IMG/VR virus record: IMGVR_UViG_3300028590_000028
Coordinates: 1 to 47,903 of that record
Strand: one strand, 5' to 3'
Length of the DNA stretch: 47,903 nucleotides
DNA from: a virus
The position numbers and the translations under genes are program-made. A model generated the notes under the pieces. The model worked only from the letters and a program-made list of their open reading frames with translations. It searched no databases and was not told where the DNA came from. Numbering within the stretch: position 1 is the first letter of the stretch; every line of letters begins with the position of its first letter. Positions 1 to 47,903 of the stretch are shown piece after piece.

Positions 1-258
1 TGGGAAGTATTGGCGCTTGCAGCCGATGGCATGGAAAACGGGGAAATAGCCATGCGCATGGGAGTCTCGAAACACACCGTCGCTTGCCATATTTCCAAGC
101 TCTTGGATTTGCTGGTGGAGGAGAGCACCCAGCGAAGCCGGGATAATATCCGCATCCGCTACTTGGAAGCCAAGGAACGCGCCGCCCTGCTACGTGCCGC
201 AGAGGAGCAAGCCGCAGCCGATGAAATCGACGTGGAGAGCATGCTGGGAACCGATTGA
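1..258 (+). CDS. LuxR/GerE-type HTH protein, 5' end missing
   Basis: The frame is already open at base 1, so only the last 85 residues are in the window. The visible part begins W-E-V-L-A-L-A-A-D-G and continues N-G-E-I-A, G-V-S-K-H-T-V and H-I-S-K-L, which is the spacing of the LuxR/GerE helix-turn-helix (EVLxLxAxGxxNxEIAxxLxVSxxTVxxHI). The HTH is followed by a charged helical tail rich in Glu, Ala and Arg (residues 40-85). A DNA-binding regulatory role is inferred from the family. Whether an N-terminal sensor or receiver domain exists cannot be seen. Sigma-70 region 4-like HTHs look similar and remain an alternative. Confidence 0.72.
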   Translation, partial: WEVLALAADGMENGEIAMRMGVSKHTVACHISKLLDLLVEESTQRSRDNIRIRYLEAKERAALLRAAEEQAAADEIDVESMLGTD

Positions 259-302
259 AACCGCCCTTCCCCTCACCCCTGAAAAAATAAATTGAAATAC
301 TG

Positions 303-331
303 TTGACCGAATCCCGGCCCCCGCGTATCCC
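303..331 (+). promoter_or_regulatory. candidate promoter in the gap after the HTH gene
   Basis: TTGACC at 303-308 is followed by 17 bases and TATCCC at 326-331 in the 100-base gap before the gene at 359. The -35 is good and the -10 is poor. The stretch just upstream is AT-rich, unlike its surroundings. This is the only promoter-like pair I see in the gap. Confidence 0.35.
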
Positions 332-351
332 TTCAACCGTAACGACTGACC

Positions 352-357
352 CACGCC
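352..357 (+). repeat. TCACGCC(A) start-abutting element, first of 13 copies
   Basis: A near-constant element, consensus (A/C)(T/C)TCACGCC(A), sits 0-6 bases before the start codon of 13 plus-strand genes. Copies are at 352-357 (CACGCC), 646-652, 843-849 (TTACGCC), 1139-1145, 1567-1573, 2116-2122, 2385-2391, 2941-2947, 4237-4243, 4880-4886 (ACACGCC), 7415-7421, 15786-15792 and 24587-24593. Nearly all of these genes follow an intergenic gap rather than an ATGA overlap; the one at 4887, which overlaps its neighbour, is the exception. The second codon is nearly always A-rich (AAA, AAC, AAT, ACC). The position is too close to the start for Shine-Dalgarno pairing. Function is unknown. Confidence 0.85.
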
Positions 358-358
358 A

Positions 359-595
359 ATGAAAACTGAAACCATCACCGCCGCCATCGCCAATCGCCTT
401 CGTGCCGAAGGACGCGAAATAGTTCTCATGGAAGCTCAAGCCGAGATCCAGCTGTCAACGGGGGGAACGCTTCTGGTTCCTGGCCCGCTCCCAATTGGCT
501 CCATGCACGAAACTCAGTGGGGTTTCCGTAAGGTCATCGCCAATCGTCCCGAATATTGGGCAGACATCACTCCTGACTGCCCGACCAACTGCTGA
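359..595 (+). CDS. hypothetical protein, 78 aa
   Basis: I do not recognise this protein. It is soluble-looking, with an N-terminal Ala/Arg-rich helix (T-A-A-I-A-N-R-L-R-A-E-G-R) and a hydrophobic strand around residues 36-46. The start is fixed by the CCACGCCA element abutting ATG, since no in-frame ATG nearby has a ribosome site. It heads a run of single genes each separated by a short gap and each with its own copy of that element. Confidence 0.6.
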   Translation: MKTETITAAIANRLRAEGREIVLMEAQAEIQLSTGGTLLVPGPLPIGSMHETQWGFRKVIANRPEYWADITPDCPTNC

Positions 596-653
596 CAATT
601 CGCCGGGGCGCGCCGGGATACGCGCAACCCGTCAACCCCTAACACTCACGCCA

Positions 654-836
654 ATGAAGACTCTCGAAACCATCATCGCCTCCCTCGCCTACGCCATCCA
701 GACGCCACAGCGCATGCGCCTCCGCCGCAATGTCCGCGCCTGGCTCCCCACCGCCATTAAGAAAGGCCCCCGTTCCGTCGAATGGGACTTTGTAGCCAAG
801 TGGAGTTTCCAGCTCCGCATGATGGAAATCCGCTAA
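654..836 (+). CDS. hypothetical small basic protein, 60 aa
   Basis: Unrecognised, strongly basic (many Arg/Lys in residues 18-40) with an amphipathic N-terminus. An upstream in-frame ATG at 495 would overlap the previous gene by 100 bases. The TCACGCCA element ending one base before 654 marks the likelier start. The leader at 624-640 (GCAACCCGTCA-ACCCCT) recurs almost identically at 1113-1130 before the gene at 1146. Confidence 0.6.
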   Translation: MKTLETIIASLAYAIQTPQRMRLRRNVRAWLPTAIKKGPRSVEWDFVAKWSFQLRMMEIR

Positions 837-850
837 CCTATCTTACGCCA

Positions 851-1105
851 ATGAATCCTGCATCCATGTCCACCGAATCCTTGCAAAAGGAATACCTTGA
901 AATGAACAAAGCCCTTTTCGGGCGCATGTTCGGCCACAATGCCGCAGCATGGCAGGAAGAGGTGGCCGCCGAACTTCACAAGCGCGGCATCACGGAGATC
1001 CCGAATCCCTTCGGCGCGATTCCCGTTCGCCTGAATGCCCGCCAGGTTCAATCCGGCCTCGCCATCGCCCGCAGCATGGCCACCGATGGGAAAATCCGCG
1101 CCTGA
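851..1105 (+). CDS. hypothetical protein, 84 aa
   Basis: Unrecognised. It is helical, with a Met-rich N-terminal half (repeated Met at 1, 6, 18, 26) and a short C-terminal basic segment. The start follows a TTACGCCA element in a 14-base gap, and earlier in-frame Met codons lie inside the preceding gene. No membrane segment or metal motif is visible. Confidence 0.6.
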   Translation: MNPASMSTESLQKEYLEMNKALFGRMFGHNAAAWQEEVAAELHKRGITEIPNPFGAIPVRLNARQVQSGLAIARSMATDGKIRA

Positions 1106-1145
1106 AATCCCCGCAACCCGTCAAACCCCTTTCCCTACTCACGCC

Positions 1146-1439
1146 ATGAACGAAGAACTACCTCCACCCGTGCCTCCGGCGAAGATCATCAAGCGCATCC
1201 GCGCCACGGAGAAACAACGGAAGACTCCGCATGGAGCATTCCCTTACCCCGCCACACCCGACCGGATTCCTGAGACTATCAGGACCGCGCGTCGGCAGTC
1301 CGGCGGTCTCGTCTACCAATGCCCGGAGGCATGCTGGCCAACGCATTTCCGGGCGTGGCAGCACGCTTACAGCAAGGACCCGAGCAACAAGGAAATCCCG
1401 GAACCTTTCCCGTTCTTCCACGTCCTTTTCGGATACTGA
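1146..1439 (+). CDS. hypothetical protein, 97 aa
   Basis: Unrecognised. It opens with a proline-rich stretch (E-E-L-P-P-P-V-P-P-A-K) and a basic helix, then an aromatic C-terminal half rich in Trp, Phe, Tyr and His, with two Cys (Q-C-P-E-A-C). Two Cys alone do not make a convincing zinc site. The start abuts a TCACGCC element. A 135-base gap with a strongly structured RNA follows. Confidence 0.6.
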   Translation: MNEELPPPVPPAKIIKRIRATEKQRKTPHGAFPYPATPDRIPETIRTARRQSGGLVYQCPEACWPTHFRAWQHAYSKDPSNKEIPEPFPFFHVLFGY

Positions 1440-1459
1440 CCCCGCCCCTTTCCTTGGTA

Positions 1460-1545
1460 CCGTGAGACTGCATCGCCCGATGGTTCCCTGCGAGCCATCG
1501 GGCATCCTGGGCGAAGGGTGCCGCGACAAGGCCCCGGTCTCACGG
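1460..1545 (+). ncRNA. candidate structured RNA, three-way-junction-like
   Basis: Outer helix P1 pairs CCGTGAGAC (1460-1468) with GTCTCACGG (1537-1545), nine perfect pairs. Inside it P2 pairs GCCCGATGG (1475-1483) with CCATCGGGC (1495-1503), nine perfect pairs with an 11-nt loop. A weaker third helix GGGC (1509-1512)/GCCC (1531-1534) could complete a three-way fold. The whole lies in the gap between genes ending at 1439 and starting at 1575, 22 bases before the TCACGCCA element. No U-tract follows, so it is not a simple terminator. It could be a 5' UTR control element or a small RNA. Confidence 0.55.
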
Positions 1546-1574
1546 AAACCAGAAACGCTTAAATACTCACGCCA

Positions 1575-2024
1575 ATGAAAACCTCACGCCCTAGCGCCAA
1601 ACGCCAACGCATCGCCCGCTTTTACGATTCCATGACCCGCATGGGTTTCACGTATGAAGAAACCGAAATTCTCCGCCGTGCTCAAATGACCCTGCATCGC
1701 TGGGCTGAACGCGAGTGCAATGGTGAAGTGGAGCGCGATGAGGAAACCGGGAAGACCTACGCCGTTTACGACAATGGCCGGCGCATGGTCCGCACGCCTG
1801 CCCCCGACCGGGAGACCGGAGCATTGAAGCGCATCAGGGAGACCGTGGATATTCGGAACGCCCGGGAGGCTGCCGCCAGCGAATACAAGACTCGCGAGGC
1901 GCTCCCGAACCTTGTCGCCTACCATCAGACCGACCCCCGCGGATGTGCGCTCTACCTTGTGGAAGGGTCGCCGGTTGACGACGTTTCCAGCTACTACTCC
2001 CGGGGTTTCGCTGTCTGCATCTGA
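1575..2024 (+). CDS. conserved phage protein of unknown function, 149 aa
   Basis: The layout matches a widespread family of uncharacterised phage proteins: a helical region with L-H-R-W-A-E-R-E-C-N-G, an E-R-D-E-x-T-G-K turn, P-D-R-E-x-G-A-L-K-R, then Y-x-Q-T-D-P-R-G-C-A-L-Y and a terminal Y-x-R-G-x-A-V-C. The biochemical role of the family is not known to me. The start is set by the TCACGCCA element (1567-1573). Complete by comparison with the order of motifs. Confidence 0.8.
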   Translation: MKTSRPSAKRQRIARFYDSMTRMGFTYEETEILRRAQMTLHRWAERECNGEVERDEETGKTYAVYDNGRRMVRTPAPDRETGALKRIRETVDIRNAREAAASEYKTREALPNLVAYHQTDPRGCALYLVEGSPVDDVSSYYSRGFAVCI

Positions 2025-2043
2025 TAACCCTTTCCAGCCAAAC

Positions 2044-2098
2044 GCCCGCCGGTCTCCCGGCACCCCTTTGCAATGGCCCCGTGTAAGGGCCGGCGGGC
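2044..2098 (+). other. long intergenic RNA hairpin
   Basis: GCCCGCCGG (2044-2052) pairs perfectly with CCGGCGGGC (2090-2098), and the helix extends inward by three more pairs including two G-U. The 31-nt or longer interior is C-rich with possible minor pairing. It fills most of the gap before the gene at 2128. No poly-U tract follows, so a terminator is unlikely. It carries one copy of the CCGGTCTC 8-mer. Confidence 0.5.
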
Positions 2099-2127
2099 AC
2101 CCTCTCAAATCTCAATCACGCCAAGCC

Positions 2128-2289
2128 ATGGAACCGGATTGTTTCGACCTTCACGCATGGATTCAAGAGAACCGCCCGCGAGAAGCGGACGCGTCCCGAT
2201 ACCTTAGCCATACCGCACAGTACAAGTTTCACCTCTCTGTGTGGCGTGCTGCCGGTAGTCCTGAAATTGAAATGGAGTCCGCACCATGA
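2128..2289 (+). CDS. hypothetical small protein, 53 aa
   Basis: Unrecognised acidic/aromatic small protein (D-C-F-D-L-H-A-W-I-Q-E-N). The start is taken six bases after a TCACGCC element (2116-2122), a slightly longer spacing than at most other copies. Its stop overlaps the start of a 30-residue membrane peptide gene in an ATGA junction, which implies coupled translation. Confidence 0.55.
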   Translation: MEPDCFDLHAWIQENRPREADASRYLSHTAQYKFHLSVWRAAGSPEIEMESAP

Positions 2290-2378
2290 GAAACCCCGCA
2301 ATCCCGTACGCTTCGGCCATCGCCGCGTGCATCGCGGCTGCCTGGTCGCTCATCCTGACCGCTTGCCTCTACCTCTAA
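2286..2378 (+). CDS. small single-span membrane peptide, 30 aa
   Basis: ATG at 2286 overlaps the preceding stop (ATGA) and opens a frame of 30 residues ending TAA at 2376-2378. Residues 9-30 are almost entirely hydrophobic (A-S-A-I-A-A-C-I-A-A-A-W-S-L-I-L then T-A-C-L-Y-L), a single transmembrane helix with an R-N-P N-terminal flank. The gene then leaves only 13 bases to the next start. Role unknown; candidates include a holin-like or inner-membrane regulatory peptide, but nothing specific shows this. Confidence 0.5.
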   Translation: MRNPAIPYASAIAACIAAAWSLILTACLYL

Positions 2379-2391
2379 CCGAACTCACGCC

Positions 2392-2925
2392 ATGAACTCC
2401 GACACTCAAGACTTTCTCGAAGCCCTCCTTTTTGTCGCCGCCGATGGGCAGCATCAGGGGCACAATCACCGCGCAAACTGGACCATCCATCAATTCCACC
2501 CCGAATTCCAGGAAGCCGTTGACCGCTTCATTTCAGGATTCCGGGAATACCTGACCGCGAAAGCGGACGAAATGACCGAAGGGCCGGAATCGGCTTTCGA
2601 TGATGTGCTTTTCGGCTACCTCGACAACCCGGACGACTGCGAGCGCTCTTTCGGTGGCAACGTCTTTTTCTCCCTCTCCGGCCATGGTGTCGGATTTTGG
2701 GACGACTCTAACGGGGAGCGCGGGAAAGCCCTGCAATCGGCCCTAGAGGCTTATTCCGCGCAGGACTCCCGGCAGCGTTTCGAGGGCAAGTATCGTTTCG
2801 AGGAATTGGAGAGCAACCTCGCCAAGTTCTCCGGCAAGATCCACCTCGCCTTCCGCACTGCCGCGCATCGCCGCGAATACCTCGACAAGTATTTCGGACT
2901 GAACCCCGCCCCGGTCTCCCGCTAA
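2392..2925 (+). CDS. hypothetical protein, 177 aa
   Basis: Unrecognised. It is acidic and helical with a His cluster (G-Q-H-Q-G-H-N-H-R) near residue 22 and a G-x-G-V-G-F-W-D-D turn near residue 100. The C-terminal half is a charged amphipathic region. The His cluster could bind metal, but no known motif is met. Start abuts TCACGCC (2385-2391). Confidence 0.65.
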   Translation: MNSDTQDFLEALLFVAADGQHQGHNHRANWTIHQFHPEFQEAVDRFISGFREYLTAKADEMTEGPESAFDDVLFGYLDNPDDCERSFGGNVFFSLSGHGVGFWDDSNGERGKALQSALEAYSAQDSRQRFEGKYRFEELESNLAKFSGKIHLAFRTAAHRREYLDKYFGLNPAPVSR

Positions 2926-2947
2926 CCCCTCAACTCGAAATCACGCC

Positions 2948-3148
2948 ATGAAAACCTATGACGCCGAACCCGGCGAAAACATTTACAGCGCGGCCCGCAA
3001 CGCCATCGCCCGGGCGAAGGAAGCCGACGAACGTGTGACCCTGCTTTTCAACGAACTCGAAATCACGGTGTCCCCTCAGTCCTTCGCCGATGACATCGCC
3101 ATGATCTATAATCTCAAGTCGGAGGTCCGACGCCACGCATCCCGATAG
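2948..3148 (+). CDS. conserved small phage protein, 66 aa
   Basis: The pattern G-E-N-I-Y-x-A-A-x-x-A-I-A-x-A, then V-T-L-L-F-N-E-L-E-I-T-V and D-D-I-A-M-I-Y is typical of a family of small phage proteins of unknown function with one helix, a beta hairpin and a helix. Start abuts TCACGCC (2941-2947), with ATG AAA ACC as in many neighbours. A 293-base non-coding stretch follows. Confidence 0.65.
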   Translation: MKTYDAEPGENIYSAARNAIARAKEADERVTLLFNELEITVSPQSFADDIAMIYNLKSEVRRHASR

Positions 3149-3182
3149 CTGTTCCCCCGGACTCCGCGAAGCCGCCCCACGG

Positions 3183-3233
3183 CTGCCGCGTGACCCGCCC
3201 CGGTCGCCTTCATGGTGGCCGGGGCCGTGGCAG
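3183..3233 (+). ncRNA. nested stable hairpin in the gap before the HNH gene
   Basis: An 11-pair inner stem joins 3198-3208 (CCCCGGTCGCC) to 3214-3224 (GGTGGCCGGGG) across a 5-nt loop, with two G-U pairs. An outer stem of eight pairs joins CTGCCGCG (3183-3190) to CGTGGCAG (3226-3233). The interior bulge is TGACCCG on one side and one base on the other. It begins 34 bases after the stop at 3148. No U-tract follows. It may be a 3' UTR stabiliser or part of a small RNA ending at the terminator at 3411. Confidence 0.5.
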
Positions 3234-3346
3234 TAGAAAGTAACCGCTGCCGATGATTCCCTTGAACACTGCCCCGGTCTCGTGCATCTTCGGTCCGCCG
3301 CAAGGCCCCGTTGATACCGGGAATGAAAGAACACCACATGCAAACG

Positions 3347-3422
3347 CCCGTCAGTCCTGTCTTCTGCCGCTTAGTTCTTTCGCGGGTATCACGGAAGGCA
3401 GGACTGACGGGCTTTTTCGTTT
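3347..3422 (+). terminator. intrinsic terminator with a long loop
   Basis: CCCGTCAGTCCTG (3347-3359) pairs perfectly with CAGGACTGACGGG (3399-3411), 13 pairs, followed at once by CTTTTTCGTTT. The loop is 39 nt. This is the clearest rho-independent terminator in the left arm. It ends about 20 bases before the HNH gene start, so the HNH gene would need its own promoter or read-through. Confidence 0.8.
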
Positions 3423-3441
3423 GGCCGTGAAAAAGAGAATT

Positions 3442-3954
3442 ATGGGATCCCAGAATCCCGCGATCGAAAAAGCAATAGCCGAAGGGCTGCACTATTCAGA
3501 GGGAGCCTTGCGTTGGGCGGACGGGAAACCAGTGGGTTTGATTAAGCCCAACCACAAGGGTTATTGGCGTGTAACCATACGCATTGAAGGCGTGAAGTAT
3601 GAGTTCACTGCGGCGCGTGTAGTTTGCTGGGTAGTATATGGCCCACCGCCTTTTCCTGCGGCAATGGTAGATCACATAAATCGAATCAGGACAGATGACA
3701 GGCCTGAAAATCTAAGATGGGTAGGCCCGAAGGAAAACGCCCTCAACACGGATTGGACGAAAGCACGCGAGAATCACGCGCAGAGCGCCTTGAGAAACCG
3801 TGGAGAGGGAAGTTCTGGAGCCAAGCTAACAGAAACCCAGGTCCGAGAGATCCGGTCTCGCCCTGAAGTGTCTAAAGTCCTCGCGAAAGAATATGGAGTC
3901 ACTCACGATCAAATTCAAAAAATCCGGCGTTTCGAGCACTGGAAACACATCTAA
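3442..3954 (+). CDS. HNH homing-type endonuclease with C-terminal HTH-like tail
   Basis: 170 residues. V-D-H-I-N-R-I-R-T-D-D-R-P-E-N-L-R-W-V is the core of the HNH_3-type nuclease (H, N, and the D-N-R-x-x-N-L-R-W pattern); it follows a beta-rich segment with Y-W-R-V-T-I. The C-terminal part, S-G-A-K-L-T-E-T-Q-V-R-E-I-R, is the small HTH seen on many free-standing phage HNH proteins. The family nicks or cuts DNA at specific sites and commonly moves between phages. ATG 3442 is chosen; GTG at 3427 is in frame and possible. Codon usage is less GC-biased than in neighbours (ATA, AGG, AAA), which fits acquisition. Confidence 0.88.
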   Translation: MGSQNPAIEKAIAEGLHYSEGALRWADGKPVGLIKPNHKGYWRVTIRIEGVKYEFTAARVVCWVVYGPPPFPAAMVDHINRIRTDDRPENLRWVGPKENALNTDWTKARENHAQSALRNRGEGSSGAKLTETQVREIRSRPEVSKVLAKEYGVTHDQIQKIRRFEHWKHI

Positions 3955-3976
3955 CATCCCCAACCCCGTTCACCCG

Positions 3977-4213
3977 ATGCACCCGCACCCTTCACCCGGC
4001 CCCGATGCCGCCCTCAGATACCTCATCGCGAGGAACGCTCTCCCGAAGCTCCAGGTCCCCGTTCCCGTCCTGTTCCGCACCGATGCCCGGCAAGCCGAGG
4101 CCATCCGTCGCGGGCGGCGCGCGGCCGCGGAGTCCCGGTCTCGGGGCAGCCGACGGAGGCTGGCGGCATGGGGGATCGGTCTCCCGTTCACCTTCTTTTC
4201 ACTGAACCGCTAA
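3977..4213 (+). CDS. hypothetical basic protein, 78 aa
   Basis: Unrecognised. It starts H-P-H-P-S-P-G-P and has an Arg-rich middle (repeated R-R-G-R-R, R-S-R-G-S-R-R-R) before a hydrophobic end. It lacks the TCACGCC element and the composition is close to random GC-rich sequence, so it may not be a real gene. It fills the gap between the HNH gene and 4244 and no other frame does so better. Confidence 0.4.
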   Translation: MHPHPSPGPDAALRYLIARNALPKLQVPVPVLFRTDARQAEAIRRGRRAAAESRSRGSRRRLAAWGIGLPFTFFSLNR

Positions 4214-4243
4214 CTACTAGAAACACCGTAATAAATTCACGCC

Positions 4244-4435
4244 ATGACTAAAAAAGAACAGAAACTCCACGATGAACTTGTGAAGTGCTCCGACGTGCTC
4301 GCCATGCTCCACAATGCCGGGGCCATCACCACCAAGATGATCCTCGCAGGATCGCAGGGGAAAGGCGGGATGGTCTGGTCCCGGGAAGCGGTCGAATCGG
4401 CTCAAAAGGTCATCAAGGAGGTGAAGGCATCATGA
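4244..4435 (+). CDS. hypothetical small protein, 63 aa
   Basis: Unrecognised. Charged helix (K-K-E-Q-K-L-H-D-E-L), a short hydrophobic region with A-G-A-I-T-T-K-M-I-L-A-G, then an amphipathic C-terminal helix. Start abuts TCACGCC (4237-4243), preceded by an AT-rich 15 bases. It opens a chain of coupled genes running to 7367. Confidence 0.6.
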   Translation: MTKKEQKLHDELVKCSDVLAMLHNAGAITTKMILAGSQGKGGMVWSREAVESAQKVIKEVKAS

Positions 4436-4659
4436 CACCAGCACGCAACCTCAGGCTGATCGCCGGTCTCATCGCAGGAGCCATGACTCCCGGCGCAAGG
4501 AACTACGGAAGCCCGAACCCTGCATGGCGGGGAGCCTACGGAGCATCCCGCCCTTACGACCGGCAGCGCTATGAAGGTGCCGCCAACCGGAAGCAGTGCG
4601 CCCGTCGCCGGGCGAAGAACAAGGCAGCCCGGGCATCCCGGAAGCGCAACCGCAAGTAA
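4432..4659 (+). CDS. hypothetical very basic protein, 75 aa
   Basis: Unrecognised. Residues 50-75 are almost all Arg, Lys, Ala and Asn, suggesting nucleic-acid binding. The first third has a weak hydrophobic stretch (L-I-A-G-L-I-A-G-A-M). Start overlaps the preceding stop (ATGA). Confidence 0.55.
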   Translation: MTPARNLRLIAGLIAGAMTPGARNYGSPNPAWRGAYGASRPYDRQRYEGAANRKQCARRRAKNKAARASRKRNRK

Positions 4660-4662
4660 GCC

Positions 4663-4890
4663 GTGAAACACGTCACCATCGCCGGCCTTGAACAACGTAG
4701 GCAGGCCCGGATCGCCGAACGCCACCGCGCCAAGACGGAGAAGCTGCGTGCCTTGAAGGTGCCCCGGGGAGAGAAGCGCGAGATCCGGATGATGCAACTG
4801 TTCTTCTCATCGCTTCCACACGATGACCTGCGGGCAGCCTACACCGCCGTGAAAGCGGCACTCGAAAAACGAAAGAAGAACACGCCATGA
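4663..4890 (+). CDS. hypothetical basic helical protein, 75 aa
   Basis: Unrecognised. The first 45 residues are a highly basic helix (R-R-Q-A-R-I-A-E-R-H-R-A-K), the remainder amphipathic. GTG at 4663 is used as start, three bases after the previous stop, because no ATG near the 5' end is in frame. Its end overlaps the gene at 4887. Confidence 0.55.
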   Translation: MKHVTIAGLEQRRQARIAERHRAKTEKLRALKVPRGEKREIRMMQLFFSSLPHDDLRAAYTAVKAALEKRKKNTP

Positions 4891-5063
4891 AAACGAAAGT
4901 CATCGAACTCTCGCGTCACGAACGCCAGTTGCTCCGGGAGTGCATTGACGCGAAGACCACGCTCCACGGGACCCTGTGTCCCGGCGACATGACCGAGGAA
5001 GAACTGGAGGACCTCGAAACCGAAAAGCGCCTGCTGGCCCAACTCAAACGCAGACTCCAATGA
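4887..5063 (+). CDS. hypothetical small protein, 58 aa
   Basis: Unrecognised. Start follows ACACGCC (4880-4886), placed inside the end of the previous gene. The product is a charged helical hairpin: S-R-H-E-R-Q-L-L-R-E, a T-L-C-P-G-D turn, then E-E-E-L-E-D-L-E-T-E-K-R-L-L-A-Q-L-K, likely a coiled coil. Stop overlaps the next ATG. Confidence 0.6.
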   Translation: MKTKVIELSRHERQLLRECIDAKTTLHGTLCPGDMTEEELEDLETEKRLLAQLKRRLQ

Positions 5064-5362
5064 GCACCCCCGCCGCCCAAGCCGCCCGCCAGCGCTGCCT
5101 CGCACGCATCGACCGCGCCCGCCAGGAACTCGTGCAGGCGTTCATCGAGGCCACGCCCTGCTGCGGCTGGGCCGATGGCCCGGACAGCCCGTATCACTTG
5201 CTCGACAAGGCCAGCGACGACATCAAGGCCCTCTGGCACAAGGTCAATGACGCCCCTTACCCGGAGCGCCTTGACTCCGAGGACGGGAAGCCGGTCTCGC
5301 CGCGGATCGAAAGCCAGCGAATGCCGATGGACCTGAAACGCTCAACCGGGAGGGACGGGTGA
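5060..5362 (+). CDS. hypothetical protein, 100 aa
   Basis: Unrecognised. N-terminal basic helix (A-R-Q-R-C-L-A-R-I-D-R-A-R-Q-E-L), a P-C-C-G-W-A-D-G-P turn near residue 33, an acidic helix, and a basic C-terminal tail. Coupled to both neighbours by 4-base overlaps. Confidence 0.6.
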   Translation: MSTPAAQAARQRCLARIDRARQELVQAFIEATPCCGWADGPDSPYHLLDKASDDIKALWHKVNDAPYPERLDSEDGKPVSPRIESQRMPMDLKRSTGRDG

Positions 5363-5517
5363 CCCTCCTCCCTTGGATCATCGCCGCCGTGCTCGCGGTC
5401 CTCGCGGTGGCCAACTACCGCTGCATGCTCCAGTGGCGATCGGTTGCCCGGTCGTTCCAACGGGAGTGCGAGGACCTCAAGGATGAACTGAAAACGCTTA
5501 CCACCGAACACCGATGA
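5359..5517 (+). CDS. small membrane protein with coiled-coil tail, 52 aa
   Basis: GTG at 5359 overlaps the preceding stop (GTGA) with a purine-rich GGGAGGGAC seven bases upstream, a rare SD-like site here. Residues 3-19 (L-L-P-W-I-I-A-A-V-L-A-V-L-A-V-A-N) form one transmembrane helix; the rest is a charged helix. This topology resembles inner-membrane spanins (Rz-like), but the protein is short and no outer-membrane partner is seen, so it stays hypothetical. Confidence 0.55.
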   Translation: MTLLPWIIAAVLAVLAVANYRCMLQWRSVARSFQRECEDLKDELKTLTTEHR

Positions 5518-5693
5518 ACAAATTCCTCGTCAGCTATGTGGTCCAATACGGAGGGAACCCTATGTTCCACAGTCAGATCATCAAGGCCCCGGTCTTTAAT
5601 GAACAAGAGTTTCACAAGTTCCGGGAAACCTACAGCAAGACCCACGGGACACAGGTCACCATCCTTGCGGTCTCACCTATCTACACGACATGA
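5514..5693 (+). CDS. hypothetical small protein, 59 aa
   Basis: Unrecognised. Predicted alpha/beta with L-V-S-Y-V-V-Q-Y at the start and V-T-I-L-A-V-S-P-I-Y at the end, around an acidic helix F-N-E-Q-E-F-H-K-F. ATG at 5514 overlaps the previous TGA; its own stop overlaps the next ATG. The layout of two edge strands and a helix suggests a small ferredoxin-like fold, which is a guess. Confidence 0.6.
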   Translation: MNKFLVSYVVQYGGNPMFHSQIIKAPVFNEQEFHKFRETYSKTHGTQVTILAVSPIYTT

Positions 5694-6247
5694 ACACGAC
5701 TGAATTCCGCGCCGCCGTTGAGAAGATCATCGGGGTGCCACCACTACCTCCCGCAAGCCCGGTGTTGCGGTGGACGCTTCCAATTCCTCACGGCGATCTG
5801 CGCGTGACCCTTCCATGGACTTCCCGGGAAGACTGTTTCAATATCCATCTCGATCTGGATGACGGGCGACCCAATCTCGGAGAGAACCCCCACACAGGAG
5901 CATGGGACATTCTTGCACGGGACTTCAACAACGACCCGGAAGCCGTGCTTCGTGAGTTGGTCCGCCGCCTTGCTGCCGCCGGCTACGAGCCACCCAAGCC
6001 CGTCATCACGATCAACCCGCCGGAGCATTACCGGAAGATCATCACCGAAGAGATCGAGCGATCCATGATGACCGGGGAAGCCGGGACGCCAGTCTTCCTC
6101 ACGGAAGAGGAGCGCCAGATCATGCGTGAACTCGTGGAGAACGCAGTCGTTGAATCCGGGCGCAAGCCTGACGGGTTCGCCGGGGCCATGTGGGAGTCCG
6201 TGATGGCCGTTTACAAATCCCTTCAAGAGAAACTCCAAAAGCCATGA
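5690..6247 (+). CDS. hypothetical protein, 185 aa
   Basis: Unrecognised. Residues 1-95 alternate strands and loops (R-V-T-L-P-W-T, F-N-I-H-L-D-L-D-D-G); residues 110-185 are helical with repeated E-E-x-R. No catalytic motif. Coupled on both sides through ATGA overlaps. Confidence 0.62.
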   Translation: MNTTEFRAAVEKIIGVPPLPPASPVLRWTLPIPHGDLRVTLPWTSREDCFNIHLDLDDGRPNLGENPHTGAWDILARDFNNDPEAVLRELVRRLAAAGYEPPKPVITINPPEHYRKIITEEIERSMMTGEAGTPVFLTEEERQIMRELVENAVVESGRKPDGFAGAMWESVMAVYKSLQEKLQKP

Positions 6248-6675
6248 GCGCGACGCCCACGCCTATCACTGAAGGTGAATCCTACCCCGCCACTGAGGGA
6301 TACCCCGCCGGATGGATTCATTGCCAGATTCACTTGGACCCCGCCAAAGGGACGATGCACTCCGATGGAGATCACCGAGTGCGCCATTGGATCGAAAAGC
6401 GCATCTCTGATGCTGACGAGTCTTGGAAGCGCCGAGACGCCATCATCAACACGCTCAACCAGAACAACGCCGGGCTCGAAGCGGATCTTGCGGCAGTGAG
6501 GCAACAGCTCGCCACCGCCGCCGCCGACAAGCGCAGGCTCGTGGAGGCTCTCAAATACATCCGCGATTATCGAGCGCCCATGGGCCAGAGCTTCACGGAT
6601 TGGTTCAATCATATCACCAAGCATGCGGACGAATGTCTCGCCGCCCTCGCAGCCGAAACCAAGCCGGAGTCATGA
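6244..6675 (+). CDS. hypothetical coiled-coil protein, 143 aa
   Basis: Residues 45-105 carry a heptad-like pattern (I-N-T-L-N-Q-N-N-A-G-L-E-A-D-L-A-A-V-R-Q then Q-L-A-T-A-A-A-D-K), a likely coiled coil. The C-terminal F-T-D-W-F-N-H-I-T-K-H-A-D-E-C-L-A-A-L is a small amphipathic cap commonly found at the end of uncharacterised phage/prophage coiled-coil proteins. Function unknown. Coupled to the next gene by a 4-base overlap. Confidence 0.65.
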   Translation: MSATPTPITEGESYPATEGYPAGWIHCQIHLDPAKGTMHSDGDHRVRHWIEKRISDADESWKRRDAIINTLNQNNAGLEADLAAVRQQLATAAADKRRLVEALKYIRDYRAPMGQSFTDWFNHITKHADECLAALAAETKPES

Positions 6676-7367
6676 AACTCCGCGGCACCTGGGTCACCGT
6701 GAACAGCATCACCCGGTTCGTGCGCGACCCGGACCCCGTGAAGCCGAAACGCAAGCCACGTGGCCGCAAGCCGAAGAAACCGAAGAAGTCCGCGGAGCCG
6801 AAACTGTTGCGGGCGAAGGACGTCAGGTCGATACCGAACCGCCCGAAGAAGATGAGGACCAAGGGAAAGCGTCCAGTGGACGGACGGTTCGAGCGTGAAA
6901 CGGCACCGGACGTCCACTTGCTCCGGTGCCTGAACCCGGACTGCAATGCTTGGTTCTGTAGCTACCGGAGCAATGCGTCCGCATGCGGCAGCGGATGTAT
7001 CAAGGTGATGGAAGACCTCCACCCGAGATTGTGCTCTTATGGAATCAACGCGGAAGGACTCCGCAGACATGCAGCCCTCGTCAGTAAGCGCAACGCCCGG
7101 ATCTACGACACCCCGAAGCTGACGCCCTATGCCCGGCGTCTCATCCTCACGACCGACCTGGGCAACCCGACCCTCGACGGCATCCTGATGGCTGCCTCCG
7201 TGCAGTCCGAACGCCGGGCCGCCGGGTTCGCCGCAAGCATCGCCTACGGACTCCGGTCGCATGGACACGGGCGGGCAGAGGACGCCGACACGTTCAACGA
7301 CTTCTATCTGCTCGGCCTCGAATGGTCGGCAGCCAACCCCCGGCGTCCATGCGACCGGGCTTTTTGA
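6672..7367 (+). CDS. hypothetical basic protein with Cys cluster, 231 aa
   Basis: Residues 20-75 are a Lys/Arg/Pro-rich low-complexity arm (R-K-P-R-G-R-K-P-K-K-P-K-K). Residues 90-125 hold C-x4-C-x4-C and further C-G-S-G-C, a possible zinc site. The last 80 residues are helical. A basic arm plus Cys cluster suggests nucleic-acid binding, as an inference only. The stop lies within a weak terminator. Confidence 0.6.
   Translation: MKLRGTWVTVNSITRFVRDPDPVKPKRKPRGRKPKKPKKSAEPKLLRAKDVRSIPNRPKKMRTKGKRPVDGRFERETAPDVHLLRCLNPDCNAWFCSYRSNASACGSGCIKVMEDLHPRLCSYGINAEGLRRHAALVSKRNARIYDTPKLTPYARRLILTTDLGNPTLDGILMAASVQSERRAAGFAASIAYGLRSHGHGRAEDADTFNDFYLLGLEWSAANPRRPCDRAF
7339..7365 (+). terminator. weak intrinsic terminator at the end of the coupled chain
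   Basis: CCCGG (7339-7343) pairs with CCGGG (7355-7359) across 11 bases and is followed by C-TTTTT-GAAAA. The stem is only five pairs, but it coincides with the end of the coupled gene chain and precedes a promoter-like sequence. Confidence 0.4.
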
Positions 7368-7376
7368 AAACATTTC

Positions 7377-7405
7377 TTGCTAGGTAAACAGAATTCCACT
7401 ATATC
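7377..7405 (+). promoter_or_regulatory. candidate promoter before the gene at 7423
   Basis: TTGCTA (7377-7382), a 17-base spacer and TATATC (7400-7405) lie in an AT-rich patch in an otherwise GC-rich arm. The spacer contains GGTAAA (7384-7389), the same half-site as in the palindromes at 15742 and 24551, also upstream of a TCACGCC start. Confidence 0.5.
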
Positions 7406-7422
7406 GAAATCACATCACGCCA

Positions 7423-8106
7423 ATGAATACCACCTATACCGTTGAACAAGCAGCCGCCGCCTTCCGCGAAGGTAAGACCGTGACCTACACACGGGGTGGA
7501 GGGACTCCGGTGTTCCTTCAGGAGATCAAGGCAGGCAACCCCAAGGGCCAGCCATCCTATGGTTTCGCCAGCCGCATCGGCAACGCCGATCATGCGTTTA
7601 TCACAAAAAGTCCGGAGGCATCCATCCGGGAGGCATTGGGCCAAGGCACCCGCGAGATACAGGTCGCGGAGAGCATGCTCCTTGGCACCGTGACGATGTT
7701 CCCGCTGACCTCGGGTATCGTTTCCGAGGCTACCGCAGAAGCCGCACCCTTTGTGCCCCTTGGGCCTAACGTGACTCGCAAAGGGAAGCCCGTCCGTGTC
7801 ATCGCCACCGACTTGAAGCACAATCAATTCCCGGTCGTTTACGTCCATGTCGACGAACAGGATGAGGGAGCGTACGAGCACACCCCCGTAGCCGTGAATG
7901 CCCACGGCAGCTATCTCAACGACCCAGGCATGCCACACGATCACGACCTCGTCGGCCACCTCCCGCCGGAGGCCGTGAAGCCTCTTGAGGTGTGGATCAA
8001 GGTTTACTCCTCCGGAAAACATCCGGTCATCACCGGCACCATGTGCCATGAAAAACCGACCGACGACGAACGCGGTTATCGTCTTTTCAGGGAGGTGCTG
8101 CCATGA
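7423..8106 (+). CDS. hypothetical protein, 227 aa
   Basis: Unrecognised. Starts T-V-E-Q-A-A-A-A-F-R-E-G-K-T-V-T-Y and has a central region with R-K-G-K-P-V-R-V-I-A-T-D and a Y-V-H-V-D-E-Q segment. The C-terminal 60 residues are acidic with a His/Asp cluster (M-P-H-D-H-D-L-V-G-H). No recognised catalytic pattern. Own promoter-like sequence and TCACGCCA start; opens the coupled run to 9429. Confidence 0.65.
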   Translation: MNTTYTVEQAAAAFREGKTVTYTRGGGTPVFLQEIKAGNPKGQPSYGFASRIGNADHAFITKSPEASIREALGQGTREIQVAESMLLGTVTMFPLTSGIVSEATAEAAPFVPLGPNVTRKGKPVRVIATDLKHNQFPVVYVHVDEQDEGAYEHTPVAVNAHGSYLNDPGMPHDHDLVGHLPPEAVKPLEVWIKVYSSGKHPVITGTMCHEKPTDDERGYRLFREVLP

Positions 8107-8408
8107 ACCCGACACCCCTCACCTCCGACTGCTGCAAGGCAGCCCCGCTGCCCGACACCCTCGTTGAGCATTGCATCCCCGGCAAGGCCTTCGGGCAGTG
8201 CTCGTCCTGCCGCAAGGAAGCGTTCTACGACCTCCCGATGCCCGCGGAGCCCCCGTCACGCTCGGGTGCCGGCGTCCTGATCGGCGTCGGCCTGTTCATG
8301 GGCATCGCCTGCGGCTGCACGGCAGCCTGGGGTCCGGGATGGCTGGCAGCACTGACCGGGGTGACCGCGGTTGCGTGCTTCACGTTAGCCGGGAGGCAGG
8401 GCGTCTGA
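8103..8408 (+). CDS. membrane protein with N-terminal Cys motif, 101 aa
   Basis: N-terminal S-D-C-C-K-A-A-P and Q-C-S-S-C-R-K-E-A form a two-pair Cys site like small zinc ribbons found in phages. Residues 55-72 and 76-95 are hydrophobic, with G-V-L-I-G-V-G-L-F-M-G-I and L-A-A-L-T-G-V-T-A-V-A, giving two adjacent transmembrane helices. A ribbon plus helical hairpin is unusual; role unknown. Overlaps the preceding stop (ATGA). Confidence 0.62.
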   Translation: MNPTPLTSDCCKAAPLPDTLVEHCIPGKAFGQCSSCRKEAFYDLPMPAEPPSRSGAGVLIGVGLFMGIACGCTAAWGPGWLAALTGVTAVACFTLAGRQGV

Positions 8409-8420
8409 TCTGAACCACCC

Positions 8421-8801
8421 ATGAGTAAGAAACCCGTCATCGTCATCCCGGCAACCCCGTTGCCGACCTCCGGAATCGTCCACGCCAAGGGCATCGCGTA
8501 CGTGTGGTACTACCAGGACGGGAAGCGGCGGAGGCACAGCATCGGTCCCTCCGTTCGCGGGGAGTCGTGGATCAGCAAAGACCGGGACACGTTCTACAAG
8601 GACCTCCTCGCAGCCGGCGCGACCGTGGCCACCCGTGGGCCGAAGACCCTCGATCGCAAGGCCAAGGCCGCCGCGGATCCCAACCGCTACATCCAGCAGC
8701 GCAAGCCATTCGTCGTGGTGATCGGCGGCAAGGTCATCGCGGAGTGCGATACCGAGGAGGGGGCGCGGAAGGCCCGTGACAAGCACCTCAAGATCCGATG
8801 A
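8421..8801 (+). CDS. hypothetical DNA-binding-like basic protein, 126 aa
   Basis: Residues 22-40 (K-G-I-A-Y-V-W-Y-Y-Q-D-G-K-R-R-R-H) and residues 98-126 (P-F-V-V-V-I-G-G-K-V-I-A-E-C-D-T-E-E-G-A) are both three-strand-like segments with basic residues, resembling AP2 or integrase arm-binding folds. No tyrosine recombinase catalytic residues are present. Function is inferred only loosely as DNA binding. Confidence 0.6.
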   Translation: MSKKPVIVIPATPLPTSGIVHAKGIAYVWYYQDGKRRRHSIGPSVRGESWISKDRDTFYKDLLAAGATVATRGPKTLDRKAKAAADPNRYIQQRKPFVVVIGGKVIAECDTEEGARKARDKHLKIR

Positions 8802-9064
8802 GCATGAGACCCACATTCTGGACCAGCAGCCCTGAGTGCGACTGGCCCGAAGACGCCAGCCATGAGAACGGGAATTATTTCTGCAAGTGTTGTCATTGCG
8901 ACAGTGATTTCATCGGGCACAAGCGCCGAGTCATCTGCAAGAAATGCCACGCGGAACTTCTGGCGGATTATGAGGCCATGAAGGAAGAGGATAAGCGCGA
9001 GTGGGAGAAACAACGCATGGCAGACATCGCGGCTGTGTGGCCTTCGATCCAACAGAAGCTATGA
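8798..9064 (+). CDS. zinc-ribbon small protein, 88 aa
   Basis: C-K-C-C-H-C-D near residue 30 and C-K-K-C-H at about residue 48 give a likely zinc site, followed by an acidic helix (A-M-K-E-E-D-K-R-E-W-E-K-Q). Function not recognised. Start overlaps the preceding stop. Confidence 0.62.
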   Translation: MSMRPTFWTSSPECDWPEDASHENGNYFCKCCHCDSDFIGHKRRVICKKCHAELLADYEAMKEEDKREWEKQRMADIAAVWPSIQQKL

Positions 9065-9429
9065 GCCAGGTAAGCCTTCGCCGGTTGAAGCAGTATTCGG
9101 AGTCGTCACCGCGGCACCGGACCATGATCCTGACGCGGGCACTGCCTTACTTCCTCCAGAAGACCGGGCTTTACGTCCACAGGGTCCGGGCGGGTCATGT
9201 CCATTTTCGAGACGGCCAAGCGAGTCACACGTCGATCTGGTTCTGGTGCGGTAACCTCGGCAGCATGTCGCAGGAGAAGCCCGGGAAGCTTTACGCCACG
9301 CCGCCCGAGGGCCATTTCGTCTGCGCTACCTGCGAAGGCCGGGCCATCGGTGCCGGCGAAACCCAAACCCGCGAAATCAACGGAATCCCGGTGATGTATT
9401 CGCCCAGGAAGAGAGGTGATGCCACTTGA
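9061..9429 (+). CDS. hypothetical protein with C-terminal Cys pair, 122 aa
   Basis: N-terminal basic helix, then a beta-rich middle with Y-V-H-R-V-R-A-G-H-V-H-F-R-D-G and S-I-W-F-W-C-G-N, and a C-A-T-C-E-G-R motif near residue 94. The W-x-C-G together with C-x-x-C may form one zinc site. Last plus-strand gene before the convergent boundary. Confidence 0.6.
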   Translation: MSQVSLRRLKQYSESSPRHRTMILTRALPYFLQKTGLYVHRVRAGHVHFRDGQASHTSIWFWCGNLGSMSQEKPGKLYATPPEGHFVCATCEGRAIGAGETQTREINGIPVMYSPRKRGDAT

Positions 9430-9467
9430 CCGAGCCACCTAAGCCCTACCCCAAGGAATTGATACCC

Positions 9468-9500
9468 GCGCCCCGTCTGCACCTCCCGCAGCCGGGGCGC
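9468..9500. terminator. hairpin between convergent genes
   Basis: GCGCCCCG (9468-9475) pairs with CGGGGCGC (9493-9500), eight pairs, 17-nt loop. It lies exactly between the last plus-strand stop (9429) and the minus-strand stop (9505). Neither side has a strong U-tract, so it is a weak or factor-assisted terminator. Confidence 0.5.
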
Positions 9501-9504
9501 TTCG

Positions 9505-10050
9505 TTAGAACGGTTCCTCACATCCCCCGAGCCAACTGTCCTCCCGGGCTCCGGTCATCGCGAACGCCGGGCCGCCGCGCTTCCGGGCGAGGATGGCCTT
9601 CACGTTTTCAGGGAGCCACTTCTCCCGGGCTCCTAGCTGGCTGTTGAGGCTCTTGGTGATCACCCGCACGTTGTCATCCGAATAAGACCCGGACATTTCG
9701 CGGCGATCGACGGTCAGCCGGTCGCCTTCACACTCGGGGTCTTGGTCCCAGTAACCCGCGGCGTCCGTGATCTCGACAAACTTTTTGAAGGATAGCGTGA
9801 ACCCGATCTTCCTGGCGATAGCGTGATCCCGGAGAGTGGAGTAGGCCGCCTGCTTGTAGTCCCTCCTACGCCATCGCTTCTGCCAGCACCGGTGGCAGAA
9901 CCTTACTTCCCCCAGTTTCTTCTTTGGCCCGGCGTGCCTGTTCCGGCAGTGCTTGATGTGGCACAGTCCGGCTCCCGGGTTGCCCTTCAGATCGAATCCT
10001 TCGGAAAGGATCTTCTCGCGGGCCGATTGTTGGAGGAGGGAGACAACCAT
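9505..10050 (-). CDS. HNH-like endonuclease with Cys/His finger
   Basis: 181 residues when read from the ATG at 10050. An N-terminal finger-like segment (C-H-I-K-H-C-R-N-R-H then F-C-H-R-C-W) precedes D-R-L-T-V-D-R-R-E-M-S-G-S-Y-S-D-D-N-V-R, which matches the D-R-x-x-x-x-x-G-Y-x-x-x-N-V-R signature of phage HNH-fold nucleases, followed by T-K-S-L-N-S-Q. A longer frame exists upstream, but it overlaps the conserved gene at 10071-10340 and is a low-complexity shadow. Oriented against the flanking plus-strand genes, as expected for an inserted nuclease gene. Confidence 0.7.
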   Translation of the reverse strand: MVVSLLQQSAREKILSEGFDLKGNPGAGLCHIKHCRNRHAGPKKKLGEVRFCHRCWQKRWRRRDYKQAAYSTLRDHAIARKIGFTLSFKKFVEITDAAGYWDQDPECEGDRLTVDRREMSGSYSDDNVRVITKSLNSQLGAREKWLPENVKAILARKRGGPAFAMTGAREDSWLGGCEEPF

Positions 10051-10070
10051 ATTACTAGATCCGTAGTAGT

Positions 10071-10340
10071 TCAAAAAAGTTCCTCGGACATCAGCAGCGT
10101 GTTCCCCGCTTCCACCTGCCCGGCGGCCACGGCGACATCCGCCGCCTCGGCCCGCGTGAGGAACGCCCCGCGGTTGTCGAGGAATCCAACCTCGAAGTCC
10201 CCGGGGTTCTCCATCGGGTGCATCTGGTTCACGGCGACCGGGTCGCCGTGGTGGACGCTCGCGATGATCCTGCTGGCGTGCTGCCGGTGGCGGAGGGCGG
10301 CGCACACGACCACCCGTGGTTTGTGAATAACTCTGGGCAT
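10071..10340 (-). CDS. conserved phage protein of unknown function, 89 aa
   Basis: V-V-V-C-A-A-L-R-H-R, then A-S-V-H-H-G-D-P-V-A-V-N-Q-M, then F-E-V-G-F-L-D-N-R-G-A-F-L-T-R-A-E-A and A-A-G-Q-V match a common small phage/prophage protein family with no assigned function. ATG 10340 fits the family N-terminus; an in-frame ATG at 10400 adds 20 residues and is possible. First gene of a two-gene minus-strand unit read away from the divergent control region. Confidence 0.72.
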   Translation of the reverse strand: MPRVIHKPRVVVCAALRHRQHASRIIASVHHGDPVAVNQMHPMENPGDFEVGFLDNRGAFLTRAEAADVAVAAGQVEAGNTLLMSEELF

Positions 10341-10473
10341 AACTGCGGTATCGCCTTGAGGCTCAACTGCAATTCTTGCGGATGCTTTTTGCACAGGCAT
10401 ATCGGGAGGAGGTTAGCAGAAGCGTAAGGTCGTGCCAAGGCGATCTAATCGCCGGAGACCATTACGCCGGAAG

Positions 10474-10556
10474 TCCCTAACTCTAGCAGACCCTTCCGTC
10501 AAGTTTTCCGAAAATGGAAAATCGGAGTTGACCATGCGGAGGGCACGTCTTAATCA
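10474..10556. promoter_or_regulatory. divergent control region with palindromic operator-like site
   Basis: Plus direction: TTGACC (10528-10533), 17 bases, TAATCA (10551-10556). Minus direction: TTGACG (10502-10497), 17 bases, TAGGGA (10479-10474). Between the two -35 elements lies the palindrome TTTTCC-GAAAAT-GGAAAA (10504-10521). The layout is that of a regulator-controlled divergent promoter pair, with an HTH gene on the plus side. The -10 boxes are weak. Confidence 0.5.
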
Positions 10557-10572
10557 TGCGCCCCGCACTGTC

Positions 10573-10833
10573 ATGCTCAAGACCCCTCCCGTCGACCTTG
10601 AAATCAAAAGGCTCGTAGCCAACAGCCCTCTATCTCTCAGCGAGATCGCCCTCAAGGCAGGTGTCCCCTACAAACCCCTCTGGCGGTTCATCTCGGGGGC
10701 CTCGTCGTCCCTGAACGCGGTTTCCGCGGAGCTGGTCTACTACTTCTTCTGTGGCCGCAGTTTCAGCGAGCCCGGGAAGCCGATTCGCCGTGCGCCGTTC
10801 ACCACCCGTCGCGGAGAGGAGCGTGCAGCATGA
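10573..10833 (+). CDS. small HTH regulator, 86 aa
   Basis: S-L-S-E-I-A-L-K-A-G-V-P-Y-K-P-L-W-R-F-I-S-G is a compact XRE/Cro-like helix-turn-helix (residues 22-43). The C-terminal tail is basic. ATG 10573 puts the 5' end 17 bases after the candidate -10, so the mRNA would be nearly leaderless; ATGs at 10432 and 10534 are upstream of or inside the promoter and less likely. A role as repressor acting on the palindrome at 10504-10521 is inferred. The stop overlaps the methyltransferase start (ATGA). Confidence 0.68.
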   Translation: MLKTPPVDLEIKRLVANSPLSLSEIALKAGVPYKPLWRFISGASSSLNAVSAELVYYFFCGRSFSEPGKPIRRAPFTTRRGEERAA

Positions 10834-12347
10834 TCTGCTGGCCCCTCATGGACGCCTTGGGTGCATTGCCCCTTCCAAGGACTACCTTCCGTTATCTTTC
10901 TCTCTGCTCAGGCATCGAGGCCGCCACCATGGCGTGGCACTCGCTGGGTGGGCGTCCGGTTGCTTTCTCCGAGATCGAGGCATTCCCTTGCGCGGTGCTC
11001 AAGCACCGTTGGCCCGACGTCCCGAACCTCGGCGACATGACCAAGTGGCGCGACTGGCCGGAGGATCTTCTGGCGCAAGTGGATGTCCTCGTCGGCGGCA
11101 CGCCGTGCCAAGCATTCTCGGTCGCGGGCCTCCGGAAGTCCCTCGGTGACGAACGCGGCAACCTTACTTTGATCTATGCACACCTCCTCGACCATATTGA
11201 TGAAATCCGCCGCCGACGGGGACTGCCTCCCGTCATCTGCGTGTGGGAGAACGTCCCCGGAGTCCTCAACACCAAGGACAATGCCTTCGGTTGCTTCCTT
11301 GGAGCACTGGCCGGCGAAGACGACGCACTCCAGCCGGCAGGGAAGAAGTGGACGAACGCTGGTCTTGTGTGTGGACCCGAAAGGACAATCGCGTGGCGGG
11401 TCCTCGACGCCCAGTACTTCGGAGTGGCCCAACGACGCCGCCGTGTGTTCCTTGTCGCAAGTGCTCGAACGGGATTCTGTCCCGCAGCGGTTCTTTTTGA
11501 GTCCGACGGCCTGCGCCGGGATTCTGCGCCGAGCCGCCAAGCGCGGGAAGGAGCTGCCTACGAGCTTGCGCCATGCATTGCAGCAAGTGGCCGGGTCACC
11601 GAGCGCACCGGGGACACACGGGGGCAGGACTGCGTAGTTCCGGTCGAACAGCCCTACAAAATCGCCAACTGCCTCACGCAACGGATGCACAAGGGCATCA
11701 ATTCCACGCTGGACGAGGGCCAAACCCCGATCATCGCCCACACCTTGAAAGGCGAAGGCTTCGACGCCAGCGAGGACGGCACGGGACGCGGGACGCCATT
11801 GGTGCCCGTGGCTTTCGCTGAGAACAGTCGTGCCGAAGTGCGGTTGGAAGGTGGAGATGGCCAGCGTTGCGGTGCGATTTCCACAGGCGGAGGTAAACCC
11901 GGACAAGGCGTTCCGACGATCGCCTTCTCATGCAAGGACCACGGCGGAGACGCCGATACTGTCAGTCCGACACTCCGCAGCATGGGTCATCACGGAAGTC
12001 ATCCGAATGGCGGAGGTCAGGTGGCGGTCGCTATCCAAGCAGGAGCCATCAAAGAGAACCCCAACATTGGTCCTAACGGAATTGGCATCAGGTCGGACGA
12101 TTACTCTTACACACTTGAAGCACGTGCCGAAGTCCAAGCTGTCCAACTACATTCCGCCGTCCGCCGACTTACCCCCCGCGAGTGTGAACGGCTTCAGGGC
12201 TTCCCGGACGATCACACCCTGATCCCTTGGCGAGGCAAGCCTGCGGCCATGTGCCCTGACGGTCCCCGCTACAAAGCCCTCGGAAACTCGATGGCCGTTC
12301 CCTGCATGGCATGGATCGGAAAACGCCTGATCACAAACCTCCCATGA
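10830..12347 (+). CDS. C5-cytosine DNA methyltransferase
   Basis: 505 residues, complete. Motif I L-S-L-C-S-G-I-E-A-A, motif IV G-G-T-P-C-Q-A-F-S with the catalytic Cys near residue 92, motif VI E-N-V-P near 139, motif VIII Q-R-R-R-R-V-F, a Gly-rich variable target-recognition region (residues 245-450), motif IX T-P-R-E-C-E-R-L-Q-G-F-P-D and motif X Y-K-A-L-G-N-S-M-A-V-P. It transfers methyl from S-adenosylmethionine to cytosine C5. No restriction partner is nearby, so it probably protects phage DNA from host restriction. Coupled to both neighbours by ATGA overlaps. Confidence 0.95.
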   Translation: MICWPLMDALGALPLPRTTFRYLSLCSGIEAATMAWHSLGGRPVAFSEIEAFPCAVLKHRWPDVPNLGDMTKWRDWPEDLLAQVDVLVGGTPCQAFSVAGLRKSLGDERGNLTLIYAHLLDHIDEIRRRRGLPPVICVWENVPGVLNTKDNAFGCFLGALAGEDDALQPAGKKWTNAGLVCGPERTIAWRVLDAQYFGVAQRRRRVFLVASARTGFCPAAVLFESDGLRRDSAPSRQAREGAAYELAPCIAASGRVTERTGDTRGQDCVVPVEQPYKIANCLTQRMHKGINSTLDEGQTPIIAHTLKGEGFDASEDGTGRGTPLVPVAFAENSRAEVRLEGGDGQRCGAISTGGGKPGQGVPTIAFSCKDHGGDADTVSPTLRSMGHHGSHPNGGGQVAVAIQAGAIKENPNIGPNGIGIRSDDYSYTLEARAEVQAVQLHSAVRRLTPRECERLQGFPDDHTLIPWRGKPAAMCPDGPRYKALGNSMAVPCMAWIGKRLITNLP

Positions 12348-14941
12348 GCACCTCCCGACGAGAATTTTGGGGTGGCTCGAAGCTGACCTCCCCGATCCGG
12401 AAGCTCGACGTGAAGACCTTCGCCGAGTTGGTCGACCACCACTTCGACAAGCCGGTGTCCCTGCCTTACACGCGGGCCGACTGGAACGCCCTCACCGAGG
12501 AGGAGCAGAAGAAGGCCAAGGAGTGCCCGTATGTCTGCGCGTGCTCCTTCAAGGAAGGCACCACCAAGCGCAACAACGAGAACGCCGATCTCCTCCAGTT
12601 GGTCTGCTTCGACATTGATGACCCGGAAGTCGCGAAAGAGTTCGTCGAGGCCCCCGGGGTGTTGGGCGATGCGCTATTCCCGTATTCGTACATCTGCTAT
12701 CATACGGCGTCCTCCACGCCCGAGAAACCGAGGGTCCGGATCATCGTGCTGATGGAGCCCTGCGACCCGTCGAACCACAAGCGGGCCGCCTTCTATCTCT
12801 CCCGCCGGATCGGCCTCCCGCACCTCTGGAAAGGACACTCCGAATCCTTCCGCCTGAGCCAGCCGTTCTATCGCCCGGTGAAGCTGGAGGGCGAGGACTT
12901 CAATGCCATCATCTCGTCCCGCGTCAACGGGGACGCCGTGGAGTTGCGCGACCTCCCGCAGGAGATCGTGGAAGAGGTGGACCGCATCTACGCCTACGAG
13001 AAGTTCACGGGCGACGAGGACTCCGATCTTGAGAATCTCCCGGTCTACGGGCTTTCAGTCGAGGACATCCGGGAGCCCCTCTTCCGGATCGACGCGGACT
13101 GCAACCGGCAGACATGGTACGAGATCGCAGCCGGCCTCAAACATAATTTCCGCGAGGAAGAGGAAGCCCAGGAAGCCTACAACCTTTTCGTCGAATGGAG
13201 CGAGACCGGCAGCAAGTTTGTCGGGGAGCAGGACTGCTATGACCGCTGGCGTTCGTTCCGCCCCGAGGCCAAGGGTCGCCGGTCCATCACCATCCGGACC
13301 ATCTTCAGTGCCGCGATCGCCGCAGGATGGGTCAACACCAAGGTCGTCTCCAAGCTCAAGGACAGCGTCGAGGAACGGATTCAGGAGTGCGGTGACGCGA
13401 ACCTGCTGATGATCGAGGGACCGGAGTGGATCGCCGCGATGCCCTTCCGCAACGACGTCTCGGAGCAGGCCATCGCGAAGGCCCTGCAAGCCCGCATCCA
13501 GCAGCTCAAGGGACCGCGGATCGAGGTCTCCGCCATCCTGAAGTCGGTCAACAAGGAACGCCGGGTCGCCCGTGCCGAGGCCGCCTCCGGCAACCGGCCG
13601 ATCTGGATCCGCCCGTGGTGCTACATCTCCACCCTCGACAAGTTCTACTCGACGGCCACCGGCATCATGCTGACCCCCGAGGCCTTCAACCACACGTTCA
13701 ACAGCGAGATGATGGCGATGGCCAACGACACCTCGGCCTCCGGGCGTCCGGCGATGTCGGCCAAGGACTTCGCCCTGAACACCGAGGGCATGATCACCAA
13801 GGTCGACGCGATGGTCTATGATCCGCGCTTCGGCGGCGAGAACCACTTCTTCCGGATGCCCGGCGACGACCGGCACTTTGTCAACGAGTACCGGGCGGCC
13901 TCGCTGCCACGGGTCGACGACCACGCGGTCAGGAACGCCGAGAAGGCCGGGAAGGCGTTCAACCGCCTCGTCAAGGACCAGTTCGCCCGCAACGAGGACA
14001 TCCTCCACCTCCTCGACTGGATCGCCCACCTGTTCCAGTTCCCCGGCGAACGCATGCGCCACGTCCCTTGCATCCAGGGGGCACAGGGGTCGGGCAAGTC
14101 GCTGATCTCCGGCTACATCGCCGCGGGCATCGGGAAGTCCAACCACAAGGTCGTCTATCCGAAGGACCTCGACGGCAAGCACAACGACTGGGCCGCCGGG
14201 GCGCAGTTGGTCACGCTGGAGGAGATCCACGTGCAGGGCAAGGACCGGCCGTCGGTGATGAACTGCCTCAAGCCCCTCATCACGAATGACGACACCGCGA
14301 TCCACCAGAAGTTCCGGGACATCGTGACCGTCCCCAACACGGTCAACTACATCGCCTACACCAACCATCATAACGCCCTCTACCTTGAGGAGAGCGACCG
14401 CCGCTGGTGGGTCGTCAAGAGCAAGGTCCAGAGCAAGCAGCAGGTCCTCCGGTTGTCCGCGAAGACGGTCCACGGGATGCCGAACTTCGACTACCACGGC
14501 AAGGTGATCTCGGAGTTCGGCGGGGCCATCCGCCAGTTCTTCCTCAACTACGAGATCCGTAGTAGTTTCAACCCGAACGGCGAGGCCCCGGTGACCCCGT
14601 GGCGCGAGCAGATGATCCGCGCCAGCGAGAACTTCCTGCAACGCGACATCCGGGAGGCCATCAGCGACAAGATCCCGCTGGTCGGCGACGACATCATCTA
14701 CCTCCCGGCACTCGTGCGCCACCTCAAGTCGAACTCGATCTCCCTGAAGGACAACGGCCACCCCTCCCACTTCCTCTACCTCCTCGGCTACCAACCGTTC
14801 GACAACGGCCAGCGGTTCGCGGTCAACGGCTCCGGCAAGGGGGAGATCTGGATCAACCAGGAGAACTACGACGAGATGTTCGGGCACCCGCTCGACATCA
14901 TCATGGAGCGCTACGGAAAGATTCCCGACGAAACCATTTGA
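12344..14941 (+). CDS. primase-helicase (AEP-like primase, PriCT-2-like linker, SF3-type helicase)
   Basis: 865 residues. The N-terminal region has F-D-I-D-D (89-93) and K-P-R-V-R-I-I-V, as in archaeo-eukaryotic-type primase-polymerases. A middle helical part (Q-T-W-Y-E-I-A-A-G-L-K-H near 260) looks like the PriCT-2 linker. The C-terminal half has Walker A G-A-Q-G-S-G-K-S near 580, an acidic L-V-T-L-E-E-I-H Walker B, and Y-T-N-H-H-N-A-L plus D-R-R-W-W-V, as in virulence-associated-E/DUF5906 helicases. Likely primes and unwinds at the phage origin. The last residues I-P-D-E-T-I with the stop lie in an exact 23-bp direct repeat. Confidence 0.88.
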   Translation: MSTSRREFWGGSKLTSPIRKLDVKTFAELVDHHFDKPVSLPYTRADWNALTEEEQKKAKECPYVCACSFKEGTTKRNNENADLLQLVCFDIDDPEVAKEFVEAPGVLGDALFPYSYICYHTASSTPEKPRVRIIVLMEPCDPSNHKRAAFYLSRRIGLPHLWKGHSESFRLSQPFYRPVKLEGEDFNAIISSRVNGDAVELRDLPQEIVEEVDRIYAYEKFTGDEDSDLENLPVYGLSVEDIREPLFRIDADCNRQTWYEIAAGLKHNFREEEEAQEAYNLFVEWSETGSKFVGEQDCYDRWRSFRPEAKGRRSITIRTIFSAAIAAGWVNTKVVSKLKDSVEERIQECGDANLLMIEGPEWIAAMPFRNDVSEQAIAKALQARIQQLKGPRIEVSAILKSVNKERRVARAEAASGNRPIWIRPWCYISTLDKFYSTATGIMLTPEAFNHTFNSEMMAMANDTSASGRPAMSAKDFALNTEGMITKVDAMVYDPRFGGENHFFRMPGDDRHFVNEYRAASLPRVDDHAVRNAEKAGKAFNRLVKDQFARNEDILHLLDWIAHLFQFPGERMRHVPCIQGAQGSGKSLISGYIAAGIGKSNHKVVYPKDLDGKHNDWAAGAQLVTLEEIHVQGKDRPSVMNCLKPLITNDDTAIHQKFRDIVTVPNTVNYIAYTNHHNALYLEESDRRWWVVKSKVQSKQQVLRLSAKTVHGMPNFDYHGKVISEFGGAIRQFFLNYEIRSSFNPNGEAPVTPWREQMIRASENFLQRDIREAISDKIPLVGDDIIYLPALVRHLKSNSISLKDNGHPSHFLYLLGYQPFDNGQRFAVNGSGKGEIWINQENYDEMFGHPLDIIMERYGKIPDETI
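14919..14941 (+). repeat. 23-bp direct repeat, left copy
   Basis: Bases 14919-14941 are identical to 15716-15738. Both begin AGATTCCCGACG and end ACCATTTGA, the shared TGA being the stop of the primase-helicase here and of the methyltransferase at the other copy. Both are read in the same frame (I-P-D-E-T-I-stop). The flanking bases differ on both sides. Confidence 0.97.
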
Positions 14942-15738
14942 TGATTCCCTCCCTCATAATGATGGACGACCTGTTGCGTCCGGAGCCCGGCGTCCGTAAG
15001 CCCCGGCTGATGCAAGGATGCTGTCTCGAACTCATGGCCAAGATCCCCGATGACTCGGTGGACATGGTGTTGTGCGACCTCCCGTACGGAACAACCGCAT
15101 GCAAGTGGGACTCCGTGATTCCGTTCGAACCGTTGTGGGCGCACTACCGTCGGGTCTGCAAGAAGAACGCGGCGATCGTTCTGACAGCGAGCCAACCTTT
15201 CACTTCGACGCTCGTGATGAGTAATATGAAAGCCTTCAAACACGAATGGGTGTGGCACAAGTCGAAGTCTGGGAGCGCCTTCACAGCAAAAAGAAGACCT
15301 ATGGCCAAGCATGAGTCCGTCCTCGTTTTTAGCTACGGCAAGTATTCATACTACCCTCAGATGAAGGCCGGAGATGCGTATTGCAGGATTCGAAAAGCCC
15401 CCTTAATAAACAACCACCAAACGGGGCTCGGAAGACGAGGGGATTCGACCACGGTCAACGAAGGAACGCGTTACCCTGATTCCGTGGTTTTCTTCCAACA
15501 AAAGTGGCGTAGGCAGGATCAAATACATCCCACCCAGAAACCCGTCTCCCTGATGGAGTATCTGATCCGCACTTACACGCTTCCGGGCGAGATGGTTCTC
15601 GATAACACAATGGGGTCTGGGACCACGGGCGTCGCATGCCGGAACACCGGACGCCATTTCATCGGGATTGAGCGTGACCCGAGGTATTTCGAGATCGCTT
15701 CCAACAGGATTCTTCAGATTCCCGACGAAACCATTTGA
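14941..15738 (+). CDS. DNA adenine/cytosine-N methyltransferase (beta class)
   Basis: 265 residues. D-L-P-Y (about 46-49) is the DPPY-type catalytic motif and precedes L-D-N-T-M-G-S-G-T-T-G (about 219), so motif order is that of beta-class amino-methyltransferases. H-P-T-Q-K-P is motif X. It methylates adenine N6 or cytosine N4; specificity cannot be read. Start overlaps the primase stop (TGATG). The natural family end is around G-I-E-R-D-P-R-Y-F-E-I-A; the last six residues and stop come from the 23-bp repeat also ending the primase gene, pointing to insertion by recombination or tandem duplication. Codon usage is slightly less GC-rich than neighbours. Confidence 0.92.
   Translation: MIPSLIMMDDLLRPEPGVRKPRLMQGCCLELMAKIPDDSVDMVLCDLPYGTTACKWDSVIPFEPLWAHYRRVCKKNAAIVLTASQPFTSTLVMSNMKAFKHEWVWHKSKSGSAFTAKRRPMAKHESVLVFSYGKYSYYPQMKAGDAYCRIRKAPLINNHQTGLGRRGDSTTVNEGTRYPDSVVFFQQKWRRQDQIHPTQKPVSLMEYLIRTYTLPGEMVLDNTMGSGTTGVACRNTGRHFIGIERDPRYFEIASNRILQIPDETI
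15716..15738 (+). repeat. 23-bp direct repeat, right copy
   Basis: Exact copy of 14919-14941, ending at the stop of the methyltransferase gene. The repeat unit plus gene spans 797 bases (14942-15738). Confidence 0.97.
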
Positions 15739-15741
15739 CCG

Positions 15742-15760
15742 TTTACCAATTTTTGGTAAA
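15742..15760. promoter_or_regulatory. perfect 19-bp palindrome, operator-like
   Basis: TTTACCAA-TTT-TTGGTAAA, eight perfect pairs around a 3-base centre, starts three bases after the methyltransferase stop and ends 36 bases before the start at 15797. A related site is at 24551-24569 and single half-sites at 7384-7389 and 43360-43367. It is the only AT-rich patch in the region. Confidence 0.65.
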
Positions 15761-15796
15761 TCTCCCCGCGTCACCTAACAAGACATCACGCCAACC

Positions 15797-16189
15797 ATGA
15801 CAACCAGAGAAGCCACACGCCAACTCCGCGCCTCTTGGAAGACCCTCCAAGAAGCAAGCAAGATCCGTGACGCACAGTTCGAGGAGAACAAACGCATCAC
15901 TAGCGAATACTTTGGAGTCGCCGTCGGCGATGAGGTCGAAGTGTGCGACACAGCCTTCCGGTACACCAAGGGCGTCGTGATCAGCATTACCGGAGGACTG
16001 GTTGACAAACGGTGGAAGTCCATGGGGACGATCCTCGTGCAACCTTGGAACCGGAATGGCAAAGGAAACCTGCTAACCCGAAGCCACGAATCCCGCCGCC
16101 AGTTCTACAAGAAAGGCATTCTCAAGGTGACCCGGAAAGCCGCAGACGTCGGCCCCATTGCTAAACTCCCCCGGACATCCTCCTACTGA
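15797..16189 (+). CDS. hypothetical protein, 130 aa
   Basis: Unrecognised. N-terminal helical 35 residues, then a beta-rich centre (V-G-D-E-V-E-V-C-D-T, G-V-V-I-S-I-T-G-G) resembling small SH3-like barrels, and a basic C-terminus. Start follows TCACGCC-AACC. Possibly a nucleic-acid-binding accessory of the replication genes, from position only. Confidence 0.62.
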   Translation: MTTREATRQLRASWKTLQEASKIRDAQFEENKRITSEYFGVAVGDEVEVCDTAFRYTKGVVISITGGLVDKRWKSMGTILVQPWNRNGKGNLLTRSHESRRQFYKKGILKVTRKAADVGPIAKLPRTSSY

Positions 16190-16222
16190 TTTTCCAACCC
16201 CGAACCAGAAACCACGACAACC

Positions 16223-16735
16223 ATGTCACTTGAACAATCGCTCGGCCGTGTCGCCGATGCCCTCGAAAAGCAGAACGCTCTCAACGAACGTCTGATCGAA
16301 CAGAACGACCGGCTCCTCGCCCTCCGTGAGACGCCCACCACGGTCACGGCCGATCCTGCCGCTGCCGAAACTCCGGCACCCAAGGAGACCAAGCCGAAGG
16401 GCAACAAGAAGGACAAGCCCAAGGAAGAACCGGCACCGGAGCCACAACCTGAACCGGAAGCCCCGGCAGAAGAGGAAGAGGAGGAAGCCGACCTCGGCGG
16501 CGAGGAAGAGGCACCCAAGGTCACCCAAGCCGACATCAGGGACTTCTTCCGCACGGCTTCCGCGGAAGCCAAGGAAGCCGGTGACGAGGCCAAGATCACC
16601 CTGATCAAGACTTCCTTCAGCAAGCTGCTCAAGGCAGCAGGGGCAGTCGATGCGGATCAGAAGGCATCGCTGCCATTGCTGTCGGAAGACCAGTTCGCCA
16701 AGTTCCTCGCAGACTTCAAGGCGGCCATCGCCTGA
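16223..16735 (+). CDS. hypothetical acidic protein with Pro/Glu/Lys linker, 170 aa
   Basis: Residues 1-35 form a coiled-coil (repeated L and E-K-Q-N). Residues 48-95 are a low-complexity P/E/K linker ending in an all-Glu run. Residues 100-170 form a compact helical domain (D-I-R-D-F-F-R-T-A-S, S-F-S-K-L-L-K-A-A-G-A). A two-domain tethering protein of the replication module is a plausible reading. Leader is CCACGACAACC, a degenerate form of the start element. Confidence 0.65.
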   Translation: MSLEQSLGRVADALEKQNALNERLIEQNDRLLALRETPTTVTADPAAAETPAPKETKPKGNKKDKPKEEPAPEPQPEPEAPAEEEEEEADLGGEEEAPKVTQADIRDFFRTASAEAKEAGDEAKITLIKTSFSKLLKAAGAVDADQKASLPLLSEDQFAKFLADFKAAIA

Positions 16736-16759
16736 CAGATTCCCTGGGGAGGGAAGAAC

Positions 16760-16800
16760 GGACGCCGGGGTGCCCACGAAAAGGAGGTGCCCCGGCGTCC
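16760..16800 (+). other. stable hairpin after the linker protein gene
   Basis: GGACGCCGGGG (16760-16770) pairs perfectly with CCCCGGCGTCC (16790-16800), 11 pairs, with a 19-nt loop holding AAGGAGGTG (16781-16789). No U-tract follows, so it is not a standard intrinsic terminator. It is directly 5' of the structured RNA at 16822. The loop carries an SD-like sequence, but no start codon of a sensible gene follows. Confidence 0.55.
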
Positions 16801-16821
16801 AATACCCCGAGATTTCCAAAA

Positions 16822-16942
16822 TGGCAGGACGGATGAACGCCGTGACCACCACTCCCGGACCAACGGATGTAGGAGTCCGCCGGGATTAGCCAACGTGGAG
16901 CATAGCAGCACCGAAGCAGGTGTAGCGAAATCCGTCCTGCCA
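16822..16942 (+). ncRNA. candidate 121-nt three-way-junction RNA
   Basis: P1: TGGCAGGACGGAT (16822-16834) with ATCCGTCCTGCCA (16930-16942), 13 perfect pairs. P2: TCCCGG (16853-16858) with CCGGGA (16880-16885), then after a 5-nt bulge CGGAT (16864-16868) with GTCCG (16875-16879), hexaloop GTAGGA. P3: GCAGCACC (16905-16912) with GGTGTAGC (16919-16926), seven pairs and one A-A mismatch, hexaloop GAAGCA. It lies in the only sizeable gap of the replication block, ending 10 bases before ATG 16953. It could be a cis-regulator of the DUF2800 gene or a free small RNA. No known family was recognised. Confidence 0.62.
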
Positions 16943-16952
16943 CTTCTTTCCA

Positions 16953-18587
16953 ATGACCTCCGAACGCCCGTTCCCCCGGCACTGCGGCTGCGACCATCTA
17001 GTGATCCGCACGGAGATGAAGAACGGTCACCCGCAAGAAACGATAGTCCGAAAAACAACCTCCGAAATGTCCAACACCACGAACGCCCGGACCTCTGGAT
17101 CCGACAATGAGCACAGTCGCCTGTCACCATCAAGCGCAGGCAGATGGTCCCGCTGCACCGCCGGCCCGGCACTGGAAGCCGCCAACAAGGACAAGCTGTT
17201 TCTGATGGCCGTTCAGAGCGTGGTCCGGTTGACATCGTATCTGGAGTCCCTGCCTGCCGAAGAACTCAAGGATCACGAGAAGCGGGCGATCAAACTCGCC
17301 GCCGACATCCATGATGGCAAGGTCAAGGTCGCCAAGCTCACGAAGGAACAGCAGAAGGATATCTGGCGTTCGGAAGGCTCGGTCGCCTCAAGATCTGGAA
17401 CCAGGGCTCACGATTGGGCCGCATGGATCTTCGAAGGTAAGAAGACCCGCGACCAGATTCCCGAGGAGCTTCGTTTCACTGTCGAAGGCTACGTCGACCA
17501 CTGTCTTGCACTAGTTCCTGAAGGGGAACGCCCGTATATCGAGTCTGAGGTCAACCTGCGCCATAGCCCGGGGGACACCGGCACCTCGGACTTCGACGTA
17601 TGGACCGAGGAGATCGGCTACCTTCGCGATTTGAAGGCAGGCAGCGGTAAGCTGGTGCGCAACGTGGACAATGAACAATTCGCCCTCTACGCCGTTAACC
17701 GGATGCGCGACCTTGAGGACGACGGGCTGATGTCCTTCGGCCCCGACTACGTGGTTAACATCCGCGCCTATCAGCCGAACCACCACGAAGCTGCCGACCT
17801 CAAGCCGTGGATAATCACTCGCAAGGATCTGGAGGATTTCGTCCGGCCAATCGAGGAAGCCGCGGCCAAAGTCCGGTCGGGCAAAGACACGGTGTTTTAT
17901 GCCTCCGAAGATACCTGTGGAGCCTTCTGTCCAGTTCGCAGCATGTGTTCTGCCCGTGCCGAGTACCTGACCTCCGTGCTCGACAACCCGGACGCCAGCT
18001 ACTCCGGCGTCGACCTGCTGGCCGAACTCCCGGACGACGATGAGATCCCGGACACCACCAAGAAGGCTTTCCGTGCGCAGCCGGTCGTCGAACGCCTGAT
18101 CTCCCGGCTGGAGTTCGCCAGCAACGGCCGCGTCTCCGCGCTGACCGATGACCAGATGGTGGCCCTGTGGAGCAACTCCTCGGCCATCGGGAAGCTGCTG
18201 GAGGACATCGAGGAGCACCTCAAGGCACGGGTCCTCGGAGGCGAGAAAATCGAGGGCCTGAAGTGTGTGTACGGTCGATCCGGCGATAGGAAGTGGAAGG
18301 ACGAGAAGGCCGTGATGACGTTCCTCCGGGGGCAGGGCCTCAAGAAGGACGAGTATACCGAGGAGAAGCTGCTCGGGCCAGCCAAGGTCGAGAAGATCCC
18401 CGCCCTCGCGGAGAAGATGGAGAACGTCAAGCGGACGGCCACCACCTTCGCCAACCTCATCAGCCGCTCGGACGCCAAGAAGACGATCGCCACGCTGGAC
18501 GATAGCCGCCCCGAGGTCTCCTCGCTGGTCGACGAACTCCCTGATGAAGAGGAAGAGGACATCGACGAGGAGGCGATGCTCGGGTAA
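16953..18587 (+). CDS. DUF2800 PD-(D/E)XK nuclease (Cas4/RecB-like)
   Basis: From ATG 16953, 544 residues; ATG 17067 is also possible. Core H-S-R-L-S-P-S-S-A-G-R-W (about 54-65) is the DUF2800 signature. G-T-S-D-F-D-V-W then L-R-D-L-K-A-G (about 210-230) is the PD-(D/E)XK nuclease core, and C-G-A-F-C-P-V-R-S-M-C near 330 with an upstream Cys fits an iron-sulfur cluster. The family pairs with DUF2815 and family A polymerase in phage replication cassettes. The 38 residues before M17067 (C-G-C-D-H-L-V-I-R-T) look like half of a zinc ribbon, so may be a remnant or a real N-terminal extension. Confidence 0.85.
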   Translation: MTSERPFPRHCGCDHLVIRTEMKNGHPQETIVRKTTSEMSNTTNARTSGSDNEHSRLSPSSAGRWSRCTAGPALEAANKDKLFLMAVQSVVRLTSYLESLPAEELKDHEKRAIKLAADIHDGKVKVAKLTKEQQKDIWRSEGSVASRSGTRAHDWAAWIFEGKKTRDQIPEELRFTVEGYVDHCLALVPEGERPYIESEVNLRHSPGDTGTSDFDVWTEEIGYLRDLKAGSGKLVRNVDNEQFALYAVNRMRDLEDDGLMSFGPDYVVNIRAYQPNHHEAADLKPWIITRKDLEDFVRPIEEAAAKVRSGKDTVFYASEDTCGAFCPVRSMCSARAEYLTSVLDNPDASYSGVDLLAELPDDDEIPDTTKKAFRAQPVVERLISRLEFASNGRVSALTDDQMVALWSNSSAIGKLLEDIEEHLKARVLGGEKIEGLKCVYGRSGDRKWKDEKAVMTFLRGQGLKKDEYTEEKLLGPAKVEKIPALAEKMENVKRTATTFANLISRSDAKKTIATLDDSRPEVSSLVDELPDEEEEDIDEEAMLG

Positions 18588-18662
18588 AAGATTTCACCAC
18601 ACGATGCCGACGGGAGGCAGGATCCCGGAAACGATAGAAGTAACTCGAAAACAGAAAATACG

Positions 18663-19262
18663 ATGAGCGATACCAAAGAAAAAGGTGGACAAGTGACCCT
18701 GCTTGGAGTGCGTGCCTCTTTCCTGAAGCTGGCCAAGCCGGAAGCGGTGAAGGGCGAGCCCGATGGCAAGAAGCGCTACGGCATGGTGGCCCTGATCCCG
18801 AAGGATACTCCCGAGGGCAAGGCGGCCAAGGCCAAGGTCGATGCGGACATCGAACGCATCAAGAAGGCCAACCCGACGGTGAAGTTCAAGGCCAAGGACA
18901 TCTGTCTCCAGGATGGTGACAAGGCCGAGGACGTGCCGGAGGAATACAAGGGCCACTGGTTCTTCTCCGCCAACCGCAACGAGGACCAGAAGCGTCCGCA
19001 GGTGCTCGGCAAGAAGAAGTCCGCAGGCGTCATCGACACTGGCCACGACCAGTTCCCGTACTCCGGTTGCTGGGTCAACATCGTGGTGGGTTTCTACAAG
19101 CCGAAGCGCTTCGACAAGATCTGCGCCTCGCTGGAGATCGTCCAGTTCGCCAAGGATGACACCGCGTTCGCGGGCTCCACGGCGTCCGCCGACGACCTCC
19201 CGGATGACGACGAGGACGATGACCTCGATGGTGAGGACGTCGATCTCGGAGACGACGATTGA
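18663..19262 (+). CDS. DUF2815 single-stranded DNA-binding protein
   Basis: 199 residues. L-L-G-V-R-A-S-F-L-K-L-A-K-P then K-R-Y-G-M-V-A-L-I-P-K, W-F-F-S-A-N-R-N and G-C-W-V-N-I-V-V-G-F-Y match the DUF2815 family of phage ssDNA-binding proteins. The last 25 residues are nearly all Asp/Glu/Leu/Gly, the acidic tail typical of SSBs that recruit partners. Placement between the DUF2800 nuclease and polymerase is the usual cassette order. Confidence 0.87.
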   Translation: MSDTKEKGGQVTLLGVRASFLKLAKPEAVKGEPDGKKRYGMVALIPKDTPEGKAAKAKVDADIERIKKANPTVKFKAKDICLQDGDKAEDVPEEYKGHWFFSANRNEDQKRPQVLGKKKSAGVIDTGHDQFPYSGCWVNIVVGFYKPKRFDKICASLEIVQFAKDDTAFAGSTASADDLPDDDEDDDLDGEDVDLGDDD

Positions 19263-19293
19263 TCCGTCCGCCGGGTGACCGGTTGTTAGACTC

Positions 19294-19322
19294 GCCTGCC
19301 ACTGGGAAATCCGGTGGCAGGC
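19294..19322 (+). terminator. hairpin before the DNA polymerase gene
   Basis: GCCTGCCAC (19294-19302) pairs perfectly with GTGGCAGGC (19314-19322), followed by only TTTCC. It lies 15 bases before the polymerase start, where it could attenuate transcription or protect the upstream mRNA end. Confidence 0.45.
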
Positions 19323-19337
19323 TTTCCGGGTAGAAGG

Positions 19338-21506
19338 ATGAGCGTTTACGGATTGGACTATGAAACGAGCAGTGAGGCCGATCTGTCAGCGGTAGGCGGG
19401 TATCGCTATGCCAACGATCCGAGCACCCGCATCCTCATGTTCGCCATCTGCAAGGATGACGGTCCCGTACTGGTGTGGGATTCCCTCGACCCGGATGGCA
19501 TGGAGTCCGAGGAAGCCCTTGACCTGTTCCGTGAAGCCGTGGAGACCAAGTCGGTCATCCGGGCTTTCAATGCGCAGTTCGAGATAGCCGTTTCCCGATA
19601 TGTGCTCACCCGGCAACTCGGCATCCCGGAGCCGGATCTTTCCCAATGGAGGTGCTCGATGGCCATGTGCAACCGGGCCGCCCTCCGGTCGAATCTCAAG
19701 AAGGCCCTGCAAGACCTCGACCTCCCGGAAGACAAGGACGCAGCCGGCGACGATCTGATCGACATCTTCTGCAAGGGGGAGAAAGCGGTCACCTTGTTCC
19801 CGCCGCCGGGAGCCAAGGACCCCGACACCATCAAGCCGTTGAAGAATGGCAAGTTTACCGCGGGCCGGAAGCCGAAGAACCACAAGACCTACCTCCCGTT
19901 GGAGGAAGACATGATCCGGTGGGACTGGTTGGTGAAGGTACAGGGTGAACTGGTCACCCTTCGCAAAGCATGGGGGATGTTCCTCAAATATTGCCGCAAG
20001 GATGTGATCGCCGAGCGGGCCTTGGCTGCCAAGCTCCATAAGTTCGAACTCACGGGGGAGGAACTCGCGGCCTTCCAGTTCGATCTCCGGATGAACTACA
20101 AGGGAGTGCCGGTCAACCGGAAGGCCCTTGCCCACGCGGACAAGCTGGCCAACCAGTACAGCGAACGCCTCGGCAACCGCTTCATCAATCTCACGGGCCT
20201 CGCGCATACCCAAGGCAAGAGACTGCTCCCATGGTTGCAGGAGCGGGGCTACACGGGGGAGAACCTTCAGGCGGACACGATCGACAAGGCCCTTGAGGAC
20301 ACGAGCAACCTGACACCGGAAGGTGCGGAAGCCCTCAAGATGCGAAGCCTGCTTTCGTTCGCCGCGCTGAAGAAGATCCCGGCGATGTTGGCCTGCGCCT
20401 GTGACGACGGTTATGTCCGCGGCACCACTCTCTACCACGGTGCCCGAACCGGCCGGGCAACCGGGCGACTCATTCAGCCGCAGAACATGAAGAAGTCCAC
20501 CATTGAGGACTCGAAGACGGCCTACGCGCTGATCTGTGACGGGTGCTCCTTGGAGGAACTCTGCATGCTGTGGGAGTCCCCCTTGGAAGTGATCGCCTCC
20601 TGTGCACGTCACTTCATCCAGCCGCACGAAGGCACGATGCTTTCAGCCGATTTCGTCGGAGTGGAAAGCCGCATTGGACCGTGGCTTTGCGGACAGAAGG
20701 ACAAGCTTGATTCAATCCTCCGTGGGGAATGCCAATACAAGGTGATGGCTTCCAAAATCGCTTTCAAGATCCCCTACGAAGAGGTCACCAAAGACCAGCG
20801 GCAGGTTGGAAAGGTTCTCGAACTTCAGTGTATCTATGGTACCGGGGGAGAGGGGATGCGGGATTCCCTGCGAGGCATGGGAATTGAAAAGCCTCTCAAG
20901 GAGTGCAATGCTAACGTCTCCGAGTTCCGCCGGGTTTTCAGCAAATACCCCGAATGCTGGGACGCCATGGAGACCGCAGCCAAGGACGCCATCACTGAAG
21001 GCAAGACGACCTTCGTGGCCAACGGGAAGTTGGCGTTCGGCCGTGTGCGATTTGCCGGGATCATCTACCTTGTGATGAGGCTCCCCAGCGGTCGTCGACT
21101 ATACTACCCGAGACCGGAGGTAAAGAGAGTCTTCCGCAAATACTCTGAGGAGCAGATGTTAGAGGACCCGTGGAAGCGGGAGCGGGGAGGCTACTATGCG
21201 GACTCGATTTCCTTCTACGGCAAAGTCCCGCTCTCAGGCCATTGGTCGAGGATCTATACGTGGGGAAGCCGACTTTTTGAGAATGCCTGCCAAGCGATCG
21301 GGGCGGACTTCCTGAACTACGGATGTCTTCAAGCGGAAGAAGACGGCCATGATATTCGCATGATTATTCACGATGAAATCCTCGGCATGGAAAACGGCCT
21401 TTCACTGGAAAGCTTCATGGAAGCCTTTTGCCGCAAACAACCATGGGCGCACGATTTTCCGTTGGAAAGCTCCGGCTCCCATGTGCCTTTCTACCTAAAG
21501 GACTGA
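19338..21506 (+). CDS. family A DNA polymerase
   Basis: 722 residues. N-terminal D-Y-E-T (about 6-9) and N-A-Q-F-E belong to a DnaQ-like 3'-5' exonuclease. Polymerase motif A is A-D-F-V-G-V-E-S-R (about 436), motif B is R-Q-V-G-K-V-L-E-L-Q-C-I-Y-G (about 487), with G-A-R-T-G-R just N-terminal, and motif C is I-H-D-E (about 676). This is the replicative polymerase of the phage. ATG 19338 is chosen since an earlier in-frame GTG (19314) lies inside the hairpin. Stop overlaps the next ATG. Confidence 0.95.
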   Translation: MSVYGLDYETSSEADLSAVGGYRYANDPSTRILMFAICKDDGPVLVWDSLDPDGMESEEALDLFREAVETKSVIRAFNAQFEIAVSRYVLTRQLGIPEPDLSQWRCSMAMCNRAALRSNLKKALQDLDLPEDKDAAGDDLIDIFCKGEKAVTLFPPPGAKDPDTIKPLKNGKFTAGRKPKNHKTYLPLEEDMIRWDWLVKVQGELVTLRKAWGMFLKYCRKDVIAERALAAKLHKFELTGEELAAFQFDLRMNYKGVPVNRKALAHADKLANQYSERLGNRFINLTGLAHTQGKRLLPWLQERGYTGENLQADTIDKALEDTSNLTPEGAEALKMRSLLSFAALKKIPAMLACACDDGYVRGTTLYHGARTGRATGRLIQPQNMKKSTIEDSKTAYALICDGCSLEELCMLWESPLEVIASCARHFIQPHEGTMLSADFVGVESRIGPWLCGQKDKLDSILRGECQYKVMASKIAFKIPYEEVTKDQRQVGKVLELQCIYGTGGEGMRDSLRGMGIEKPLKECNANVSEFRRVFSKYPECWDAMETAAKDAITEGKTTFVANGKLAFGRVRFAGIIYLVMRLPSGRRLYYPRPEVKRVFRKYSEEQMLEDPWKRERGGYYADSISFYGKVPLSGHWSRIYTWGSRLFENACQAIGADFLNYGCLQAEEDGHDIRMIIHDEILGMENGLSLESFMEAFCRKQPWAHDFPLESSGSHVPFYLKD

Positions 21507-21781
21507 TGAACCCCACCGACATTTTCCCCGACACCCCGGAAGTCACCGACGCCCACCGCCGCAGCCTCGCGTTCAGCAACGCCCTCTGCCTGCGCGAGTG
21601 GCTCAAGACCGCCCGGACTCCGGTCACCCTGAAGCGGGCCATCCTCGTCGAACTGGAACGCGGCAAGGACCGCATCCGGGAGACCGAGATCGTCCACAAG
21701 CTGGTCGTCGCGCTCCAGCGGGCCGAACGCAAGGAGATCGGAAAGCGGATCAAGAATCACCTGAAGAATACACGTCAATGA
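21506..21781 (+). CDS. hypothetical basic helical protein, 91 aa
   Basis: Unrecognised, all helical with alternating Arg/Leu/Glu (residues 25-90). Overlaps the polymerase stop (TGATG) and its own stop overlaps the HNH start. Position suggests a polymerase accessory, with no motif to confirm it. Confidence 0.6.
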   Translation: MNPTDIFPDTPEVTDAHRRSLAFSNALCLREWLKTARTPVTLKRAILVELERGKDRIRETEIVHKLVVALQRAERKEIGKRIKNHLKNTRQ

Positions 21782-22473
21782 AGAAGACCCGACGAGGAAA
21801 GTCCCCCACCCCCATAGGTGCGAAATTCGGCATGTTGACGATTTTGAGCGAGGCGGAAAAACCGGAGGCTCACCGCGGGAACGATACTAGACACGTGCTT
21901 TGCTTGTGCGATTGCGGCAATAGAAAGAGGCTGTCTTTTGCCTCAATAAAACGCGGAGGTACTACCTCTTGTGGGTGTTTCCACACGAAAGTCCTGCGGG
22001 ATCGTAGCACCACCCACGGCATGACTAAAACCAAATCTTACGGAATATGGGCGGCCATTAAAAGGAGATGCTACAACCCAAACACCCGGAGTTTCAAAAG
22101 GTATGGAGGCAGAGGGATTACCATGTGTGACAGGTGGAAGGATTCATTTGAAGCCTTCTTCAAGGACATGGGCGAACGCCCCGAAGGGAGGACCTTGGAC
22201 CGCAAGGACAACGACGGCCCTTACTCCCCCGAAAATTGCCGATGGGCTACCCCTCAAGAGCAAGCATACAATCGGGAACGATCACTGAAGATAACCGCCT
22301 TCGGAAAAACTAAAACTACTTTGGAATGGGCTTCTGAATATGGGATAAGTGTCCAGCTAATTCGGGACCGGAGGAGCTATGGATGGCCTGATGAAGCGGC
22401 AGTTTCACTTCCTCCAAAAAGAGGGGTGAGTGCTAAAAACATGGATAAGAGGAGGTCCATGTGGAACTCCTGA
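21778..22473 (+). CDS. HNH endonuclease (large phage type)
   Basis: 231 residues. G-A-K-F-G-M-L-T-I-L, C-D-C-G, T-S-C-G-C, W-A-A-I-K-R-R-C-Y-N, Y-G-G-R-G-I-T-M-C-D-R-W, D-M-G-E-R-P, L-D-R-K-D-N-D-G-P-Y-S-P-E-N-C-R-W-A-T are the ordered landmarks of this zinc-containing HNH family. The C-terminal segment after residue 175 is an HTH-like target-recognition tail. Likely a free-standing homing-type nuclease. Codons such as AGA, AGG, ACT and TTA are commoner than in neighbours. The same family recurs at 28364. Confidence 0.9.
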   Translation: MKKTRRGKSPTPIGAKFGMLTILSEAEKPEAHRGNDTRHVLCLCDCGNRKRLSFASIKRGGTTSCGCFHTKVLRDRSTTHGMTKTKSYGIWAAIKRRCYNPNTRSFKRYGGRGITMCDRWKDSFEAFFKDMGERPEGRTLDRKDNDGPYSPENCRWATPQEQAYNRERSLKITAFGKTKTTLEWASEYGISVQLIRDRRSYGWPDEAAVSLPPKRGVSAKNMDKRRSMWNS

Positions 22474-22760
22474 TCACCCTCGGCACGGTCTACGCGCTGC
22501 TCCTGCTCATCCGCGTCTGCCTGAAGTTGCAGACCCGGAAGCTGGAAGCCCGGCGTCAACGCGAACTCCGTCGCAAGGAGGAACTGGAACAGATGAAGGC
22601 CGAGATGGACTTCATGAACCCGATCTTCGAGGACCTGCTTCAGGAATCCCGGGCGGCCGCACTGGCGGGAGACCGTAAGGCCTTCAAGAAGGCCCGCCGA
22701 AAGATCCTCATGCTCGGCCGCCGTTGGCAGCGCGAGGTCACGGACAAGCTGCCGCAATGA
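22461..22760 (+). CDS. membrane-anchored coiled-coil protein, 99 aa
   Basis: GTG start with AGGAGG seven bases upstream, one of the few clear SD sites in the window. Residues 3-20 (L-L-I-T-L-G-T-V-Y-A-L-L-L-L-I-R) are one transmembrane helix; residues 25-60 form a charged coiled coil. The topology is spanin-like, but the gene sits in the replication block, so a membrane-tethering role is equally possible. Confidence 0.62.
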   Translation: MELLITLGTVYALLLLIRVCLKLQTRKLEARRQRELRRKEELEQMKAEMDFMNPIFEDLLQESRAAALAGDRKAFKKARRKILMLGRRWQREVTDKLPQ

Positions 22761-24157
22761 CCCCGACTCTCCGGCCATATCAGGACATGCTCGTCTCGGA
22801 CATCGAGATGTCCTATGTCCTCGGCTGTCGGAGGCCACTCGCCGTCCTTCCGACGGGCGGAGGAAAGACCGTCGTGTTTTCCAAGATCACGGAGAACGAG
22901 GTAGTCGATGGCAAGCGCGTGTGGATCCTCGCCCACCGGCAGGAACTCCTCGCGCAAGCCTCACGGACGCTGAAGTCCTTCGGCATCCGTCACAGCGTGC
23001 AACCGGACTTCAGCGCACAGGTCCTCGTGGCGTCCACACAGACCATCGTGCGCAGGCTGGCGAAACTCCCGGAGCCGGACCTCATCATCCTCGACGAAGG
23101 ACACCATGGGACCAGTCCGACAGTTCGGAAGATTTTCGACTACTATCCGGACGCCCGGAAGCTCGGCGTCACGGCAACCCCCTGCCGCCTCAATGGTGCA
23201 GGCCTCGGGTCTGTTTATGACGACCTGATCCTCGGCCCCACGAACACGTTTCTCACGGACAACGGCTTCCTGTCTCCCGCAAAATACTACGCCCCTCCGA
23301 TCAAGGCCGACACGTCGAAGCTGAAGATTCAGGCGGGGGACTACTCGACCAAGCAATCCGAGGAAGTGATGGACGAACCCCAGATCACCGGGGATGCCAT
23401 CACCCACTACCGGCAGATCTGCGATGGTGCCCCTATGCTGGTTTTTTGCGTGTCCGTGGCCCACGCCCATCACGTTGCCGAGCAATACCGAACCGCCGGC
23501 TACCGGGCCGCAGCGGTCGACGGAAACTTGAGTGATGATGACCGGGATGACCGGATCACGGGACTCGGCACCGGGAAGTATCAGGTGATCACTTCCTGTG
23601 ACCTGATTGGTGAGGGCCTCGATGTTCCGTCGGTCACGGCCGTCCAGCTCTTACGCCCCACGGCGTCCCTGGCGCTCCACCTCCAGCAGATCGGAAGAGG
23701 GCTGCGGATGTCCTCGGGAAAGGACCATACCTACGTCCTCGACCACGTGGGTAACGTGGGCAGCGTGGTCAATGGACGCTGGATGGTGAAGCACGGCTTT
23801 GCCTCGACCGATCACCACTGGACCTTGGATGCCGGGAAGAAAGTGATGCAGGGAAAAGCTCCGCCAACGAGGACCTGCGAAGAGTGCTTTTCCGTTCATC
23901 TCAGCAAGCCGGTCTGTCCGTACTGCGGCTACGAATATCCGAAGAAAGAAAAGACTTTCAAATCACTGAAGCACGTCGACGGGAAACTCGTGGAGATCGA
24001 GCAGACCAAGGAGCAGCAGAGGATCGAAGTGAAGAAAGCCAAGACCTACCCGGAACTCTACGCCATTGCGAAGGCGAGGAAATACAAGAGACCTCACTTC
24101 TGGGCCATAAAGGTCCTCCGGGGGAGACCCATTGACATCAGCGAACTACCGGGATGA
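22757..24157 (+). CDS. SF2 DNA helicase (DEAD/DEAH-like)
   Basis: 466 residues. Motif I P-T-G-G-G-K-T (about 31), motif II D-E-G-H (about 112), motif III V-T-A-T-P (about 137), motif V/VI L-I-G-E-G-L-D-V-P and Q-I-G-R-G-L-R (about 311). A C-terminal four-Cys zinc ribbon C-E-E-C and C-P-Y-C (about 374-394) is characteristic of phage SF2 helicases. Start chosen at 22757 overlapping the previous stop (ATGA). Works with the polymerase and primase-helicase. Confidence 0.92.
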   Translation: MTPTLRPYQDMLVSDIEMSYVLGCRRPLAVLPTGGGKTVVFSKITENEVVDGKRVWILAHRQELLAQASRTLKSFGIRHSVQPDFSAQVLVASTQTIVRRLAKLPEPDLIILDEGHHGTSPTVRKIFDYYPDARKLGVTATPCRLNGAGLGSVYDDLILGPTNTFLTDNGFLSPAKYYAPPIKADTSKLKIQAGDYSTKQSEEVMDEPQITGDAITHYRQICDGAPMLVFCVSVAHAHHVAEQYRTAGYRAAAVDGNLSDDDRDDRITGLGTGKYQVITSCDLIGEGLDVPSVTAVQLLRPTASLALHLQQIGRGLRMSSGKDHTYVLDHVGNVGSVVNGRWMVKHGFASTDHHWTLDAGKKVMQGKAPPTRTCEECFSVHLSKPVCPYCGYEYPKKEKTFKSLKHVDGKLVEIEQTKEQQRIEVKKAKTYPELYAIAKARKYKRPHFWAIKVLRGRPIDISELPG

Positions 24158-24546
24158 GCAGTGAATCACAGATCCAGACCGACATCAGGCTGAAGCTTTC
24201 TGAAATACAGGCGGGCGTGTTCCTCCGCTACCAGGTGGGGACGTTCCTCACCATGGATGGACGCCCCGTGAAGATCGGGGTTCCGGGGACCTCGGACCTC
24301 ATCGGCATTGTGCCACACGTTGTCACTGCCGGGGACGTCGGGAAGACGATCGGGGTGTTCTGTGCCATCGAGACCAAGAAGGAAAAGGACTCCACATCTA
24401 AAGATCGCAAGGAATCGCAGGGACGGTTTCTGAAGATGGTGAACCGTCTCGGAGGAATCGGCGGCATCGCCCGGAGTGTTGCGGACGCCGTCTCCATGGT
24501 GACCGAAAAATGGAAATCCGCGCCCGTGAAAAATGCCGGGAAATAA
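24154..24546 (+). CDS. VRR-NUC domain nuclease
   Basis: 130 residues. E-S-Q-I-Q at the N-terminus, G-V-P-G-T-S-D-L-I-G (about 43-52) with the catalytic Asp, A-I-E-T-K-K (about 70) and G-G-I-G-G-I-A-R-S-V are the VRR-NUC (PD-(D/E)XK) pattern. This fold often occurs with SF2 helicases in phage replication cassettes, here coupled by ATGA. A role in branched DNA processing is inferred. Confidence 0.9.
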   Translation: MSSESQIQTDIRLKLSEIQAGVFLRYQVGTFLTMDGRPVKIGVPGTSDLIGIVPHVVTAGDVGKTIGVFCAIETKKEKDSTSKDRKESQGRFLKMVNRLGGIGGIARSVADAVSMVTEKWKSAPVKNAGK

Positions 24547-24550
24547 CCTC

Positions 24551-24569
24551 TTTACTAATTTTTGGTAAT
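24551..24569. promoter_or_regulatory. second palindrome of the TTTACCAA type
   Basis: TTTACTAA-TTT-TTGGTAAT differs from the site at 15742-15760 at the third base of the inner left half-site and at the last base. It starts four bases after the VRR-NUC stop and lies 25 bases before the TCACGCC-T start at 24595, the same arrangement as the first copy. Confidence 0.6.
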
Positions 24570-24594
24570 CCGATAGACCGAAGACATCACGCCT

Positions 24595-24873
24595 ATGAAG
24601 ACACTCCTCGGCTGCCATAAGCCAAACACCCGCAAGACGAATTCCCTGCTTCGGAAACTCCGGCCCTTCGCCGAACACTGGAAGGCCATGGAGGACGATC
24701 TGGAGAAGATGACCGTGCGCCAGCTCAACGGGATTCTGGAAGCCTGCGAGACCCCGACCGATACGAACTGCTGGTACGCCACTGCTTATGTCGCCCCGAT
24801 CGTCCGCAAGATGGCGACCGAGATCCTGTCGCGGAGAGCATTGAAAACTAAATTCAAAGCGAACCTGAAATGA
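24595..24873 (+). CDS. hypothetical protein, 92 aa
   Basis: Unrecognised helical basic protein (K-P-N-T-R-K-T-N-S-L-L-R-K-L-R). Middle segment L-N-G-I-L-E-A-C-E-T-P-T-D-T-N-C-W-Y is the only distinctive part. First gene of the coupled chain 24595-28215; start follows TCACGCC-T. Confidence 0.6.
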   Translation: MKTLLGCHKPNTRKTNSLLRKLRPFAEHWKAMEDDLEKMTVRQLNGILEACETPTDTNCWYATAYVAPIVRKMATEILSRRALKTKFKANLK

Positions 24874-25070
24874 ACCGACCCCCTGAAACTAAGACCGAAA
24901 CCCGATGGATGGTCCGCCTGTTCAGAGACGGCAAATGGGTGTGCGATACCGGCGAGCATTGGGACCGCAACGACTGCCTTGAGACTATCGGAAGAAAGGA
25001 GAGGAAGCCCGGCGAAGAGTGGGTTCCGATCAAACAGACCATCACCACGGTAACCGAGTATCACCCATGA
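24870..25070 (+). CDS. hypothetical small protein, 66 aa
   Basis: Unrecognised. Beta-rich: R-W-M-V-R-L-F-R-D-G-K-W-V-C-D-T-G and V-P-I-K-Q-T-I-T-T-V-T-E-Y. Coupled to both neighbours by ATGA overlaps. Confidence 0.6.
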   Translation: MNRPPETKTETRWMVRLFRDGKWVCDTGEHWDRNDCLETIGRKERKPGEEWVPIKQTITTVTEYHP

Positions 25071-25300
25071 CCATTGAAACCAAATTCAACGTCGGTCAGG
25101 AGGTCTGGTTGATGCATGCCAATAAGGCATTGCTTGCCAAGATCCTGAGAATCGAGCCTTACGTTTCCGAAGATTCCAGGAGGGGTGTGGTCGTTCACGT
25201 TAGGTATCATGTTTTCGCCCCAAATCAGAAAGACCTCGCACCCATGCATGACGAGGAGCTTCTGTTCGACAGTAAAGAAGGACTCATTGCCTCACTATGA
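25067..25300 (+). CDS. hypothetical small protein, 77 aa
   Basis: Unrecognised. F-N-V-G-Q-E-V-W-L-M-H-A-N-K-A then V-H-V-R-Y-H-V-F and D-E-E-L-L-F-D-S suggest a small SH3-like barrel, as seen in many phage proteins of unknown function. Start overlaps the preceding stop. Confidence 0.6.
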   Translation: MTIETKFNVGQEVWLMHANKALLAKILRIEPYVSEDSRRGVVVHVRYHVFAPNQKDLAPMHDEELLFDSKEGLIASL

Positions 25301-25638
25301 ACCGACCCATCGACCCTGATCTCGACGGCTACCCGGACACCCGGAAGATGGACGCCCCAGCGCTTCGGAAGGCCTTGATGCACGCCATCCGGGAAGCTGC
25401 CGAGGAGAAGACCGAGAACCGGCGACTGCGGCGGACCATTGCATCCGTGCGCTCCCAACTGGAGGAGATCGTCGTCACCGAAGGCGAGGATGCCGGAGTC
25501 ATACTTTTATCAACTGATGCTCCGATGTCGGCCGTACCGGACTGCCCGGTGATGGTTTACGATCTGATGTATTTCACACCGCTCGGGGAAGCCCTGATGG
25601 CCGCGTGGAAGCTCACCGAAGAAAGGAGTGGGCGATGA
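25297..25638 (+). CDS. hypothetical protein, 113 aa
   Basis: Unrecognised. Residues 15-55 are a charged coiled coil (A-L-R-K-A-L-M-H-A-I-R-E-A). The rest is acidic with a Pro-rich turn. Overlaps both neighbours; an AAGGAG at 25622 inside its end serves the next start. Confidence 0.6.
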   Translation: MNRPIDPDLDGYPDTRKMDAPALRKALMHAIREAAEEKTENRRLRRTIASVRSQLEEIVVTEGEDAGVILLSTDAPMSAVPDCPVMVYDLMYFTPLGEALMAAWKLTEERSGR

Positions 25639-25916
25639 GCCTCTGCCTGAACATCGACGGCAAACGTCGGATCATCCGAAAAGTCCGGGACTACTCGGAA
25701 ATCGGGTTCATCGCCACTTACCGGAAGCACGACATCTGCGTGACCCGTCGTGGCGAGGATGAAGACCACTACGATTTTTACATCACCGTGGCCCACCCCA
25801 ACGGCTGTTACGTCTACGATGGGTATTGGCAGATCCCATGGGACGAATGTGGCGACCCGACAATCGAAGGTGCCATTAAAGAAGCCCTTCGGGGATCTGG
25901 ACTTTTAGACCCATGA
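25635..25916 (+). CDS. hypothetical protein, 93 aa
   Basis: Unrecognised. Alternating strands (Y-D-F-Y-I-T-V-A-H, C-Y-V-Y-D-G-Y-W-Q-I-P) and a C-terminal helix with E-G-A-I-K-E-A-L-R. AAGGAG 8 bases before ATG 25635 is a clear SD. Confidence 0.6.
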   Translation: MSLCLNIDGKRRIIRKVRDYSEIGFIATYRKHDICVTRRGEDEDHYDFYITVAHPNGCYVYDGYWQIPWDECGDPTIEGAIKEALRGSGLLDP

Positions 25917-26269
25917 AAACCCTCCACTTCGAAGACGATCCCGTCCCGGACACCCGGATCATCCGGCCCGGTGAGACCTGTGGTGCCCTGGCCTGCCAAG
26001 GGGTCACGGAGATTTACCTCCATGAACTCGACGACAAGGAGCGCGTGATGGACCTCAAGCCCGGTGACCTGCGCCGGCCGCGCTACGAGGTCCGCGTCGG
26101 CATCGCCTTGTTCGGCAGCTACCACCGGGACGAGAACGGTATCGAGAATCCCTTCCACCCGATGTACCGGAACAACTACGCCTCGGGCACCGGGAACACC
26201 GAGGAGGAAGCCTTGGCGTCCCTTCTGGCGGACATCCGGGGAACCAGTGAAATGCTTTTGACGATATGA
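25913..26269 (+). CDS. hypothetical protein, 118 aa
   Basis: Unrecognised. Acidic N-terminus, Y-E-V-R-V-G-I-A-L-F-G-S strand near residue 60, then N-P-F-H-P-M-Y-R-N-N-Y-A-S-G and a helical end with E-E-E-A-L-A-S-L-L-A-D-I-R. Coupled to the HTH gene at 26266. Confidence 0.6.
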   Translation: MKTLHFEDDPVPDTRIIRPGETCGALACQGVTEIYLHELDDKERVMDLKPGDLRRPRYEVRVGIALFGSYHRDENGIENPFHPMYRNNYASGTGNTEEEALASLLADIRGTSEMLLTI

Positions 26270-26592
26270 GCCCCCTCCGGTCACGCATCGTCGCCAACGA
26301 CGAATGGTTCGCCCATTGCGGCAGGCTGTTCATTGAAGGTAATCGGAGCAACGGCAAGTATGCCAGAGAACTTCGTGAGCAAGCCGGGATCTCCTTGCGA
26401 ACACTGGCGAAATCAATGGGATTATCGGCCCCGTTCCTCTCTGACCTTGAGCGAGGCAACCGCCAGTGGTCCGCATCAGCCGCCGAGAAGTGGGAAGCCG
26501 CGATGATCACGCATGGAATCGACCCTACGAAATTCGGTCTGAATCCGGCGACAGATAAAGACCCGATTAACCCCAACAAATTGAAACCATGA
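26266..26592 (+). CDS. XRE-family HTH regulator, 108 aa
   Basis: A-R-E-L-R-E-Q-A-G-I-S-L-R-T-L-A-K-S-M-G then L-S-A-P-F-L-S-D-L-E-R-G-N-R (residues 33-67) is a textbook XRE helix-turn-helix. A short C-terminal tail follows. Likely represses or activates phage genes; the palindromes at 15742 and 24551 are possible targets, as inference. Coupled on both sides. Confidence 0.85.
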   Translation: MSPLRSRIVANDEWFAHCGRLFIEGNRSNGKYARELREQAGISLRTLAKSMGLSAPFLSDLERGNRQWSASAAEKWEAAMITHGIDPTKFGLNPATDKDPINPNKLKP

Positions 26593-26945
26593 GCCATTTC
26601 GGAAACAGCCCACGCACGCAGGAGACCGAGCGCCGGATGGCCCTGTGGCGGCAAGCACACCCGGACGCCCCGACGTCCGAATACAACCGGGCCTACGAGG
26701 CTACCTGGAACTCGCTGACGGAGTTTTCGGATCGCGAGGCATACGATCTTCGCACCATCGAAGAAGACGAATTCGCGGTGACGACCGATCCGTATCAGAT
26801 GACCTGCAACGACGAAACCCTCGTGGTCACCGTCGCCAACAAGGAACGGCTTCGCGGGCGTGAGGAAAAACGCCTCTACGGCAGCTCCCGGCCGCCGCGG
26901 CACCGGAAACAAGCGACCAAGGGGGCCTTCGGGAAGAGGCGGTGA
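26589..26945 (+). CDS. hypothetical protein, 118 aa
   Basis: Unrecognised. First third polar (R-T-Q-E-T-E-R-R-M-A-L-W-R-Q), middle acidic strand-rich (E-D-E-F-A-V-T-T), end strongly basic (R-P-P-R-H-R-K-Q-A-T-K), suggesting nucleic acid contact at the C-terminus. Overlaps the HTH stop. Confidence 0.6.
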   Translation: MSHFGNSPRTQETERRMALWRQAHPDAPTSEYNRAYEATWNSLTEFSDREAYDLRTIEEDEFAVTTDPYQMTCNDETLVVTVANKERLRGREEKRLYGSSRPPRHRKQATKGAFGKRR

Positions 26946-26973
26946 GCTGTGTCACGCTTATCCGTCTTGCATT

Positions 26974-27225
26974 ATGATGACACGAGAACAACTTCGCGAA
27001 AGCAACATTCGTGACTTGCACGACACGATCAACGACGCCCGGTACCAATGGTTCAGGGAGAACGGACGCTGCACGATGTGTGCCGCCGGGGATACGCCGG
27101 TCAACGGCTTCCATCGCGAAAAGCACTACTGCGGGAACGCACAGACCTGCGTCCTGTGCCACGGCGTTCTTCCGAAAGGAGAGCAATGCCGAAGTTGCTA
27201 TCGAATCGCACAAGAAGAACCATGA
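26974..27225 (+). CDS. zinc-finger small protein, 83 aa
   Basis: Cys pairs C-T-M-C, C-V-L-C and C-R-S-C plus one further Cys and His residues indicate one or two zinc ribbons. The N-terminal 30 residues are a charged helix. Function not known. ATG 26974 or the adjacent 26977 serves as the start; the 28-base gap before it carries no TCACGCC element. Confidence 0.65.
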   Translation: MMTREQLRESNIRDLHDTINDARYQWFRENGRCTMCAAGDTPVNGFHREKHYCGNAQTCVLCHGVLPKGEQCRSCYRIAQEEP

Positions 27226-27491
27226 GCTACGCCGAACTCTATTCCGAGACCCAGGTCCGCAAGACCCGGAAGCCGTGCCGCTGCTATTGGTGCTGCGAGG
27301 ACATCGCCAAGGGAGACCCGTCAACCGTGGTCGCCGGGAAGTGGGAAGGCGACTTCTGGAGCGGACGCTTCCACCCGGAATGCGTGACCGCCCGCAACGA
27401 GTGGTTCAGAAAATACCGGGACGACGAAGCGCCGGAACGCGGGACCATGCAGCGCGGCAGCATTGAATTCAAACCAGAGCATATCCAATGA
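27222..27491 (+). CDS. phage zinc-finger protein, 89 aa
   Basis: K-P-C-R-C-Y-W-C-C-E-D-I-A-K-G-D then G-R-F-H-P-E-C is the Cys-Cys/His-Cys arrangement of a common small phage protein of unknown role. Residues 50-89 are a polar tail. Coupled to both neighbours. Confidence 0.68.
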   Translation: MSYAELYSETQVRKTRKPCRCYWCCEDIAKGDPSTVVAGKWEGDFWSGRFHPECVTARNEWFRKYRDDEAPERGTMQRGSIEFKPEHIQ

Positions 27492-28009
27492 AACTCGAAA
27501 AAAGGAAATCCTATCAGCTACGGAACGGGGAAATCGCAGGTCCCATGATTTCGGGCATCGACCGGTTCACGGTTCGAGAAGGCCCGTGGTCCGGTACGTC
27601 ATGGGATTCGGACGGCCGTTACATTGACGGGGACCGCGACCATGATTGGGACTGTGTTTCGGAGATTGTTGAAATGAACGAAGTCCCTGAATCCCCGAAG
27701 GTCGCCCAAGGGGCCGCCAAGACTCCCCTTGCCCTAATCCCTCCGGTCGCCGCGGACGCCACCGCCAAGGTTCACCAGTTCGGGGCGGAGCGCTACGGCC
27801 CGTGGAATTGGAGGGAGAACAAGGTGCCGATGATGACCTACCTCCATGCGATGCGCAGGCACCTCGATGCCGTGCTCGACGGGCAGGACCTCGACCCGGA
27901 TTCCGGGCTGCCGCACGTCGCGCATGTCGCCGCCTCGTGCAACATCATCATGGACGCCGCGGCGTTCGGGACACTGGTCGATGATCGGCCGAAAGCGAGA
28001 CCGCTATGA
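27488..28009 (+). CDS. dATP/dGTP diphosphohydrolase-like protein with N-terminal beta module
   Basis: Residues 80-173 show the DUF5664 pattern: K-T-P-L-A-L-I-P-P, F-G-A-E-R-Y-G-x-W-N-W-R, Y-L-H-A-M-R-R-H-L-D-A and D-S-G-L-P-H-V-A-H-V-A-A. This all-helical family is described as dATP/dGTP diphosphohydrolase, related to MazG-type nucleotide pyrophosphatases. The first 65 residues are a separate beta module (S-W-D-S-D-G-R-Y-I-D-G-D) also found alone in other phage proteins, so the gene looks like a fusion. No PurZ was seen nearby. Confidence 0.8.
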   Translation: MKLEKRKSYQLRNGEIAGPMISGIDRFTVREGPWSGTSWDSDGRYIDGDRDHDWDCVSEIVEMNEVPESPKVAQGAAKTPLALIPPVAADATAKVHQFGAERYGPWNWRENKVPMMTYLHAMRRHLDAVLDGQDLDPDSGLPHVAHVAASCNIIMDAAAFGTLVDDRPKARPL

Positions 28010-28215
28010 AAGACATCCTGCAATTCATTTTCTCCGGCTTCTGGACGTTCATCGGGACGGTCATCTTGCTAGGGATGCTGATCGACCTCCCTCTGAGGCT
28101 ATGGAGTCGATGGCTCCGCAGCCGCAACATCAGGAATGCCGGGTGGCCTCCACCCCACCTCGACGCCGATGGAGATTTCAAGGAGAAAGAGGAACCGGAA
28201 TCCGAGAGCACTTGA
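28006..28215 (+). CDS. single-span membrane protein, 69 aa
   Basis: Residues 8-28 (F-I-F-S-G-F-W-T-F-I-G-T-V-I-L-L-G-M-L-I) form one transmembrane helix; the remainder is basic, then acidic. Coupled to the previous gene by an ATGA overlap. It ends the plus-strand chain; a terminator-like hairpin follows. Function unknown; lysis helper proteins have a similar layout. Confidence 0.62.
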   Translation: MKDILQFIFSGFWTFIGTVILLGMLIDLPLRLWSRWLRSRNIRNAGWPPPHLDADGDFKEKEEPESEST

Positions 28216-28290
28216 CCACATCACATAGGCTGCTAGAGTCCGGGCTTCTGAGACGGAATGCACCTGGCTCAAACCAGCTTCAGTAGATCT

Positions 28291-28360
28291 GCCCGTCCGG
28301 GCCTCGCCTTTCCGATTCGTCGGGTGCAGGGGGTGAACTTCGGACGGGCTTTCTGTTTTC
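28291..28360 (+). terminator. long-loop terminator before the HNH gene
   Basis: GCCCGTCCG (28291-28299) pairs with CGGACGGGC (28341-28349), then TTTCTGTTTTC. The loop is 41 nt. The arrangement (stem ending ACGGGC, then a U-rich tract, then an HNH gene within 20 bases) parallels the terminator at 3347-3422. Confidence 0.7.
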
Positions 28361-28363
28361 GGT

Positions 28364-29092
28364 ATGAAGGAAATCAAACGGAGGAAATGGGTCGACCACA
28401 CCGGGGAACGCTTCGGCAAGCTAACTATCATCCGAGACGCCGAACCCCACAACAACGGTATAAGACTCACCCGCCGTGTGGTCTGTAAATGCGACTGCGG
28501 TGAGGAACACGAGATCTACCTTCGCAGCCTGAAGCCCGGTCGAATCTACGGATGCAAATGCTTCCGGGCCGAAAAGCAATACACCCACAGGATGTCCCTA
28601 ACGAAGACCTACAGAGCTTGGTGGGGGATGATCTGCCGAGGGAATGGGTCCACCGCGAAAAAGTATTACTTCGATAGAGGCATTCGAGTATGCGACCGAT
28701 GGCTGAAGTTCGAGAATTTCTTCGAGGATATGGGCGAGCGTCCCGAAGGGCTTTCTTTGGATCGGATCGACTGGTCAAAGAACTACGAACCCGGCAACTG
28801 CCGATGGGCCACGAGCAAAGAACAGGCGCGTAATAAGCGAAGCAATCGACCTGTCACCATGCCTGACGGGTCCTTGAGGTTCATCCCTGATTTAGCCGAG
28901 AAATATGGAGTTCCCAAGAATACGATCTCATACAGGTTGAAGATCGGCATGGATATTATGGAAGCGCTTACAATCCCGGTATTCCAAGGTCCCAGGCTCA
29001 AGGATCGGAAAGCATCCAGCACCCCTGAGCGTAAGGCGGACGATTGCTGCCCTCCGCTTTCTTCAGAGTGTCGAGATCCAGAACTGCCTTGA
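28364..29092 (+). CDS. HNH endonuclease (large phage type)
   Basis: 242 residues. G-E-R-F-G-K-L-T-I-I, C-D-C-G, Y-G-C-K-C, T-Y-R-A-W-W-G-M-I-C-R-G-N, R-G-I-R-V-C-D-R-W, D-M-G-E-R-P, L-D-R-I-D, N-C-R-W-A-T-S-K-E-Q-A-R-N follow the same order as the nuclease at 21778. The C-terminal HTH-like part ends about residue 212; the last 30 residues are low complexity and overlap the 3' end of the convergent gene at 28998 by 95 bases, suggesting the original stop was lost or the insertion truncated a boundary. Confidence 0.88.
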   Translation: MKEIKRRKWVDHTGERFGKLTIIRDAEPHNNGIRLTRRVVCKCDCGEEHEIYLRSLKPGRIYGCKCFRAEKQYTHRMSLTKTYRAWWGMICRGNGSTAKKYYFDRGIRVCDRWLKFENFFEDMGERPEGLSLDRIDWSKNYEPGNCRWATSKEQARNKRSNRPVTMPDGSLRFIPDLAEKYGVPKNTISYRLKIGMDIMEALTIPVFQGPRLKDRKASSTPERKADDCCPPLSSECRDPELP

Positions 29093-29594
29093 CCGAGGTC
29101 GCGCAGCCGCAAGCCCGGCAGGCATTCAGTCCGCCCTCCTCGATCGGGATCACCTTGGAGATCGCCTTGAGGACCGCATTGCAGCCACGGCAGCCCGTCC
29201 CCAGGGTGGTGTGCATTGGGCAAGCCTGGCAGATCGCTAACCGGCGCTCCCGTTCAACGGTGTCCACGAACTTCCGGTCTTTGACTGCCTGAAGCACGGT
29301 GCGGAGGAACCGGTTGACCGTGGCCATCGTGAGAAGGGGATTCTCAGAAGCCGCCTTCACCGCCCCGCCGCACCACGGCTCCCCGTGGCCCGACTGCCGG
29401 CAGATCGCGTCGTCGAGCACATCGGAGTCCGGCATCGGGAGACCATTGGCGTTGAGGTGCGCGGCGATCCGTTGCTTCAGCGACTTCGCGTAGGGGGCCT
29501 TCAGTTCGATCCCGGTCTCCGGGACGACGTATTTCCATCCGCCCGGGGGGCTTTCGAAGTCCTGGATGATGGCGAGTTTCTTCGGTTCACTCAT
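28998..29594 (-). CDS. hypothetical phage protein with Cys-rich region, 198 aa
   Basis: N-terminal 60 residues are mixed, the middle has I-C-R-Q-S-G-H-G-E-P-W-C-G-G, and residues 135-165 hold C-Q-A-C, C-R-G-C and C-R-A-C-G-C, two probable zinc sites. This Cys-pair layout (Q-A-C-P then G-C-x-G-C) resembles a phage family of unknown function. Last gene of the virion operon; its start overlaps the stop of the large protein gene (ATGA). Confidence 0.62.
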   Translation of the reverse strand: MSEPKKLAIIQDFESPPGGWKYVVPETGIELKAPYAKSLKQRIAAHLNANGLPMPDSDVLDDAICRQSGHGEPWCGGAVKAASENPLLTMATVNRFLRTVLQAVKDRKFVDTVERERRLAICQACPMHTTLGTGCRGCNAVLKAISKVIPIEEGGLNACRACGCATSVKAVLDLDTLKKAEGSNRPPYAQGCWMLSDP

Positions 29595-32500
29595 TGGTTA
29601 AGTCTTTCCCCGCGTTCCTGACGCTCGATTTCCTTTTCATTCCTGAGTGCGGCCCACTTGGCTTTCTCTTCCTCAAAGCTGCCAACGGTAACCCCGCCGC
29701 CCGCCATCATGAGAATGGCCGCCAGGGTTCCACCTACAGGGCCGCCTTCTTCATAGACCTGATACATGTCGTTCAGGATGATCATCGACGTGACCTCATC
29801 CAGAGCGGTAACGATCGTCCGGGGCTTCCCGCCATAATATTCACCCTTCCACGTATCCCACAGGAAGCCGACGGTGAGCGCCCGCTTGGTCCCAAGGAAC
29901 CGCAGCATGTCATTCGCCTTTTCTTGCGGCGTGTACACCTTGATTTCACCCGCCTCCCTGTCCTGAACCCCGCCCCTGACCGATCGGTAGAAAGCTCCGG
30001 CAAACTGCTGGAGACCGGAGCCAACATCCACCATCAGGTTCTTGGAAATTCGGACCTTCCCGAAGTCCTTGCTCCACGGATTGAGAACGACCCCAGTATC
30101 CTCCGGGTCATCGTCATCCGCCTTACCGAAGGCAAGGGCGAGCAGCGCATAGATGGCCGCACGTCCGGTAACCGATTTGCCATAGAATCCGGCGATCTGC
30201 TTCCGGGCGTCCGCGGACATCGGGCCAGACCACAGTGGGTAAACCGAGAGCGCTTGGACACGGGAGAGGTAGAACCTCATTGCGAGGGTCATCGTCTGGA
30301 GCGCCGGCATGAAAGACTCAAGCGACCTCACGGCACCTCGACCGGTTCCGATCATTACGGCCTTGGCCAGCGCCTTGCCATCATCCATCGAGACTGTCTC
30401 ATCCGGCATGGAAGCGATCATGGCATCCATCAGCGTTGCCCGTGCATGATTGGTCATCGCCCGCTGGGCTCGATCGAGGGCTTGCAGCAACGGCTTCTGG
30501 GCCACGCTGACCCCGAGGAGGCCTGCGATCTTGGCACCAGAGAGGCCGACGGCCGCAGCAAGGACCGGGTTCGAAGCGATCCATGCAATCTTGGCACCCG
30601 CGAGAGTTGGCCAAATCCACCATGGGATCTTGTCGAGAAGGTTGGCCGCCGGGATGTCCTCCGTGGAAATCCGTGCGGAGTCGAAGGGTGAAGCAAACTT
30701 CAGGCCGTAGGCCTGATCGTAAGCTGCGTTCGGGCGGTGCATGATCTCGTCGAACAAGGCCGCCTCATACTCCGCACTTCCGAAGGCCCGGGCACCTTGT
30801 TTGAGCATGCTGAGGAAAGCCGATTCATTGGCCCGGGCTTCTGCGCCCCGGGCACCGGGAAGCAGCTTCTTCATGTCCTCCGTGATGGACGCCATGGTTG
30901 CGCCACCAAGGTTACGGAACAGAACCCCGAAGTCGCCCCCAAGAGTGGTGACCTTCAGAAGGTTGCCCCCGCTGCGGATATTGTAAGCGAGCTTCTTCGA
31001 GAAGTTGGCGTTCGTGATCGCGTGCTCGATGAGCATCTCGTTGTAGGCAGCCTTGAGCTTCTCCAACTCAAAGCGGGCCTTCACGAGTTCCGAGTTCTTC
31101 AATGGCGTTGGCTTGGCCTTCGGGGAGAAGTCCTTTTCGCGCATCCGTCGTTCCAGTTCGACCTTGCGGTTTTTGATGGACGCAAGCTGGCGGGCGAGAC
31201 GTGCGGCGTCCGTGGCACCGGATTCCCGTGCCATCTCCTTCCTGGCGTCCTGAATGCCCTTCAGCCGGGCATTTAGATCCGAGATGTTAGGAGACCATGC
31301 TGAAGAGAACGTGGTCCGGGGCCTCGAAGTGAGTCCGGCGGCCTTGAGTTCCTCTGCCGTCTTAATCCGTCGTTCCAAGGATTTCTCCGCAATCTTGATG
31401 CGGTCTTCTTCGGACAGCTTCTTATCGCCGAAGGCTTCCTCGTAGTCCTTCCGGAGTTGATCGAGTTGTTCCTTCAGCGTTTCGGCTTCCTCATCGTATT
31501 CGACCGGAACCGGGGAGTTCTCGGCTCGACGTTTGCCGCTGTCCAAGGCGCGTTGAAGCTCCTCGATCTCATTTTGCATCCGCCGCTTGATCGCCCCGAG
31601 AGTCGATTTGATCTGGCGTGCAGGGTCGGTAACTCGGATCCCGCTTTCCTTGAGAAGTTTCCGGAACTCTTTCTCCAGTTCACGGATTTCTACGTCCTGT
31701 TCGCCTCGCTGCGAGCCCGTCTTCTTCGGAGGCTTCCCGGACTTCACGTCGAGAATCTTCAGCGCGATGCGCTCCAAGCTACGGATGCGGTTAAGCTCCT
31801 TCGGAACCTCCTTGTCCGAAGGCAAGGTGACCTTACCATAGCCGGTGAAATCGGTAGCCACTTGCTCACGGGTGAGCCCCGGAAAGAGGGGAGCAAGGTC
31901 GTCGAATACAGCGTTCAGCACCTTGTTGCCACGAAGGCCTGCCACCACATGGGCGCGGGCCAGAGCCCAGATGTCTTCCCGCGAAGGGGTGTCTCCTTCC
32001 GGAGTAATGCCGTCGAGGACTTCCTGCCTCGATGGGTTGCGGGTGGCGGTTCCGCTCTCCAACGATTCCGATGCTTCCAGGTAGATTTCGTTGGCCTTGT
32101 TGAAAACGTGTCCCGCCAATGGTTCCGCGAAATCTCCGAAAGTGTCGATCAGCCGGGACGTAAAATCCGGAAGGCTGAGTTCCCGGTCCACCAACCACTC
32201 GGATGCCACGGTGGCGAGGTCTTCAACGTCTTGGGAGTCTTCAGGGGAAAGCTCCTCCTGAGCCAGGAACTTGAACTTCCCCTTTTCAGCCAGCCGGGCT
32301 TTCGCTTCGTCGATCTTCGGCTGGAGCTTCTCCTTGATCCTGGCCCGCGACTTCGGATCGCGGCCTTTGGCGCGAAGCTTCTTTTGAGCGTCCTCGACTT
32401 CCTTGGTGAGACGGTCGATCATCCCCCCAAGTTCCTTGTTCTCGGCTTCCAAAGAGTCCGCACGCTCCTGCGCCTTCTGGAGCTTCAGAGCCAGATCAAT

Positions 32501-35500
32501 GGCCTGCTGCCGTTCCTTCTCCGTGAGCTTCTGGGGCTTTTCCGAGTGCTTGTTCTTGGCGGCGAGAGCACGGTTGAGGACCGTTGCCAGAGAGTAGTCC
32601 TGATGCACCAGCATCTTCCGTGCTTGCAAGGACAGACCGGAAGCCGAACCTGCGGCGTCAGCGTAGACCAGGAGGTTATCGAAATCCTCCTGCGCGGACA
32701 CCATGGCCGCCTGCGCGTTCTTTCGGTCGCCTTCCGTTAGGGTTTGAGGAAGGGCGTTCAGGGTCGAGTAAGCGGCATCGACCACCTGTTGACGACGGAT
32801 CTTCTCGTGGAGGAGGAGCGCGTGCTCGTCTGGTGTGAGTGCGCGGGGCGCATTTTGAAGAAGGGAGTTCAGCAAGTCACCGCCTGCCGTACCTGGCTTC
32901 CCGGCGGCCCGGTGCGCTTGTTCGGCTGCCAGCGCCCGGTCCCACGACACCTGATTGGTTGTGGCCGGAGCAACGCCACGAGGAGGGAGACCGTATCGAG
33001 CACGATCGGCGTCCGTGATGGCGTGCTTCAGTCCCGTCGGAGCTTCAGGATCGTATGGAGCGTCGAAATCCGGGGCTGAAGACTCCGGTTCCAGAGGAGT
33101 CGGGGTCTCCGGGGGCGGTGACTCTTCGGCATCCGCGAGCACGGGTTCCTCGGTGGCAGCAGGGATTTCAGCCGGTGCCTCTTTGGCCACGGTGTCCGAT
33201 GCTGGCGCGTTTTCGATGACTTCTGGGATGACCTTACTACTAGTAAGGCCATCTGCCGTTGCCGGAATTCCGGCATCGAGGTTCCGTGTCACCAGTCGGT
33301 CGAAGACCGCCCGCATCTCAGGTGTCACGCGGACGTTGACCGGCGACCCGGCGAGCGACTCGTAGATGCCCTTGAGCCAGTTCTCGATCTTGGCGAAGAC
33401 CTTTGCGAGCCGGGAGTCCGGTGCCTTGCCGTCGCGGAGGTAGCGCTCGAACCCGCGGGCGAACTTCTCCTCGGCGTTCTTGGTCCACACACCATCCTCG
33501 GCACCCGCCCAGCGTTCGGCCACCTCGATGTCCTCCACCGTCATCCCGGCAGGAGGTGCCGTCTTGTCGAACAGCGTCCGGCGGGCAACGTGCGAGAGTT
33601 CGTGGAGTCCGGTCGAAACGTCCGGGTTGGTCAGGCCGCGCAGCAGCATGTCACCATTCTCAAGGACCTCGAAGGAACCTTTGATACCTTGCGGTACAGA
33701 AGCTTCGCCCTCCATGGAGAGGCCTTGGCCCGGCGTCCCGCCACGGGTCAGCCGGATGCGGGACGTATCGAGGCCCATCGACTGCACCAGGGCGTCCGTG
33801 ACGTCAGCCTGCTCGTCGGTCAGGTCGAAGGTGTCCTTGAGCCGGTCGCGGGAATAAAGGGTGGGATCGGAGTCCGGCGAAGGGGTGATCGGTTCAACGC
33901 CTTCTGAGGCCGGAATTTCGGCTCCAGTAGTAGGCCCCGGGGTGATCTGTCCGGCCACTTCCGGCGGAACTCCCCTATTGCTTCCCAGATCACTTTCCGT
34001 TCCTGCTGCCGGTGCCGCCGTTTGGACTTCCGGAAGCACGCCATCTTGCGTTGTAGGCGTCCCAAGGATCGCACTGCCCGGATCAATGCCAACAGGAGCT
34101 TGAGATCCTTCTTCATCGGTAACAATTTCTACGGGTTCAAAGGCCTCCGTAACCGTTTCAGCGGGAGTCTCGGCCAACGCGGCGGCCGTCCTCGGCGCGT
34201 GCTGGACGATGTTCATCGCGACGTCCACGCCGCCACCGATGGCCGCGCCGACCTTGAAGGCCTGTGTCGCTTGCTCCCATGCGTCCGCGAGCGAGGTGTC
34301 CGGGTCCGCCTGAAGAAACGCCCCGAGAAGCTGGTCAATGCCTTCCTCGGCACCTTCACCAATGGTGGAGGCGGCAACGGTGCCCGCGAACTTGCGGAGT
34401 TCGGGAGACTTGGCGACCTCCCGGATGCCGCGGTCCCGGGCCATCTGGAGCAGTGCTCTCACAGTGACGTCGTCTGCCGCTTGGCCGGCGGCGAAGCGCT
34501 CCACGCCGCCCCCGGCTCCGGTGCCGAACATCGAGGTGATGATGGCCGTCGAAAGCCCTGCTTTCACGGCCTTCTCGCGGGCCTCTTCCTCGGTCGCCCC
34601 GTTGGCCCGTTCTTCAGCGAAGGTGAGACCGGCCGACTGCGTGCCTGCGGTTGCAAAGGTTCCGAGGGCCGCAGCCGTCTTCCCGAACGCCGCGAAGCCG
34701 CGACCGGTGAGAATCTGGGCACCGATCGGCAGCAATTCCTCGACCGCGGCACCGGCAAGTCCGGTGTCCGGGAGGCCTTGGTTGATGGTTGCCGCGGTGG
34801 CCGATGACTCGGCTGCCGCATCTCCGGCGGAAGTGATTCCCATGGCCCCGAGGGTGCCGAGCGTCTGGGTGGCCAGCTTGTTGCCCGAAAGCACCACCTT
34901 GCCCGCGATCCCTTCGAGGAAGCCGGGGTCGACGGTCTTCTCGTAGTCGAGAACGAACTGCGGGCTGCCGACGTCCGTGCGTCCGGTTTTCGCGGCCCAC
35001 TCGGAAGGGGGCACCACGCGGTCGGCGAACAACTGGGCCACCCCGAGCACCCCTGCCCGTTGCCCGGTGTTCGACGCTTCCGCCGCGGCCTCGTAGGCTG
35101 CGGTCTTCTGGGCGGCGATCTCCGTGGCAAGCTGGGGAATCTGGCTCAGGGCCGCCGCCTTGATCTCAGGCGTGGTGTCGGTCGCCTCGATGGCCGCCTT
35201 CGCGGTGTCCGGGTTGAGCCACACCGGGCTGCCGGGGTTCGGAAGCAGTTCACCATCGGAGAGAGTCCGGACGGTCTCATCCTTGGCCCAGGTGCGGTTC
35301 TGGTTGCCGAGGTCCGACCACACGGCGGCCACCTCGTCGTCCGAGAGGTTGTTGGCCTGCTGGAAGTCGTGGAAGATCTTCTGGGTCGCCTTCTTGTCGA
35401 TGACCCCGTTATCCGGGACGTCATCCATCCGGGACCCCAGCTTCTGTCGAAGGGCGGTTGCGCCTTGGCTGATTGCTCCGGTGAATTCGTCAAGGAAATC

Positions 35501-35800
35501 TCCCTTCACCTGCGCCTCCATCAGCGGGAGATCCCAATCGCCGTCTTCCTTGCGCCGGATGCCCTTGTCCGAAGCCCCTTGCAGCGCGGCCGTCGCGGAA
35601 CCGAACAGCCCAGCGTCCTGCAACCGCTTGGTCAGGTCGGCACGGGCATCGGGACGGGCGGCTTTCGGAGTCTGTGGAACTTCCGTTCCACGGGGAACAT
35701 CTTGTTCCACGGGGTCCTCGACCAAGGTGGCAGAGGCGGGATCGAACCCGGTATCCGGCTCGTCTTCAAGCAGGGTCGCGGTCGTCGGGTCGAATGCCAT
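29591..35800 (-). CDS. 2069-residue polyvalent ejection protein with zincin-type metalloprotease motif
   Basis: The largest gene in the window. It opens M-A-F-D-P-T-T-A-T-L-L with a second F-D-P-A-S-A-T-L-V-E-D-P copy. Residues 1-450 are helical/Ala-Gly rich. H-E-L-S-H (733-737), with E-x-F-A-R-G-F about 40 residues on, matches zincin metalloproteases embedded in phage polyvalent proteins. Residues 1000-1600 are long charged coiled coil. The C-terminal third has hydrophobic segments (I-P-W-W-I-W-P-T-L-A-G and V-L-A-A-A-V-G-L), as in large ejected internal proteins of short-tailed phages. Likely injected with DNA, and may cleave host or virion proteins. Role is inferred from family resemblance. 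Confidence 0.8.
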   Translation of the reverse strand: MAFDPTTATLLEDEPDTGFDPASATLVEDPVEQDVPRGTEVPQTPKAARPDARADLTKRLQDAGLFGSATAALQGASDKGIRRKEDGDWDLPLMEAQVKGDFLDEFTGAISQGATALRQKLGSRMDDVPDNGVIDKKATQKIFHDFQQANNLSDDEVAAVWSDLGNQNRTWAKDETVRTLSDGELLPNPGSPVWLNPDTAKAAIEATDTTPEIKAAALSQIPQLATEIAAQKTAAYEAAAEASNTGQRAGVLGVAQLFADRVVPPSEWAAKTGRTDVGSPQFVLDYEKTVDPGFLEGIAGKVVLSGNKLATQTLGTLGAMGITSAGDAAAESSATAATINQGLPDTGLAGAAVEELLPIGAQILTGRGFAAFGKTAAALGTFATAGTQSAGLTFAEERANGATEEEAREKAVKAGLSTAIITSMFGTGAGGGVERFAAGQAADDVTVRALLQMARDRGIREVAKSPELRKFAGTVAASTIGEGAEEGIDQLLGAFLQADPDTSLADAWEQATQAFKVGAAIGGGVDVAMNIVQHAPRTAAALAETPAETVTEAFEPVEIVTDEEGSQAPVGIDPGSAILGTPTTQDGVLPEVQTAAPAAGTESDLGSNRGVPPEVAGQITPGPTTGAEIPASEGVEPITPSPDSDPTLYSRDRLKDTFDLTDEQADVTDALVQSMGLDTSRIRLTRGGTPGQGLSMEGEASVPQGIKGSFEVLENGDMLLRGLTNPDVSTGLHELSHVARRTLFDKTAPPAGMTVEDIEVAERWAGAEDGVWTKNAEEKFARGFERYLRDGKAPDSRLAKVFAKIENWLKGIYESLAGSPVNVRVTPEMRAVFDRLVTRNLDAGIPATADGLTSSKVIPEVIENAPASDTVAKEAPAEIPAATEEPVLADAEESPPPETPTPLEPESSAPDFDAPYDPEAPTGLKHAITDADRARYGLPPRGVAPATTNQVSWDRALAAEQAHRAAGKPGTAGGDLLNSLLQNAPRALTPDEHALLLHEKIRRQQVVDAAYSTLNALPQTLTEGDRKNAQAAMVSAQEDFDNLLVYADAAGSASGLSLQARKMLVHQDYSLATVLNRALAAKNKHSEKPQKLTEKERQQAIDLALKLQKAQERADSLEAENKELGGMIDRLTKEVEDAQKKLRAKGRDPKSRARIKEKLQPKIDEAKARLAEKGKFKFLAQEELSPEDSQDVEDLATVASEWLVDRELSLPDFTSRLIDTFGDFAEPLAGHVFNKANEIYLEASESLESGTATRNPSRQEVLDGITPEGDTPSREDIWALARAHVVAGLRGNKVLNAVFDDLAPLFPGLTREQVATDFTGYGKVTLPSDKEVPKELNRIRSLERIALKILDVKSGKPPKKTGSQRGEQDVEIRELEKEFRKLLKESGIRVTDPARQIKSTLGAIKRRMQNEIEELQRALDSGKRRAENSPVPVEYDEEAETLKEQLDQLRKDYEEAFGDKKLSEEDRIKIAEKSLERRIKTAEELKAAGLTSRPRTTFSSAWSPNISDLNARLKGIQDARKEMARESGATDAARLARQLASIKNRKVELERRMREKDFSPKAKPTPLKNSELVKARFELEKLKAAYNEMLIEHAITNANFSKKLAYNIRSGGNLLKVTTLGGDFGVLFRNLGGATMASITEDMKKLLPGARGAEARANESAFLSMLKQGARAFGSAEYEAALFDEIMHRPNAAYDQAYGLKFASPFDSARISTEDIPAANLLDKIPWWIWPTLAGAKIAWIASNPVLAAAVGLSGAKIAGLLGVSVAQKPLLQALDRAQRAMTNHARATLMDAMIASMPDETVSMDDGKALAKAVMIGTGRGAVRSLESFMPALQTMTLAMRFYLSRVQALSVYPLWSGPMSADARKQIAGFYGKSVTGRAAIYALLALAFGKADDDDPEDTGVVLNPWSKDFGKVRISKNLMVDVGSGLQQFAGAFYRSVRGGVQDREAGEIKVYTPQEKANDMLRFLGTKRALTVGFLWDTWKGEYYGGKPRTIVTALDEVTSMIILNDMYQVYEEGGPVGGTLAAILMMAGGGVTVGSFEEEKAKWAALRNEKEIERQERGERLNQ

Positions 35801-35830
35801 GGGGGTTTGTATCGGCAGAATGCCCGGCTA

Positions 35831-36940
35831 TCAATCCCATTGACCGCCGCCCTTGTAGGTTTTCACGTTGCCATTGGCGTCCCGGTAGCGCTTGCCCACG
35901 ACGAACTTGTCTTCGGGAGATGCGGCCGGAGGGGTCGCCGGAGCTTCTTCCTCCTTGGCACCGTACTGGGCGGCGTCCCAGACTTCCCCGCGCTTTTTCT
36001 TCGCGGCGTCCGAAAGCCCGGTGACCTTGTTGACGTAGGCCGAACGGTCCATGTTCCGGGCACTCGCCAGCTCGGACTCGAACTTGTTGGACTCGTAAAG
36101 CCGGGCGTCCTCGTAGCCGGGATCAGCCTTGACGTCCTTCTTCTCGTCGAACTTCTTGCCCTTCTCCGCCATCTTGCGGCTGCGGAGAACGTCGACCTGG
36201 TTGGGGAAAGCGGCAGTGTCGACCACGTGCTCCTCGGCGATCTTGCGGGCCGGGTCGTCCTTGGGGCGGCCCTCCATGCGGATCGCCTGCTTCTCCTTGG
36301 CCATCTCGACCGAGTCGTCCTTCTTCTGCTGCCGGGTGCGCTCGTAGGCAAGGTTCCCGGCAGCCGCGAAGTCGTAGTCGCCATCAGGCAGATTGAAGCG
36401 GTCGCGCTCCTCCGGGCTCAGGACATTGAGCCACGTGGCGTTCTTCATCCTCGTGGTCGTGAGTTCCTTGCGGCGGGCAAAATCTTCGTCCCGGCGGGCC
36501 TTCAGATCGGCTTCCTGTACGCGATTGTCGTAGGCCTTGTCATTGGCCACCATGATCGCCGTGACGGCGTCATCGTCACGCACGTTCGGCGGGAGCTGCT
36601 GGTAGAGCGCCGTCCGGGCCGTCTGGTAGTCCTCGGCCATCGGGTCGAGCAAGGCGATCTGCTTGAGGAAGTCGCCGCGTTGGGCCTTCCAGTCCTGCTT
36701 CTCTTGATACTCGGCATTATCCCGATCCCACTCGACCTGTCGCCGTCCCATCAGCAATCGGTCTTCCCGGCTGCGGGCCAGCCGTGACGAGGCGTCCGCG
36801 AGGGCCGCTGAACTCTCGGCCCCGATCTTGGAATTGCCGTAGCGGGCAATCACACTCTGGCTGTCCGCCTGATCGAAGTAATTCGTCCGGGCAGCAGAGG
36901 GTGCAAGGCTTTCGGCAGCAGTTTCGAGAGTGGAGGGCAT
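35831..36940 (-). CDS. probable internal virion protein, 369 aa
   Basis: Almost fully helical with charged heptad repeats (residues 45-330) and an A-P-A-T-P-P-A-A linker before a small C-terminal beta piece (G-K-R-Y-R-D-A-N-G-N-V-K). Size, composition and position between two large helical proteins resemble the internal virion proteins of podoviruses; no enzyme motif. A 30-base gap separates it from the large gene downstream. Confidence 0.55.
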   Translation of the reverse strand: MPSTLETAAESLAPSAARTNYFDQADSQSVIARYGNSKIGAESSAALADASSRLARSREDRLLMGRRQVEWDRDNAEYQEKQDWKAQRGDFLKQIALLDPMAEDYQTARTALYQQLPPNVRDDDAVTAIMVANDKAYDNRVQEADLKARRDEDFARRKELTTTRMKNATWLNVLSPEERDRFNLPDGDYDFAAAGNLAYERTRQQKKDDSVEMAKEKQAIRMEGRPKDDPARKIAEEHVVDTAAFPNQVDVLRSRKMAEKGKKFDEKKDVKADPGYEDARLYESNKFESELASARNMDRSAYVNKVTGLSDAAKKKRGEVWDAAQYGAKEEEAPATPPAASPEDKFVVGKRYRDANGNVKTYKGGGQWD

Positions 36941-36943
36941 GTG

Positions 36944-37666
36944 TCAGACTCGGTTCCGTTCCCACCATTGGCGACGGCGATCGAAGGCGGATCCTGAAAC
37001 GCCGAGCCGGGCGGCCCGGTCTTTCAACTGGGCGATCTCAGCTTCCGAGGAAGACTTCCCGAGGGCGTCATCGAGAGTCCGGCGAGCGGTGAGGTCCTGG
37101 TCCTTGCGGAGAATGTTTTCGGGCTGTTGGACGCCGAGGCGATTGGCGGAATCAAGCCCGCGTTGGAGGATGGTGTCATCGCCCGTTCGCTGGCCTTCAA
37201 GAATGTCGAGGGCGGCGGTGTTCCGGGACTCCGGCATCACGGTGGCCCCGACGCCCTCCGATTGGGGTGCCGATCGTCGTTTTTGAATCTCTTCCTCGGT
37301 CTGAAGTCGTTTCAATTCGGCCGCACGTTCATTGTCCATGGCGGCCTGTTGGCGGGCGTCAAGGTTGCGTAGGAGGCCGGAGTTGAACTCGTTCCGGCGA
37401 CGGATGCCGCCCGGCGAGAACCCCTCTTCATTGGCCTCCCGCTGCACGTCGAGCAGGGCGAGGGCCGAACGGGAGTCACCACGGCGGGCTTGGCGTTTCA
37501 GGATTCGGTTCGCCAGGTTGTAGTTCTCGGCACGCTGGCGATACTGGCCGCCTTCGGACGAGTTCACCTGTCCCTCGGTGCTGGTGGGACGGGTGGCCGC
37601 AGTGCTGCCGAACGGGCGGCGTTGCAGCTCGTCCAGTCGGTTGAGTCCTCGGAATTGGGTGGCCAT
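36944..37666 (-). CDS. probable internal virion protein, 240 aa
   Basis: Helical, Arg/Gln-rich (Q-Y-R-Q-R-A-E-N-Y-N-L-A-N-R-I-L-K-R-Q) with S-A-L-A-L-L-D-V-Q-R-E-A-N and a flexible N-terminus. It is spaced by 3 bases from the next gene. Probably an ejected or scaffold-type virion component, by position and composition only. Confidence 0.5.
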   Translation of the reverse strand: MATQFRGLNRLDELQRRPFGSTAATRPTSTEGQVNSSEGGQYRQRAENYNLANRILKRQARRGDSRSALALLDVQREANEEGFSPGGIRRRNEFNSGLLRNLDARQQAAMDNERAAELKRLQTEEEIQKRRSAPQSEGVGATVMPESRNTAALDILEGQRTGDDTILQRGLDSANRLGVQQPENILRKDQDLTARRTLDDALGKSSSEAEIAQLKDRAARLGVSGSAFDRRRQWWERNRV

Positions 37667-37668
37667 GG

Positions 37669-38346
37669 TTATCGGAAGGTTCGGATGCCGCGGATGCCGC
37701 GGCCGTTGGGCCGGATGTTGGGAATCGGGGCTGCCCCGCCACGTTGGTTGTTGCCTTCGCGTTCTTCGAGACGTTTGACAGCTTTATTCCGATAAATGGA
37801 TGCGTTTCCTGAATCACCCCGCTCACCCCACATAACGGAAAACATCGCATGTTTCAAAGCCTCATAGCTTGGGCAGAGGGTGCGATTCGTCGTCCCAGCA
37901 GGAAGGGAGTTCTCGTTCGGGGCGAGGTCGTAGAGGCGGGCTGGGGCCCGCATGCAGAGGGCCACGATCGTCAGGGTGTCGGATTCGATCCCGGTGACCT
38001 TGTAGGTCCGGAGGTCGTCATCATTGAGCCCTTGGTCGATCAGCCGGACGTCCGAGCCGCCGTGGACGTCGATCTCCCCCGGACCCTCTGGCCCGAATTC
38101 GAAGTCCTCCATCGACACAGGTGCCGGGTAGCCGTCGAGATGTGCCCCGAGAATCGAAGCCATGTTGGAGGGGAGGGTGATGACGTTGTTGACCGAGGTC
38201 AGCGTTTGTCGAGCCTTACAAAAAGCCCACTTCCCGGATTCGAGCATCATAATATCCGCCTCGGTAAGTATCCGAAGGAACGTCTCGTCATCCCCCGGGG
38301 CGATCTGCGCCTGATAGAGTTCACGGAGTTGGGCGACGGTCGGCAT
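37669..38346 (-). CDS. adaptor/tail-tube-like virion protein, 225 aa
   Basis: N-terminal Q-L-R-E-L-Y-Q-A, F-L-R-I-L-T-E-A-D-I-M-M-L-E-S-G-K-W then V-I-T-L-P and a beta-rich centre resemble the head-tail connector proteins of short-tailed phages (the L-x-E-A-x-x-x-L-L-x-S-G-K-W pattern). The C-terminus is basic with G-I-R-G-I-R. Assignment is by pattern memory, not a motif of known chemistry. Confidence 0.5.
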   Translation of the reverse strand: MPTVAQLRELYQAQIAPGDDETFLRILTEADIMMLESGKWAFCKARQTLTSVNNVITLPSNMASILGAHLDGYPAPVSMEDFEFGPEGPGEIDVHGGSDVRLIDQGLNDDDLRTYKVTGIESDTLTIVALCMRAPARLYDLAPNENSLPAGTTNRTLCPSYEALKHAMFSVMWGERGDSGNASIYRNKAVKRLEEREGNNQRGGAAPIPNIRPNGRGIRGIRTFR

Positions 38347-38363
38347 GGCGCAAGCTAAATTAT

Positions 38364-39191
38364 TCAGTTCACCGTAGCAAGATTCAAGGTGTCCACATCA
38401 GTAATGAACCTCGCCCCGTCGGCCGCGAACAGGTTCGTGTTGGTGACCTTGTAGCGGAGACCTTTCTCCAGTTCGATCGAGGCGTAGCCGCTACCGTTGG
38501 TAGAGACCGTCTGGGTGGCCCGGGAAACGACCCGCCCGCCGCCGGAGACTTGCATGCCTTTCTCCAGTTCGAAGGTGAGCACTTCTCCTTCCAGCAGCTC
38601 GCCGAGGATGTCCTGCGTGTAGACGTAGACGACGCAGAGGTCCGGGTTCCCGGATGGCGGGACCGAGGACGTCAGGTCCATCTCAAGGTCGTTGGTCAGG
38701 GTGCCCGCTTCGTTGCCGGAGACCGTGCGTGTCGTCGGGGTGAAGGAGTAGCCTGCCTTGGTGACCGAAACGCTGTAGGTCGCGGCATCGAGGGAGAACT
38801 GGGCCTGACCGCTGGCGTTGGTCGTTGCCACGAATGAACTGACCCCCTCGTTGAGGCGGACGATGGCGTTCTGGAGTGGGTCGGTACCGTCGGTCACGGT
38901 GACCGTGATGGTGTAGGCCCCGTCGCCTGCACCTCCGCCTCCCCCTCCTTCAAGGGCCTCGATCGCAAGGGCGTCCCGGAGATCCTCGAACGCCGTGGCG
39001 AGGGTGACCGTGTCGTTCCAGTATACCGCGACCGCGTCTGCCGGCAGCGTGGCCGTCGCGATATAGGTGCCGGTCTCAGGGGTCGTGTTGATGCCCGAGG
39101 TCACCCGGCTGCCGAGCAAGGTCCCCGAGTCGTCCAGGAACTGGTAGCCGAGATTCGCCTGAGCGGCTCCGAAGCGTGCGGTGATGATCAT
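38364..39191 (-). CDS. Ig/carboxypeptidase-regulatory-like virion protein, 275 aa
   Basis: Residues 90-175 form a repeat of carboxypeptidase-regulatory/Big-type fold: G-T-D-P-L-Q-N-A-I-V-R-L, T-N-A-S-G-Q-A-Q-F-S-L, A-A-T-Y-S-V-S-V-T-K-A-G-Y. Similar A-T-Y-x-V-x-V modules decorate phage tails and capsids and bind host glycans. A G-rich linker (residues 80-87) precedes it. Start overlaps the preceding small gene. Confidence 0.68.
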   Translation of the reverse strand: MIITARFGAAQANLGYQFLDDSGTLLGSRVTSGINTTPETGTYIATATLPADAVAVYWNDTVTLATAFEDLRDALAIEALEGGGGGGAGDGAYTITVTVTDGTDPLQNAIVRLNEGVSSFVATTNASGQAQFSLDAATYSVSVTKAGYSFTPTTRTVSGNEAGTLTNDLEMDLTSSVPPSGNPDLCVVYVYTQDILGELLEGEVLTFELEKGMQVSGGGRVVSRATQTVSTNGSGYASIELEKGLRYKVTNTNLFAADGARFITDVDTLNLATVN

Positions 39192-39319
39192 GGGGCTTCC
39201 AGCGGTTGCGGATTTCCTCGGCCGTGATCCGGCCGGTCAGGGGTTCGGGATACCGGGTCTCCGGCAGCGCGGGCGCGTGGACAAAGGCAGTAGGCCACGA
39301 CCGGCAGACGGAGCTTCAT
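39188..39319 (-). CDS. hypothetical small protein, 43 aa
   Basis: Opens M-K-L-R-L-P-V-V-A-Y-C-L-C and ends P-Q-P-L-E-A-P. The frame is joined to both neighbours by 4-base ATGA overlaps, which argues that it is translated. Proline- and arginine-rich with no recognised motif. It could be a remnant between two real genes. Confidence 0.4.
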   Translation of the reverse strand: MKLRLPVVAYCLCPRARAAGDPVSRTPDRPDHGRGNPQPLEAP

Positions 39320-39363
39320 GGCATCTTGGAGAGGATGAGGGCTTTCGTCGGGTCGAATTCCAT
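39316..39363 (-). pseudogene. 15-codon mini-ORF resembling the 5' end of the large ejection-protein gene
   Basis: M-E-F-D-P-T-K-A-L-I-L-S-K-M-P, stop. Its first 20 bases differ from the start of the 2069-residue protein gene (35800 downwards) at only two positions, giving M-x-F-D-P-T. It overlaps the next start by ATGA. Best read as a leftover fragment of a duplicated 5' end, though a tiny leader peptide is possible. Confidence 0.4.
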
Positions 39364-39375
39364 GATCGTGATCGG

Positions 39376-40161
39376 TTAGGCTGCGATGGCTCCTCGAAGC
39401 GCAAGAATGATCCAGCCGCGCGTCGTGACGTATTGGAGGGTGATGGAGTCTCCCGCCGCGCTGCTGGCGATGGTCGTGTAGCCGGTCGCGGTGGTCGGGG
39501 TCAGGATGAAATCCCCGCCGTCCACGTCGTGAATGATCGTCTTGATCTGACCGGCAGTGCCGTTGGCAAGAGTGAGGGCTTGAGCCGCTCCAGTGGTCGT
39601 GACCAGCGTGCAGGATGTCGTCACACTGACCGCTCCCGCTCCGCTTCGGGTGTCGGGGGTGGTGGCCAGGCTGACCACGGTGGTCGTGCCGTTCGCCGCT
39701 ACCCGGAAGCGTTCGGTGGCGCTGCCTGAAACCTGCGGCCGAACGACGAAGTCCCCGGTGTCATCCGCGCCAGTGCGGAGGAAGCCGATGGCCCCGATGA
39801 GATTGTTTGAGACGCCGGTATCGGAGAAGCGGAAGCCGATGGTGGGGCCGAAACCATCGGTCACATCCCCCGAGGAAACCGCGGTGATGTTGGTACCTGC
39901 CGCAATCGAATTGGTGGAAGATGTAGTGCGACGGATGTCGATGACCGGATTGGCGGAGTGCTCAATGGTCTGCGCCCCGGTAATGCTGTTTCCGCCTGCC
40001 AGGGCCGCCGCACCAAGGTCTCCCCGGGTCTCGGCTGCCGTTCGTTCGGTGACCGTGCCATCGGTGTTCAGGCGCAGCCATGAAGCCGCTCCCCTGACGA
40101 CTTTGATGTCGAGCAGCTCGGCGAAACGGGAGAAGATTCGGAATGCGCCCATGGGACGCAC
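39376..40161 (-). CDS. probable tail-fibre/appendage protein, 261 aa
   Basis: Residues 25-60 (W-L-R-L-N-T-D-G-T-V-T-E-R-T-A-A-E-T-R) are a fibre-type neck, followed by Gly/Thr/Ser/Asn-rich beta stretches (A-G-T-N-I-T-A-V-S-S-G-D-V-T-D). The Q-T-I-E-H-S-A-N-P-V-I-D-I-R-R and V-S-V-T-T-S-C-T-L-V-T-T-T segments resemble trimeric fibre shafts. A start at 40152 is as likely. It lies between the sugar-modifying gene and the Ig-like protein. Confidence 0.6.
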   Translation of the reverse strand: MRPMGAFRIFSRFAELLDIKVVRGAASWLRLNTDGTVTERTAAETRGDLGAAALAGGNSITGAQTIEHSANPVIDIRRTTSSTNSIAAGTNITAVSSGDVTDGFGPTIGFRFSDTGVSNNLIGAIGFLRTGADDTGDFVVRPQVSGSATERFRVAANGTTTVVSLATTPDTRSGAGAVSVTTSCTLVTTTGAAQALTLANGTAGQIKTIIHDVDGGDFILTPTTATGYTTIASSAAGDSITLQYVTTRGWIILALRGAIAA

Positions 40162-40201
40162 GGGACGTTAGGTTCGGGCGTCCTGATTGTCGAGGTTGGA
40201 A

Positions 40202-42439
40202 TCAGAAGGGTGCCTTGACCTCGAACTTCGCCGGATTCGGCCACCGGGCTTCGATGGCTTCCTTGAGTTCATCGGTCAGCAGGTGGTCGGTGTGATTGAG
40301 ATACCGGGCGTCCCCGAAGTCGGTGGTCTGGGTCCGGTGGCCGTTGCACGGCATCCCGTCTTTCGGGAACAGGTTAAAAACCGCGAGTTCCAAGGCCATC
40401 TTGCTCCAGCAGCCGAACTTCTCGAAGACCTCCATCACTTCCGCCCGCCGGAAGACGTACGGGGTGTGGGTCGAGTAGTGGAACGGTTCCGTGACGCCTT
40501 CGGCCGCCAGAAGGTCGAGCATCCGAAGGTAGCCTTGCTTCCACGGGTTCGAGTTCTCGATCATCGACCGCCGGAGTTCCGGGGTGACCGGGCCGAAGTG
40601 CAGGGGCTTCTCGACGTCCGCCCACGAGGTGTCCTTGAGGAACAGGATGTCGTCGTTCATCCAGAGGGACTTCTCGGCGATCGCGAGGCCCTGCATCAGG
40701 GCGGACTCGTAGCCCCAGCATTCAAGAAACTTTATTCGTGAATTCTTGAGCAGGCGATGCGGCTCCGCGGTGCCGAGGATGAAGATCGGGCAGTCCTTGT
40801 CCTCGAAGTGCTGCTCCAGTGAGCGTAGGCTATAGTAGAGAGACTTCCCCCACTTGTCCTTCATCTGGTGCCACGGGTACAGGATCGCCCGGTCGTATTG
40901 GATCCGCTGCGACCGGAGGCCCGTCAGGTTGGCCGCCGGGATGCCGCCCTCGCGATGCCGGGTGACTGGGACCTTGATCCACCGGTCGGGTGCCGGCTTC
41001 CAGTCGCCGTAGCTGCCGGGCTTGTGATGCCAGATTTCCGGGACGACCACGGGGCCTTTCTCCCCAAGCCATGCTCCCCACCACCCGAAGGTCGAGTTGC
41101 TGATGACGTGGGCATCACAGGCGACCATGGTGCGGAGGCCGTCGATGGCTTCCTGCGGCGGCATGACCGTGACGTCGGGCAGCTTGCCGAAGGTCTTCCG
41201 GCACCACTCGGGGTCATCGGAGACGATGAAGAAATGGCTGGCGGGAATCTTGGCCCGCATCCAGTCGATCGCATTCTGATAGTAGCCTTCCGTGCAGACA
41301 TTGAGCCGGGGGTGGCCAACGTAATCCCCGCGGCGGACTTGCACGGCTACGGGGATTTTCCCTGCCGGGACGTCGAGTGGCAAGGGGTCGAGCTTGAAGA
41401 TTTCGCGGATCTCGTCGGCGACATCGGCGAAGCATTCCTCGGCCTGATAGGGGTTGGCCACCGCACAGACCTTGTGCCCTGTGTCCGTGATCCGGTGCAT
41501 CGACTTGTCGACCATCGCGTAGTTGCCTTGCCCAAGTTTGGAGCAGACGACCGGGACCTCGCGGAACGGGAGGATGCCGAAGCCGAAATGCTTCAGCCCG
41601 AACTCCCGGTAGCCGGTGTCCTGATACTGCCAGCGCAACGGGATGCCGAGCTTCCGGGCGATATTGATGCCGGCGGCCATCTCGAACAACTGGTTGCCAA
41701 GGCCGCAGTTCTTGACGAACTGGAGATAGAAGACCTTGTCCTGGTGAGGTGTGTGTCCGGGGTGGACGCTGTAGCGGAGGCCGTCGGGCTTCGTGTGAAG
41801 CATCCCGGACGCCTTGAATTCCTCGTAATCGGCTACCTTGTCAGTGCCCCAGAAGTGACGGAACCATGCAGGCTCGTGGTCCTTGCCGCCCCGGTTCCAT
41901 TCGGAGGAGAGCTGGTTGAAGGGTATGCCCATTGCCCGAGCGTGGGAAGCCACAGCATTAAACCAGTGTTGATCGAGGAAGAACTCCACCATACGGAGTT
42001 CACACATGGCCTCGCGGAGTTTGTTTGCTCCCTTGCGATCGACGATCCAAATCCCCGCATTCGAGTAGCGGTGTGGTCCAAAAGGCGATGGCCCATAGGT
42101 TTCCCGAAACCAGTCTTCCCATTGCGCCTGATGCTCCGCGTGATAACAGTCGGTTGCCATCGAGAGGCCCGGCTTGAGCGGTGGAAGCGGGGCCTCCGGG
42201 TGGACCCACACATCGAGGTCCATGTAGATCATGAAGTCGGCCTTCCCGGCGAGGAACGACTCGACCATATCGAGTTCCGCGAACTTGGCCGCCGGGTAGC
42301 CCTTCTCCTTGGCAACATTGTCGTCCCAAGTCACGACTTTCAAATCGTGCCGCTTTGCATAGGCCTCGATCGTCGGGACGCACAGGCGCATCCAGTCGGT
42401 CTTATTGCCGTATTTAAGGAGGTGGAGTTCAATCTTCAT
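40202..42439 (-). CDS. three-domain glycosyltransferase with central alpha-1,2-fucosyltransferase-like domain, 745 aa
   Basis: Residues 1-225: GT-A-type transferase with the metal-binding D-L-D-V-W-V (74-79). Residues 240-470: N-C-G-L-G-N-Q-L-F-E-M-A-A-G (244-257), V-Q-V-R-R-G-D-Y (366-373), H-F-F-I-V-S-D-D and S-N-S-T-F-G-W-W-G-A-W (447-457) match the GT11 alpha-1,2-fucosyltransferase motifs. Residues 510-745: a second GT-like domain with C-W-G-Y-E-S-A-L-M-Q-G and W-M-N-D-D-I-L-F (593-600), like Stealth-type proteins. Substrates and acceptor unknown. Fusion of these three activities in a phage virion operon is unusual. Confidence 0.82.
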   Translation of the reverse strand: MKIELHLLKYGNKTDWMRLCVPTIEAYAKRHDLKVVTWDDNVAKEKGYPAAKFAELDMVESFLAGKADFMIYMDLDVWVHPEAPLPPLKPGLSMATDCYHAEHQAQWEDWFRETYGPSPFGPHRYSNAGIWIVDRKGANKLREAMCELRMVEFFLDQHWFNAVASHARAMGIPFNQLSSEWNRGGKDHEPAWFRHFWGTDKVADYEEFKASGMLHTKPDGLRYSVHPGHTPHQDKVFYLQFVKNCGLGNQLFEMAAGINIARKLGIPLRWQYQDTGYREFGLKHFGFGILPFREVPVVCSKLGQGNYAMVDKSMHRITDTGHKVCAVANPYQAEECFADVADEIREIFKLDPLPLDVPAGKIPVAVQVRRGDYVGHPRLNVCTEGYYQNAIDWMRAKIPASHFFIVSDDPEWCRKTFGKLPDVTVMPPQEAIDGLRTMVACDAHVISNSTFGWWGAWLGEKGPVVVPEIWHHKPGSYGDWKPAPDRWIKVPVTRHREGGIPAANLTGLRSQRIQYDRAILYPWHQMKDKWGKSLYYSLRSLEQHFEDKDCPIFILGTAEPHRLLKNSRIKFLECWGYESALMQGLAIAEKSLWMNDDILFLKDTSWADVEKPLHFGPVTPELRRSMIENSNPWKQGYLRMLDLLAAEGVTEPFHYSTHTPYVFRRAEVMEVFEKFGCWSKMALELAVFNLFPKDGMPCNGHRTQTTDFGDARYLNHTDHLLTDELKEAIEARWPNPAKFEVKAPF

Positions 42440-42782
42440 TCGCGATCCACTTTCGAAGGGACTTCCAGAAACCCTGCCTAACAGGAGCCTCCGGTTCTTT
42501 TTCCGGGAAAACCTTCAGTTTCAGATTCTCCGCATCCAATTCTTCCTCGGTCTTCATGCCTTTCTCTTTTTCGAGGTATTCGATCCAGTGTTCCTTGAAG
42601 CTGTAGAGGCCCTCCCCCACCCCATGCCCACATCCGGGGCAATCCCATTTGACACCACGGCAAGCCTCTCCATGAACATCATAGTGGTCGGGGATCAGGT
42701 CTTCTTTCGTGAGGGCATACTTCGACCCGCACTTGTAGCACTCCCACTCCAGTTCGTCTTGGGGTCCTGAGATCAGTCTCAT
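42429..42782 (-). CDS. zinc-ribbon protein, 117 aa
   Basis: C-Y-K-C-G-S-K-Y near residue 15 and C-P-G-C-G-H-G-V near residue 48 form a two-knuckle zinc ribbon. The C-terminal part is a charged helix ending W-K-S-L-R-K-W-I. It overlaps the fusion transferase start by 11 bases. Function unknown. Confidence 0.62.
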   Translation of the reverse strand: MRLISGPQDELEWECYKCGSKYALTKEDLIPDHYDVHGEACRGVKWDCPGCGHGVGEGLYSFKEHWIEYLEKEKGMKTEEELDAENLKLKVFPEKEPEAPVRQGFWKSLRKWIANED

Positions 42783-42786
42783 AGCT

Positions 42787-42987
42787 TCACCAGTCTTCGT
42801 AGTTCGTGAGATCGAGTTCCTTGTCGAAGTGGGTCACTTTGAAGATCACCCCGAGTCCGGTAGGCGTGAATGAGTAGGTCGTGGCCCCGCCGATGGCCCC
42901 GGCATTATTGTCGATGCGACTTGCTTCGACCTGTTTCTTGAACTCCGCGATCTTCGCGGAGTTCTCTGGTGAGATTTCGAATTTCAT
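42787..42987 (-). CDS. hypothetical small protein, 66 aa
   Basis: Unrecognised. Helix in residues 8-25, then V-T-H-F-D-K-E-L-D-L-T-N-Y strand-type end. Overlaps the next gene's stop by ATGA. Codon use is average. Confidence 0.55.
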   Translation of the reverse strand: MKFEISPENSAKIAEFKKQVEASRIDNNAGAIGGATTYSFTPTGLGVIFKVTHFDKELDLTNYEDW

Positions 42988-43355
42988 TTCAAACCTAAAC
43001 TGATCGCAACCGCTGCACCAAGAATCTGATGGAGTGCTTTAGTTCGATGCTCGGGAATTCGAGAGTCCCAATACTCAGACTCCAATGCTTTCCGAACCAC
43101 GCCATCCGTGGGGCTCGTGCGCTCGGATTCCGGTTTTGTGTGTCTTAGTAGGATCAGACGGAAGCAGCGGAAATTTTCGATTTTCTCCACTTCTTCCGGA
43201 GCGATCGGACCTTCCGCATAGATCGGTTCATTCTCTTCTTCATCCCAACCGATGGGTTGAATTGTATAACTCTTTTCCTTCAAGGAGGACTTCACACTTC
43301 CCGGTTCCCCGATGGGGGTGTCGAAGCCGCTCTCAATGATGTCGAAGTATTTCAT
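42984..43355 (-). CDS. hypothetical protein, 123 aa
   Basis: Unrecognised. Acidic N-terminus (Y-F-D-I-I-E-S-G-F-D-T-P-I-G), a charged middle with R-C-F-R-L-I-L-L-R-H-T-K, and helical end. ATG 43355 is chosen because it overlaps the FkbM-like gene stop. A TTTACCAA half-site lies just upstream (43360-43367), inside that gene. Confidence 0.55.
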   Translation of the reverse strand: MKYFDIIESGFDTPIGEPGSVKSSLKEKSYTIQPIGWDEEENEPIYAEGPIAPEEVEKIENFRCFRLILLRHTKPESERTSPTDGVVRKALESEYWDSRIPEHRTKALHQILGAAVAISLGLK

Positions 43356-44035
43356 GGTATTGGTAAATAAAGTGCATCGAACTGCGGGTCTCCCCACTTC
43401 GCGTTCGCCGGATAAAGCGCGGCCTCCCGGTAGCCGAGCGACCGGATCAGGTCATCGAGGCCTTCGACCGTGAAGCCGTTGGCTTCCAGACAGCCCTTGT
43501 TGAACTCCACGAAGAGAATCAGCTTGTGGCGGGTGATGGTGCCCGCCATGCCTGTAATCACACGAGGCTCGAAGCCCTCACAATCGAGCTTACAAAATTC
43601 TGGTGCCGGAAGATCCGGGAGATCGTCAAGCGCGTGGCACGGCACCGTCCACTCCCCGTCTTCCCGGATGCGGGAGGCCCCGAGATTGTCGTCCTGCCCC
43701 ATGATGACCGCGCCGTTGACGTCGGACCCCGCGATGTTCAGGCACAGGGCTTCCGGGCCGAGGTTGTGCTGGAGGCAGGCGAACGAGATCGGCATCGGTT
43801 CGATGGCGACCACGTAGCAGCCCCATCGCTGGTACTGGACGGCGTGAGATCCGATGTTCCCGCCGATGTCCCAGACGACACCCTTGCCCCGGACGAAAGG
43901 TTCGAGGAACCGCATGACGTGCGGATCGCTGACGATGTCGCCGTGCTGCTCGGCCCACCGGGAGAGGTGGCTGTCATGCTCGGCGACCCAGTAGTCGGTG
44001 CCGGGAACTACTACGATTCCAGTAGGTGGGGTCAT
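43352..44035 (-). CDS. FkbM-family SAM-dependent methyltransferase, 227 aa
   Basis: V-V-W-D-I-G-G-N-I-G-S-H-A-V-Q-Y (about 53-68) is the SAM-binding Gly loop, Y-V-V-A-I-E-P-M-P the acidic second motif, and K-L-D-C-E-G-F-E-P-R-V-I (about 150) the FkbM motif. These enzymes O-methylate sugars or polyketides. In this operon sugar methylation of a virion glycan is the likely job. Stop overlaps the next start. Confidence 0.85.
   Translation of the reverse strand: MTPPTGIVVVPGTDYWVAEHDSHLSRWAEQHGDIVSDPHVMRFLEPFVRGKGVVWDIGGNIGSHAVQYQRWGCYVVAIEPMPISFACLQHNLGPEALCLNIAGSDVNGAVIMGQDDNLGASRIREDGEWTVPCHALDDLPDLPAPEFCKLDCEGFEPRVITGMAGTITRHKLILFVEFNKGCLEANGFTVEGLDDLIRSLGYREAALYPANAKWGDPQFDALYLPIP
43360..43367 (-). 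promoter_or_regulatory. single TTTACCAA half-site
   Basis: TTTACCAA read on the minus strand lies five bases before the gene start at 43355, within the end of the FkbM gene. It equals one arm of the palindromes at 15742 and 24551. A single 8-mer could be chance. Confidence 0.25.
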
Positions 44036-44370
44036 TCCGGGATGATGACGTTGTAAAGGCTGATGAAAGCTTGTCCGTTCGCAGGGATGAATCCTTCGAT
44101 AGCTGGAACGTCCCCTTCCTCGTTCGACATGCCTACGTCAATACCGTATTCATCACTCAATCGAACTCGGAGGCTTTCCATCTCGTTCCACACGAAATTC
44201 GGGGAAGACGCCATGATGTGAACGAAGGGGATCGGGAGATCACACTCGAATTGATGCGTCTTCCCATCTCCTGAATCCCGAGTATCGAAACCCCATTCAC
44301 GGAGCTTCAAAACCGTGCTTCGGATTCCAGGGTTCAAGGCGGCGATCTGTTCTTCGGTTAATTGAGTCAT
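44032..44370 (-). CDS. hypothetical protein, 112 aa
   Basis: Unrecognised. Starts T-Q-L-T-E-E-Q-I-A-A-L-N-P-G-I, then alternating strands with an acidic/hydrophobic end (A-F-I-S-L-Y-N-V-I-I-P-E). Coupled to both neighbours by ATGA overlaps. Confidence 0.6.
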   Translation of the reverse strand: MTQLTEEQIAALNPGIRSTVLKLREWGFDTRDSGDGKTHQFECDLPIPFVHIMASSPNFVWNEMESLRVRLSDEYGIDVGMSNEEGDVPAIEGFIPANGQAFISLYNVIIPE

Positions 44371-45014
44371 GCCAGTATCCGGGTTATCTCTTCGAGGTTC
44401 TTGGTGATCGTGTCGTGCGACCAAAACTGCCAGACAAGCGGCGGCGGGCACTCCACAGAGGTATCCATCCAATAAAAGTCATCGCGGTGATTCAGCCAGC
44501 AGTGGTGGCCCATCGCATTCCACTCTGTGAACGTCGGCTGCGCCATGATGAACTCTTCGATCCCGACGCCGAAACGATGGAAGCAATGCTCCCGGATCGA
44601 CTGGAGGACGTGCCGCGGGAACATGAAGGGCTGTCGGCGCATGAACTCCGCAGGCGGCTCGGCACCATTGAAGTCCCGCATCACGTTCCACCACGTCTGC
44701 ATGGCCTCGGTCGCCAGCATCTCCGGCGTCCATGGCGTCATGAACCAGATCGGCTTGCCCTCCCGCATGAAGGACTCCGGGGTGACCGGCTCCACGAACA
44801 AGGTATCCGAATCGGTGACGAGAATGAAGTCGGCGTCCGTGTATTGGTCGGCGTGGAGCTTCACCACCTGTTGCCAGAGGTAGCCCTTCGGATGCTCGCC
44901 CTCGATCACCCGGACTTCCGAAAACCCGGTGCAGAACTTCTCGATGCTCTTGAGACAATACCTGTGATACTCGGCATCGTGGAGGCAGGTCTTGATCAGG
45001 ATGGCGGTCTTCAT
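44367..45014 (-). CDS. glycosyltransferase-like protein (GT-A type), 215 aa
   Basis: I-L-I-K-T-C-L-H-D-A-E-Y-H, F-I-L-V-T-D-S-D-T-L-F-V (DxD metal motif near residue 66-72), and W-F-M-T-P-W-T-P then R-Q-P-F-M-F-P-R-H-V-L are typical of small phage and bacterial GT-A proteins (DUF6492-like). The terminal W-N-A-M-G-H-H-C-W and W-Q-F-W-S-H-D-T also fit. Donor sugar and acceptor unknown. Confidence 0.72.
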   Translation of the reverse strand: MKTAILIKTCLHDAEYHRYCLKSIEKFCTGFSEVRVIEGEHPKGYLWQQVVKLHADQYTDADFILVTDSDTLFVEPVTPESFMREGKPIWFMTPWTPEMLATEAMQTWWNVMRDFNGAEPPAEFMRRQPFMFPRHVLQSIREHCFHRFGVGIEEFIMAQPTFTEWNAMGHHCWLNHRDDFYWMDTSVECPPPLVWQFWSHDTITKNLEEITRILA

Positions 45015-45304
45015 TTCCGTGATCGTAAAATCCGGGTCGCCAGGTTTGCATCCTCCAATGCTTCTGCGAGCAAGTCACGGTCGTAAGCCCGGCGTCCTTC
45101 CTCCGTCATCATCGGGTGGAAGCGACTCAGGTCCTCCAAAGTCGTCACGCGGGTCTCCTCGTAGGTCGAGGTCCCTCTGTGATCTGATGTCGGGGTTTTC
45201 GTCCTCTCGACCACGATGACCTTCGGTTCTTCCGGCTTCCCGGAAACCAGTGGCACCGGGGCGAACGCTCCGGCAATCAGTCCTAACAGGGATCGGCGTT
45301 TCAT
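45011..45304 (-). CDS. exported protein with twin-Arg-like signal, 97 aa
   Basis: M-K-R-R-S-L-L-G-L-I-A-G-A-F-A-P-V-P-L-V-S-G is a hydrophobic signal (residues 1-22) with R-R-S-L at its start, close to a Tat-type motif but short. The mature part is polar, with V-V-E-R-T-K-T-P-T-S-D and a charged helical end. An exported or membrane-anchored protein between two glycosyltransferase genes is odd; it may modify or protect the cell envelope. Confidence 0.55.
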   Translation of the reverse strand: MKRRSLLGLIAGAFAPVPLVSGKPEEPKVIVVERTKTPTSDHRGTSTYEETRVTTLEDLSRFHPMMTEEGRRAYDRDLLAEALEDANLATRILRSRK

Positions 45305-45549
45305 GTTAAAATCTCCTTTCTGACTGCTATCATGGCGTCCGCCATGTGGTAAGCAAATTCCGCGATGTCGCGTTCTGAGCCTTCCTCAAGCCTGTGAGCC
45401 TCGGCATAAACTGCTGGAAGTGCGGCGGCAGCAAAATAGTCCCGAAGAGTCATTCCCGTTGGCGCAGGCGCGTCGAAAGGTGCCCCTGGTGGGGGATAGC
45501 CGCCGGGAAACGCCGGTCCCCCATCTTTGATCTGCTTTTCGTCGCTCAC
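45301..45549 (-). CDS. small conserved phage-type protein, 82 aa
   Basis: D-G-G-P-A-F-P-G-G, G-M-T-L-R-D-Y-F-A-A-A-A-L-P and Y-H-M-A-D-A-M-I-A-V-R-K match a common small prophage/phage protein of unknown function. GTG at 45549 follows an AT-rich, inverted-repeat-containing gap, so it may begin a sub-operon. Confidence 0.72.
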   Translation of the reverse strand: MSDEKQIKDGGPAFPGGYPPPGAPFDAPAPTGMTLRDYFAAAALPAVYAEAHRLEEGSERDIAEFAYHMADAMIAVRKEILT

Positions 45550-45555
45550 CCCGCC

Positions 45556-45584
45556 CTTCTATTTACAATTTTACAGGGCGTCAA
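45556..45584 (-). promoter_or_regulatory. candidate internal promoter with inverted repeat
   Basis: Reading on the minus strand, TTGACG (45584-45579) and 17 bases later TAGAAG (45561-45556). The same stretch contains CGCCCT...AGGGCG arms around an AT-rich centre, a possible operator. It lies in the 31-base gap between 45550 and 45580, the largest inside the right half of the minus-strand operon. The -10 is weak. Confidence 0.4.
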
Positions 45585-46249
45585 GGGCCGAAGGAATTTC
45601 GTTTGTCCGGATGCACTAACAGATTCGGATTCTTAATCAGGTCTTCTTCCCGGACTCCGAACGTCTGTGCATTCGTGTGAGTTTGTCTCACATTAAGGCC
45701 TGTCATCGTCAGGCCTGCACGGTAGATGACGCTTGGTATCGAAACTTCAGAAAAACAATCACGCATTTCCGGAGCACACCGAACGCACTCGTTCAAAGCC
45801 CTCTTAGAGAGTCTAAACACCGCCATTAACATGTGGTGCGTAGCCCATTCAGGGGCAAGACTGCGGAGGTAATTATCGGTCTTCGGGTTGCGCTTCCGAA
45901 TCATGGGAGCTACGAGGTCTGAAGGATCGTTCTCAAAATCGGAGAACATCGCCTTCCATCTCTCTTGCGCGGCGACCACGTCGCTCTCGATAAACCAAAA
46001 ATGGTCTGCCCGGACACCGAGATGCCGGGCTGCCGAGAACCCTACGGCGTCCGCGCCCCACCAGCACTTCATCCGGTAAGGCATCGTCGGGTCGGTCGGT
46101 AGCCAGTCCTCCCGTGGCTTGAAGCTGACCGCATGCCGGTGAGGCTTGTCATGAGGGGTCACGACATAGACCTCGGGATGCGCGGCCTTCAGGGCATCAC
46201 AGCGGAGCTTGTAACCGAGGTGGTCCGTCAGGATGACGACACTCCTCAT
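45581..46249 (-). CDS. glycosyltransferase-like protein, 222 aa
   Basis: S-V-V-I-L-T-D-H-L-G-Y-K-L then Y-V-V-T-P-H-D-K-P, D-H-F-W-F-I-E-S-D-V-V-A (about 84-95, DxD-like), R-K-R-N-P-K-T-D-N-Y and S-V-I-Y-R-A-G-L-T-M-T are GT-A-type landmarks, but the match is weaker than for the neighbouring transferases. Overlaps the upstream gene stop by four bases. Confidence 0.6.
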   Translation of the reverse strand: MRSVVILTDHLGYKLRCDALKAAHPEVYVVTPHDKPHRHAVSFKPREDWLPTDPTMPYRMKCWWGADAVGFSAARHLGVRADHFWFIESDVVAAQERWKAMFSDFENDPSDLVAPMIRKRNPKTDNYLRSLAPEWATHHMLMAVFRLSKRALNECVRCAPEMRDCFSEVSIPSVIYRAGLTMTGLNVRQTHTNAQTFGVREEDLIKNPNLLVHPDKRNSFGP

Positions 46250-46659
46250 ACCGGGTAGCTGCTGGACCCCTCACATCCCGTAGCGATTGTCTTCTCGTCA
46301 TCGAAGCCTTCGAGGTTCGTCAGCCGGAGAATCTCGGCACCATCGCAGTCTTGGAACACCAGCGTCCCCTTGCCGGTGCCCCGGGCTTCATTCTTTGTCT
46401 TTCCCCCGGTGACCGGGAGGATCTTGGTTGGTAGCGGATCACGGTTAGCCGCAGCCTCGCCGACCTTCCGCAAAGCCGATGGACGCAGGGTCTTCGGTTC
46501 AAAGAACTCGGCCTTCCGCTGCCGTTGTTCCGCCTGCCGGGGACTCTCCTTGATCCGCGACTGCGCGGGCAGCATGGGGCCGTTCAGCGGTTGGACGCCG
46601 AAGAACGAGTCCCGGTTGGCCCGGGACTCCCGTTGTGCTGGGCTTTCTTGAAGGGCCAT
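46246..46659 (-). CDS. hypothetical virion-operon protein, 137 aa
   Basis: Polar and Arg/Gln-rich at first (Q-A-E-Q-R-Q-R-K-A-E-F-F-E-P-K) with a short beta C-terminus (T-L-V-F-Q-D-C-D-G-A-E-I-L-R-L). Start overlaps the stop of the Ig-like protein gene (TAATG). No known family. Confidence 0.5.
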   Translation of the reverse strand: MALQESPAQRESRANRDSFFGVQPLNGPMLPAQSRIKESPRQAEQRQRKAEFFEPKTLRPSALRKVGEAAANRDPLPTKILPVTGGKTKNEARGTGKGTLVFQDCDGAEILRLTNLEGFDDEKTIATGCEGSSSYPV

Positions 46660-47903
46660 TACGGGACGTAGTTATATTGCTCCCATTCCCACTTGCGATA
46701 ATCATTCACGTAAATCTGTTTGTCCCACGCCCCGTTCTTCCAGTAGACGTTCTTGTAGGTCTCCCGGTCGAAGCGGGCCACGGCGGTCTGTCCATCTGGG
46801 TAGGTGAACGTGCAGACGACCACCGGGTAGGGCAAGGGGACCGGGCCGGAGACGTCCAGCTCGATCGCGGTGACGTAGTGCCCGTAGTTTTGCACCGCGG
46901 CTCCGGGGTCGATCGTCGCCGTGGAAGCCGTGTAGCCGTAGGGCGTGTAGACCTCGGTGTTATCGGGGATGTTCAGCCGGACGACATCCGCCTTGTTGGT
47001 CCCGGGGAACGAGATGGTGAGATTGATCCCCGGCACCCAGTCGAGGATGTAGGCATACATCCGGTAGAAGAAAGAGTCGTCCACTCCTCCCGTGACCCAT
47101 CCGTTCGGAACATCGCTGCCCCAGATGGTGGTGACCGGCCCCATCTGGAGGCCGATGACCGGCACCGTCACCGGGATGAAGGGGTAGAAGATCCGCACGG
47201 GGTCCGAGTCGCCGGTCGTGTACCTCGCGTAGACGTCGAAGGCCGTGCCGGGCGGGCTGTCGGGCAGGTTGAAGATGAAGGTATTGTTCGCCCCGTTCAG
47301 GGTCGCCGTGGTTTCCGAAAGGGTCAGGACGTTGCGGATCCTGATGGAGGTGGCCCCGGAGGGCGTGTTGCCGACATATCCTGCCGAGGTCCTCGTGAAC
47401 GAGGGGACCACGAGGTTCAGATCGGCGAAGGTCAGGAACGCCGGGGCCGACCGGACGTCCTCGTTCCCGTTCACTGCGGCGACCACTTGCACCCGCTCGC
47501 CACGGATCAGCTTGTAGTCGAGGTTGCAGGTGTACGAGCCGCCGCCTCCAACGATCGCCCCGTCGCCGATCTCGTCGTCACCATCATAGACGAGGATCTT
47601 CGTGGACGGGGTCGCCCCGGTGCCGGTGATCGTGTCACTGTCGCCGATGACCGGGGTGCCGACGGTCGGCGGGGATGCGTTGGCCTCAAGGATCAGGGCC
47701 GCTGAGGTGCCGCCGGCATCGCTGGCGGTCACCGCGATCACGTCACCCGCGGTCAGTGCCGCCCCGAAGGAGTAGGAGTAAACCCCGGAGGAGTTGGCAA
47801 CGGTCGTGGCGGCCGTGCCACCGGGAGTCGTGTTGACGCTGTCCGGGGCGTTTTCGAAGCCGCCCGCCGTGCCTGCGGTGATCGAGATCGCGAGGGACGT
47901 GTC
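46659..47903 (-). CDS. Ig-like surface protein of the virion, 5' end missing
   Basis: The frame stays open to the last base, so 414 residues of the C-terminal part are seen. Residues 1-125 (from the window edge) contain a Big-type fold: A-N-A-S-P-P-T-V-G-T-P-V-I-G-D, then T-I-T-G-T-G-A-T-P-S-T-K-I-L-V and G-S-Y-T-C-N-L-D-Y. Further beta-rich regions follow, with G-D-S-D-P-V-R-I-F-Y-P and W-V-P-G-I-N-L-T-I. Such Ig-like modules sit on phage tails or capsids and bind host glycans. Confidence 0.75.
   Translation of the reverse strand, partial: DTSLAISITAGTAGGFENAPDSVNTTPGGTAATTVANSSGVYSYSFGAALTAGDVIAVTASDAGGTSAALILEANASPPTVGTPVIGDSDTITGTGATPSTKILVYDGDDEIGDGAIVGGGGSYTCNLDYKLIRGERVQVVAAVNGNEDVRSAPAFLTFADLNLVVPSFTRTSAGYVGNTPSGATSIRIRNVLTLSETTATLNGANNTFIFNLPDSPPGTAFDVYARYTTGDSDPVRIFYPFIPVTVPVIGLQMGPVTTIWGSDVPNGWVTGGVDDSFFYRMYAYILDWVPGINLTISFPGTNKADVVRLNIPDNTEVYTPYGYTASTATIDPGAAVQNYGHYVTAIELDVSGPVPLPYPVVVCTFTYPDGQTAVARFDRETYKNVYWKNGAWDKQIYVNDYRKWEWEQYNYVP

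Follow-up and report, generated by a model that had tools for sequence, protein, structure and literature searches.

A single phage gene encodes a GT-A domain, a GT11 (alpha-1,2-fucosyltransferase-like) domain and a Stealth-like domain in one polypeptide. The gene lies in the window, by which we mean the whole stretch of viral DNA analysed (47,903 nucleotides, IMG/VR record IMGVR_UViG_3300028590_000028). We suggest, with moderate confidence, that this gene of the phage structural block yields a soluble enzyme that assembles a glycan in several steps, and that the enzyme's most likely acceptor is a virion protein. The domains, their folds, most of the catalytic motifs, the gene context and the conservation of the modules in other phages are established here. 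Within the collections and open-access literature that we searched, both the fusion and the modular family surrounding it seem to be undescribed, whereas GT11s of phages and viral glycan enzymes with several domains are already known.

Three transferase domains in one chain

The fusion gene is a single open reading frame of 745 codons running from 42439 to 40202, and the protein has a mass of 85.8 kDa. It is divided as follows.

40202..42439, minus strand: fusion gene, 745 aa, GT-A, GT11 and Stealth-like domains
41792..42439, minus strand: domain 1, residues 1-216, GT-A fold, with D74-x-D76 and H195-xx-G198-xx-K201
40958..41734, minus strand: domain 2, residues 236-494, GT11 (alpha-1,2-fucosyltransferase-like), GT-B fold
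40205..40897, minus strand: domain 3, residues 515-745, compact Stealth-like, with NDD at 595-597 and STHTP at 656-660

A sequence-only reading of this DNA had described one 745-residue protein with three transferase domains, leaving the strand unstated. That description holds, and every motif it quoted is present: GLGNQLF at residue 246, RRGDY at 369, SNSTFGWW ending at 454, and WMNDDILF, whose NDD occupies 595-597. The frame is not a chance one, because domain 2 matches Pfam GT11 (PF01531) with 82 bits (5.8e-23; curated cut-off 23.9) and a three-domain ortholog is 41% identical to the protein across 762 aligned columns. A long plus-strand frame (40868-42481) was rejected as the antisense shadow of the gene. 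The best 19-residue hydrophobicity mean (0.97) is too low for a membrane helix; the protein has no hydrophobic segment and is therefore taken to be a cytosolic enzyme.

Searches with the whole protein returned little. PHROGs, Pfam and NCBIfam hold no family that spans it, a scan of IMG/VR for close relatives gave no match (relatives came via alignments), and a single-sequence search of the PDB found only a chance match. Profile A1 gave only weak fucosyltransferase matches in the PDB (E about 0.035). In the AF2 model, the domain-1 and domain-3 blocks are mostly at 80-98 pLDDT, and the N-terminal half of domain 2 is poorly modelled (blocks of 30-60 pLDDT). With a pTM of 0.50, the model does not reliably position the three domains with respect to one another.

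Domain 1 combines a GT-A fold with DxD (D74-L-D76) and HxxGxxK, the metal and donor pattern familiar from GT8, and its model aligns with the GT8 enzyme LgtC at Z 13.4. Both aspartates, together with H195, G198 and K201, are invariant in the domain-1 profiles of nine homologues. Two of the nine matched the GT8 profile PF01501 with E values no higher than 1 (5e-7 for the better one), and the domain of the window protein was not among them; Pfam gives domain 1 no match of its own, and none was found for it alone among 50,697 phage records. Its nearest solved structure is the first domain of A064R from chlorovirus PBCV-1 (Z 17.2 over 182 residues); the next rows outside Stealth structures stand at Z 13.5 and below. 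The sequence profile matches A064R weakly (E 0.016). Domains 1 and 3 show no likeness when compared by profile. Two other GT-like genes of the window were considered as relatives of domain 1 and the comparison was unconvincing.

On sequence and model, domain 2 is a GT11 with a GT-B fold, as the sequence-only reading had proposed: alongside the Pfam score, its model aligns with the GT-B fucosyltransferase POFUT1 (Z 12.4 over 214 residues, residues 232-469). NodZ is also among the Foldseek matches, and the phage glycosyltransferase family phrog_2644 matches the domain. The same reading had turned on the catalytic residues being kept in homologues, and they are: the RRxDY, SD, NS and WG positions are invariant when the domain is aligned with GT11s of phages and bacteria. 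Within HxRRxD the two arginines and the aspartate are invariant and RRGD is kept; the leading histidine is glutamine in the window protein and in its ortholog on contig L012.

GT11 by itself is common in phages. At least 573 IMG/VR stretches encode relatives, and 103 phage records match the fusion protein, mostly cyanophages, those listed matching through domain 2. These single-domain cyanophage enzymes share the GT11 family with domain 2, but most of those found stand alone as separate proteins. The window and L012 domains are sisters on a long stem of the GT11 tree, and their branch groups with alphaproteobacterial plasmid GT11s and a few viral ones, not with those of cyanophages. No GDP-mannose dehydratase was found in the window contig, which may be a fragment, so that its absence is weak evidence. 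Other phage GT11 fusions of 616-826 aa occur (L073 7128-9605; L074 7203-9572; L076 3203-5050), and their flanking parts match neither domain 1 nor domain 3.

Domain 3 had been read as a second glycosyltransferase-like domain carrying WMNDDILF. It is indeed transferase-like; it is not an ordinary second GT, since profile and model both relate it to Stealth enzymes. A seven-sequence profile matched human and zebrafish GlcNAc-1-phosphotransferase (9.4e-7 and 3.1e-5), mycobacterial CpsY and the fly homologue. The model aligns with Stealth structures over 202-223 residues, the Z scores running from 19.7 for GlcNAc-1-phosphotransferase (GNPT; rmsd 2.6, 216 residues) to 17.6 for CpsY. Because of these profile matches and model alignments we assign domain 3 as a compact Stealth-type domain of the GlcNAc-1-phosphotransferase/CpsY fold that lacks the spacers. 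With GNPTAB and CpsY it shares the fold, the NDD motif and the CR3 histidine: NDD 595-597 and H658 align with the GNPT NDD and the base histidine His-956 (residue roles from PMC11418123 and PMC10668966). It differs from them in its minimal size and in lacking two arginines. The phosphate-binding CR3 arginine (GNPT R986, CpsY R419), essential to phosphotransfer in CpsY (PMC10668966), is valine in the window protein and tyrosine in most relatives, and Arg-322 has no clear counterpart. In CR4, CLND/CIND becomes YLNH, with Leu-Asn kept and the aspartate lost. The Stealth CR2 profile PF11380 scored 12.6 bits (cut-off 39.4), and the highest score among the relatives was 27.1 bits, for L097. Since the CR3 arginine is lost, Arg-322 has no clear counterpart and the Pfam cut-off is missed, we call the domain only Stealth-related. 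It may transfer a sugar-phosphate or a plain sugar.

Orthologs and a modular family

A 740-aa ortholog with the three domains in unchanged order is encoded on L012, a 68-kb phage contig; its identity to the window protein is 36%, 51% and 39% for domains 1, 2 and 3 respectively. In at least nine further loci, sulfotransferase, methyltransferase or other modules are joined to the pair of domains 1 and 3, or to domain 3. Without GT11, the order is domain 1 then domain 3 in L013, L015, L100, L107, L108 and L110, and domain 3 then domain 1 in L098, L101 and L097, the last as two ORFs. A sulfotransferase module occurs in L013 and L100 (by Pfam) and in L014 and L110 (by inspection); Methyltransf_24 occurs in L097, L098, L100 and L101, DUF3431 in L013 and an Erv1/Alr domain in L098. 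Two genes upstream of the ortholog, L012 carries a second fusion (3809-5857) of Stealth-like, Gly_transf_sug (GT32-like) and methyltransferase domains.

When 84,980 species genomes were scanned, three bacterial loci were recovered, all of them Verrucomicrobiota to judge by the record titles; the scan depends on one short pattern and other phyla may also carry the family. Among the Verrucomicrobiota genomes sampled, 15 of 388 had at least a distant domain-3 match. Three of the phylum's genomes (L112, L113 and L117) encode proteins of 606-630 aa in which a distant Stealth-like domain is flanked by an N-terminal cysteine-containing region and a further C-terminal region. Judged solely by this kinship, the host of the window phage is probably a member of the Verrucomicrobiota. 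Several of the family's hosts in this phylum are environmental and nothing links the family to animals, so the suggestion that the glycan might mimic animal mucosal glycans found no support.

Some relatives are temperate-like or prophages, one of them in the genome of the named strain Haloferula luteola YC6886. In a metagenome-assembled genome labelled Akkermansia muciniphila (3.8 Mb), L107 encodes a protein with domains 1 and 3 (7041-8714). This gene sits among ordinary chromosomal genes without virion genes, with sugar-nucleotide genes nearby, and the protein is perhaps a cellular or domesticated member of the family.

Gene neighbourhood and candidate acceptors

The fusion gene is flanked by sugar-related genes upstream and virion-type genes downstream.

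42429..42782, minus strand: small ORF with CxxC pairs, directly upstream of the fusion gene
43352..44035, minus strand: FkbM-type methyltransferase, upstream sugar cluster
44367..45014, minus strand: DUF6492, glycosyltransferase-like, upstream sugar cluster
45581..46249, minus strand: GT2-like protein, upstream sugar cluster (weak match just under cut-off)
37669..38346, minus strand: podovirus portal-tail adaptor (T7 gp11-like fold), 225 aa, downstream of the fusion gene
36944..37666, minus strand: virion-module protein, L012 ortholog in matching order
35831..36940, minus strand: virion-module protein, L012 ortholog in matching order
29591..35800, minus strand: very large protein of putative virion type, 2069 aa

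The end of the small ORF overlaps the fusion ATG by 11 bases; this overlap suggests that the two genes are probably coupled in translation. The model of the 225-aa adaptor (pLDDT 72, which is middling) has phage SU10 at the top of its Foldseek matches (8.6e-5) and aligns with portal-tail adaptors of short-tailed phages at Z up to 10.2. L012 and L097 each carry an ortholog of it downstream of their GT genes. The placement of the fusion gene in a virion operon, claimed earlier from the letters, is borne out because this neighbour is a podovirus-type tail adaptor among further virion genes. The 2069-aa protein is homologous to a large protein downstream of the L097 GT genes; it matches the uncharacterised large phage protein family phrog_9880 only in part. 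A PF03237 terminase search in the relatives was nearly negative, and PHROGs gave no name to the L126 and L127 head genes, whose assignments were made by inspection and are not used as evidence. Elsewhere the window holds three HNH endonuclease genes (3253-3954, 21598-22473 and 28364-29092).

In the window, Ser runs were confined to antisense shadow frames, and no Ser-rich acceptor candidate was found in a coding frame. A literature search on serine phosphoglycosylation in Dictyostelium turned up no direct lead, and that idea does not count here as evidence. Elsewhere, homologous proteins of 385-466 aa with a Ser/Asp/Glu-rich stretch are encoded by six phages or prophages, at most about two genes upstream of the fusion genes.

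L012 2169-3455: Ser/Asp/Glu-rich protein
L098 5132-6433: Ser/Asp/Glu-rich protein
L100 5276-6478: Ser/Asp/Glu-rich protein
L101 4632-6026: Ser/Asp/Glu-rich protein
L102 5225-6622: Ser/Asp/Glu-rich protein
L106 6166-7320: Ser/Asp/Glu-rich protein

The summed S, D and E fraction is 0.55-0.88 over 40 residues, in podovirus-like and siphovirus-like contigs alike. These proteins are possible glycosylation acceptors. The window contig, which ends at 47.9 kb, yielded no homologue of them.

Proposed function and alternatives

Viral enzymes of comparable build are known. PBCV-1 A064R (GT, GT and methyltransferase, 638 aa) is likewise a virus-encoded glycan enzyme with three transferase domains in one chain, and its three activities on the capsid glycan have been demonstrated in vitro (PMC9614988). 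Phage proteins related to ours likewise join a domain-1-type GT-A to methyltransferases. However, A064R comes from a eukaryotic algal virus and has neither a GT11 nor a Stealth domain. PBCV-1 A111/114R also has three GT domains per chain, one a fucosyltransferase, for the virion glycan (PMC7826918). Its three consecutive transfers are proposed, whereas those of A064R were shown biochemically; its fucosyltransferase was modelled on the H. pylori alpha-1,3-FucT and not on GT11, and no Stealth domain is described for it. Mycobacteriophages (Che8, Corndog and Myrna) glycosylate capsid and tail tube with GTs of their own (PMC12363180). These virion GTs are phage-encoded too, and are set apart by description: the GT-A, GT11 and Stealth architecture is not described for them in that paper.

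We infer catalytic activity, sugars, order of steps and acceptor as follows. The fusion enzyme would work in the infected host cell and draw on host nucleotide sugars. The GT-A domain would attach one sugar, the GT11 domain would then probably add fucose or another GDP-donor sugar, and the Stealth-like domain would attach another sugar or a sugar-1-phosphate. Completion of the glycan may fall to the separate FkbM methyltransferase and the two other GT-like genes. The acceptor would most likely be a tail or head protein of the virion, as with A064R and the mycobacteriophages; a virion protein is the likeliest because of the gene's position in the virion block and because mycobacteriophages modify capsid and tail tube with their own enzymes. 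The GT11 score, the folds, the L012 ortholog and its synteny, the recombination of modules, the tail adaptor and the missing hydrophobic segment all speak for glycosylation of the virion. The glutamine in the GT11 motif, the two missing Stealth catalytic arginines, the poor N-terminal model of the GT-B domain and the chromosome-like setting of L107 speak against it. A wider proposal, which we offer as speculative and doubtful, is that Verrucomicrobiota phages run a glycan assembly line that shuffles GT-A, GT11, Stealth, sulfotransferase and methyltransferase modules within individual proteins and builds a sugar-phosphate-linked, fucosylated or sulfated glycan on the Ser/Asp/Glu-rich virion proteins.

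Phage GTs beside tail genes could equally target host surface glycans, and surface-modifying GTs are carried by many phages. The enzyme might thus act on a host polysaccharide (O-antigen, capsule or exopolysaccharide) and block superinfection or re-adsorption of progeny, a possibility that we treat as the main rival, though rather unlikely. Stealth-like and GT11 relatives occur in bacteria, the relatives include prophages and temperate-like members, and Stealth enzymes such as CpsY make capsule polymers (PMC10668966). However, the fusion protein has no membrane segment, no flippase or lipid-linked GT was noticed in the window, and the gene, which lies upstream of that for the tail adaptor, belongs to the late structural block and is not near lysogeny genes; a search of the window contig for a tyrosine integrase was negative, weak evidence given that the contig may be a fragment.

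It is improbable that some domains have lost catalysis and act in the virion as structural or carbohydrate-binding elements. The Stealth arginine replaced by valine (tyrosine in most relatives), the glutamine that opens the GT11 HxRRxD and the location in the virion block would fit such a role, but conservation of DxD, HxxGxxK, RRxD, NDD and the CR3 histidine over divergent homologues is hard to explain without catalysis.

Glycosylation of hydroxymethylated bases in the phage DNA is very improbable: phage GTs are able to modify DNA (PMC9614988), and the window encodes C5-cytosine (10830-12347) and N6/N4 (14599-15738) DNA methyltransferases in the replication half of the contig, but the fusion gene lies in the virion block away from replication genes, and the window and five relatives, all fragments, yielded no member of the thymidylate synthase/dCMP hydroxymethylase family, which is not decisive. 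To our knowledge, neither GT11 nor Stealth is a DNA-glycosylating family.

Glycosylation of the virion thus remains the reading that we favour. Giant algal viruses are known to have multi-domain virion-glycan enzymes, and mycobacteriophages to glycosylate their virions; a phage family in which fused glycan-building modules recombine would link the two cases. Its Stealth domain is related to the human enzyme of lysosomal tagging, and the prophage relative in Haloferula luteola YC6886 opens the question to bench work.

What the first reader, a model, noticed from the sequence alone, without database searches (positions are those of the whole stretch)
40202..46249. Virion-operon glycan cassette: three GT proteins plus an FkbM methyltransferase
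Between Ig-like virion proteins and a fibre-like protein lie a GT-like gene (45581), a GT-A gene (44367), a FkbM sugar-methyltransferase (43352) and the triple-domain fucosyltransferase (40202), interleaved with small coupled genes and an exported protein. They share one operon with structural genes, so co-regulation with virion assembly is expected. Multi-step glycan building and O-methylation in this position is rarely described.
Basis: partly seen in the sequence, partly recalled or inferred. Interest (0 to 1): 0.8.

Follow-up and report, generated by a model that had tools for sequence, protein, structure and literature searches.

The report
Phage sugar-methylation genes beside virion genes
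An uncultivated phage carries sugar-transferase and sugar-methylation genes inside its particle-building gene block, and a core pair of these genes recurs in many unrelated uncultivated phages beside head, portal and tail-connector genes, which suggests that these phages coat their own particles with methyl-capped sugars.

Summary
The genes are real and tightly coupled (mostly ATGA overlaps). FkbM (43352-44035) and a GT11 domain inside 40202-42439 are solid. 44367 is a DUF6492/Stealth-like GT-A protein, and 45581 a marginal GT-A. 'Triple-domain fucosyltransferase' is only partly shown. The gene at 37669-38346, downstream on the same strand, is a head-to-tail adaptor by predicted fold, so the cassette does lie in a virion gene block.

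What is conserved is not the four-gene cassette but the pair GT-A + FkbM. It is adjacent or fused in 32 distinct viral lineages, evolves in step, and belongs to a FkbM clade containing only viral rows. In an adaptor-selected sample, GT-A sits just upstream of the adaptor in 45/48 contigs. In a second lineage, every contig (33/33) has a glycosyltransferase in the scaffold-to-putative-capsid slot, with a variable set of further GTs, methyltransferases and GDP-fucose synthase. In a few lineages the pair is on the replication side or the opposite strand.

Best reading: phage-encoded virion glycosylation with an O-methyl cap (about 0.6). Modification of the host surface remains open. Activity and target are untested. 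Phage virion glycosylation is known; I found no description of this module.

The parts
46659..47903 (-). Ig-domain (Big_6) protein, cut by the contig end; likely virion surface or fibre protein
   Evidence: PF17936 E 2.4e-8
46246..46659 (-). 137-aa protein of unknown function coupled to the GT gene
   Evidence: 4-nt overlap with 45581-46249
45581..46249 (-). GT-A-like glycosyltransferase (222 aa), marginal
   Evidence: PF00535 E 8.2e-5, 23.0 bits against cut-off 23.3; no relative found in the loci
45301..45549 (-). 82-aa small protein
   Evidence: phrog_2201 E 2.7e-16, unknown function
45011..45304 (-). 97-aa protein with a signal-peptide-like N-terminus
   Evidence: read by eye (MKRRSLLGLIAGAFAPVPLVSG); no family
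44367..45014 (-). GT-A (DUF6492/Stealth-like) sugar transferase; first half of the conserved pair
   Evidence: PF20102 2.5e-5; profile to GNPTAB E 1.5e-4; homologues at 27-59% identity
44032..44370 (-). 112-aa coupled protein of unknown function (likely start ATG at 44370)
   Evidence: start choice; 4-nt overlaps on both sides
43352..44035 (-). FkbM-family O-methyltransferase; second half of the conserved pair
   Evidence: PF05050 6.1e-14; profile to 2py6 'Methyltransferase FkbM' E 3.7e-8; viral-only clade
42984..43355 (-). small coupled protein (likely start ATG at 43355)
   Evidence: no family
42787..42987 (-). 66-aa protein
   Evidence: phrog_26220 E 3e-5, unknown function
42429..42782 (-). 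117-aa protein with a CxxC...CxxC pattern, possibly zinc-binding
   Evidence: weak zinc-ribbon hit, E 0.05, below cut-off
40202..42439 (-). 745-aa multidomain transferase: unassigned N-terminal domain, GT11 (fucosyltransferase-type) middle domain, phrog_7999 C-terminal domain
   Evidence: PF01531 5.8e-23; QVRRGD at 367 and STFGWWG at 449; phrog_7999 6.6e-9
39376..40161 (-). fibre-like protein, unverified
   Evidence: no family match
38364..39191 (-). Ig-like protein, weak
   Evidence: PF24025 E 0.0023, below cut-off
37669..38346 (-). head-to-tail adaptor (connector)
   Evidence: AF2 model pLDDT 68; its 17 best PDB matches are phage tail, connector or portal-tail entries: Pa223, SU10, crAss001, Carin1, PhiM1, N4; hhalign to the adaptor family of relatives, probability 94%, E 1.2e-7
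36944..37666 (-). 240-aa gene between adaptor and giant protein, likely virion
   Evidence: position only
35831..36940 (-). 369-aa gene between adaptor and giant protein, likely virion
   Evidence: position only
29591..35800 (-). 2069-aa giant protein, internal-virion-type
   Evidence: 33-43% identity over about 120-175 aa to giant proteins of Xanthomonas CP2, Pseudomonas AF, Cobetia Carin1 and Caulobacter Jess A phages, E to 6e-18

Best explanation
A phage-encoded pathway that glycosylates the phage's own particle and caps the glycan with an O-methyl group. During late gene expression the cytoplasmic GT-A enzyme (44367) puts a sugar, or sugar-phosphate, on a virion protein or on a sugar already attached to it. 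Accessory GTs of this phage (45581, and the 745-aa enzyme with a GT11 fucosyltransferase-type domain) lengthen or branch it with host nucleotide sugars. FkbM (43352) methylates a sugar hydroxyl with SAM, which would end the chain or mask it from host or bacterial enzymes and lectins. GT-A and FkbM are the conserved functional unit; the other enzymes vary between phages, as expected of a surface antigen under diversifying selection. Shown: the gene families named above, coupling of the genes, the adaptor fold, recurrence and fusion of the pair, and its linkage to head, portal and connector genes. Inferred: catalytic activity, sugar identity, methyl position, the acceptor (adaptor-proximal, Ig-like or fibre proteins here; capsid in the L097 lineage), late expression, and biological benefit.
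For: Pair: 68 of 104 viral FkbM domains have GT-A on the same strand within 2.5 kb; five are GT-A-FkbM fusions. 32 distinct lineages at 80% identity; distances of the two proteins correlate, r 0.64, 0 of 5000 permutations. Tree: all 32 linked FkbM fall with 5 unlinked viral ones in one group without a cellular member, SH-aLRT 82; best cellular hit 31% over part of the protein. Slot: 16 of the 32 lineages have a labelled packaging or virion gene on the same strand within 8 kb, and the window makes 17. Adaptor-selected sample: GT-A just upstream in 45/48, pair in 29/48; counting only contigs not seen before, GT-A in 22/25. Putative-capsid-selected sample: a GT between scaffold and capsid genes in 33/33, pair in 12/33, with a variable set that includes GDP-L-fucose synthase. 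L105 lineage: pair directly upstream of a portal gene, phrog_7376 E 2.4e-24. An annotated GenBank phage (MW202462) has mannosyltransferase + FkbM-type methyltransferase upstream of terminase, portal, scaffold and capsid. No sugar-nucleotide or flippase gene appeared among the window ORFs scanned.
Against: No biochemical or proteomic data. Gene position is not decisive: in mycobacteriophage Maravista, relative of the capsid-glycosylated Che8, the GTs lie near the 3' end of the genome (PMC11256854). In L002 and L023 the pair lies with replication genes; in L042/L043/L046 and L059 it is convergent with the giant virion gene, and in L115 it is on the other strand from the terminase. Capsid, scaffold and portal labels of the L097 lineage rest on gene order only (no Pfam, PHROG or PDB match; model unusable). 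GT11 was not found in 27 relatives' records (whose controls were also silent).
Confidence: 0.6

Rival explanations
1. The enzymes modify the host surface (LPS, capsule or other glycans) late in infection, for example to block re-adsorption of progeny or superinfection.
For: FkbM, GT11, GT-A and WcbI-like enzymes are typical of bacterial surface-polysaccharide loci (family knowledge). In L002 and L023 the pair is on the replication side. A small protein with a signal-like N-terminus lies in the cassette.
Against: None of the cassette genes was assigned to a membrane GT, flippase or polymerase family, unlike gtrABC seroconversion cassettes (family knowledge). GT-A is nearly fixed just upstream of the adaptor (45/48), and another GT in the scaffold-to-capsid slot (33/33). 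The FkbM is a viral-only group.
Confidence: 0.22
2. The enzymes hypermodify phage DNA (glycosylated and methylated bases) as protection from restriction.
For: Virus-encoded GTs that glycosylate DNA are known (cited in PMC12619734). The window has DNA methyltransferase genes and a dATP/dGTP diphosphohydrolase-type gene.
Against: No base-hydroxylating or hydroxymethylating gene was recognised in the ORFs scanned; the pair is usually not with the nucleotide genes; FkbM enzymes methylate sugar or polyketide hydroxyls (family knowledge).
Confidence: 0.06
3. Horizontally acquired morons with no fixed target, carried in permissive gaps between virion genes.
For: Order and partners vary; GC of the small interleaved genes (0.50-0.58) is below that of the flanking virion genes (0.60-0.64).
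Against: Co-variation and fusion of the two proteins and near-fixation in one slot imply selection for a joint function.
Confidence: 0.1

Closest known systems
Mycobacteriophage virion glycosylation (Che8, Rita and relatives; Freeman et al. 2023, cited in PMC11256854 and PMC12619734)
   Same: Phage-encoded GTs, glycans on capsid or tail tube, proposed shielding role
   Different: There the GTs lie near the genome's 3' end (Maravista); I found no FkbM methyl cap described; here a GT-A/FkbM pair recurs in the head, portal or connector slot; target unproven here
Chlorovirus PBCV-1 glycan machinery: A064R (GT-GT-methyltransferase) and A111/114R (three GT domains incl. fucosyltransferase) (PMC9614988, PMC7826918)
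   Same: Virus-encoded multidomain GTs plus sugar O-methylation building a virion glycan outside host pathways
   Different: Eukaryotic giant virus; A064R methyltransferase is not described as FkbM in the text searched; homology was not tested; N-linked on the capsid there, unknown here
Stealth family / GNPTAB GlcNAc-1-phosphotransferase
   Same: GT-A family profile matches GNPTAB at E 1.5e-4
   Different: Small single-domain phage proteins; the Stealth_CR2 cut-off is not met (E 0.09)
Annotated phage ct2t2046 (MW202462, Manatee Spring)
   Same: Mannosyltransferase + FkbM-type methyltransferase upstream of terminase, portal, scaffold and capsid
   Different: Short GT; no study of the pair found

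Membership tests
FkbM methyltransferase (PF05050) | Score over curated cut-off and class I SAM-binding motif | tested here: met
   52.9 bits against 22.7; VVWDIGGNIG, VAIEP and LDCEGFE retained
GT11 (alpha-1,2-fucosyltransferase type, PF01531) | Score over cut-off; HxRRGD-like and STFGWWG-like motifs | tested here: met
   82 bits against 23.9; QVRRGD at 367, STFGWWG at 449
GT11 (alpha-1,2-fucosyltransferase type, PF01531) | Transfers fucose from GDP-fucose | not testable with these tools
   needs an enzyme assay
DUF6492 / Stealth-like GT-A | Score over the DUF6492 cut-off; DxD motif | tested here: met
   24.0 against 22.9 bits, 51 residues only; D-S-D invariant in 8 homologues
Stealth proper (PF11380) | Score over the Stealth_CR2 cut-off | tested here: not met
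   13.4 against 39.4 bits
Phage virion glycosylation system | Glycan demonstrated on virion proteins | not testable with these tools
   uncultivated phage, sequence only
Phage virion glycosylation system | GT genes linked to virion genes in related phages | tested here: met
   45/48 adaptor-selected, 33/33 putative-capsid-selected contigs; not universal
gtrABC seroconversion cassette | Bactoprenol GT, flippase and membrane GT | tested here: not met
   no such family among the ten cassette proteins
Head-to-tail adaptor (37669-38346) | Adaptor fold | tested here: met
   Foldseek E 2.6e-6, 17 best PDB hits all phage tail/connector/portal entries

The most novel reading that the evidence does not exclude
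A widespread, undescribed 'methyl-capped virion glycan' system of uncultivated tailed phages: a viral-only GT-A/FkbM pair, sometimes fused, fixed beside adaptor, portal or capsid genes, on to which each phage adds a variable set of GTs, methyltransferases and GDP-fucose synthase. The result would be a diversifying, chemically capped particle coat like that of chloroviruses.
Probability: 0.45. Interest if true: 0.85.

Novelty: new variant of a known kind. Interest (0 to 1): 0.7.

Why it matters
Virion glycosylation is proven in only a few phages. If this module does what its position suggests, it is a compact, recognisable signature (GT-A + FkbM beside adaptor, portal or capsid genes) that predicts glycosylated, methyl-capped particles across many uncultivated phage lineages. 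It would make the question of how common phage coat glycans are, and what they hide from, testable from sequence plus a small set of enzyme assays.

Tried and rejected
Close relatives by DNA or by the 745-aa, adaptor and FkbM proteins singly: none, or one locus. L002's 271-aa protein and the L094/L108 'c17' proteins looked GT11-like by eye, but hhalign gave no support, so the idea of a recurring GT11 + GT-A + FkbM triad was dropped. GT11 and phrog_7999 were not found in relatives' records, though controls were silent too. An AF2 model of the L097 putative capsid was useless (pLDDT 34). Greedy gene calling hid some plus-strand genes under spurious antisense ORFs (capsid genes in L022 and L106); profile searches on all ORFs corrected this. 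First FkbM and GT-A profiles were contaminated by fusions and rebuilt on trimmed domains. The careful tree did not finish; the quick tree is reported. Of the papers held, none described phage FkbM + GT modules; the key mycobacteriophage paper is not held.
Full report
WHAT THE WINDOW IS. The window is a whole IMG/VR virus record of 47,903 bases with no similar DNA among cultured phages for its right half. Plus-strand genes on the left are replication genes (primase, family A DNA polymerase, helicase, exonuclease, DNA methyltransferases). From 28,998 rightwards all genes considered here are on the minus strand. The giant protein 29591-35800 shares a 120-175 aa region with the giant virion proteins of Xanthomonas phage CP2, Pseudomonas phage AF, Cobetia phage Carin1 and Caulobacter phage Jess A, which are podovirus-type genomes with the order capsid - connector - nozzle - internal proteins - giant protein. 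The contig is a fragment: the Ig-like gene runs off its end, and no terminase, portal or capsid gene was recognised.

THE OBSERVATION. The genes are present as described. FkbM is secure (PF05050 6e-14). The 745-aa protein has a secure GT11 domain with its motifs (PF01531 5.8e-23), flanked by two domains of uncertain nature. The 44367 protein is a DUF6492 GT-A protein; a profile of eight homologues finds GNPTAB, the Stealth-family sugar-phosphate transferase, at E 1.5e-4. The 45581 protein is a marginal GT2-type match. With start codons at 44370 and 43355 the genes are chained by 4-nt ATGA overlaps, and no terminator-like site lies on the coding strand. The gene at 37669-38346, which follows the cassette after the fibre-like and Ig-like genes, was modelled with 16 relatives (pLDDT 68); its 17 best PDB matches are all phage tail, connector or portal-tail complexes. 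The cassette therefore lies in a virion gene block, upstream of the head-to-tail adaptor.

THE CONSERVED UNIT IS A PAIR. Searching with single proteins gave one distant locus, L002, whose GT-A and FkbM are both homologous to the window's (E 2e-22 and 2e-24). Alignments built from these recruited about 100 viral loci. In 68 of 104 viral FkbM domains a GT-A lies on the same strand within 2.5 kb, in either order, and in five loci the two are one protein. Collapsed at 80% FkbM identity there are 32 linked lineages, and the pairwise identities of the two proteins correlate (r 0.64; no permutation of 5000 reached it). In a quick maximum-likelihood tree with 71 cellular FkbM proteins and one cultured-phage protein (AP-16-3), the 32 linked and 5 unlinked viral sequences form one group free of cellular members (SH-aLRT 82, moderate). 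The GT11 enzyme, the 45581 GT and the small genes were not found in these relatives.

WHERE THE PAIR SITS. Maps and labelled profiles show these settings. (A) TerS ... FkbM - GT-A - adaptor - two middle genes - giant protein (L012, L026, L040, L047, L048, L054 groups): the same slot as in the window; the window's adaptor is homologous to this adaptor family (hhalign 94%, E 1.2e-7). (B) portal - scaffold - GT - FkbM - GT-A - GT - putative capsid (L096/L097, L053/L106, L099; L107 similar). (C) between putative capsid and adaptor (L022). (D) directly upstream of a portal gene confirmed by phrog_7376 (L105, with L037 and L052). (E) upstream of a terminase-like gene (L010). Against this, L002 and L023 have the pair next to helicase and polymerase genes, L042/L043/L046 and L059 have it convergent with the giant gene, L045 has FkbM inverted, and in L115 the terminase is on the other strand. 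By automatic labels 16 of 32 lineages have a packaging or virion gene on the same strand within 8 kb (17 with the window), 5 only on the opposite strand, and 10 have no label in reach.

CONVERSE TESTS. To avoid choosing phages by their sugar genes, I selected by structural genes. Adaptor family: of 48 loci with at least 2.5 kb upstream, 45 have GT-A just upstream on the same strand and 29 have both genes; among contigs not met before, GT-A is in 22 of 25. Putative capsid family of lineage B: of 33 loci with at least 4 kb upstream, all 33 have a glycosyltransferase-like gene (phrog_1574 5.7e-17, weak phrog_12406 glycosyltransferase match; profile to a beta-1,3-glucosyltransferase E 0.0076) between scaffold and capsid genes, and 12 have the pair. 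The rest of that slot varies: other GT-like genes, methyltransferase-like genes, and in L251 a GDP-L-fucose synthase (E 1e-71 to solved enzymes). One fixed GT plus a changing set of sugar genes, all between scaffold and capsid genes, is what one expects if the product sits on the capsid. The capsid and scaffold labels rest on order only.

HOW IT MOST LIKELY WORKS. See Best explanation. The steps from enzyme to particle are inference. The main rival is modification of the host surface; position argues against it in most lineages, but position is not proof, since in a close relative of the capsid-glycosylated mycobacteriophages the GTs lie near the genome's 3' end (PMC11256854).

COMPARISON WITH KNOWN SYSTEMS. 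Phage virion glycosylation is known in mycobacteriophages (PMC11256854, PMC12619734). Multidomain virus-encoded GTs with a methyltransferase that build and methylate a capsid glycan are known in chlorovirus PBCV-1: A064R has two rhamnosyltransferase domains and one O-methyltransferase domain, and A111/114R three GT domains including a fucosyltransferase (PMC9614988, PMC7826918). This works like those; common descent was not tested. A GenBank phage from a spring metagenome carries a mannosyltransferase and a FkbM-type methyltransferase upstream of its head genes, and Caulobacter jumbo phages carry a FkbM relative at 32% identity in a non-structural region. I found no paper on the pair. I rate it a new variant of a known kind.

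Noticed in passing
L242-L281 (e.g. L251:2879-6837, L263:5234-6756): In a lineage of uncultivated phages the slot between scaffold-like and capsid-like genes always holds one GT family and then a variable set of sugar genes, including GDP-L-fucose synthase (L251:5177-6088) and heptosyltransferase-like and methyltransferase-like genes.
   Followed up: partly
window 27488-28009: dATP/dGTP diphosphohydrolase-type protein (PF18909 E 7e-27), a family associated with base-modified (2-aminoadenine) phage genomes; no PurZ-like gene was found in the window.
   Followed up: partly
window 29591-35800, about residue 735: Giant protein holds a zincin-like HELSH motif in the only region shared with CP2, AF, Carin1 and Jess A giant proteins.
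   Followed up: no
window 28998-29594: 198-aa protein homologous to one found beside giant genes in L043/L046/L059 and just upstream of portal-like genes in L097/L106/L107; function unknown.
   Followed up: no
L272:5923-6951, L278:3942-4901: Secreted-looking proteins resembling formylglycine-generating enzymes (by eye) inside the scaffold-to-capsid slot.
   Followed up: no
L010:4007-4780, L011:2017-2772, L017-L019: WcbI-like proteins next to the GT/FkbM genes, in L010 and L011 upstream of a terminase-like gene.
   Followed up: no
L021:12107-20533: 2808-aa giant protein with an N-terminal HATPase (HSP90/GyrB-like) domain (E 1e-6).
   Followed up: no
L045:8214-10622: FkbM is inverted relative to GT-A and adaptor, an apparent local inversion within an otherwise standard slot.
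   Followed up: no
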